Positions 1 to 32,218 of a DNA stretch of 32,218 nucleotides are shown here, piece by piece. The stretch covers positions 1 through 32,218 of IMG/VR virus record IMGVR_UViG_3300032291_000797; one strand, given 5' to 3'. How positions within the stretch are numbered: the stretch's first letter is position 1; each line of letters begins with the position of its first letter. The notes beneath the pieces were generated by a model. It made no database searches, had not been told where the DNA came from, and worked only from the letters and a program-made list of their open reading frames with translations. Position numbers and translations under genes: made by a program. The DNA is from a virus.

Positions 1-1
1 A

Positions 2-2323
2 GGACTCTTCAATATCAGCACCACAGGCGCTTTGTTGTCCTTGGTGAACTCTGGCACTGGGATTCAGGTTAAAACCTCCTCTACAGCCATCACAGGTCGT
101 TCCGTGGCATCTTCTGGTGCTGGCTTGTCCATTACCGACGGAGATGGCGTTTCTGGTAATCCAACGGTGGCATTGAGCGGTTTGCCTGCATCGCTTGCCA
201 ACTTGAGTGGCTCTGGCATGGTGGCAGTGATAGGCGGAACTGGTCTTAGCCCTCGCACAATTACTGGCACATCGAACCAAATTACCCTTGCGAATGGCGA
301 CGGTCAGTCTGGTAACCCAACGATTTCAATCGCCGACAACGCGGTGTTGCCCGGCACTGGGGCGATGGCTGTGCCAACTGGCACAACAGGCCAACAACCC
401 GTTGGCTATGGCGGTCAATTCCGCTATAACACCTCTACGGCTCGTTTTGAAGGCTACCAAAGCGGTAACTGGTACAACTTTGGTCAAGGCGATGGCACGG
501 TCACTTCTGTGAGCGGCACATCCAACCAAATCACGGTTGCGAACTCTTCAACAACTCCTCAAATTTCAATTGCCGCAAACCCGCAGTTCCCCGGCACATC
601 AAACGTGTTGCTCCCTGCTGGAGAGACAATCAACCGCCCCGCAACCCCATCAAACGGGATGTTGCGATACAGCACCACATTCCAACTTTTTGAAGGCTAT
701 ATCAACGGAAGTTGGCAAACAATTGCCGCTGGCTCTGGTGTGACTTCTGTTGCGACAGGCACAGGATTGAGTGGCGGGCCTATCACCTCGACAGGCACTA
801 TTTCAATTTCCGACACTGGCGTGACTGCTGGCTCTTACGGCTCATCGTCGCAAGTGCCAAGCTACACCGTCAATGCCCAAGGCCAATTAACTGCCGCCGC
901 AAACATCTCAATCTCCCCAACGGATATTGGCGCGGTGACTTCCGTCTCTGGAACAGCCAACGAAATCACTTCGACTGGCGGTCAAACTCCTGTTTTGTCT
1001 TTGCCATCAACAATGATTTTGACTGGCAAGACAATCTCTGGTGGAACTTACAACATGACTGCCGCCGCCGTGGCGTCAGACATCGTTACAACAAACACTG
1101 CGACTCAAACGCTGACCAACAAAACAATCAGCGGCTCGTCAAACACACTGACCAATATTGGCAACTCATCGTTGACAAACAGTTCAGTGACTGTCGGCAC
1201 AACCAATGTTGCATTGGGCGCAACTGCAACGTCTTTGGCTGGGTTGACTTCTGTCACTGTGACTCAAGACCCAACGCTCAATTTGCAATTGGCAACCAAG
1301 CAGTATGTGGACACCGTGGCGGCAACTGGCCTGCACTATCACACGCCTGTTTATCTTGAGTCTCCAAACACTACTGGCAACCTGACTGCGACTTACGCAG
1401 GCGGAGGTACAAGCACGACCATCACCACAATTGCCAATGGCACTGACATCACTTTTGCCAGCGGCGCTCCAGCAGTTGACTCTCAGGTCACGACAGCAAC
1501 CGCCAACGGTCTGACTTCTGGCACTCAATATTGGGTGGTATCGGTCTCTGGAAGTACGGTTCAGCTATCTTTGACCTATGGCGGAACAGCCATTACAGGG
1601 CTGACAAACGGGACTGGATTATCCATTGCGTCGGTCATCAATGCTGGCGTTGGCGCAACATTGACAAACGCAGGCACGCAAGTGGCTTTGACCATCGACG
1701 GAGTTCTAACTACCGTCGGTATGCGTGTGTTGATTTACAACCAAACCAGCGCACTGCAAAACGGCGTGTACACGGTAACCACAGTTGGTAGCGGCTCAAC
1801 CAATTGGGTTCTGACTCGCGCAACTGACGCAAACACATATTCGCCATACAGTTCAACCTCACTTGGCGGCGGTGATGCGTTCTTCGTTCAAGCAGGCGCT
1901 ACTGGCGCTGGCGAGACTTACGCGGTCTCAACCACGGGCGCAATTTTCTTTGGTCAGACAAGCATTACTTTTGCCCAGATTAGCGCGTCGGCGGTGTACA
2001 CAGCTACATCACCAATCAACATTACTGGCACAAACATTTCCCTGACGACAGTCCCCGCCACTTTGGGTGGCACTGGTCAGTCGTCATACACAACAGGTGA
2101 TTTGCTGTATGCCACGAACTCAACAACATTGACAAAGTTGGGCATTGGCACTTCTGGTCAAGTTTTGAAGTCGACTGGGACTGCTCCCGCGTGGCAGTTG
2201 AACCCAACTTATTTGCCAATTGTGTTGCATGATGCAACATCAGTGGATATTTCGGTTGCAAGCGGCTACCTGCCTGTTTTGTTACATGATGGCGTGACCA
2301 CAGTCAATGTGGCTTTATATTGA
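2..2323 (+). CDS. Tail fibre protein, 5'-truncated by window start
   Basis: This reading frame is open to the first base, so the true start lies upstream; about 774 residues are visible. It is almost entirely Gly/Ser/Thr/Asn-rich short beta-repeats of the kind that build trimeric phage fibres. Two tandem ~75-residue modules each begin GTSNQIT and end with an RY.T...FEGY..G.W signature. Mid-protein there is a TKQYVD segment followed by LHYHTPVYLES, and near the end a GTGQSSYTTGDLLYA / GTSGQVLKSTG stretch; both are recurrent in fibres of aquatic phages. No enzymatic motif was seen. It is followed closely by further small fibre-type genes on the same strand. Fibre identity is inferred from composition and repeats; the exact virion position is unknown. 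Confidence 0.75.
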   Translation, partial: GLFNISTTGALLSLVNSGTGIQVKTSSTAITGRSVASSGAGLSITDGDGVSGNPTVALSGLPASLANLSGSGMVAVIGGTGLSPRTITGTSNQITLANGDGQSGNPTISIADNAVLPGTGAMAVPTGTTGQQPVGYGGQFRYNTSTARFEGYQSGNWYNFGQGDGTVTSVSGTSNQITVANSSTTPQISIAANPQFPGTSNVLLPAGETINRPATPSNGMLRYSTTFQLFEGYINGSWQTIAAGSGVTSVATGTGLSGGPITSTGTISISDTGVTAGSYGSSSQVPSYTVNAQGQLTAAANISISPTDIGAVTSVSGTANEITSTGGQTPVLSLPSTMILTGKTISGGTYNMTAAAVASDIVTTNTATQTLTNKTISGSSNTLTNIGNSSLTNSSVTVGTTNVALGATATSLAGLTSVTVTQDPTLNLQLATKQYVDTVAATGLHYHTPVYLESPNTTGNLTATYAGGGTSTTITTIANGTDITFASGAPAVDSQVTTATANGLTSGTQYWVVSVSGSTVQLSLTYGGTAITGLTNGTGLSIASVINAGVGATLTNAGTQVALTIDGVLTTVGMRVLIYNQTSALQNGVYTVTTVGSGSTNWVLTRATDANTYSPYSSTSLGGGDAFFVQAGATGAGETYAVSTTGAIFFGQTSITFAQISASAVYTATSPINITGTNISLTTVPATLGGTGQSSYTTGDLLYATNSTTLTKLGIGTSGQVLKSTGTAPAWQLNPTYLPIVLHDATSVDISVASGYLPVLLHDGVTTVNVALY
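266..733 (+). repeat. Tandem duplicated ~75-residue fibre module
   Basis: Two degenerate copies, about 266-490 and 515-733, lie inside the first fibre gene. Shared order of elements: GTSNQIT, then ISIA.N, PGT, a P.G.T segment, RY.T, FEGY and G.W. The copies have diverged at nucleotide level, so this is an old protein-level duplication. A partial third unit (GDG.SGNPTVALSG) precedes them. Confidence 0.65.
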
Positions 2324-2333
2324 GGAATAGAAA

Positions 2334-2627
2334 ATGACGGCACGATACCCACTCGTAATTGCTGGTGTCACGATTGAAGAGATTCAAATTGGCGACACCT
2401 ACGACTTGTCTCAGGGAGCCAGCCTTCCTTTGACTACAGGCGTTTCTGGAGTTTTGCCAACCGCCAATGGCGGAACCAACTTGTCGTCATTTACGGCAGG
2501 TGGGTTGCTGTTTGCTTCAAGCACCAGCGCACTGGCTCAATCTGCAAACCTTTCTTATAATTCATCGACAAGCGTGCTGACTGTTGGAACAGGCACAACT
2601 GGCGGTATCTCAGGAGGAACCTTCTAA
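2334..2627 (+). CDS. Small fibre-like structural protein
   Basis: 97 residues. The N-terminus (MTARYPLVIAGVTIEEIQIG) looks like a distinct attachment segment; the rest repeats the LPTANGGTNLSSFTAGGLL pattern of phage fibre proteins and ends GGISGGTF. The start is an ATG ten bases after the preceding stop, with GAGG upstream. The last codon region contains AGGAGG, which doubles as the ribosome binding site of the next gene; that gene starts inside this stop codon (TAATG). It may be a short fibre or collar subunit, or a detached fragment of a larger fibre. Function not proven. Confidence 0.6.
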   Translation: MTARYPLVIAGVTIEEIQIGDTYDLSQGASLPLTTGVSGVLPTANGGTNLSSFTAGGLLFASSTSALAQSANLSYNSSTSVLTVGTGTTGGISGGTF

Positions 2628-3217
2628 TGGCGGCAACTAATTACACCCCGATTTCGCTGTACTACAGCACTACAGCGGCGGCTGTGCCAACTTCTGGCAA
2701 TCTAGTCAATGGCGAGTTGGCAATCAACATTACCGACAAAAAACTCTACGCCAAAGACAATACTGGCACGGTGTTTTTGTTGGCATCCGAAGCAGGAACG
2801 ACAGGCACGGTCTCTTCCGTGGCAATGACCGTTCCGACGTTCTTGTCAATCTCTGGCTCCCCAATCACCTCTAGCGGTACGCTTGCTGTGTCTCTTTCTG
2901 GGACTGCACTGCCTACGGCAAACGGCGGCACTGGGTTGACTACATTTACTTCTGGTGGCGCTGTTTACGCTTCATCAACAAGTGCGCTTACCACTGGTAC
3001 ATTGCCAAACACGGCAGGCGGAACTGGTCAATCTGGCGCTTTTACTCAATACGGCGTTACTTATGCGTCAACGACCACCGCATTGGCAACAACTGCGGCT
3101 GGTACGGCTGGTTATATCTTGACATCAAACGGTTCAGGAGCCGCCCCTACTTTTCAGGCGTCTACTGGTGTATCAACAGGTAAGTCCATCGCGATGGCGA
3201 TGATTTTCGGATTCTAA
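2627..3217 (+). CDS. Tail fibre-type protein with attachment-like N-terminus
   Basis: 196 residues. Residues ~1-55 (MAATNYTPISLYYSTTAAA, then NGELAINITDKKLYAKDNTG) match the widespread N-terminal segment in which a GELAIN..D.KLY..D motif precedes a fibre shaft. The rest is Gly/Thr/Ser-rich with LPTANGGTGL and GGTGQSGAF units and a GYILTSNGSGAAPTFQ unit near the C-terminus. Start: one-base overlap with the previous stop, with AGGAGG eight bases upstream. Probably a side fibre or decoration protein assembled with its neighbours; no catalytic motif seen. Confidence 0.65.
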   Translation: MAATNYTPISLYYSTTAAAVPTSGNLVNGELAINITDKKLYAKDNTGTVFLLASEAGTTGTVSSVAMTVPTFLSISGSPITSSGTLAVSLSGTALPTANGGTGLTTFTSGGAVYASSTSALTTGTLPNTAGGTGQSGAFTQYGVTYASTTTALATTAAGTAGYILTSNGSGAAPTFQASTGVSTGKSIAMAMIFGF

Positions 3218-3226
3218 GGAGCAATC

Positions 3227-3598
3227 ATGGCAAACCCAAATATCGTAAACGTAACGTCGATTTACGGCAACACGTCTTACTTAATTCCCAGCACCACAGG
3301 CGCTACCGTATGGACGGCATTGACTCCTGCTTCTGGCACGGTCAACAAAATTGACAACATTGTTGCTTCAAACGTAACAGGAACTGCCGTTGCTGTGACT
3401 GTATCAATCAACAGCGCAACTGCTGGTGGCGGTACGGCTTATCGCATTGCTTACCAAATCAGTGTTCCAGCCAACGCATCACTCATCATTGTGGACAAGA
3501 CAACTGCATTTTATTGCGGCGAGTCTCAATCTATTGTGGTGACTGTTGGTACTGGTAGCGCACTTGAATTGACAGCATCTTACGAAGCAATCACCTGA
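3227..3598 (+). CDS. Small beta-rich virion protein
   Basis: 123 residues, predicted almost all beta from alternating V/T/S patterns (TAVAVTVSINSATAGGGTAYRI, split around a Gly turn). It has no signal peptide, no membrane segment and a single Cys. The start is an ATG preceded by AAGGAGC. It lies between two fibre genes on the same strand with gaps of about ten bases, so it is probably co-expressed late and is likely a decoration or fibre-accessory protein. I do not recognise a named family. Confidence 0.55.
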   Translation: MANPNIVNVTSIYGNTSYLIPSTTGATVWTALTPASGTVNKIDNIVASNVTGTAVAVTVSINSATAGGGTAYRIAYQISVPANASLIIVDKTTAFYCGESQSIVVTVGTGSALELTASYEAIT

Positions 3599-3610
3599 TA
3601 GGAGTCGCTT

Positions 3611-4699
3611 ATGTCGATGCGCTATCAAGCGGGGGTTTTAACGGCCTCATACTTTCCATTGAAGGTTCCAGATGCGCCTACTATTGGCACGCTTACTGTC
3701 GGTGGGGCGGTGTCTTTTAGCGCCCCAGCCAACACTGGAGGGGGAGCAATTTCTGGTTATACAGCAGTTGCGACTGACACATCTAGTGGCGCAACATTTG
3801 CAACCACTGGGTCATCTTCTCCAATATCAATCAGCGGGTTGACTATAGGTAATACATACACGGCGCGTGTTTTTGCCACAAACGCTTATGGAAGCGGCCC
3901 ATTTAGCGCGGCTTCCAACAGCGCAACAATTGCCGTTCAAGGTCAACAGGCTTACACAACGGCTGGAACATATTCATGGGTTGCCCCTGCTGGGGTTACT
4001 TCTGTTTCTGTCGTTGCAGTTGGTGGCGGTGGCGGTTGCTGTCCTTACTACGGTAATGCTGGAGGAGGTGGTGGCCTTGGCTACAAGAATGCTTATAGCG
4101 TTACGCCCGGGTCTTCTTACACTGTTGTTGTTGGTGCAGTCGGAACAACAGACCCTAACTTCAATGGCAACATTGCTGGAACTGCTGGCGGTGACTCTTA
4201 CTTTGTAAGCACCGCAGTCGTCAAAGGTGGCGGCGGCGCTGGTGGCCCAAATGCTAGTGGTGGAGCGGCTGGAGGTTCGTATGTTGGCGACGGCGGCGGT
4301 AATGGTGGTGGATACACGCCATCTGGCTACTCTGGTGGAAGCGGCGCTGGCGGCTACGCAGGAGATGGTGGTCGCGGTTCAGCCAATTCAACGTCTTACT
4401 CAGGTTCTGGCGGAGGTGCGGCTGGCGGCATAAATTATTATGGCGGCGGCGGCGTTGGACTTTTAGGTCAGGGGACAAGTGGCACATCAAACGCTCAAGG
4501 TGGCTCAGGTGGTACAAATGGTACTGCTTGGGGAGGTAGCGCTGGAACTGTTACCCCGACGGGTGGAAATTATGGCGGTGGTGCTGGGTATTCAGGCGGA
4601 ACAAACAACGGTGGTGGTCAAGGCGGTGTTGGCGCAGTTCGCATCATTTGGCCCGGCACAAGTCGCTCTTTCCCAAGCACAAACACAGGAGACCTGTAA
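3611..4699 (+). CDS. Adhesin with fibronectin-III domain and Gly-rich tip (copy 1)
   Basis: 362 residues. Residues ~18-110 look like one fibronectin type III domain (VPDAPTIG start, GYTAVATDTSSG centre, ISGLTIGNTYTARVFATNAYG end). From ~115 a beta strand (AYTTAGTYSWVAPAGVTSVS) leads into a long glycine-rich region with dozens of GGGG/GGSG runs, closed by the conserved C-terminus RIIWPGTSRSFPSTNTGDL. FN3 plus polyglycine domains are typical of phage receptor-binding tips, where glycine helices carry variable loops, as in T-even gp38-type adhesins. The next gene begins inside its stop codon. It is a close paralogue of that next gene. Confidence 0.72.
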   Translation: MSMRYQAGVLTASYFPLKVPDAPTIGTLTVGGAVSFSAPANTGGGAISGYTAVATDTSSGATFATTGSSSPISISGLTIGNTYTARVFATNAYGSGPFSAASNSATIAVQGQQAYTTAGTYSWVAPAGVTSVSVVAVGGGGGCCPYYGNAGGGGGLGYKNAYSVTPGSSYTVVVGAVGTTDPNFNGNIAGTAGGDSYFVSTAVVKGGGGAGGPNASGGAAGGSYVGDGGGNGGGYTPSGYSGGSGAGGYAGDGGRGSANSTSYSGSGGGAAGGINYYGGGGVGLLGQGTSGTSNAQGGSGGTNGTAWGGSAGTVTPTGGNYGGGAGYSGGTNNGGGQGGVGAVRIIWPGTSRSFPSTNTGDL

Positions 4700-5799
4700 T
4701 GCCTAATTTTTCTGGTCTTTGGACATCAAGACAGCAATTGCAAGCAGTTGGATTGAGTATTTGGCCTGCCGTTCCCGGTGCGCCAACCAGTCCAACAGCA
4801 ACGGGCGCAGACGCGTCCGCAACGATAGTTGTTACTGCCCCATCAAATCTTGGTTACCCTGCTGTAATCACGTCGTATACGGCGACATCAAGCCCCGGTG
4901 GTTTTACAGGGACAAGTTCGTCTACCTCCATTGTGGTAAGTGGATTGACCAATGGAACCGCATACACATTCACCGTAACCGCAACAAACGCATCAGGAAC
5001 TGGCCCCGCAAGTGTGGCAAGTAACAGCGTGACTCCGCAAATTGTTACGGGGCAGGTTGCTTACACAACCGCTGGCACATACTCTTGGGTTGCTCCCACT
5101 GGTGTGACTAATGTCTCAGTTGTTTGCGTCGGAGGCGGCGGAGGCGGAGCGTCAGGCTCTTCTGCTTCTGGCGGAGGCGGTGGTCTTGGTTACAAAAACA
5201 ACTATAGCGTTACCCCCGGCACTTCTTACACTGTTGTTGTTGGCGCTGGAGGCTCCACCTCATCCTCGGGGAGCAATAGTTATTTTGTCAGTACATCTGT
5301 TGTCAGGGGCGGCGCAGGCACGTTTGGTTCTGACTCTGGCGGAACTTACACTGGTGATGGCGGCGGTAACGGAGGCGGCTCCACTACCTATGGCAACACT
5401 GGTTGTGGCGGCGGTGCTGGAGGATATGCTGGTAATGGCGGTCAAGGTGGTGGATATGCTGGCTCTGGTCAGCTACCAACTGCTGGCTCTGGTGGTGGCG
5501 GTGGCGGTGGTTACACAAGCAGTGATTACACTATCACTGGCGGAGGCGGAGGTGTTGGCCTTCTGGGTCAAGGTTCAAATGGAGCCGCTGGCACAACAAG
5601 CAGTCAAGGTGGTGGTGGCGGCTCTGGTGGAGCAAATGGACAATCACGCAACCCTTCAGGTAACGGCGGCGCTTATGGCGGTGGAGCCGCTGGTTCGCAT
5701 TATGGTGGCGGTAACGGACAGGGCGGTGTAGGCGCTGTCCGCATTATTTGGCCCGGCAACACCCGCGCTTTCCCATCAACAAACACAGGAGATTTATAA
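4699..5799 (+). CDS. Adhesin with fibronectin-III domain and Gly-rich tip (copy 2)
   Basis: 366 residues from the ATG that overlaps the previous stop by one base (TAATG). The frame is open 17 codons further upstream, but that segment (MARHKSLFPKHK...) lies antiphase inside the preceding gene and looks like non-protein. N-terminal motif FSGLWTSRQQ...GLSIWP, then an FN3 domain (~25-115), then the strand AYTTAGTYSWVAPTGVTNVS, a polyglycine region, and an end RIIWPGNTRAFPSTNTGDL nearly identical to copy 1. The N-terminus and glycine loops differ most between copies, so the pair probably arose by tandem duplication followed by divergence. Likely a receptor-binding tip protein. Confidence 0.72.
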   Translation: MPNFSGLWTSRQQLQAVGLSIWPAVPGAPTSPTATGADASATIVVTAPSNLGYPAVITSYTATSSPGGFTGTSSSTSIVVSGLTNGTAYTFTVTATNASGTGPASVASNSVTPQIVTGQVAYTTAGTYSWVAPTGVTNVSVVCVGGGGGGASGSSASGGGGGLGYKNNYSVTPGTSYTVVVGAGGSTSSSGSNSYFVSTSVVRGGAGTFGSDSGGTYTGDGGGNGGGSTTYGNTGCGGGAGGYAGNGGQGGGYAGSGQLPTAGSGGGGGGGYTSSDYTITGGGGGVGLLGQGSNGAAGTTSSQGGGGGSGGANGQSRNPSGNGGAYGGGAAGSHYGGGNGQGGVGAVRIIWPGNTRAFPSTNTGDL

Positions 5800-6216
5800 A
5801 TGGAACTTTTTATTCGCATCAAAGATGGTCAACCTTTTGAGCATCCAATTTTTGCTGACAATTTCCGCGAAGCATTCCCTGATGTAGATACAAACAATTT
5901 GCCAGAGGGTTTTGCAAAATTTATTCGTGTTGAGCCTCCATCAATTGGCCCATACGAAACATACGGTAGTTGTGAGTACAAGTTAGTTGGCGACTCTTAT
6001 ACCGATGTCCACAATGTTATTGCCATGACTCCAGAGCAAGTTGAGCAAAAGAAAACGCAAAGAAAAACAGAGTGGATTGAAAACGGCGGCCCCGCCTCTT
6101 GGGTTTTTAATGACGACACTTGTCTGCATGAGCCTCCAATTCCATATCCAAAAGACGGTAAAGCATATCGTTGGGATGAACCAACCACATCATGGGTAGA
6201 GGTGGAAAATGTCTGA
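5800..6216 (+). CDS. Tail fibre assembly-like small protein
   Basis: 138 residues, non-repetitive and charged, unlike its Gly-rich neighbours. It starts MELFIRIKDGQPFEHPIF, has a middle segment EQVEQKKTQRKTEWIENG and ends with an aromatic YRWDEPTTSWVEV segment. Proteins of this shape recur beside fibre and adhesin genes of aquatic phages, where a chaperone or tail-fibre-assembly role is usually supposed. The ATG follows the previous stop directly, and the gene overlaps the next by eight bases. Assembly function is inferred from position and general resemblance only. Confidence 0.55.
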   Translation: MELFIRIKDGQPFEHPIFADNFREAFPDVDTNNLPEGFAKFIRVEPPSIGPYETYGSCEYKLVGDSYTDVHNVIAMTPEQVEQKKTQRKTEWIENGGPASWVFNDDTCLHEPPIPYPKDGKAYRWDEPTTSWVEVENV

Positions 6217-7306
6217 ACAATACCCCGGCGGGTTTATAACCAAGACGCCGCCAACGCCGAGTGGCCCTTATCAGGATAGTACGGCTCAAGGTCTTTGGAC
6301 AATGAGTCAAGCCGCCGCTTATCAGAAGCAGGGTTTGTGGCCTATCCCCGGCAATGTTTCGCTGTTTCCAATTGGTGCGTCTGTAACCTTTGATTCGGCA
6401 AATACTTTTGGTCGTACAGGCCCAACCTATGCAACACTGTCAAGCTATTACACCGGTGTTGGAGGCTATTGGCCCGCCCTAATTTCAGCCTCAAAACTTG
6501 CTGTAACTAGAGGAAATGGTTATCAGCAATTTACCATTCCTGAAAGTGGAACTTATCAGTTTGAGGTTTATGGTGCTGTTGGAGGAGTTCCTACAAGTAA
6601 TACGTCTTGGACTGCTGGGCAAGCCGCACGCATAACAGTGACAACTGCATTAAGTGCAGGTGACGTTCTACAAATTATTGTGGGTCAAGCGCCCGGCAGT
6701 GGCTCTAGTGAACCATACAACGGCGGCGGAGGTGGCGGAACATTTGTTCTTAAAAACGGATTATTTACGTCACTTTCAAATGCTGACATTATTTGTATTG
6801 CTGGCGGCAGTGCTGGCGGCGCATACGCCAAAACAGGCGCGGCTTGCACAAATGCAAGTTTGACAAGTACGGCAAGTAACCCAGAAGGTGGAGAGACTTC
6901 AGGAACTGGCGGCAACGGTGGCAATGGCAATGGATACTCAGGCAATAGCCCCGGCTCCGCCCCTCCTGCGGCTGGTTTGTACTCAAACGCAACCAACTTC
7001 ACCTATACGGGTAGCGCTATTGCCGCTACCTACATTGCGCAAAATAGTGGTGCAGTTGGCGGTTATGGTTATTACGGCAATACACCTTCAGGCTTTGGGG
7101 GTGCTGGTGGCTCTGGAAACCATGCTGGCGGCGCTGGTGGCGGCTATAACGGTGGCGGCGGTGGTCAAGGCAACAATTACTCAAGCGCTGGCGGCTCTAG
7201 TTATTTTTCAGCCCCCGGCGTAACTTTTGTGTCATCCGCTCTTTGGGGAACCACAAACACAGTCAATGGTCAAAACGGTTATGTTGTTATGACAAGAACC
7301 GCATAA
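6209..7306 (+). CDS. Gly-rich tail adhesin (third copy type)
   Basis: 365 residues. The N-terminus carries AQGLWTMSQAAAYQKQGLWP, which matches the FSGLWT...GLSIWP motif of the adhesin at 4699-5799 and may be a shared virion-docking peptide. Residues ~90-170 form a beta-rich domain (YQQFTIPESGTYQFEVYGA). From ~170 long GGGGG-type runs alternate with variable Asn/Ser/Tyr segments, ending NGYVVMTRTA. There is no FN3 domain and the C-terminus differs from the two upstream adhesins. Probably an alternative or additional receptor-binding tip. Confidence 0.65.
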   Translation: MSEQYPGGFITKTPPTPSGPYQDSTAQGLWTMSQAAAYQKQGLWPIPGNVSLFPIGASVTFDSANTFGRTGPTYATLSSYYTGVGGYWPALISASKLAVTRGNGYQQFTIPESGTYQFEVYGAVGGVPTSNTSWTAGQAARITVTTALSAGDVLQIIVGQAPGSGSSEPYNGGGGGGTFVLKNGLFTSLSNADIICIAGGSAGGAYAKTGAACTNASLTSTASNPEGGETSGTGGNGGNGNGYSGNSPGSAPPAAGLYSNATNFTYTGSAIAATYIAQNSGAVGGYGYYGNTPSGFGGAGGSGNHAGGAGGGYNGGGGGQGNNYSSAGGSSYFSAPGVTFVSSALWGTTNTVNGQNGYVVMTRTA

Positions 7307-7316
7307 AGGAATAAAC

Positions 7317-7487
7317 ATGATTAACCTTCAACTTTCGATTGACCAAGTCAACGCACTGCTTGCCATCCTTGGCAGGCAACCTTACGAGCAGGTCAGTATG
7401 CTGATTGCCGAAATTATTCAACAGGGCGCTCCTCAAGCTAAAGCTATTGAGGAAGTTGAGTCTGCTCTGGGGAAGGCGACTGAATAA
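7317..7487 (+). CDS. Small conserved-type phage protein at head of lysis cassette
   Basis: 56 residues (MINLQLSIDQVNALLAILGR, then EQVSMLIAEIIQQ). Two predicted amphipathic helices, no signal peptide and no membrane segment. The ATG is preceded by AAGGAATAAAC, and the stop overlaps the next start (TAATG), giving translational coupling to the membrane protein that follows. Similar short proteins often sit before lysis genes in aquatic phages, but no function is known to me. Confidence 0.6.
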   Translation: MINLQLSIDQVNALLAILGRQPYEQVSMLIAEIIQQGAPQAKAIEEVESALGKATE

Positions 7488-7702
7488 TGGAGGCTGTTCA
7501 CGAACTTGCCACTGACACTGACAAGCGATTGAGCGTCCATGAGGCGGTCTGCGCACAGCGTTACGAAGGTATTCAGGCCCGTTTTGACGACGGCTCAAAG
7601 CGCATGACAAAGATTGAGTACCTCTTGTATGTACTCCTTGCGGTGGTGTTGCTTGGGCCGGGCGTTGCGGCGGAGTTTGTCAAAAAAATGCTGGGGATTT
7701 AA
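7487..7702 (+). CDS. Putative holin-like membrane protein (XhlA-like layout)
   Basis: 71 residues. Residues ~1-40 are charged and amphipathic (coiled-coil-like); residues ~43-62 (IEYLLYVLLAVVLLGPGVAA) form one strong transmembrane helix, followed by a short basic tail FVKKMLGI. An N-terminal amphipathic helix plus a C-terminal membrane helix is the XhlA-type layout of lysis accessory proteins. The context is three further lysis genes within 1.2 kb. Holin or holin-accessory function is an inference from layout and neighbours. Confidence 0.55.
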   Translation: MEAVHELATDTDKRLSVHEAVCAQRYEGIQARFDDGSKRMTKIEYLLYVLLAVVLLGPGVAAEFVKKMLGI

Positions 7703-7703
7703 T

Positions 7704-7973
7704 ATGAATTGGGCTGATGTACTCAAGGCGGTAATTCCAATCATCGTTGCATCACTCGCTTGGCTCTTAGGCCAAGTCAACGACTTCTCCACTCGATTGA
7801 CAAAAATTGAAGGCTCCATGCCTGCCTTAATTACAAAAGAGGGCGTCCCCACTGATTCTCCAATTTCAGCCGAGCGTCGGCACTTGATGAAAGAAGAGAT
7901 TTACAAAGACATCCACCAACTTCAGGTGAAAGTCCAATTGCTTGAGGAACGCGAAAAGATGGTGAAAAAATGA
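7704..7973 (+). CDS. Small membrane-anchored coiled-coil protein of lysis cassette
   Basis: 89 residues from the ATG at 7704, one base after the previous stop codon; a longer frame upstream only overlaps the preceding gene. Residues ~5-24 (DVLKAVIPIIVASLAWLLGQ) form one membrane helix, and ~30-89 are charged and probably coiled coil (HQLQVKVQLLEEREKMVKK). The arrangement resembles the inner-membrane spanin (Rz) plan, or a second XhlA-like protein. No partner outer-membrane spanin lipoprotein lies alongside. The stop overlaps the next start by four bases. Confidence 0.5.
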   Translation: MNWADVLKAVIPIIVASLAWLLGQVNDFSTRLTKIEGSMPALITKEGVPTDSPISAERRHLMKEEIYKDIHQLQVKVQLLEEREKMVKK

Positions 7974-8488
7974 TTCCAATAGTCGCCTCCCTACTTACGA
8001 CCCTTGCCTCAAATGGCTTGGGTCTTTTGTCTTCTGCTATCCAAGCAAAGGGAAAAGAAGTCGTCGAGCAAACGCTTGGCGTGAAAATTCCCGACAACCC
8101 AACACCTGAAGATGTCGCCAAGTTGCGCCAAGCGCAGTACGACCACGAAGAGCGTTTGCTTGAGTTGGGTATTGAGAAGGCTCGTCTTGAGCAGGAGGAA
8201 CTCAAAGCCATCCTTGCCGCGCAGGCCGCTGAAGAGAGCAATGTCAGCCGCCGTTGGGAAGCAGACATGGTCTCCGACTCGTGGTTGTCCAAGAACATCC
8301 GACCCGGCACGCTGGTGTACATCCTGACGGCCTACCTGCTGTTCGCAATTGCCGACGGCTACGGTTTTCGGATTGCCGAATCCTACGTCAATTTGTTGGG
8401 CCAATGGGGTATGTTGGTGATGACCGCGTATTTTGGAGGTCGTTCCGCTGAGAAGATTGTTGGGATGCTGAAAGGGGTCAAGGAATGA
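7970..8488 (+). CDS. Holin of the 3TM (GTA-release) type
   Basis: 172 residues. Short hydrophobic N-terminus (IVASLLTTLASNGLGLLSSA), a charged helical middle (~25-90, HEERLLELGIEKARLEQEEL), then the characteristic segment SDSWLSKNIRPGTLVYILTA leading into two C-terminal membrane helices (~112-128 and ~137-155). This order matches the phage holin family first described for gene-transfer-agent release (GTA_holin_3TM). The product should permeabilise the inner membrane and let the downstream endolysin reach the wall. It overlaps four bases with both neighbours, as expected for a lysis operon. Confidence 0.72.
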   Translation: MIPIVASLLTTLASNGLGLLSSAIQAKGKEVVEQTLGVKIPDNPTPEDVAKLRQAQYDHEERLLELGIEKARLEQEELKAILAAQAAEESNVSRRWEADMVSDSWLSKNIRPGTLVYILTAYLLFAIADGYGFRIAESYVNLLGQWGMLVMTAYFGGRSAEKIVGMLKGVKE

Positions 8489-8826
8489 GCCTGAGCCAAG
8501 AACAAGCGGCATTCCTATTGGATGCCTGCAAACTCATCCAATACGCCACAGAGCAGGGCTTTGTGGTCACTGGTGGCGAGTTGGCTCGTACACCTGAACA
8601 GCAGGCCATTTACGTCAACACAGGCCGCTCCAAGACGTTAAACTCTATCCATCTCAAGAGGTGTGCCATTGACTTGAATTTCTTCAAGGATGGGCAGATA
8701 ATCTGGGACAAGGGCATCCTTGCGCCATTGGGTGCTTATTGGGAAACTTTGCACCCCAAAAACCGTTGGGGTGGGAACTTTAAATCACTGGTGGATTGTC
8801 CACATTTTGAACGAAACGTGGGGTAA
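8485..8826 (+). CDS. Endolysin, M15-type peptidoglycan peptidase
   Basis: 113 residues, a minimal single-domain enzyme. The metallopeptidase M15 (VanY/L-Ala-D-Glu endopeptidase-like) motifs are visible: NSIHLKRCAIDLN gives zinc ligands His56 and Asp63, and RWGGNFKSLVDCPHFE gives the third ligand His107 after the typical GG-F-D-PHFE ending. It should cleave peptide cross-links or stems of peptidoglycan at lysis. There is no signal peptide, so release depends on the holin encoded immediately upstream, with which it overlaps by four bases (ATGA). Length and motif order fit small phage endolysins well. Confidence 0.82.
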   Translation: MSLSQEQAAFLLDACKLIQYATEQGFVVTGGELARTPEQQAIYVNTGRSKTLNSIHLKRCAIDLNFFKDGQIIWDKGILAPLGAYWETLHPKNRWGGNFKSLVDCPHFERNVG

Positions 8827-8828
8827 AT

Positions 8829-9464
8829 ATGGCAACCGCATCGGTAATGACTTACGACTCTTTGGTCGAAAACATCCAGTCTTACCTAGACCGTACTGAT
8901 GCGGATACTCTCGCCAAGATTCCGCTTTTCATCATGTTGGCAGAGCAAATCATTGCCAGCCAAATCAAGTTCCTTGGGAACCTGACGGTTCAGACTTCGA
9001 CCATGACGATTGGTCAGCCCATTCTTGACAAGCCCGCTCGTTGGCACAAGACGGTGTCCATGAACATCACTGTGGACGGCTCAAAACAGCCCGTGTTGCT
9101 TCGTAAGTACGAGTACCTGCGCAACTACACACCTGACGCTGACACGACTGGTGTACCTGCCTATTACGGCGACTACGACTACACGCATTGGTTGGTAGCC
9201 CCATCCCCTGCGGCGGCGTATGAGTTTGAGGTTTTGTATTACGAGCGACTTCAACCACTTGATTCCACCAACCAAACCAATTGGTTTACCACCTACGCCC
9301 CACAGGCTTTGCTGTATGGGTCTTTGTTGCAGGCTATGCCGTATGTCAAGAACGACGAACGTATGCCTATGTGGCAACAGAACTATGACCTCATCATTCA
9401 GACATTGAAGTCTGAGGATGTACAGCGTATCGGTGACCGCCAAGCAACTGTATTGGATACCTGA
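8829..9464 (+). CDS. Head-tail adaptor protein
   Basis: 211 residues. It begins with a helical segment (MTYDSLVENIQSYLDRTDADTL, interrupted at LAKIPLFIMLAEQII) typical of phage adaptor proteins of short-tailed phages, followed by beta-rich residues ~50-150 with WHKTVSM, RKYEYLRNYTP and PAYYGDYD, and a helical C-terminus (QALLYGSLLQAMPYVKNDE, then MWQQNYDLIIQTLK). This helix / beta / helix order matches the portal-binding adaptor ring that precedes the nozzle in T7- and SU10-like phages. The nozzle-like gene lies two genes downstream. Family assignment is from pattern recognition, not alignment. Confidence 0.7.
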   Translation: MATASVMTYDSLVENIQSYLDRTDADTLAKIPLFIMLAEQIIASQIKFLGNLTVQTSTMTIGQPILDKPARWHKTVSMNITVDGSKQPVLLRKYEYLRNYTPDADTTGVPAYYGDYDYTHWLVAPSPAAAYEFEVLYYERLQPLDSTNQTNWFTTYAPQALLYGSLLQAMPYVKNDERMPMWQQNYDLIIQTLKSEDVQRIGDRQATVLDT

Positions 9465-9466
9465 AC

Positions 9467-10696
9467 ATGAGTTACAACAGCCCCTTCACAGGAAACGTCA
9501 TTCAACCGACGGACGTCTCTTACAGCCGAATCACACTGACAACTGACTTACAGTTGACTTGGCCCATCAATGGCACAACCGCCGATGACGCCGCCGCTCG
9601 AATCATGGAGGTGTCTACCGCTTCCACTGCAAATGAGTTGTGGATGCCACCTGCAAACCAAGCCTCGGTCGGTCAAGACGCCTTGATTCGCAACGTCGGC
9701 TCTGTTGCCCTGACAGTCAAGGACTTCACTGGCGCAAACACCATTGTGACGGTCGCCGCAGGTGAGGCTCAGTACATCTATATCACCACCAACGCTACCA
9801 CTGCGGGAACATGGGGAATCATTGCCTACGGCATTGGCTCTTCTGGCGCGGATGCCGCTACGTTGGCGGGATATGGTTTGTTGGCAATTGGTCAGACGCT
9901 CAATCAGAGCCAACCAGTTACGACGTTCTCATCCAGCTACACGGCCTTGGCAACAGACCGCTCAAACACTTATGTGTGGACTGGCGGCGCTGGCACTTTG
10001 ACGATGACGCTGGCATCTACGCTTGGCGACAATTGGTTCATGTTTGTGCGCAACAACGGGACTGGCGCTTTGACTGTGGATTGCAGTGGCGGAAACACCA
10101 TAAACGGCTCCACTTCAATCGTTCTCCAACCTGCTGACTCTTGCATCATTGTCTGTAGTGGTTCAACTTTCTACACCGTTGGCTTGGGTCGGAACACGCA
10201 GTTTGCATTTACTCAATTGAGTAAGGCGGTTACATCTGGCTCGTACACCTTGACTGCCTCTGAGTCGTCAAACGTCATTCAGAAATACACAGGCACATTG
10301 ACTGGCAACGTCACAATCGTTGTTCCTGCGACTGTGCAGGTTTACTACATTCTGAATGAGACGACTGGTGCTTACACAGTCACAATCACAACAGGCTCTG
10401 GCTCTACGGCGATTTTGACCGCAGGCAGTCAAGCCACGTTGGTTTGCGACTCTGTGAACTTGTACAACGCCAACACAATTTTGGCTGGTACTTCGACTAT
10501 CAGTTTGAACAATGGTTCAGCCAGTAACCCTTCGTTGAATTTTTCTTCAGAAGCTACGACAGGTATTTATCATGCCGCCGCTGGTGAGTTCAACATTTCA
10601 ATCCTTGGGGTGCTGAGGTCAACGCTCTCCGCTACTGGATTGTCAATTGTTGGCGCTGGTAATTTCACTGGTGGAATTGCTGGCGGGACTTACTGA
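9467..10696 (+). CDS. Beta-repeat virion surface protein
   Basis: 409 residues, rich in T, S, G and N with regular beta strands. Residues ~1-130 contain a non-repetitive domain (LQLTWPINGTTADDAAARIM; GTWGIIAYG). From ~150 two or more similar blocks follow the scheme SYTA/SYTL, then TLTM/NVTIVVP, then a closing GST(S/A)I strand (near ~165-235 and ~255-325). The C-terminus has NPSLNFSSEATTGIYHAAAG and ends GGIAGGTY, like the small protein at 2334-2627. Located between adaptor and nozzle genes, it is a likely tail-spike or fibre-like appendage component. No enzymatic motif seen. Confidence 0.6.
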   Translation: MSYNSPFTGNVIQPTDVSYSRITLTTDLQLTWPINGTTADDAAARIMEVSTASTANELWMPPANQASVGQDALIRNVGSVALTVKDFTGANTIVTVAAGEAQYIYITTNATTAGTWGIIAYGIGSSGADAATLAGYGLLAIGQTLNQSQPVTTFSSSYTALATDRSNTYVWTGGAGTLTMTLASTLGDNWFMFVRNNGTGALTVDCSGGNTINGSTSIVLQPADSCIIVCSGSTFYTVGLGRNTQFAFTQLSKAVTSGSYTLTASESSNVIQKYTGTLTGNVTIVVPATVQVYYILNETTGAYTVTITTGSGSTAILTAGSQATLVCDSVNLYNANTILAGTSTISLNNGSASNPSLNFSSEATTGIYHAAAGEFNISILGVLRSTLSATGLSIVGAGNFTGGIAGGTY

Positions 10697-12951
10697 TGGT
10701 TAAAAAGGTTTTCACCATTGACACGTTGCCGGGAGTCCAGCGCGACGGAACAATCTTTGACATGAACTTTTACACGGACGCTCGTTGGGTTCGTTTCCAA
10801 CGCGGTCGCCCAAGGAAAGTTGGTGGGTATCGCGCAATCGTCAGCAACGCAAACGGATACTCTCGCGGCATCTATGTAAACTCAGTGGACGGAGTCAACT
10901 CGGTTTTCAACGGATATAGCGAAGGTCTTGAGGTCGTCAACATCAACAACCTTGGTATTGGCGCTGGCGTAAATGAATTTACCTTCACAGGTCTTGTTTT
11001 AACACTCAACACATTGGTTGGCGGCACGCTCTACACCAACGGCACATATACAGGCGTGACCTTGACTGGTGGCTCTGGCTCTGGCGCAAAGGCAACTATT
11101 GTTGTGTCTGGCAATACCGTGACCACGGTGACGCTCACAACGGCTGGTAATGGCTATGTGGTTGGAGACACTTTGAGCGCTACCGCCGCAAGCATTGGCG
11201 GAACTGGTAGCGGCTTTTCAATCAATGTTGCAACGATTGATGATGGCTTTACAGCCAGCGATTTGAATTTGTGGCAGTTTGATTCGACTTTTGATTCGCA
11301 AGGTTCTGGCAACCAATTGTTGCTTGCGCACCCCGGTCAAAACTTGGCGCAGATTGACCAAACAGTCGCCACTCCAGTCTTGGCTGGGAACATCAACGGC
11401 ACAACTTTGTCCCCACTTACTGACACTGCTGGCTCAAACCCAACTGGCGATGTCATTGAAGTTGCTGGTGGCGTGTGCGTACTCCACCCTTATGTCTTTG
11501 TGTATGGAGACAACGGCCTCATCAAGAACTGCGTCGCTGGGAATCCATACGATTGGAACGGAGCAGACGCCAACGAGACGAACGTGGCCTCAACAAAGGT
11601 TGTCAAAGGTTTGCCAGTGCGAGGCGGCTCTAACGCCCCTTCAGGATTGTTTTGGTCTCTTGACTCACTGATTCGTGTGTCCTACACACCAACCACCGTA
11701 ACGGTCGCTGGAAGCCCTCAGACTTTCTATTGGCGCTATGACATCATCTCAAGCCAATCTTCCATTCTTTCTAGCCAATGCGTCATTGAATATGATGGCA
11801 TCTACTATTGGATTGGTGTTGACCGCTTCTTGATGTACAACGGTGTGGTCAAGGAAATTAAAAACACATTCAACCAAAACTACTTCTTTGACAATCTCAA
11901 CTACGCTCAACAGCAAAAAGTGTTTGTCAACAAGGTTCCTCGCTTTGGTGAGATTTGGTGGTTCTTCCCTTCTGGAGACTCAGAAGAGTGTAACGATGCC
12001 ATCATCTACAACGTCCGCGAAGATTGTTGGTATGACGCTGGTGGCGCGTTGGGCGCTCGTCGCACTGCTGGGTACTTCTCTCAAGTGTTTCACTACCCCA
12101 TCAATGCTGGCGCAACATTGAGTGAGCAGGAAGTTATTTTCACTGCATCAATTTCAACAACAAATGCCAATGCAGTAATCACAATTGCACCAAACAACTT
12201 GGTGGCGGTGGGTCAACAAGTTGTTTCCACAAGCGTCCCATCTGGCGCTTCAATTTCATTGATTACACCCAACGCCGCGTCGCCAACAGCCACAGGCTCT
12301 TCTGGGTCAAGCGACATCGTTGTCAGTAGCGCAACTGGTATCGTGCTGAATCAATCCGCCACAGGCACTGGCATTGGTGCAGGCGCGATTGTGACCAACA
12401 TTGTTGGAACAACGATTACGCTTTCTGTGGCAAACAGTGGCGCTGTGTCAGGAACCATTTCATTCTCTGGTTTGAGTTTGACTTTGTCTGCAAACGCAAC
12501 GGCAACATCTGTTGAGACTGCAAACTTTGACACTGTGGCTGGCAAGGTGATTTTGTGGCAACACGAAATTGGCACTGACCAAGTTATTGCTGAATCAGCG
12601 GACGCCATCGAGAGTTACTTTGAGACAAGCGATTTGGGTTTTGTTGCAGGTGGCCCTGCGCAGACCGCCCCTGTTGGCGAAAACTTCTGGGTGAACTTGG
12701 AGCGCGTGGAACCTGACTTCATCCAACAAGAAGAGATGACATTCCAAGTCACTGGTCGACCATATGCTCAGTCTACTGATGTGACGTCAGACCCTTATGT
12801 GTTTTCTCCAAACACAGGCAAGATTGATATGCGCCAACAACGGCGCGAGATACGCTTGCGATTCAAGAGCAACGTGCAAGGCGGCGATTACCAAATGGGT
12901 AAAGTTTTGCTCACGGTTACTTTGGGCGACTCTCGACCATACGGAAGCTAA
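10696..12951 (+). CDS. Tail nozzle-like protein with inserted domains
   Basis: 751 residues. The N-terminus (FTIDTLPGVQRDGTIFDMNF, then ARWVRFQRGRPRKVGGYRAI) and the C-terminus (RREIRLRFKSNVQGGDYQMG) are the recognisable ends of the beta-propeller nozzle / DNA-stabilisation proteins closing the tail of short-tailed phages. The core also shows YWIGVDRFLMYNGVVKEI and WYDAGGALGARRTAGYF blade-like segments. Two stretches look foreign to that core: residues ~100-181 (GSGSGAKATIVVSGNTVTTV, GNGYVVGDTLSA) and ~483-611 (repeated GT-rich, Ig-like strands). One-base overlap with the previous stop (TGATG). Nozzle assignment is supported by its position after the adaptor. Confidence 0.65.
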   Translation: MVKKVFTIDTLPGVQRDGTIFDMNFYTDARWVRFQRGRPRKVGGYRAIVSNANGYSRGIYVNSVDGVNSVFNGYSEGLEVVNINNLGIGAGVNEFTFTGLVLTLNTLVGGTLYTNGTYTGVTLTGGSGSGAKATIVVSGNTVTTVTLTTAGNGYVVGDTLSATAASIGGTGSGFSINVATIDDGFTASDLNLWQFDSTFDSQGSGNQLLLAHPGQNLAQIDQTVATPVLAGNINGTTLSPLTDTAGSNPTGDVIEVAGGVCVLHPYVFVYGDNGLIKNCVAGNPYDWNGADANETNVASTKVVKGLPVRGGSNAPSGLFWSLDSLIRVSYTPTTVTVAGSPQTFYWRYDIISSQSSILSSQCVIEYDGIYYWIGVDRFLMYNGVVKEIKNTFNQNYFFDNLNYAQQQKVFVNKVPRFGEIWWFFPSGDSEECNDAIIYNVREDCWYDAGGALGARRTAGYFSQVFHYPINAGATLSEQEVIFTASISTTNANAVITIAPNNLVAVGQQVVSTSVPSGASISLITPNAASPTATGSSGSSDIVVSSATGIVLNQSATGTGIGAGAIVTNIVGTTITLSVANSGAVSGTISFSGLSLTLSANATATSVETANFDTVAGKVILWQHEIGTDQVIAESADAIESYFETSDLGFVAGGPAQTAPVGENFWVNLERVEPDFIQQEEMTFQVTGRPYAQSTDVTSDPYVFSPNTGKIDMRQQRREIRLRFKSNVQGGDYQMGKVLLTVTLGDSRPYGS

Positions 12952-12952
12952 T

Positions 12953-13213
12953 ATGGCGCTTCCGCTCGTATACGACCCTCGGTATCACACATGGGACTCT
13001 TGGTCGAGCCTCATGGTCGAGGCGTATGCGGCGCAACAGCTATCAATGAACACGCCCGAAGAGGCGTGGAAGGAATGGGCGGCGGGGCTAAAAGCCATCG
13101 ACGTCTTTGTGAACGAGGGCATTCCCGGCCCCTACATCTATGAGAACTGGCAGGACTGGGCGCAAGCACTGGTCGGAGCAGTCAATCAATCTTATGAGGA
13201 AACGGCAACATGA
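12953..13213 (+). CDS. Small Trp-rich structural-operon protein
   Basis: 86 residues from the ATG one base after the nozzle stop; the open frame further upstream is antiphase to the nozzle gene and rejected. It contains many aromatic residues (YDPRYHTWDSWSSLMVEAY, EEAWKEWAAGLKAIDVF, YENWQDWAQALVGAVNQ) and looks wholly helical. It lies directly after the nozzle-like gene and overlaps the ACP gene by four bases (ATGA), so all three are probably translated together. Function unknown; possibly a tail or virion accessory. Confidence 0.6.
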   Translation: MALPLVYDPRYHTWDSWSSLMVEAYAAQQLSMNTPEEAWKEWAAGLKAIDVFVNEGIPGPYIYENWQDWAQALVGAVNQSYEETAT

Positions 13214-13491
13214 ACTTCATTGAAATTTTTAACCATGTGGCAAAGGTCGCTCGACCCGCGCACGTCAAGGTAGCCATTGCAGAGTCAATGGAAGACCAAT
13301 TCCAAGACATCGGCTTGGACAGCCTCGACGGCTTGGTCATGCTGATGTACTTTGATGAACTCTACGGCATCGCTGACGAGGTGAGCAAAGAGTGGACGCC
13401 AAAATCCGTGCAGGAACTTCACGACCTTGTAATGGCTCATAAAACCAAAGAGCCAACGTCAATGGAAGAAGTTGCTGAGGTGTGCAAATGA
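13210..13491 (+). CDS. Acyl carrier protein (phage-encoded)
   Basis: 93 residues. The 4'-phosphopantetheine attachment motif is clear: FQDIGLDSLDGLVMLMYFDE, with Ser38 in the DSL core, followed by YGI as in the LEEEFGI region of bacterial ACPs. A predicted helix I (~1-25) precedes it and helices III/IV follow (~60-75), with an extra Lys/Glu tail of about 18 residues compared with the ~77-residue E. coli AcpP. Relative to AcpP, the acidic recognition helix has Val43 in place of Glu41 and Leu51 in place of Glu49. The gene starts with an ATGA overlap on the upstream stop and overlaps the ketosynthase start the same way. No phosphopantetheinyl transferase is in the window, so the host enzyme would have to load it. 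Confidence 0.85.
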   Translation: MNFIEIFNHVAKVARPAHVKVAIAESMEDQFQDIGLDSLDGLVMLMYFDELYGIADEVSKEWTPKSVQELHDLVMAHKTKEPTSMEEVAEVCK

Positions 13492-14597
13492 TTTATCTCA
13501 CACACTACCGCACAGCCTCCACCAACAACGTCGAACTGTTCGACGACATCATCTACCCGCAAAAGGTCAATTGGTTCCCTGAGACCTACAACCGCACAAA
13601 GTCTGGCTTGGTCTACGTCCCCCATAAGTTGGCGGAGAAAGTCCTTGACCCTGAGTTGCTGACGTTCTTGCGAGACAACCCAGTTGGCAAGACGGCCTTC
13701 ATCCTTGCTGGTGGCAACGCCCACTTTGCAGGCATTGGACAGCGCCCATATGACTCGCGCCTGACCTACACCTACAAGTTCCTGCCTTTCACCCTCACGC
13801 AGGTCTATGCGGGTCGTGTGGCCCAATCTTGCGGCGACATGGATATGGTCACCACAGACGCCTCTGCCTGCGCCTCCAGCCTAAAGGTGATGATGGATGT
13901 GGTCAACCTCATCGACTTCTACGATTACGACCGCGTCATTGTGCTGACGGTTGAGGATGGCGTCTCAAACGCTGTTTTGGAGTTTTTTGGCGACTCCAAG
14001 GCTGTTTTGACTCAAAAACAAGAGGATGAGGGCATCAAGCCATCCGCTTTCGATTCGACCAACTTTGGCTTTCGAGTGGGTCAAGGAGCCGCTTTGGCGG
14101 TGTTTGAGTCTCGCGACGCGGTGGCTCGTCAACAAATTAAGCCCCATGCCCGCTTGGTTGGGGCATACAGCGCGTCGGAGCGCTCAACCAATGCCATCGG
14201 TCAATGTGAGGACGGCGAGGGGTTCATTAAGGCTATGGAGGGCGCAATGCACTATGGCAATATTTCCCCAGATGAGATTAAAATCGTCAAAACCCACGGA
14301 ACTGGAACTGCGTCCAACAACAAGGCTGAAAAGAACGCCTTGACCCAAACGCTAAAAGCATTCATTGCAACCTCGTATAAGCAAAAAATTGGTCATACGA
14401 TGGGTAGCAGTGGACTGCTGGAAACGCTACTTTTACTGCAAGACATCAAAGCTGGATTTGTCCCTGCGATTGAGAACCGAACCGAAACTGATTCGGTATT
14501 CCTTTCGGAATCGACAACCCCGCCTGATGGCTTGATAATGAGTTTGGCGGCAGGAATGGGAAACATCTACTCCGCCGCAATTTTTAAGGGGATGTGA
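13488..14597 (+). CDS. 3-oxoacyl-ACP synthase (KAS I/II-type ketosynthase), phage-encoded
   Basis: 369 residues from ATG 13488, which overlaps the ACP stop (ATGA); a GTG two codons earlier is possible but less likely. Full thiolase-fold condensing-enzyme motifs: DASACASS (nucleophile Cys128), KTHGTGTASNNKAEKNAL (His270) and KIGHTMGSSGLLETLLLL (His303). Spacings are close to FabF's Cys163-His303-His340, which marks the Cys-His-His KAS I/II class, not KAS III. It should condense an acyl-thioester with malonyl-ACP or, failing that, decarboxylate malonyl-ACP. It is about 35 residues shorter before the Cys than FabF. The usual GFGGTN gating loop near the C-terminus is replaced by LAAGMGNIYSAAIF. 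The adjacent ACP is the obvious partner. No ketoreductase, dehydratase or thioesterase gene is nearby. Confidence 0.88.
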   Translation: MIYLTHYRTASTNNVELFDDIIYPQKVNWFPETYNRTKSGLVYVPHKLAEKVLDPELLTFLRDNPVGKTAFILAGGNAHFAGIGQRPYDSRLTYTYKFLPFTLTQVYAGRVAQSCGDMDMVTTDASACASSLKVMMDVVNLIDFYDYDRVIVLTVEDGVSNAVLEFFGDSKAVLTQKQEDEGIKPSAFDSTNFGFRVGQGAALAVFESRDAVARQQIKPHARLVGAYSASERSTNAIGQCEDGEGFIKAMEGAMHYGNISPDEIKIVKTHGTGTASNNKAEKNALTQTLKAFIATSYKQKIGHTMGSSGLLETLLLLQDIKAGFVPAIENRTETDSVFLSESTTPPDGLIMSLAAGMGNIYSAAIFKGM

Positions 14598-15040
14598 TGT
14601 TAGTTGACAGCAAAAAGAAACAACTGAGCCAAGATGCAATTGTGATGATTGCGGCTCAGGAGACTAAGTCACCACACCCAGCATCTACTGTCTATGCGGC
14701 GCTTGTGAAAGAGATGAATATGCCCGGCACATCGCTTGTGCGCGACGGCAACACTCTTTTCGTCATCCACGTTGGTCAAGGCCGCACAGGCGTCTTCCGT
14801 GCATTGAATGCCGACACCGCCCGCAACTACCTAGAGAACTCCTACGCCTTCATCCAAGGCGCTTACAAGATGGGATTTGACGTCCTCGTAAGCGAGTTTG
14901 AAGACCCAACAATTTTCAATATTTTTAAAGCGATTTCGCGCAACCCTCCTCAAGAGGGAATGGGCTACAAGGCCGAAAGAACCAAAAAAGGGTTCCGCGT
15001 TACGGTAAAACTTGGGCCAAAGCGGGCTGAAAGGGAATAA
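14597..15040 (+). CDS. Protein of unknown function coupled to the ketosynthase
   Basis: 147 residues from ATG 14597, which shares its first base with the ketosynthase stop (TGATG); a GTG one codon upstream is possible. Beta strands (GTSLVRDGNTLFVIHVG, GRTGVFRALNAD) are followed by a long helix (YLENSYAFIQGAYKMGFDVL) and a basic C-terminus (GFRVTVKLGPKRAERE). The strand/helix order and the FI..A...GFDVLVSEF segment vaguely recall GNAT-type acyltransferases and the small gp13-like internal proteins of podoviruses, but no acetyl-CoA loop (R/Q-x-x-G-x-G/A) can be seen, so I do not assign it. Position makes it a candidate third component of the ACP-ketosynthase system or an internal virion protein. 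Confidence 0.6.
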   Translation: MLVDSKKKQLSQDAIVMIAAQETKSPHPASTVYAALVKEMNMPGTSLVRDGNTLFVIHVGQGRTGVFRALNADTARNYLENSYAFIQGAYKMGFDVLVSEFEDPTIFNIFKAISRNPPQEGMGYKAERTKKGFRVTVKLGPKRAERE

Positions 15041-15042
15041 TC

Positions 15043-16719
15043 ATGGGAGCAGTAGCAGATTTTGTCGAAGACGTTGGTGACGCAGTAGGCGATGTCTTTG
15101 AAGCTGTTGGCGACGTTGTTGAGGACGTTGTTGAGGTAGTTGGTGACGTTGTTGAAAAGGTTGGCGACGTTGTCCAAGCGGTCATTGACGACCCCGTTCC
15201 TGTTCTGCTATCTGTTGCTGGCGCGGCTGTCGGCATTCCTCCATTTGTCACGATGGGTGCTATTACCGCCGCAAAGGGCGGAGACCTTGAAGACATCGCC
15301 CTTTCAATGGGTACGGCTTACTTTGCCCCCTCGGTTGGCAACGCAATCTCTTCCACTGTTTCCTCTACCTTCATTGAGGCTGGACTTAATGAGACGTTCT
15401 CTCAAGTCGCCAGCGAGTCAATCAGCAAAGGTTTGGTCAATGGTACTGTTGCCGAAATTAAGGGTGGCAGTTTTGATGATGGTTTTGCTGGTGGTTTCAC
15501 TGGCGGTATGGTTCAGGGCGGCGTTGGCGAAGTCGCCAGTTACGTCAAGCCAGACATCGTCGACTTGGCAATGGAAAGCGGCTTTGATTTAAATGACGCA
15601 ACATCCGCATTCAACGCTGGAGTGAAAGCGTTTTCTGCTGGCGTTACCTCAGAAGTCACTGGTCGCGGAGATTTCGCCACTTCGTTCACAACTAGCGCAA
15701 TTGGCTCTGGCGTTGATGCTGGGACTCGCTCTCTCAACTCAACAATTGACGAGCAGTTCAATACTGCCGCATTGGGGTGGAACGAAGAAAGCAAGGATGG
15801 TGAGGCTATTGACACCACCATTACAGGCGCAGGCATTCCAAACTCCATCGTTTCAGAAGTCCAAGTTTCTGATATTGGTGTGGATACAACAGCAAGCGCC
15901 AGCACATTTGATTCCGCTGAAATTTTGGAAGACACGTTAAACGCCTCATCTGGCAATGACACGTCTGTTACTTCGGACGCTTCAACCGCACCAGTGAGTA
16001 GCGCAACGGTAACTCAAGCGCCAACTGGTGAGACTGAAAAAGATTTCCAAGATTTGCTTTCAACGACAGACACAGCCTCTGATGACGTTTTGTCGACTGC
16101 TTCATCTACAGGCTTGCCAAGCGACGTTGTGGACATTGCTGAGAACTTAACAACAGCCGATGATGCTGACGTTGTTGACGTTGCCCCAACTGGCGCGTTG
16201 GCGTCAGTGTCTGAGAACTTACCAACAGTGTTGGATGCAAACGAGCAGGCGACTGTGGTTGCCTCTGATGCTCCAGTCTCTGAGAATCTTCTAACCAGCA
16301 CATTGGCTACAGACAAAGCGGCAGAACAGCCTACAGGTGGTTTGAATGCGGTATCAGCAACAGCCCCTCAAGACAAGATGGCTTCGTCTTTGGGTCTCAA
16401 GCCCACAGACATTACAAAGCCTGTGGTTGCCACGGTTGGCAGTTTGCTCAAGTCCTCATTGACTCAACCAAAGCGTCCAACTACAACTAGGCCAGCAACG
16501 GTCAAGCCTGTTGGCGGATTGAATACGGCAAGCGCAAAGCCTAAAGTGTCTGCGCCCCCCGCAAAAGTTGATGTGGCTAAATTGATACCAATTCAAAAAG
16601 CAACCCCAGTTAAGAAGCCAACAACAGTTGCCCCTCCAAAAACTTTGGCAAGCACTGCAAACCTAAGCCCTGTTAGCAATATTGCAGGCTTGACCTCATT
16701 GGTGAAAAAGGTAGGATAA
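15043..16719 (+). CDS. Internal virion/ejection-type protein with amphipathic N-terminal repeats
   Basis: 558 residues. Residues ~1-50 are an array of VGDVVE-like heptads that would form long amphipathic acidic helices. Residues ~50-80 (VPVLLSVAGAAVGIPPFVT, then MGAITAAKGG) are hydrophobic and Gly-rich, as in proteins that insert into membranes during genome ejection. The middle (~130-200) contains a GG-rich segment (DDGFAGGFTGGMVQGGVGEV); residues ~260-420 are acidic, Ser/Thr-rich and disordered; the C-terminus (~440-558) is Lys/Pro/Thr-rich. There is no signal peptide. It begins the block of large internal proteins. Ejection function is inferred from composition and position. Confidence 0.62.
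   Translation: MGAVADFVEDVGDAVGDVFEAVGDVVEDVVEVVGDVVEKVGDVVQAVIDDPVPVLLSVAGAAVGIPPFVTMGAITAAKGGDLEDIALSMGTAYFAPSVGNAISSTVSSTFIEAGLNETFSQVASESISKGLVNGTVAEIKGGSFDDGFAGGFTGGMVQGGVGEVASYVKPDIVDLAMESGFDLNDATSAFNAGVKAFSAGVTSEVTGRGDFATSFTTSAIGSGVDAGTRSLNSTIDEQFNTAALGWNEESKDGEAIDTTITGAGIPNSIVSEVQVSDIGVDTTASASTFDSAEILEDTLNASSGNDTSVTSDASTAPVSSATVTQAPTGETEKDFQDLLSTTDTASDDVLSTASSTGLPSDVVDIAENLTTADDADVVDVAPTGALASVSENLPTVLDANEQATVVASDAPVSENLLTSTLATDKAAEQPTGGLNAVSATAPQDKMASSLGLKPTDITKPVVATVGSLLKSSLTQPKRPTTTRPATVKPVGGLNTASAKPKVSAPPAKVDVAKLIPIQKATPVKKPTTVAPPKTLASTANLSPVSNIAGLTSLVKKVG
15073..15180 (+). repeat. Coding repeat of GTTGGYGACGTTGTT units
   Basis: Tandem imperfect units of roughly 15-21 bases (GTTGG[T/C]GACGTTGTTGA variants) encode VGDVVE/VGDAVG heptads at the N-terminus of the protein at 15043-16719. 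The repeat is a coding repeat; the strong periodicity of V/A and D/E favours an amphipathic helix. Confidence 0.7.
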
Positions 16720-16721
16720 AA

Positions 16722-19646
16722 ATGGCGATTCTAAAAAAACGAACATCAAGCAAGCAACTCCCAGAGGCGCGAGGTCTTGAACGCGCCCCGTTGGGGAGCA
16801 TCATTCGCAACGCTGAAGATGCGCCATCCATTTCTGGTGGTCGCGCTCCGTCTATCACGTCGGCAGGCGGAACTGGTGGGGCCAACACAATCACATCCTC
16901 TGGCGGCTCATCCAGCGGAGCAGGCTCTCTTGCACCAAGCACTTCGACAAACCGACCTGTGTTGACGAATGGCACGACTACAAAGCCAACGCTGACGTCT
17001 ACAACTAAGCCTGCAACAACAAAGCCAACCACAACTACAAAACCGCTGACGACAAAGCCAGCGGTTACGACTAAGCCTGCGGTCACAACTAAACCAACGA
17101 CCACAACAAAACCTGCGGTCACAACAAAGACTACGACAACACCAACGACGAAGACGACAACACCGACGTCTGTTGTAAAGCCTACCGTTACAAAGCCAAC
17201 CACCAACACGAACTCAACCACCAACAAGGTTGTGAACGCGCTCACGGGCGCGGCGCTTGGCGCTGGCACAAAATTGCTGATTGACAAGATTACTGGCAAG
17301 CCCACAGTGGTTAAGAGTGGCTCAACAGGCTCAACCACTTCTGGGTCGACCGTTAAGCCTTCTACTGGTGGCACAACAAAACCTGCCGCTGGCGGCACAA
17401 CAAAGCCGCCTACTGGCGGGACTACTAAGCCGCCTGCTGGAGGAACAGCGAAGCCTCCTATTACCAGTAAGGTTCTTACCGACGAAGAAGTTCAGGCTGA
17501 ACTTGACCGCGTGAAAAACTCTGAAGAGTCTTGGACGCCGCCAGAGGGCGCGGTGGATAACGGCGACGGAACTTACACGGTCACAGAAGATGGGATGGTT
17601 ACAACTTACAACTCCGATGGAACCATAGCGGGCATGGAGGCTGAGGCTGATACCACCGTTACTGAAGGCGGCGATTCGTCTGACGAAACTACTGGCGGCG
17701 GGACTCGCGGCCTCGGTGGAACAACTGCTGACTCAAATGATTCCATTGACGGTGAGGACACCACTGTTGCGGAAGGCTCTGAAGCAGAGTATTTCCAAGA
17801 TGACGACGGGAACATCTACACACAAAACGAAGACGGCACTTATGAGTTGTACTCAACTGCTGACGGCTCTGTTTATGACGACACAACTGTTGCTGAAGAA
17901 GGCGAATCCGATGATTCGCTTTATGCCGACAACACCTATGAAGACCCAGACACTGGCGCTATATGGACGCTTGCTGATGATGGCACTTGGTCTCAAGAGG
18001 GGGAAGACGTTACATATGATGACTCTCTGTATGCCGACAACACAGACTACACAGACGACACAGACGACACAGACTATACCGACTACACGTTGGCTGACAA
18101 CACAGACTACGACAGCTACGATTATGGAGACTACGAAGTGAAAAAAGGCGGCGCTATTAAGCGAAAAACAAAAGGCGGCTTGCCTCGCTTCGAGGACGGT
18201 GGCTACTCCGACACTTCGGAAGAAGTTCAACCTTGGCAGAACGTAAGCTACAACTACGGCGAAGAAGACGACCCATCGCTGACTGGTGATTTGAGTCTGT
18301 ACAGCGACGCTCCAGATGTTCGAAACACATACACATCTTTGTCGGATACGTTGGATGATGGGGAAGAAGCGGTGACCACTTCTGGCGGCACTGACTTTAC
18401 GCCAACCCCCGGCGTCCAATACTTTGACGATGGCTCATACATCCAGACGTTTGACGACGGAAGCACAATGACTTTCGACTCGGACGGTGAACTTGTCGAC
18501 ACAACAGACGCCTACCAAACCACAATGGATGAAGAAGGCAACTACATCGTCACTGATGGCTATGGCAACATGACCGTCTATGACCCTAATGGGAATTACA
18601 TCCCCGTAGGTGGCGGTCTTTCGACGCCCACCAAAATCACCAACGTCGGCGGCGGAACAAAGAAGCCAGTTTTGGGGAACGTCTTGGGCAACCAAGATAC
18701 AGCCCCAGACACTCTTGGCTCGGACTTCCTCAACACCATTACTGGCGCACTTGGAACAACAGCAGGCGCGGCTGGTGCTGGCGCTTTGATTGCCTCTTTG
18801 CTTGGTGGCGACTTTGGTGGCGGCACGGGTGCGCAAAATCAAGGCTTGGATATGTCGCAGGTCGGCATCATTAACCCACGCACAACCGATTTTGGAATCG
18901 GCCCAACAAACTTTGTGGGCTACGACCAATACGGCACAGACGATGGTGGGTATGTGCCGAACGAAGAGTTGTTGCGTAACTTGAACGCGCCGGGCTACAA
19001 CCCCGTGAATGAAGGCGACTACGGCTACGAAGAAGTTCCTGCCGAAGAAGAAGTGCCAGCGATGGCCTCTGGTGGTCTCTCTTCGATGGCAACCCCCGTT
19101 GCCTCCTACTACACCTTCGGACAACCTGCCGACATCTTGGCAAACTTGGGGATGCGTCCGCAACCCCCAACGAACCCGCCTGAAATGATGCCTCAGATTG
19201 GTCAGCAACAGCCGCCTCAACAAGCGCAACAACAAGGATTGCCACAGCAACAACCCCCTCAAATGGCGCAACAAACGCCACAGGGAATGCCACAGCAAGG
19301 CATGATGCCTCAACAGCAGGGCATGGCTCCTCCAATGCGTAAGGGTGGCTTGCCTCACGTTTCTAACGTGCCAATGACTCAAGGTCGAATGGACTTCCGT
19401 CAAGGCTCTGCCGTGCATGGAGAAGGCGATGGACAGTCTGACGACATCCCCGCTATGCTTGCAGACGGTGAATATGTGATTGACGCTGAGACAGTGGCTC
19501 AAATTGGCAATGGCTCAACTAAGGCTGGCGCACAGGCTTTGGACAAGTTCCGCGAGGGCATCCGCGCTCACAAGCGTTCTGCCCCCATCAACAAAATCCC
19601 ACCTAAAACCAAGGCGTTGACCTCGTATCTCAAAGGAGCAAAATAA
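16722..19646 (+). CDS. Very large low-complexity virion protein
   Basis: 974 residues, built of distinct blocks. Residues ~85-160: TTKP repeats; ~215-245: four GGTTKPPA-type repeats; ~250-450: acidic DDG/EDG repeats resembling DG.YTVTEDGMVTTYNSDG units; ~440-470: DYTDDTD tandem; ~473-490: basic KKGGAIKRKTKGGLPRFEDG; ~550-630: more D-G-S-Y repeats; ~665-690: hydrophobic Ala/Gly stretch (GTTAGAAGAGALIASLLGG); ~800-860: Gln/Pro/Met-rich; C-terminus GQSDDIPAMLADGEYVIDAE...GNGSTKAGAQALD, a signature frequent in large phage tail or internal proteins. It ends in a basic tail. No catalytic motif was recognised. Probably an internal or tail-lumen protein passed into the cell. The next gene starts inside the stop (TAATG). 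Confidence 0.6.
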   Translation: MAILKKRTSSKQLPEARGLERAPLGSIIRNAEDAPSISGGRAPSITSAGGTGGANTITSSGGSSSGAGSLAPSTSTNRPVLTNGTTTKPTLTSTTKPATTKPTTTTKPLTTKPAVTTKPAVTTKPTTTTKPAVTTKTTTTPTTKTTTPTSVVKPTVTKPTTNTNSTTNKVVNALTGAALGAGTKLLIDKITGKPTVVKSGSTGSTTSGSTVKPSTGGTTKPAAGGTTKPPTGGTTKPPAGGTAKPPITSKVLTDEEVQAELDRVKNSEESWTPPEGAVDNGDGTYTVTEDGMVTTYNSDGTIAGMEAEADTTVTEGGDSSDETTGGGTRGLGGTTADSNDSIDGEDTTVAEGSEAEYFQDDDGNIYTQNEDGTYELYSTADGSVYDDTTVAEEGESDDSLYADNTYEDPDTGAIWTLADDGTWSQEGEDVTYDDSLYADNTDYTDDTDDTDYTDYTLADNTDYDSYDYGDYEVKKGGAIKRKTKGGLPRFEDGGYSDTSEEVQPWQNVSYNYGEEDDPSLTGDLSLYSDAPDVRNTYTSLSDTLDDGEEAVTTSGGTDFTPTPGVQYFDDGSYIQTFDDGSTMTFDSDGELVDTTDAYQTTMDEEGNYIVTDGYGNMTVYDPNGNYIPVGGGLSTPTKITNVGGGTKKPVLGNVLGNQDTAPDTLGSDFLNTITGALGTTAGAAGAGALIASLLGGDFGGGTGAQNQGLDMSQVGIINPRTTDFGIGPTNFVGYDQYGTDDGGYVPNEELLRNLNAPGYNPVNEGDYGYEEVPAEEEVPAMASGGLSSMATPVASYYTFGQPADILANLGMRPQPPTNPPEMMPQIGQQQPPQQAQQQGLPQQQPPQMAQQTPQGMPQQGMMPQQQGMAPPMRKGGLPHVSNVPMTQGRMDFRQGSAVHGEGDGQSDDIPAMLADGEYVIDAETVAQIGNGSTKAGAQALDKFREGIRAHKRSAPINKIPPKTKALTSYLKGAK
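16974..17201 (+). repeat. TTKP-encoding repeat tract
   Basis: ACAACTAAGCCT-like degenerate units encode about a dozen TTKPA(V/T) or TTK(T/P) units at residues ~85-160 of the large protein. The tract is mucin-like, Thr/Lys/Pro-only and predicted to be extended and unfolded. Confidence 0.75.
17367..17457 (+). repeat. Four GGTTKPPA-type 24-base units
   Basis: Four successive 24-base units encode GGTTKPAA, GGTTKPPT, GGTTKPPA and GGTAKPP. Differences between units are mostly at third positions, pointing to recent tandem expansion with silent drift. Confidence 0.7.
18036..18134 (+). repeat. Acidic DNTDYTDDTD tandem repeat
   Basis: Repeats of GACAACACAGACTAC and ACAGACGAC type encode alternating Asp-Thr-Asp-Tyr. 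It is an Asp/Tyr-rich coding repeat within the large virion protein, immediately before a basic KKGG..IKRK segment. Confidence 0.7.
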
Positions 19647-20611
19647 TGGCTGGCTTATTTCAGGGTGACCCACTACCCGCGATTACCAAGACGACGGAAG
19701 CCCAACAGTCGGCTCCAGAGTTTTACACGAACTACCTGCAAGACATTGCCAACTTAGGCCAGAACGCTGTCCAACAAGGCGGTATTGCTGGCTTCAGTCC
19801 TTTGCAACAGCAAGCCTTCCAAATGGCCCCAGACGTCGCGTTTTCTGGCGCTGGGTCTATGGGTGCGGCTTCTCAATTGTTGGGCGAGGCGGGCGCTACA
19901 ACCGTCCCTGACGTCATTGCCGACTACATGAATCCCTACACATCAAGTGTGGTGGATGAGATGGGTCGATTGACCAACCGCAACGTCCAAGAAAACATCC
20001 TGCCAAACCTTGGCGCGGCGGCTGTTGGCTCTGGTCAGTTTGGCTCACGCCGTCAGTCTCAAGTCACTGGCAACGCTTTGCGCGACATCCAGTCCGACTT
20101 GTTGGGCAAGCAGATGCAGGCGCTCCAACAGGGCTACACAACCGCAGGCACGCAGGCTCAAACAGATTTGTCTCGCGCACTGAATGCAGGGCAAGCCTTT
20201 GAGAACTTGGGTCAAGCCCAACAAGGTTTGGGTGTGGCTGGCCTCAAGACCATGTCCGACTACGGCGCTCAACAGCAGGCTCAAGGCCAGAAGTTGCTCG
20301 ACTACCCAATGGCTCAGACCCAGCAGTTCGCTAAGTTGCTCCAAGGCTATCAAATGCCGATGGGTACAACCACGCAGTCGACTGGCTCCGAAGGTTACTC
20401 CAACAGCCCACTGTCGCAGATTGCTGGCCTTGGCTCTTTGGTTGCTTCTTTGTACGGTACTCCGCAACCGAAAAACAAAGATGGCGGCGAAATCAAAAAA
20501 GCAAACGGTGGCGGTGTACGCCTTGCCGATGGCGGCATGGCTCCTTCTGGCGCAGAATATCATGATGGCAACGGAAACTTTTACGATGCCGATGGCAACT
20601 TACTGGGGTAA
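19646..20611 (+). CDS. Internal virion/DNA-ejection-like protein
   Basis: 321 residues. Gln/Ala/Gly-rich with long predicted helices. Conserved-looking segments are SAPEFYTNYLQDIANLGQ (N-terminal), YMNPYTSSVVDEMGRLTNRN (~90-115), NLGAAAVGSGQFGSRR (~118-134) and NALRDIQSDLLGKQMQAL (~142-160). The YMNPY and GSGQFGSRR motifs recur in DNA-transfer-type proteins of podoviruses and related aquatic phages. The C-terminus carries KDGGEIKKANGGGVRLADGG, echoing the KKGGAIKRKTKGGLPRFEDG segment of the preceding protein, then YHDGNGNFYDADGN. No signal peptide. Probably one of the core proteins ejected with DNA. Confidence 0.62.
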   Translation: MAGLFQGDPLPAITKTTEAQQSAPEFYTNYLQDIANLGQNAVQQGGIAGFSPLQQQAFQMAPDVAFSGAGSMGAASQLLGEAGATTVPDVIADYMNPYTSSVVDEMGRLTNRNVQENILPNLGAAAVGSGQFGSRRQSQVTGNALRDIQSDLLGKQMQALQQGYTTAGTQAQTDLSRALNAGQAFENLGQAQQGLGVAGLKTMSDYGAQQQAQGQKLLDYPMAQTQQFAKLLQGYQMPMGTTTQSTGSEGYSNSPLSQIAGLGSLVASLYGTPQPKNKDGGEIKKANGGGVRLADGGMAPSGAEYHDGNGNFYDADGNLLG

Positions 20612-20614
20612 AGA

Positions 20615-22420
20615 ATGGCAATTCCAACACAAGGCGGTTTAGGCCAAGCCTCCGCCGCTCAAGCAAGACCCGCCGCACCAGTTCAAGCTGGCGGTAAGTT
20701 TGACGCAAGCGCTGTGCAGGCTGAGAACCTCGAAGAGATAACCAAGTCAAAACCGACTGGGTTAAAAGAAACCGTTATTGACGACCTTGGCGAACAACGT
20801 GAAGCAATGAACGCGGCACTGGTGCGCCTTCGTGAAGGTCTTGATTCGCGCAAGAACAGGCTCTTTGACCCTGTCTTGATGCAGACTGCCGCAGGCTTTT
20901 TAAAGCCAACAAAGACAGGCTCTTTTGGCGAGTCTTTGAGTTACGCCGCAGAAAACGCTGGGACAGCCGCAGAACGCGAAATGCTCCATGAGAAAGAGAA
21001 CCAAAAACTGGAACTCGAACTTGCGCAAAAAGAAATGGACTTCCGCCAACAGTTGGGCGGCGACCAGTTAATCAGCCAATTGATGGGTGGGCCAAAAGTT
21101 GGGGGCGCTCCTGCGCCTGCTGGCGGTGCTGTTGCTACACCTACTGGCGGTCTGCGAGTCCCCGGCACGGCTTCTCCCGTGGACGTGGCTACCGCTCCAC
21201 AGCCTGAGCAAGTGTTGACTGCGGCGCGTCAAGGCCGCATCCCAATTACCGACGAGGTGCTGTTGTTGGCAAGTCGCGTTGCGCCAAAGCTGTTGCCTAC
21301 GCTTAAAGAGATTCGCACGGCTCAAGAGGGTGAAGAGAAGAACCGAATTGAGCGTGAGAAGTTGGAGAAGACCACCCGCAAGGTTATTCCTCGTGGCGGT
21401 CGCACCGAGCGCGAAATGAATCAGGCCGAGTACACCCAGTACCAAGCCGCGCTTCGTCAGTATCTGAGCGATGGTGATGAGAACAAGTTGCTCAACTTCT
21501 ATGACAGCATGGGATGGTTGGAGGCGGAGCAGGCTCGTGGTCGCAAGATTCCAAAAGCTGGAGAAGCCTCCACTCCAATTAGCCCTGCCAAGTCTCAATC
21601 AGAGATGGAAGCCGAAAAAGAGACGGCAACCAAGACGGCGGCTGGTCGCGCTGAAGCCGCTGAGAAGTTGGCTTCACGTCTTGGCTTGCAAGCCGAGGCG
21701 GCGTTTGAGAACAGCAACATCGCCAACGACATGATTGGCTATGCCAAGAACAATCCGTTGGTGTTTGACATCATGAACCGCCCCGGCCTTGCTGGCGCAG
21801 TCTCTCGCGCTGTGCAAGAGGGTGTGAACGCTGGCAACTTCAACATCAACTTGCCTGCCAGCACCATCAAGCAATACGAACTCAGCGGCAACGACCTGAC
21901 TGCGTTGCAGATGTTCATGCAGAAGAGCGCACAGTTGCAGTCGCGTGGTCGTCAGTTGAACAGGACGCCGGGCGAAGGCTCCACGTCTGACTACGAAACC
22001 AAACTGCTTGGCGGCATCTATGCGTTGCCGTCCGACAGTCAACGCGCCATCATTCTGAAGTCCGACGCCCTCAAGATGCAGGGTATGTTTGACGAAGAGC
22101 GCTTCAAGTTGTGGAACCAAAAGAGCAAGCAGTCTGGCTATACCTACAACGACTTTCTTGTCGATGAGGACTTCAAGAAACTGAAGTCCGATTACCGCAA
22201 GACGCTTGACCGTGTGCGTGAAGACAACTTGGACTTGCTGTCACCACGCAAGAAGGATAAGACGCCTGCGGCATCCGCGCCTGCGGCTTCTTCGCCAGCG
22301 CCAGCAAAGCCAGCCGCAACACAAGCAACCCCGTTGCCATCAACCGACCCGTCTGTTCCTCCCAACTACATTCGAGACCCAAAAACTGGCGTAATTCGTA
22401 AGAAGCGCGAAGGGGAGTGA
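20615..22420 (+). CDS. Internal virion protein, helical
   Basis: 601 residues. Mostly charged helices: ~35-75 (DDLGEQREAMNAALVRLREG), ~110-150 (AEREMLHEKENQKLELELAQ), ~215-250 and ~330-360 (Ala/Glu/Lys coiled-coil-like). A folded-looking segment spans ~365-520 (NSNIANDMIGYAKNNPLVFD ... GEGSTSDYETKLLGGIYALP ... YTYNDFLVDEDFKKLKSDYR). The C-terminus is Pro/Ala-rich followed by NYIRDPKTGVIRKKREGE. There is no membrane segment or enzyme motif. Located between an ejection-like protein and the hydrolase-bearing protein, it is most likely a component of the internal core. Assignment is by context. Confidence 0.58.
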   Translation: MAIPTQGGLGQASAAQARPAAPVQAGGKFDASAVQAENLEEITKSKPTGLKETVIDDLGEQREAMNAALVRLREGLDSRKNRLFDPVLMQTAAGFLKPTKTGSFGESLSYAAENAGTAAEREMLHEKENQKLELELAQKEMDFRQQLGGDQLISQLMGGPKVGGAPAPAGGAVATPTGGLRVPGTASPVDVATAPQPEQVLTAARQGRIPITDEVLLLASRVAPKLLPTLKEIRTAQEGEEKNRIEREKLEKTTRKVIPRGGRTEREMNQAEYTQYQAALRQYLSDGDENKLLNFYDSMGWLEAEQARGRKIPKAGEASTPISPAKSQSEMEAEKETATKTAAGRAEAAEKLASRLGLQAEAAFENSNIANDMIGYAKNNPLVFDIMNRPGLAGAVSRAVQEGVNAGNFNINLPASTIKQYELSGNDLTALQMFMQKSAQLQSRGRQLNRTPGEGSTSDYETKLLGGIYALPSDSQRAIILKSDALKMQGMFDEERFKLWNQKSKQSGYTYNDFLVDEDFKKLKSDYRKTLDRVREDNLDLLSPRKKDKTPAASAPAASSPAPAKPAATQATPLPSTDPSVPPNYIRDPKTGVIRKKREGE

Positions 22421-22421
22421 T

Positions 22422-24191
22422 ATGGCGAATGACCATGTAAAAATGTTCACTGAGGAGTACAGCCCGATTGCCGCGCAAGTTGGCAAGCAAATTGGCGTGT
22501 CACCTTCGGTGTTGTTGGCCCAATGGGGCGTTGAGACTGACTACGGTCGCAAGATGTCGGGCCACTTTAACTTTGGCAACATCAAAGATATGTCTGGCGC
22601 TGGCACTTCAGCGGTGGACAACAAGACCAAGTCCAAAGACAACTATGTGAACTTCGAAAGCCCAGAGGCTTTTGGGGACTACTACGCACACATGATGCGA
22701 CGCCTGTACCCCAAAGCCCTCAACGCTGGCGACGACATCGCCAAGTACGCGCAAGGCTTGCGCACGGGCGTCAAGGGCGCATACGCTGAAGCTGAGAACT
22801 ACGAAGACGCAATTCGCGGCGCTCACAAAATTACATCCAACTTTTATGCTGGCGCTGAAGATGGCGACGTGGCGCAAAAAGAAGGAAGCCCTTTTGAGGG
22901 GTATGAGTCTGAGTCTTCCAAGTTCAAGCGAGAGCAAGAAGAGGTGGAAAAAAACAAACCGCCTCAAGCAAACCCAGAAGACCAACAGGGTGGCATCACT
23001 GCCCCTGACGTCGGTGCTGGCGCTGGCGCTATAGCCAACCTGCTATTCCCTCCCATGACCAACCCAGAGCGGGCTGTAAAGGTCGACACAGGTAGAGCCG
23101 AAGAGGCAAACCTCACCGCTCAAGACAAGTTGGACTTGGCTCGTCGCAATCTAGAGAGCGTGGCTCCTCAAGGTGTTGAAAATCTTGAGGACACATTTAG
23201 ACAAAGCCAAGGGGAACTTGAGCGCCTTCGTAATGAACAACGCTTGGCTGAGGCTCGTTTGAAGGGTCTGTCAAAAACAGCGCCAACGATTGAGCCGCCT
23301 GCGCCATCATCCCCATTCCCTCCAGTTGAGGCTCCATCGCGCACCAAGGCGGGCGACCCCGGCGCAGTGAACTGGGTTCACTCAATGGCTGAAGGCGTCC
23401 CTGAAGTTGTTGCCAATCAAGCACTCAATATGCGCGGCGACAATCCTCGTGGTGGTCAAGCCATCATTGACGCAGACATGGCGGCGCGTGAGCGTCAGGC
23501 TGGCCTTGGCTTGAGTGACTACGGTCTGGCCCGCACCGAGGGCGGCGTCCAATTGGCACTGCCTCCCGCAACGGTTGCAGAGCGCCAAGCCGACGAGGAG
23601 CGCGTCTCCAAGCAAAACCAAGCAGAGTTGGCGCGTAGGGCAGAAGAGTCTCGCATTCAGCAAGAGACTCAGGCCCGCTTGATGGAGCAACAGCGACTCG
23701 CTCAAGAGGCCGAGTTGGAGCGCATTCGTCAACAGCGTGCGCAAGCTGGTCAAGAACACAACATTCTCACTGGACAAGTGAAAAGCACGACCCCGTTGAA
23801 ACGTGCGCTCACCAAAGCCGAAACCGATGCAGAGATTGCCGCCCGTAAGTTGTCGCGTGCGCAGGCTCAACCAAATGCCGCAGGGCGAGTTCTACAAAAC
23901 GCGGGAGCAGGCTCTGCCAAGATGGGCGCTCTGCCAAGGACGGTTGTTGGTGGTGCGACTGGCTACCTTGGCGTGATGAGTTACCAAGACGCATTGGCTC
24001 GATACAAGGCTGGAGACACCAGCGAGGCTGTTTTGAAGGCTTTGGAGGCTGGCGCGGCTACTGCGGCTATGGTTCCTCCAGCGGGCAAGAAGCTGACCAA
24101 GGTACGAGGCGCTGGTGTACTTGGCGGTCTGGGTCTTGGCGGATATGAATTGGGCAGACGTCTGTTAAAAGACCGTCCGCCCGAAGAGTGA
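22422..24191 (+). CDS. Virion-associated peptidoglycan hydrolase (glucosaminidase/FlgJ-like) ejection protein
   Basis: 589 residues. Residues ~10-145 match the glucosaminidase domain of FlgJ-type muralytic proteins: VSPSVLLAQWGVETDYGRK with probable catalytic Glu38, then HFNFGNIKD, a NYVNFESPEAFGDYYAHMMR segment and YAQGLRTGVKGAYAEAENYED. Residues ~370-450 are a Glu/Gln/Arg coiled coil (RRAEESRIQQETQARLMEQQ). The C-terminus (~500-585) is Gly/Ala-rich and hydrophobic (TVVGGATGYLGVMSYQDALA; GAGVLGGLGLGGYELGRRLL), suited to membrane insertion. Such proteins cut a local hole in the wall for genome entry. It is the last late gene; a terminator follows 28 bases after the stop. Confidence 0.75.
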   Translation: MANDHVKMFTEEYSPIAAQVGKQIGVSPSVLLAQWGVETDYGRKMSGHFNFGNIKDMSGAGTSAVDNKTKSKDNYVNFESPEAFGDYYAHMMRRLYPKALNAGDDIAKYAQGLRTGVKGAYAEAENYEDAIRGAHKITSNFYAGAEDGDVAQKEGSPFEGYESESSKFKREQEEVEKNKPPQANPEDQQGGITAPDVGAGAGAIANLLFPPMTNPERAVKVDTGRAEEANLTAQDKLDLARRNLESVAPQGVENLEDTFRQSQGELERLRNEQRLAEARLKGLSKTAPTIEPPAPSSPFPPVEAPSRTKAGDPGAVNWVHSMAEGVPEVVANQALNMRGDNPRGGQAIIDADMAARERQAGLGLSDYGLARTEGGVQLALPPATVAERQADEERVSKQNQAELARRAEESRIQQETQARLMEQQRLAQEAELERIRQQRAQAGQEHNILTGQVKSTTPLKRALTKAETDAEIAARKLSRAQAQPNAAGRVLQNAGAGSAKMGALPRTVVGGATGYLGVMSYQDALARYKAGDTSEAVLKALEAGAATAAMVPPAGKKLTKVRGAGVLGGLGLGGYELGRRLLKDRPPEE

Positions 24192-24219
24192 TTTCAGGAG
24201 TAGTTGCCACTCTCCTTTT

Positions 24220-24245
24220 GCCCCCCTTAATCGGGGGGCTTTTTT
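24220..24245 (+). terminator. Intrinsic terminator of late operon
   Basis: A perfect 7-bp G/C stem (GCCCCCC at 24220-24226, GGGGGGC at 24233-24239) with a six-base loop TTAATC is followed by six T. It closes the + strand late operon. There is no T tract on the opposite strand, so it should act in one direction only. The convergent - strand gene ends inside its T run. Confidence 0.92.
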
Positions 24246-24465
24246 ATGCAGGTCGAAGCGTTTCCAACTTCTCGCCAACTGCGCGGTTCATCTCTTTGAC
24301 AATCTCGACGCAACGAGTGTGTTCCTTGCGGGCGCACTCTACAGCTACATACGCCTCAATGTTTTGGGCGAACTGGAGGATGTCCACTTCGTCCGCCAAC
24401 AGCGGGTCTTTGCGTGGTCGGTCGCTTTGAAAAAAGATTTGTTTGACTGTTTCTTCGCTTAACAT
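24244..24465 (-). CDS. Small hypothetical protein, last of the reverse operon
   Basis: 73 residues from ATG at 24465 (MLSEETVKQIFFQSDRPRKD), chosen because AAGGAGAG lies just upstream; a longer frame upstream overlaps the nuclease gene without its own site. It is soluble, acidic and helical (DILQFAQNIEAYVAVECARK, VEIVKEMNRAVGEKLE). One Cys pair is too separated for a zinc finger. It is the distal gene of the - strand operon and its stop codon sits in the T tract of the late terminator. Function unknown. Confidence 0.62.
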   Translation of the reverse strand: MLSEETVKQIFFQSDRPRKDPLLADEVDILQFAQNIEAYVAVECARKEHTRCVEIVKEMNRAVGEKLETLRPA

Positions 24466-24475
24466 TTTTCTCTCC

Positions 24476-25246
24476 TTACTTGTGTGAATTTTTGATTTGC
24501 CAAAATTGGAGCAGGTGCAGGAACATCTCCCAACCACGGTCTAGGTCTTCTGCGCTCCACTCGCGAACCACGACGAGGTCGGGGACGCTACGAGACACAA
24601 AGACGTTGGCGGCGCGTGCTTGAGGGATACCTAGACCAACTCGATAAGCCGCGAGTTGCATGAGGTGTTCGTCGTATCCATCAACCTTTGCGGGGTCGGT
24701 GAACTCTTTGGTTTTGATGTCAATGACGACATTAGAGGAGCCAGCGCAAAATAAGTCGCACTTACCGCCAAAACCCGCATCGTGTGCGAATGAGCGTTCG
24801 GAAATCCAAATTTGGTCTCCGAAGTGTTCTTTGATTGCCTTGGAGCAGGCGTCAACACTCTGTTGGTGTTTTCCTGTTGGTCTGTCTTCATAAAAGCCCT
24901 GAATGGATGCATGGATGTCTGTTCCCGCGTCCGCCGCAGAGCGGCCTTGTTCTTTGGAGTCGCTGATAATTCGTTCAACGTACTCTTTTTCAGGCTCATC
25001 GGGGCGTCGGGGAAGGGTAAGTGCGGCGAGTAGCACCTGTTGCTGAAGCCAAGCGGTCAGCGCGGGTTTTGCCGCAACATTCAGAATTGTAGTGACACTT
25101 GGAACCAAGTTCATTGTGCGGGCATCGCGAAGGGTAGTATTGCGTTGTCCGCCCTTCTTGGCCTCTACCGTGTACTGTGGCGCACCGTCGCGGGTGTACC
25201 AATGATTGCTCTCGCTTGCGCGGATTGCTGGGGTGACGATACTCAT
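24476..25246 (-). CDS. PD-(D/E)XK nuclease, RecB/Cas4-like exonuclease
   Basis: 256 residues from ATG 25246, preceded by AAGGAG at good spacing; the ten-residue longer form starting upstream lacks such a site. Motifs: GTDIHASIQGF (His112), GGKCDLFC (Asp164), VVIDIKTKE (Asp176 and Lys178, the D-x-K core) and HLMQLAAYR (Gln197, Tyr201; the QxxxY motif of RecB-family nucleases). The N-terminus includes VPSVTTILNVAAKPALTAWL, common to phage members of this family. Likely a recombination or repair 5'-3' exonuclease acting with the SSB-like protein of the same operon. There is no helicase domain and no Fe-S cysteine cluster, so it is not a full Cas4. Confidence 0.78.
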   Translation of the reverse strand: MSIVTPAIRASESNHWYTRDGAPQYTVEAKKGGQRNTTLRDARTMNLVPSVTTILNVAAKPALTAWLQQQVLLAALTLPRRPDEPEKEYVERIISDSKEQGRSAADAGTDIHASIQGFYEDRPTGKHQQSVDACSKAIKEHFGDQIWISERSFAHDAGFGGKCDLFCAGSSNVVIDIKTKEFTDPAKVDGYDEHLMQLAAYRVGLGIPQARAANVFVSRSVPDLVVVREWSAEDLDRGWEMFLHLLQFWQIKNSHK

Positions 25247-25256
25247 GCAATTCTCC

Positions 25257-25538
25257 TTAAACTTTGTTTTCGTCAATGCGGTGGTCGCCGCACCAGTCGG
25301 TCATGTAGACCACTGGGTAGCCACCCATTGTTGGGGCGTGGCGGCGGCAACGACCAATATTGGAAAGACCCAAAGAGGTAGTGCGCTCCTTGGCTACAAA
25401 CCAAATGCAGGTATCGCAAACCATGCCCTTAGAGCGGTGCCTCCAAGGGTCTTCAATCCGCTTTTGTTCTGGGTAAAGGCTTTTTACTTCCTCGCGAGGA
25501 ATGGCGTTTCCGTACTGTGCTTCGTTGCGTTCAATCAT
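25257..25538 (-). CDS. Small Cys/His-rich protein, possible zinc binder
   Basis: 93 residues. The C-terminal half has CDTC, then GRCRRHAP and DWCGDHRID, providing four cysteines and two or more histidines in a zinc-ribbon-like order. The N-terminal half is charged (NAIPREEVKSLYPEQKRIED). The start overlaps the upstream stop by four bases (ATGA) with GAGAGGG just ahead, so it is coupled to the preceding gene. Similar short CxxC/CRRHAP proteins occur in phages and prophages of Proteobacteria; function is unknown to me. Confidence 0.65.
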   Translation of the reverse strand: MIERNEAQYGNAIPREEVKSLYPEQKRIEDPWRHRSKGMVCDTCIWFVAKERTTSLGLSNIGRCRRHAPTMGGYPVVYMTDWCGDHRIDENKV

Positions 25539-25759
25539 TTGCCCTCTCCCAAGTCAAGGTCGGTTTGGTTGGCGTCCTTGTAGTTCTCCACGGTGACGCC
25601 TTTGCTCACAGCGCCAACCAATTCATCTTGCGTAGGTACGCGAACGGTGAACTGCGAGTGAGCAACGTGGCTGATGGCTTGATGTGGAGTGGAGGCGCGG
25701 ACAAGGCGGATAATGCCATCCAAAGAGCCAACGATGTAGATGCGAGTGTTTGTTGCCAT
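25535..25759 (-). CDS. Small hypothetical protein
   Basis: 74 residues from ATG 25759 (MATNTRIYIVGSLDGIIRLV), selected because AAGGA lies eight bases upstream; the frame is open further upstream but across another small gene. Pattern: beta strand, R-A-S-TPHQAISHVAH helix, FTVRVPTQDELVGAVSKGVTV, acidic tail. Small proteins with an RLVRA...A..HVA....V.VA..DEL arrangement are common in phages of Burkholderiales. No function known; no membrane segment. Confidence 0.62.
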   Translation of the reverse strand: MATNTRIYIVGSLDGIIRLVRASTPHQAISHVAHSQFTVRVPTQDELVGAVSKGVTVENYKDANQTDLDLGEGK

Positions 25760-25767
25760 GATTTTCC

Positions 25768-25917
25768 TTATTTGAACCAGAGATAAAAGCCGTGCAAAAC
25801 CCCAATGGGGAACATGATTGCGCCAGCTACGAGGAAGCCCCACAAGCCCTGTGCGAAGCAAGTGAAGATGTGCGTGAGCCACGCAAAAAAACAAGTGAGT
25901 CCAATGAGATAGCCCAT
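25768..25917 (-). CDS. Small two-helix membrane protein
   Basis: 49 residues, too short for default gene calling. MGYLIGLTCFFAWLTHIFTC and GLWGFLVAGAIMFPIGVLHG form two hydrophobic segments separated by only a few polar residues. ATG 25917 is preceded by AATAAGGACGAT, a good ribosome binding site. It lies in the - strand operon with a gap of eight bases to each neighbour. Likely an inner-membrane protein of unknown role. Confidence 0.55.
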   Translation of the reverse strand: MGYLIGLTCFFAWLTHIFTCFAQGLWGFLVAGAIMFPIGVLHGFYLWFK

Positions 25918-25924
25918 ATCGTCC

Positions 25925-26302
25925 TTATTGAAATTCTTGGGCGTCCGCCCAGTTGTACCAACGCGTAACAAATTTTTTGAGGTCGTCAACAGATTTGCCG
26001 CGTACCCTGAAACGTCCGTCTGAGCAAAGTTGCTCAAACCTATCAACCACCATGTCGCCATCCGTGTTGCCTTGGATGATGACCACGGTGAACTGGGGTT
26101 GCCTTGCCAGATTGCGCAGAAGCAACCCCTGTCCTTGGCTGATGCTTTCACCTTCCCGCTTCCATTCACCGACAAAGAATTTGCACTTGCGTTCAAAAAT
26201 CATGTCGATGTCGCAGGGCGTCGCCTTTGGATTGGTTTCAATCATTCCTTTGAACTGAAAGAAATCAATGTGCGCCGCGTTTTGGTTACGCATCAGCCTC
26301 AT
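25925..26302 (-). CDS. Possible PD-(D/E)XK nuclease-fold protein
   Basis: 125 residues. The arrangement CDIDMIFERKCKFFVGEWKR has an Asp (31 or 33) followed by a strand ending E46-W-K48, then SISQGQGLLLRNLAR, which resembles the D...(D/E)xK...Q order of small nucleases (Hjc/VRR-NUC-like). Downstream are a strand (FTVVIIQGN) and a basic helical C-terminus (SVDDLKKFVTRWYNWA). The start is the ATG sharing a base with the upstream stop (TAATG). The nuclease call is tentative and based on this residue pattern; it might instead be an inactive relative. Confidence 0.5.
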   Translation of the reverse strand: MRLMRNQNAAHIDFFQFKGMIETNPKATPCDIDMIFERKCKFFVGEWKREGESISQGQGLLLRNLARQPQFTVVIIQGNTDGDMVVDRFEQLCSDGRFRVRGKSVDDLKKFVTRWYNWADAQEFQ

Positions 26303-26439
26303 TACGTCTTGGTGCGTTTTGACTCAAGCCAAGCAATTGCTCTTCGCAACTGCCAGCCCATCCACACACCAATGACGAGCGCCAGCAACATTGCCACCAG
26401 CACATCGCCACGACCAGCAAAGATGCCTACGGCGTTCAT
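26302..26439 (-). CDS. Single-pass small membrane protein
   Basis: 45 residues (MNAVGIFAGRGDVLVAMLLA, then LVIGVWMGWQLRRAIAWLES, KRTKT). One transmembrane helix (~13-30) is followed by a basic tail, an N-out/C-in topology. The start overlaps the lipoprotein stop (ATGA) and its own stop overlaps the next start (TAATG), so it is translationally coupled on both sides, which supports it as a real gene despite its length. Function unknown. Confidence 0.55.
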   Translation of the reverse strand: MNAVGIFAGRGDVLVAMLLALVIGVWMGWQLRRAIAWLESKRTKT

Positions 26440-26849
26440 TTTGCAATCTTAGGCAGTGGGTAGGGGACTTTGGTCGTTGCTTGGCAGTGACCATCGTCAG
26501 CGGCGTAGGGCTTCGATTTGAAGTCTGCGTCTTCCAAGCATCCAGTGTTGCCAGACACGGTGGAACACTTCACCTTGACCAGTTTGCTTTTCTCTGGGTT
26601 AACGAACTCCATCGTGGCCCAGCCGTCGCCTTGAGGGCAGGCATTGTCCTGAGTTGAGTCGCCGCGACCGATGATGTCCCAGCCCTTGTACAGGACGTTC
26701 TCTTGGCGGTAACGCTGTGCGTTGAACATTGCGTTGTCGCGTGCTGTGCCTTTGGCCTCCTCAAGCGAATTGAAGGACACCTCTTGTTTCCCGCAGGCGG
26801 CGAGGCCCAATACGGTTGCGATGCTGATGATTGCGATTTGAAATTTCAT
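26436..26849 (-). CDS. Phage lipoprotein
   Basis: 137 residues from ATG 26849 (GGAG seven bases upstream; a GTG two codons earlier is less likely). Signal peptide MKFQIAIISIATVLGLAACG with lipobox L-A-A-C and lipidated Cys19. The mature protein is soluble, with further cysteines (NACPQGDGW, VKCSTVSGNTGC, GHCQATT) that may pair in the periplasm. The residue after Cys19 is Gly, not Asp, so outer-membrane sorting is expected. An early-operon lipoprotein could act in superinfection exclusion or envelope modification; that is an inference only. Confidence 0.7.
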   Translation of the reverse strand: MKFQIAIISIATVLGLAACGKQEVSFNSLEEAKGTARDNAMFNAQRYRQENVLYKGWDIIGRGDSTQDNACPQGDGWATMEFVNPEKSKLVKVKCSTVSGNTGCLEDADFKSKPYAADDGHCQATTKVPYPLPKIAK

Positions 26850-26867
26850 TGCCACTCTCCAAGTTGT

Positions 26868-27524
26868 TTAAAAAGGAATATCGTCGTCCATGTCGTCGAA
26901 CCCACTTGACGGGGTTTTAGCGGGCGCTGGAGCGCTTGAACCGCCTCGTGCTTGCCACTCTGGCGACTTGCCAATCTTCTCCTTCAGGCCGTTGCTGAAG
27001 CTGTCAAACAGCGTCATGTCAGGCTCGTCGATGGAGAACATCTTCAACTCGTTGTGACCTTCAGGCATACCAGCCTTCTTGATTGCGGGTGGCACAGACA
27101 TGATGGCGGCAATATTGGTGTACTCCTTGCCGTTGTTGCCCATAGCTTTGATGACCGAAATCATCGCCCACGCGCCAAGCACGTTCTTGAGTTCAAAGCC
27201 ACGCAACTCTTCAGCGGTGAACTCGCGTCCACGCCACGTTTGCAGGTCTTTGCGTAGGGTTGCCATCTCCGCCAACGAGAGCGTAAAGTTCTTGCTGATG
27301 GACATTGGCTCTCCCTTGGCTGTGACGATGGGCTTTCCCGCGTCGTCTTCGCCATGCACCTCGAATTGCAACATCACCTTGGGCAGTTTTTTAACCGTGC
27401 CAAGGTATGTCGATTCTTGGGTTCCCAAGTCAATGACTCGGTAGCACCGTGCAAGGTGCATTCCTTGGGGGACAGGGGTAAATTCACCACCGCCGCCGCC
27501 GCTTTCTTTCGCTATTAAAGCCAT
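26868..27524 (-). CDS. Single-stranded DNA-binding-like protein
   Basis: 218 residues from ATG 27524; the ATG one codon earlier is possible, but AGGAG is six bases before the chosen one and only three before the other. The N-terminal core is beta-rich (GMHLARCYRVIDLGTQES; KVMLQFEVHGEDD), then ~75-150 (NFTLSLAEMATLRKDLQTWR; LKNVLGAWAMISVIK), a Gly/Ser/Pro linker (GGSSAPAPAKTPSS) and an acidic tip DDMDDDIPF, identical in style to the partner-binding tail of bacterial SSBs. Expected to coat ssDNA during replication or recombination and recruit partner enzymes, possibly the nuclease in the same operon. It belongs to a phage-type family, not the classic ssb family. Confidence 0.68.
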   Translation of the reverse strand: MALIAKESGGGGGEFTPVPQGMHLARCYRVIDLGTQESTYLGTVKKLPKVMLQFEVHGEDDAGKPIVTAKGEPMSISKNFTLSLAEMATLRKDLQTWRGREFTAEELRGFELKNVLGAWAMISVIKAMGNNGKEYTNIAAIMSVPPAIKKAGMPEGHNELKMFSIDEPDMTLFDSFSNGLKEKIGKSPEWQARGGSSAPAPAKTPSSGFDDMDDDIPF

Positions 27525-27697
27525 CATTCGCTCCTAGTTTCTTCAGTCAAAATTGAACTCTTGGACATCCCGCATTCAGCGCAGATGAGTACCCAATCGT
27601 CCTCGGTAGCAATGCCTGCGATGCCCCGTCTAAGAGCCTCCTCAAGCATTTGCATTCTTTCCAGCATAAGCTGGTGCATCTCACTTTCGTTCCTCAT
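27524..27697 (-). CDS. Small protein with CxxC, first gene of reverse operon
   Basis: 57 residues (MRNESEMHQLMLERMQMLEE, then ALRRGIAGIATEDDWVLICA, ECGMSKSSILTEETRSE). The N-terminal helix is Met/Glu-rich; one CAEC pair could bind metal as a dimer. It is too short for default calling but is supported by the stop/start overlap with the SSB-like gene and by a promoter about 30 bases upstream. It should be the first product of leftward transcription. Function unknown. Confidence 0.55.
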   Translation of the reverse strand: MRNESEMHQLMLERMQMLEEALRRGIAGIATEDDWVLICAECGMSKSSILTEETRSE

Positions 27698-27718
27698 GGT
27701 TCGCTTTCAAATTAAACT

Positions 27719-27773
27719 GGGTGTAGTGTATCATGTTTAATCTGGTGTTGCACAATAATTTTTTTTGGTGTAA
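27719..27773 (+). repeat. Three GGTGT(A/T) repeats, candidate operators
   Basis: GGTGTAG at 27719, GGTGTTG at 27744 and GGTGTAA at 27767, in the same orientation and 25 and 23 bases apart. They flank and overlap both promoters in the divergent region and are reasonable operator half-sites for the YdaS-like regulator encoded next door. No binding evidence beyond the arrangement. Confidence 0.4.
27727..27755 (-). promoter_or_regulatory. Leftward promoter of early operon
   Basis: On the reverse strand, a -35 like TTGTGC (27755-27750) and a -10 like GATACA (27732-27727) are 17 bases apart. Initiation would fall near 27720, about 23 bases before the start at 27697. The -10 match is modest. Confidence 0.45.
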
Positions 27774-27776
27774 CAT
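27748..27776 (+). promoter_or_regulatory. Rightward promoter of replication operon
   Basis: -35 like TTGCAC (27748-27753), 17-base spacer containing eight T, -10 like TAACAT (27771-27776). Transcription would start near 27783, before the AAAGGG ribosome site and the ATG at 27801. Its -35 overlaps that of the leftward promoter. Confidence 0.48.
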
Positions 27777-27800
27777 CCGCTTAACCAAGAAAGGGTTACG

Positions 27801-28013
27801 ATGACACTTCAAGAGTATTTTTCAGACAAACCGAGGGGGACGAAGATTGCGTTGGCCCGCAAGCTGGGCATCAGCAAGACGTGGTTTTCTTTGGTAATCA
27901 GTGGGCGACAACTACCTAGCCCAGAACTCGCACGGGACATCGAGTTGCACACAGGTAGGAAAGTGAAGAGGGCTGAACTTCGGCCCGACATATTTGGAAA
28001 GACAGCGAAATGA
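27801..28013 (+). CDS. YdaS/Cro-like helix-turn-helix regulator
   Basis: 70 residues. LQEYFSDKPRGTKIALARKL then GISKTWFSLVISGRQLPSPE is a helix-turn-helix (~12-40), and the C-terminus ELRPDIFG matches the LRPD(I/L)F ending typical of the YdaS family of prophage Cro-like proteins. First gene of the rightward operon, directly downstream of the divergent promoters, so it likely binds that region and represses or switches between the leftward and rightward transcripts. There is no partner repressor in the window, and no integrase, so lysogeny cannot be judged. The stop overlaps the next start (ATGA). Confidence 0.72.
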   Translation: MTLQEYFSDKPRGTKIALARKLGISKTWFSLVISGRQLPSPELARDIELHTGRKVKRAELRPDIFGKTAK

Positions 28014-28648
28014 TATGGTACAAATTTCACATCGGTGACTACCTCACGCACACTGTTCACCTCAGTGATGCTGAGGACTTGGCGTACCGACGCCTGCTTG
28101 ACCTTTACTACATGAGCGAGAAGATGATTCCGCTTGACCACGAGGCTGTGGCCCGCAAGATTCGTCTTGATTTGGACATAACCGAGTCGGTTTTAGGTGA
28201 GTTCTTTGAACGTACCGAAGAAGGCTATTTCAACAATCGTTGTCATGCTGAGGTTTTGAAGTATCAACACCAAGTTGAGAATAATCGACAGCTTGGAAAG
28301 CGAGGCGGCAGGCCGAAGAAAACCGAATCGGAAACCGAATCGAAACCGAAAGATAACCCTAAGAAGATACAGATACAGAAGAAGAATATAAATACATCGT
28401 CGAGATTCGACGAGTTTTGGAACGCATGGCCCTCATCGAAACGCAAGGTCGCAAAGTCCGAGTGTCAGAAGAAGTGGGTCAAGGGCGGTTTGGATTCTGT
28501 GGCTGATGCCATCATTGCTCAGGTCAACATCCTGAAGGTGTCCGAGCAGTGGACTGGCGGCTACGAGCCAGCACCGCTGACGTACATCAACCAACGTCGT
28601 TGGGAAGATGATGCAGGCACGCCAGCCGTAGGTCGGAGGGTGATATGA
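28010..28648 (+). CDS. DUF1376-type phage replication protein
   Basis: 212 residues. Residues ~1-85 match DUF1376/YdaU: WYKFHIGDYLTHTVHLSDAE, DLAYRRLLDLYYMSEKMIP, HEAVARKIRLDL. After a basic, disordered linker (GKRGGRPKKTESETES, then several Lys/Asn runs) a C-terminal domain FDEFWNAWPSSKRKVAKSEC...PAPLTYINQRRWEDD follows, as in phage replication initiators that load or contact the helicase. The position just before primase-finger and helicase genes supports a replication-initiation role, probably binding the origin. The four-base overlap with the regulator indicates coupling. Confidence 0.7.
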   Translation: MIWYKFHIGDYLTHTVHLSDAEDLAYRRLLDLYYMSEKMIPLDHEAVARKIRLDLDITESVLGEFFERTEEGYFNNRCHAEVLKYQHQVENNRQLGKRGGRPKKTESETESKPKDNPKKIQIQKKNINTSSRFDEFWNAWPSSKRKVAKSECQKKWVKGGLDSVADAIIAQVNILKVSEQWTGGYEPAPLTYINQRRWEDDAGTPAVGRRVI

Positions 28649-29079
28649 CCCCAGTCGAGCGTATGTTGGGAATGCTGACCAAAGTCAAGGGCCGCAATGG
28701 TTCTTGGACTGCCTGCTGTCCAGCGCACAACGACAAGGGGCCATCACTTGCCATCCGCGAGGCTGACGACGGTCGAGTCTTGATTCACTGCTTTGCTGGT
28801 TGCGAGACGTTGAGCGTGGTGCAGGCGTTGGGCATGGATATGACCGACTTGTTCCCGCCAGACGACAAGCGCCGCGACTACCCAGTCGAAGGCAAGAAGA
28901 GTATGAAGCCATCGTTCTACGCCAGCGACTTGATGCGAATCATCTCGTTTGAGGCGTTGGTGGTTTCCATCTGTGCCTACGACTTGAGTCAAGGCAAGAA
29001 GTTGAGCGAAGGCGACAGAGAGCGAATGAAATTATCACAACAGCGAATTGAGGAGGCAGTGAAATATGCAAACGTCTGA
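28645..29079 (+). CDS. Stand-alone CHC2-type primase zinc finger protein
   Basis: 144 residues. WTACCPAHNDKGPSLAIREA and LIHCFAGC give a CHC2 zinc ribbon with ligands Cys25, His28, Cys49 and Cys53, as at the N-terminus of DnaG and T7 gp4 primases, where it reads the priming trinucleotide. After ~75 residues there is only a helical tail (SDLMRIISFEALVVSICAYD...); no TOPRIM catalytic domain (E..G, D.D) can be found in this protein or in the next gene. It overlaps the helicase gene by 14 bases. It may act as a template-recognition subunit or helicase partner; priming would need a polymerase domain elsewhere. Confidence 0.7.
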   Translation: MTPVERMLGMLTKVKGRNGSWTACCPAHNDKGPSLAIREADDGRVLIHCFAGCETLSVVQALGMDMTDLFPPDDKRRDYPVEGKKSMKPSFYASDLMRIISFEALVVSICAYDLSQGKKLSEGDRERMKLSQQRIEEAVKYANV

Positions 29080-30067
29080 CGTGCAAAAGAGAGCGCAGGA
29101 ATTAGACGAGGCTCGTCGAATTCGTATCGTTCGTCCTGATGAGGTGGACTTTGAGAAGTACCTCAAGGCCAACGATGTGGCTCAGAAGGTTCGCAAGACC
29201 CATGAGTTTTTGGATGAACTTGAAGAGGAATTGGCAAGCCCAGTCGTTGAGAATTTCCAAACTATGCCGTGGGCTAAGACGCATCATGGCTTTCAGTACC
29301 GACCCGGCGAGGTCACCCTTTACGCAGGTGGCAACGGCGGCGGCAAGAGCATGGTCACAGGCATGATTGCCCTTGACCTCATCAAGCAAAAGCAGAAGGT
29401 GATGATTGCATCGTTTGAGATGAAGCCTAAGCGCACGCTGTACCGTATGCTCCGCCAATTTTCTGGCGAAAACATTGAGGCTCCACGGTATGTAGAAAAG
29501 GCACGCTACTTGACCAACTTGTTTGACCGCATGAGGGGTTACGCAGGCGATGAGATGTGGCTATATGACCAACAAGGCACAGTGACCGCCCAACAGGTAA
29601 TTGCTGTCTCACGTTACAGCGCGGTGGAGTTGGGTGTTCAACACATCTTCATTGACTCACTCATGAAGTGTGTGTCTGGTGAGGATGACTACAACGCGCA
29701 AAAGATGTTCGTTGACGAAATCACATCCCTTGCTCGTGACCACAACATCCATGTGCATTTGATTCATCACATCCGCAAATTGCAGAGCGAGGAAATCAAA
29801 CCCAACAAGAACGACATCAAAGGCTCAGGCTCTATCAGTGACCAAGTGGACAACGTCTTGATGGTGTGGCGCAACAAGAAAAAGGAACACGACGCACAAA
29901 ACGGCTCAGTTGACGTAATGATTCCAGACGCTTACCTAATGTGCGAGAAGCAACGCAACGGCGAAGCTGAGGACTGGTACTCGCTTTGGTATCACAAAGA
30001 CAGTCAACAGTTTGTCGAGTATCACGACTCAGTGCCGATGTCTTTTGACAACGGAGGAAGGTTTTGA
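29066..30067 (+). CDS. DnaB/gp4-type replicative helicase
   Basis: 333 residues, a single RecA-type ATPase domain. Walker A GGNGGGKS at 88-95 (Lys94), a conserved ASFEM segment (~115) after it, Walker B HIFIDSLMK (Asp197), and KGSGSISDQVDNVLMVWRNK (252-271), the motif of DnaB-family helicases that carries the inter-subunit residues. The N-terminal ~65 residues form an acidic helical region in place of the DnaB N-terminal domain. It should assemble as a 5'-3' hexameric helicase at the fork. GGAGG precedes the ATG. Length is close to the helicase half of T7 gp4; the primase half is absent. Confidence 0.8.
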   Translation: MQTSDVQKRAQELDEARRIRIVRPDEVDFEKYLKANDVAQKVRKTHEFLDELEEELASPVVENFQTMPWAKTHHGFQYRPGEVTLYAGGNGGGKSMVTGMIALDLIKQKQKVMIASFEMKPKRTLYRMLRQFSGENIEAPRYVEKARYLTNLFDRMRGYAGDEMWLYDQQGTVTAQQVIAVSRYSAVELGVQHIFIDSLMKCVSGEDDYNAQKMFVDEITSLARDHNIHVHLIHHIRKLQSEEIKPNKNDIKGSGSISDQVDNVLMVWRNKKKEHDAQNGSVDVMIPDAYLMCEKQRNGEAEDWYSLWYHKDSQQFVEYHDSVPMSFDNGGRF

Positions 30068-30306
30068 ATGCCGAAGACGAAAAAACTAGAGAGCGTGAGC
30101 ATATGTACCGTTGTCTCGTTCGGGAGGTCATCAAGATGCGCATTAAAAGTCGCGATGGCGCATACCGTTGGCTCAACGGTTACGTTAACAGTAGTGGGCG
30201 GTATCAGAAAGGGTGGAACGAACTTCACCCCGAATCGAATCTTGAAAAAGATGTTAGAGAACAATGGATTAAAGGCAACCGAGGCAAAGATGGAGAATGG
30301 AAATGA
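30064..30306 (+). CDS. DUF7696-like small protein, TTG start
   Basis: 80 residues. The segment MYRCLVREVIKMRIKSRDGA, then YRWLNG, KGWNELHPES and LEKDVREQW resembles a small phage family (DUF7696-type) of unknown function. The start is probably the TTG at 30064: it overlaps the helicase stop by four bases (TTGA) and lies six bases after GGAGG. An ATG at 30068 is in another frame and gives an implausible product. Basic and soluble, in the replication operon. Confidence 0.6.
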   Translation: MNAEDEKTREREHMYRCLVREVIKMRIKSRDGAYRWLNGYVNSSGRYQKGWNELHPESNLEKDVREQWIKGNRGKDGEWK

Positions 30307-30566
30307 ACTTTGAAAAAAACTTACTGTCGCAAGGTCAAGCGTTCTTTACGCAAGACGAGTTCAACAAGGCGTTGAGCGAAGCGAAGGCTGAAATCATGGC
30401 TGTGGCAATTCAAACAACCAAGCAAGCCATGTTCATGGAGCGTCAGGCTTGCGCTGAGATGGCTTTTGCTTATGAGGCAAAGCTGGCTGGCAAAGAGGAC
30501 GACGAGAACTTCAACTCGCCACTTGCCAATGACATTCTTAACCGCATACCAGCACAACGCCAATGA
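30303..30566 (+). CDS. Small helical protein in replication operon
   Basis: 87 residues from ATG 30303, which overlaps the previous stop (ATGA) and has GGAG seven bases upstream; an in-frame ATG two codons earlier is too close to that site. Sequence features: TQDEFNKALSEAKAEIMAVA, a Met/Ala-rich helix, and an acidic KEDDENFNSP region. No Cys cluster or membrane segment. It overlaps the RusA start by four bases. Function unknown. Confidence 0.55.
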   Translation: MNFEKNLLSQGQAFFTQDEFNKALSEAKAEIMAVAIQTTKQAMFMERQACAEMAFAYEAKLAGKEDDENFNSPLANDILNRIPAQRQ

Positions 30567-30910
30567 TTGAACTAACACTTCCTTGGCCTCCAACGGTCAA
30601 CACTTATTGGCGTAACTTCAATGGTCGCACCATCATCAGTGCAAAGGGTCGCGAGTACCGCAAGGCTGTCGCTGACCAAGTGCTGATTCAACGTGCCGCC
30701 AAGCACATCGACTATGCGGTGAAGGTGGAGATTGAGGCGTTCCGCCCAGACCGTCGTCGTCGCGATTTGGATAACTTGCTGAAGGCTCTTTTGGATGCCA
30801 TGACCTCCGCTGGGGTTATGGAGGACGACGCCCTGATTGCTGACTTGCGAATCTATTGGGCAGACGAGGTCGGTGGCATGGTCAAGGTGACCATAGAGGG
30901 GATGGAATGA
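30563..30910 (+). CDS. rusA: RusA-type Holliday junction resolvase
   Basis: 115 residues, the usual RusA length (about 120). The N-terminal strand LTLPWPPTVNTYWRN and the core RPDRRRRDLDNLLKALLDAM, then GVMEDDALI, contain the metal-binding aspartates (Asp68, Asp70 and Asp88/Asp89) found in RusA at its D70, D72 and D91. It should resolve four-way junctions formed during phage recombination or replication, complementing the exonuclease and SSB-like protein of the leftward operon. The ATGA overlaps at both ends show strong coupling. Confidence 0.88.
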   Translation: MIELTLPWPPTVNTYWRNFNGRTIISAKGREYRKAVADQVLIQRAAKHIDYAVKVEIEAFRPDRRRRDLDNLLKALLDAMTSAGVMEDDALIADLRIYWADEVGGMVKVTIEGME

Positions 30911-31029
30911 ATTGGATTATTTCGTTGGTGGTGGTGTACTTCCTGTTCACAGGGGAGCCGCCTTTGATTGACGTATTGCACGACCACGTCATGCATTACC
31001 TCGCAGAAAAAGAAAAGGGCCGCAAATGA
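30907..31029 (+). CDS. Small membrane protein
   Basis: 40 residues (MNWIISLVVVYFLFTGEPPL, then IDVLHDHVMHYLAEKEKGRK). One hydrophobic helix (~3-15) is followed by a His-rich amphipathic stretch and a basic tail. Too short for usual calling, but it starts at an ATGA overlap with RusA and ends at another with the next gene. Function unknown. Confidence 0.5.
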   Translation: MNWIISLVVVYFLFTGEPPLIDVLHDHVMHYLAEKEKGRK

Positions 31030-31196
31030 AAACAGAACCAGACTTGATTGACATCTACGCCATGTTTGCTTTGATGGGCCTCATGCAGAAGCCAACCAAG
31101 GGCAAGTCAAAGATAGATGTGGCCTACGAGGCTTTCGAGCAAGCGCAGGCAATGGTCGAGGTACGCGAAGACTTCGTAAACAAGAGGGGTGACTGA
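31026..31196 (+). CDS. Small acidic/helical protein
   Basis: 56 residues (MKTEPDLIDIYAMFALMGLM, then QKPTKGKSKIDVAYEAFEQA, QAMVEVREDFVNKRGD). Amphipathic helices, soluble. The four-base overlap at its start and the one-base overlap with the next gene (TGATG) support translation. Function unknown. Confidence 0.5.
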   Translation: MKTEPDLIDIYAMFALMGLMQKPTKGKSKIDVAYEAFEQAQAMVEVREDFVNKRGD

Positions 31197-31315
31197 TGGC
31201 GACATTTTTGAACATCCTTGGTTTGTTTTTTATGGTATCTGGAATTGCGGCTTGGTTCTTCAGTGGGTTTTTATTGTGGTACTACTGGCTTTGTATGCCA
31301 AAAAAGGAGGAGTAA
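31196..31315 (+). CDS. Small membrane protein
   Basis: 39 residues (MATFLNILGLFFMVSGIAAW, then FFSGFLLWYYWLCMPKKEE). Continuous hydrophobic segment of about 30 residues, probably one or two membrane helices, with a charged C-terminus. AAGGAGG lies at its end and serves the next gene. Function unknown; could be a lysis or envelope modulator. Confidence 0.48.
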   Translation: MATFLNILGLFFMVSGIAAWFFSGFLLWYYWLCMPKKEE

Positions 31316-31462
31316 ATGTTTGAAACTTTTGGAGATTTCTTTTGGACGTTCATGGCAATGTCTGGATTCATGTTTTGGATATGCCTTGTAATTTTTATTG
31401 GCATGGTCATCAAGCGCAACCGCTCAATCAATCGAGCAAAAAGGGGAATGTTTTATGAGTGA
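31316..31462 (+). CDS. Small membrane protein
   Basis: 48 residues (MFETFGDFFWTFMAMSGFMF, then WICLVIFIGMVIKRNRSINR, AKRGMFYE). One long aromatic/Met-rich membrane helix with a basic cytoplasmic tail. The ATG immediately follows the previous stop, with GGAGG at good distance. It overlaps the next gene by eight bases. Function unknown. Confidence 0.5.
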   Translation: MFETFGDFFWTFMAMSGFMFWICLVIFIGMVIKRNRSINRAKRGMFYE

Positions 31463-31787
31463 AGAGAGAGACCCGCACAAGGCTGTTGACTACATCCTGA
31501 AGCACGCCGCGTTGTTTGCCAAAGCAAAGGCGGAGCGTACCTACATTGAGCAGTTCCGTAAAAGCCTGAAAGGGATTTTGATGAAGCGGAGTATGGAGAC
31601 CGCAATCGGTGCGCAAGAGCGAGAGGCTTATGCCCACCCTGAGATGGTTGAGTTGCTCATAGGCTTGAAGGCCGCAGTTGAGATTGAGGAGAAGTTGAAG
31701 TGGGACATCACAGCCGCAGAGTTGCGTGTCGAAATTTGGCGAACAGAGCAAGCAAATAACAGAGCAGAAGGAAAGGCAACGCTATGA
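31455..31787 (+). CDS. Phage protein of unknown function, helical
   Basis: 110 residues from ATG 31455 (AAGGGG upstream); a frame open 19 codons earlier overlaps the preceding gene and looks spurious. Charged helical sequence: DPHKAVDYILKHAALFAKAK, AERTYIEQFRKSLKGILMKR, GAQEREAYAHPEMVELLIG, KLKWDITAAELRVEIWRTEQ. The GAQEREAYA motif and length resemble a widespread small phage family whose role I do not know. The four-base overlap with the downstream lipoprotein indicates co-translation. Confidence 0.62.
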   Translation: MSEERDPHKAVDYILKHAALFAKAKAERTYIEQFRKSLKGILMKRSMETAIGAQEREAYAHPEMVELLIGLKAAVEIEEKLKWDITAAELRVEIWRTEQANNRAEGKATL

Positions 31788-32044
31788 AAAAGATTTTTAT
31801 TTTGGTTTGCGCAGTGGGCGCGTTGGTTGGTTGTTCGTCAAACAAGGAGCCGCACGTCACAGTGCAGAACCTCATCATGGACAAGAACATTCAGCCGCTG
31901 AGTCGCGGTGAACAGATTGACGCCATCAAGGACTGCCAAGAGGCTGGCTTACGCGCCCGCGTGATATACGGCAAGCGCTATGTCAATGGCTACAGCACTG
32001 AGACTGTCATCGACGTTCTCTGTTCTAACAAGTATGCGTTTTAA
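31784..32044 (+). CDS. Small phage lipoprotein
   Basis: 86 residues. Signal peptide MKKIFILVCAVGALVGCSSN with lipobox L-V-G-C and lipidated Cys17, followed by Ser-Ser (outer-membrane sorting expected). Mature part: PHVTVQNLIMDKNIQPLSRG, CQEAGLRARVIYGKRYVNGY and VIDVLCSNKYAF, with two further cysteines. ATGA overlap with the upstream gene. Could serve in entry exclusion or as a spanin-like partner, but it is not beside the lysis genes. Function not assigned. Confidence 0.65.
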   Translation: MKKIFILVCAVGALVGCSSNKEPHVTVQNLIMDKNIQPLSRGEQIDAIKDCQEAGLRARVIYGKRYVNGYSTETVIDVLCSNKYAF

Positions 32045-32218
32045 TACTTTTCAATGGGGGGTCATCCACGCTTTGTCGTGGGTGGTCTGCCTCGCGGATG
32101 GATGGGTCATCCATAACCACGTCTTGTTTGGCGTAGGTCTATTTTTTATGTTTTATTCAATGCGGAGGATGATTGTGACAGCGACACCAGAGGATGATGA
32201 ATTTGAGCAAATCATGCG
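32034..32218 (+). CDS. Membrane protein, 3'-truncated by window end
   Basis: At least 61 residues from ATG 32034, overlapping the lipoprotein gene by 11 bases; the frame is open to the last base. Two hydrophobic segments (FQWGVIHALSWVVCLADGWV and VLFGVGLFFMFYSM) are followed by a charged region MRRMIVTATPEDDEFEQIM. Probably a two-helix membrane protein with a cytoplasmic tail; the end is outside the window. Function unknown. Confidence 0.5.
   Translation, partial: MRFNTFQWGVIHALSWVVCLADGWVIHNHVLFGVGLFFMFYSMRRMIVTATPEDDEFEQIM

Follow-up and report, generated by a model that had tools for sequence, protein, structure and literature searches.

A conserved trio of acyl carrier protein, ketosynthase and GNAT-fold candidate acyltransferase genes in the virion operon of uncultured short-tailed phages

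The window analysed here is the whole of the linear virus record IMGVR_UViG_3300032291_000797, 32,218 bases in length. On its plus strand, the gene of a nozzle-like virion protein (10696-12951, 751 aa; match to phrog_3287, virion structural protein, at 9.8e-26) forms the upstream boundary of the region of interest and is kept at this place in relatives. It is followed by up86 (12953-13213, plus strand), a small Trp-rich protein of 86 aa to which no function is assigned and which is present in nearly all loci. The 3' end of up86 overlaps by 4 bases the start of an acyl carrier protein (ACP) gene (13210-13491, plus strand, 93 aa), whose own 3' end shares the four bases ATGA with the start of a gene for a KAS II/FabF-like ketosynthase (KS; 13488-14597, plus strand, ATG to TGA, 369 aa). 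The original prediction had reported this pair with its four-base overlap at these coordinates, and had placed it in the virion operon between the nozzle and ejection genes; both statements are borne out, and the same order is found in relatives. Its description as a minimal KS-ACP unit has to be revised, since a third partner that had been overlooked, the GNAT-fold gene dn148 (14597-15040, plus strand; 147 aa from ATG, with a possible alternative GTG start at 14594), always accompanies the pair. Downstream lie ej558 (15043-16719, plus strand), a candidate ejection or internal virion protein that starts with MGAVADFV, and further internal virion protein candidates of 974, 321, 601 and 589 aa (16722-24191, plus strand) in conserved order, of which the 589-aa protein carries a glucosaminidase/SLT domain (PF01832, 5.8e-11). 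Elsewhere in the window, an M15-family peptidase gene, endolysin-like, lies within the virion operon (8485-8826) and is the most conserved neighbour, with about 92% identity. A PD-(D/E)XK nuclease-like gene on the minus strand (24479-25276) stands at the border of a block of minus-strand genes, and the replication-gene region begins with a DUF1376 protein and a DnaB-like helicase (28010-28648 and 29066-30067).

The ACP is divergent, and as a single sequence it falls under the Pfam cut-off (PF00550, E 0.08). The family profile, compared with the PDB, finds essentially only acyl carrier proteins among the matches listed, the best being spinach ACP at 5.8e-5. Ser38, recognised from the outset as part of a DSL motif, lies in the sequence D37-S38-L39-D40; Asp37 and Ser38 are invariant in 129 of 129 distinct relatives, and Leu39 is present in 124 of the 129. 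We also note that phrog_28189, listed as of unknown function, matches ACPs of the cassette family, down to 1e-5, and can probably be named as an ACP family.

The KS is matched by the Pfam families Ketoacyl-synt_C (5.9e-15) and ketoacyl-synt (2.1e-8), its N-terminal 93 residues being without a Pfam match, and its best PDB profile matches are FabF (1.5e-24). The predicted structure (pLDDT 84, pTM 0.88, low confidence at residues 78-102) superimposes on FabF 2rjt with a Z score of 40.5 and an rmsd of 2.7 over 342 aligned residues. As the model fits FabF across residues 1-369, the chain is considered complete, though shorter than FabF, which has about 410 aa. The full-length thiolase fold and the Cys-His-His triad with its Lys and Glu are common to FabF (KAS II) and the phage KS, and the active-site residues line up with those of solved FabF in the alignment. 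C128, H270, H303, K298 and E312 are invariant in 134 of 134 distinct full-length relatives; none of them has been lost, and the Cys128-His270-His303 triad is as intact as had been claimed. FabF carries a GFGG gate, at the site of which the phage KS has AGMGN, near its C-terminus. The KS is apparently an active condensing enzyme, with decarboxylative condensation on malonyl-ACP as its predicted reaction. A further family listed as of unknown function, phrog_35856, matches the KS at 1.5e-36 and is probably nameable as ketosynthase.

No Pfam family is matched by dn148 at E 0.1, the HlyC family of toxin-activating acyltransferases included, and its family profile gives no match to PDB sequences. 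The structural model (pLDDT 91.5), in contrast, is clearly of the GNAT fold: the order of its elements, H-H-E-E-E-H-E-H-E-E, is that of GNATs, and the matches listed by Foldseek and VIA-align are GNATs, the best being RimI 2cnm (Z 11.2, rmsd 3.2, 123 residues aligned). The solved structures closest to dn148 are CoA-dependent acetyltransferases, not acyl-ACP enzymes, and no HlyC-type structures occur among the fold matches listed. The CoA pyrophosphate loop Q/R-x-x-G-x-G/A between strand 4 and helix 3 is missing in dn148, and an almost invariant FRALNADTA occupies this position, which was placed by topology and not by superposed coordinates. Asn71 and Asp73 are found in 124 of 124 relatives. 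No catalytic residue is assigned, because His58 is missing in MW202545.1 (L081). By analogy, dn148 is a candidate acyltransferase, for which an acyl-ACP donor and a protein acceptor are proposed. In two loci (L168, 9110-9790, and L171, 8615-9295) the GNAT gene is ~80 residues longer, with a Pro/Met/Gln-rich tail, and lies directly before the ejection gene. Octadecabacter virus DB2 and Manatee Spring phage MW202879.1 (L409, 8191-8547, and L410, 6854-7228) encode small "acetyltransferase" proteins (phrog_22172) whose genes are flanked by a nozzle-like gene and by those of candidate internal virion proteins. A link of dn148 to these proteins was not found in a single-sequence comparison; GNAT-like genes may nonetheless recur at the site between the nozzle and the internal proteins.

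A scan of viral contigs, of which the best 80 loci were taken, gave a KS 75-95% identical in at least 80 loci. The loci compared are environmental contigs, many of them incomplete, and are counted as distinct after identical KS and GNAT proteins are collapsed. Among 156 distinct loci, 123 contain ACP, KS and GNAT in order, 24 are truncated where the contig stops (19 end just after the KS and 5 begin inside it) and 9 have the GNAT gene only; a KS without ACP or without GNAT occurs in none of the 156 where the sequence continues. The order nozzle, up86, ACP, KS, dn148, ejection gene is kept wherever a contig spans the region, so the conservation of the pair beside nozzle and ejection genes, which had been put forward as a check, proves to be widespread. 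The flanks of the GNAT-only loci are unchanged, with the nozzle and up86 genes before and the ejection gene after, and on the GNAT tree the GNAT-only state needs 4 changes, of which at least 2 are forced by well-supported branches. In a group with related nozzles, none of ACP, KS and GNAT is found in 57 loci with room for them. In this group, up86 is followed directly by the ejection gene; one member is Caulobacter phage RLK, which is itself without the cassette but has a homologue of up86 (hhalign 97.6%, E 4.7e-12). The comparison of loci thus distinguishes three states of one site: nothing, GNAT alone, or ACP-KS-GNAT. The locus counts, the GNAT-only flanks and the GNAT tree together indicate that ACP and KS are gained or lost as a pair, and only beside GNAT.

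Nine loci (L477, L481, L482, L484-L489) combine ACP-KS, plus GNAT where read, with the RLK-type nozzle, so that cassette and ejection protein look as if they can be swapped from one nozzle lineage to another. In L452, about 480 bases just past the nozzle gene hold an extra ORF (MIDPRLEALRADFVYDPDSGLLHRVNGR..) inserted before up86, which, judged by eye, is probably an HNH homing endonuclease. The phages that carry the cassette are uncultured and short-tailed and form a large group, and the trio was found in no phage isolate of the annotated phage collection searched. A single close relative is present in that collection, MW202545.1, which comes from Manatee Spring and is recorded without a cultured host. 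In its public annotation the KS (20001-21101) starts at a downstream codon, 20157 instead of 20001, the ACP is "hypothetical" and one virion protein is named "coronavirus S2 glycoprotein".

From its position and composition, we infer that the gene at 15043-16719 encodes an ejection protein; it lies after the nozzle and GNAT genes, and the N-terminus of its product is an amphipathic helix of V/D/E repeats. In the gene that follows GNAT, position 2 is Ser, Gly or Ala in 117 of 120 distinct N-termini and position 4 is Val in 111 of 120. The resulting M-[S/G/A]-x-V start leads into an amphipathic helix with a median maximal hydrophobic moment of 0.57, versus 0.31 for shuffled sequences. None of 35 distinct GNAT-less relatives has the motif, and their moment is 0.32. 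In L479 and L480, both GNAT-only loci, the ejection N-termini are unrelated and yet have an MG start with an amphipathic helix; an MT start is seen in a few GNAT-bearing loci. A small second residue leaves a free N-terminus after removal of Met, the kind of substrate used by RimI-like enzymes. The bias at residue 2 was rejected as evidence by itself, because MA, MS and MG are frequent starts among the window's virion genes. Because common descent and linkage confound the correlation of GNAT with the N-terminus of the ejection protein, this correlation is to be read as a lead, not as proof. A membrane-active ejection protein is plausible here, since gp14 of T7, the first protein ejected, forms an outer-membrane pore (PMC8954989).

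We tentatively propose, at a little under an even chance, that ACP, KS and the GNAT-fold gene are one late-expressed acylation cassette for virion maturation, in which KS and ACP would supply a dedicated acyl-ACP and GNAT would transfer the acyl group to a virion protein; the N-terminus of the ejection protein encoded next to it is the most likely acceptor. Sequence comparison shows that the three genes are coupled, and catalysis, donor and target are what we infer from it. Ser38 of the phage ACP would receive its phosphopantetheine from the host AcpS; a host enzyme would be needed for holo-ACP because no AcpS is found in the related phage records. The KS, whose catalytic residues are observed, would load or elongate an acyl chain on the phage ACP from host malonyl- or acyl-ACP, and the GNAT-fold protein would take the acyl group off the phage acyl-ACP and pass it to the virion protein. 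The acceptor would most likely be the N-terminal Ser, Gly or Ala of the ejection protein after removal of Met, and, while the DNA is ejected, the acylated amphipathic helix would anchor itself in the cell envelope or make the envelope permeable. GNAT-only phages would use a host acyl donor, and ACP-KS, where added, would provide a dedicated donor or alter the chain. The existence of such phages argues against the proposal in so far as ACP-KS is dispensable in them; the KS is not strictly required if host acyl-ACP serves, and the CoA dependence of the closest solved GNATs also weighs against it. More tentative still is the fuller version, a dedicated acylation system, common among uncultured phages with short tails: KS and ACP would make a specific acyl-ACP, and GNAT would use it to N-acylate the ejection helix, giving a counterpart of N-myristoylated entry proteins. 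Of the three roles first suggested for the pair, supplying a virion protein with an acyl group is the one that the GNAT gene and the N-terminus of the next gene favour; diversion of host flux and remodelling of the envelope are without specific support.

Virus-borne ACP or fabF has been described as auxiliary metabolism (PMC8224337, PMC11705849, PMC7029224), and such a role, in which KS-ACP diverts host malonyl/acyl-ACP and alters membrane lipids or flux late in infection with GNAT as a separate morphogenesis protein adjacent by chance, is unlikely but retains some weight. The intact KS and ACP and the occurrence of GNAT without KS-ACP are consistent with it. The genes of the pair, however, overlap, always lie in the virion operon and never occur without GNAT. 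The earlier observation that no other fatty-acid enzymes are nearby extends, for malonyltransferase and FabG-like reductase, to the relatives: profiles of FabD (PF00698), FabG-like SDR (PF13561) and AcpS (PF01648) give no match in 17 related phage records. Within the collections searched, the KS appears as a viral-only clade. In one scan of genome contigs, the nearest cellular KS among the matches listed are about 23-30% identical, and the sole closer one, at 59%, lies on a contig binned as Balneolaceae with the same ACP-KS-GNAT-ejection order. A close cellular homologue or a recent host origin, by which a host-derived auxiliary metabolic gene is recognised, is thus not indicated by the sequences. 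The virion-operon position, the lack of a host-like origin and the absence of FabD, FabG-like and AcpS matches from the 17 records together make a host-metabolism role less likely.

A stray host copy or misassembly was considered and is ruled out, the pair being widespread, with its order kept and with no near-identical cellular KS in the scan of genome contigs; the original prediction had named this, and loss of the triad in relatives, as outcomes that would speak against it, and neither was seen. The dN/dS values are 0.067 for KS, 0.078 for ACP, 0.060 for GNAT and 0.21 for the ejection protein, and the low KS value indicates strong purifying selection on this gene. Over the same 60 loci, median identity is 90% for KS versus 71% for the nozzle. 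KS and ACP are not chance ORFs, given a KS dN/dS of about 0.07 and a gene order kept in every spanning locus.

An assembly role, in which acyl-ACP, KS and the GNAT-like protein form a structural or chaperone complex with the chemistry secondary, is next in rank and also unlikely. T7 gp13 is thought to aid core assembly, and ACP stabilises mitochondrial complexes. GNAT occupies the place of T7 gene 13, between nozzle gene 12 and the genes of internal proteins 14-16; like dn148, gp13 (internal virion protein A, PF11090) is a small protein, Pfam labels it a probable scaffold protein, and the missing CoA loop of dn148 would fit a non-catalytic function. At this position T7 has neither an ACP nor a KS gene, and no sequence link between dn148 and gp13 was detected (hhalign 0.2% with T7 gp13 alone, a weak single-sequence comparison, and no PF11090 match). 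Against this reading, a purely structural role would not need KS catalytic residues that are invariant in 134 sequences. Acylation by GNAT of a lysine or the N-terminus of another virion protein, be it the nozzle, up86 or another internal protein, is improbable: adjacency does not fix the target and up86 is almost always present, but up86 and the nozzle also exist without GNAT, and it is the N-terminus of the next gene that tracks it. Least probable is synthesis by the trio of an acylated small molecule, a signal or an anti-competitor, as by acyl-ACP-dependent LuxI-type or N-acyl amino acid synthases, since the genes sit among virion genes in constant linkage to one virion protein and no tailoring or transport genes are seen nearby, even though known N-acyl synthases are built around ACP and an enzyme of the GNAT fold. 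Certain LuxI-family enzymes do favour acyl-ACP (PMC4234381), in line with the latter reading.

For the virion-maturation acylation cassette, the nearest parallels are the toxin-activating acyltransferases, which have a GNAT fold without CoA elements and an acyl-ACP donor (PMC8339906), and CdiC, which acylates a cell-contact effector (PMC8510554). HlyC, ApxC and CdiC resemble dn148 in their GNAT fold without CoA-binding elements, in the location of the gene beside its target and in the acyl-ACP donor, target and donor being those proposed for dn148. They use host ACP, whereas the phage cassette encodes its own ACP and KS; the parallel is an analogy, as dn148 has no Pfam sequence match to the HlyC family and the catalytic His/Asp dyad is not established in it. 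Picornavirus VP4, which is N-myristoylated, helps the genome across a membrane (PMC4125281, PMC11280471). It is a functional analogue only, non-homologous and from a eukaryotic virus, and is modified by host NMT with acyl-CoA, while acylation in the phage is a prediction. Reported viral acpP and fabF are single genes or prophage fabG-acpP-fabF sets, in contrast to the present virion-operon trio with GNAT, and the ACP, KS and GNAT profiles gave no match in phage R22Y, of which the first 45 kb were searched, its ACP included. No description of an ACP-KS-GNAT cassette was found in the open-access literature searched; its parts belong to known families and folds, and the cassette itself matches no known system found.

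Fatty-acid genes of phages are usually classed as helpers of host metabolism. Here the ACP-KS pair is tied, inside the virion operon, to a gene of acyltransferase-like type and to a candidate ejection protein, and catalytic residues are kept in more than 100 distinct phages. The analysis also suggests names for two unannotated families, ketosynthase for phrog_35856 and probable ACP for phrog_28189. Phage-borne ACP and fabF have already been reported, and the cassette would be a new kind of system if acylation of a virion protein were proven; lipidation in a phage would be directly testable. An acylated ejection protein, if real, would bear on how short-tailed phages pass protein and DNA through the cell envelope.
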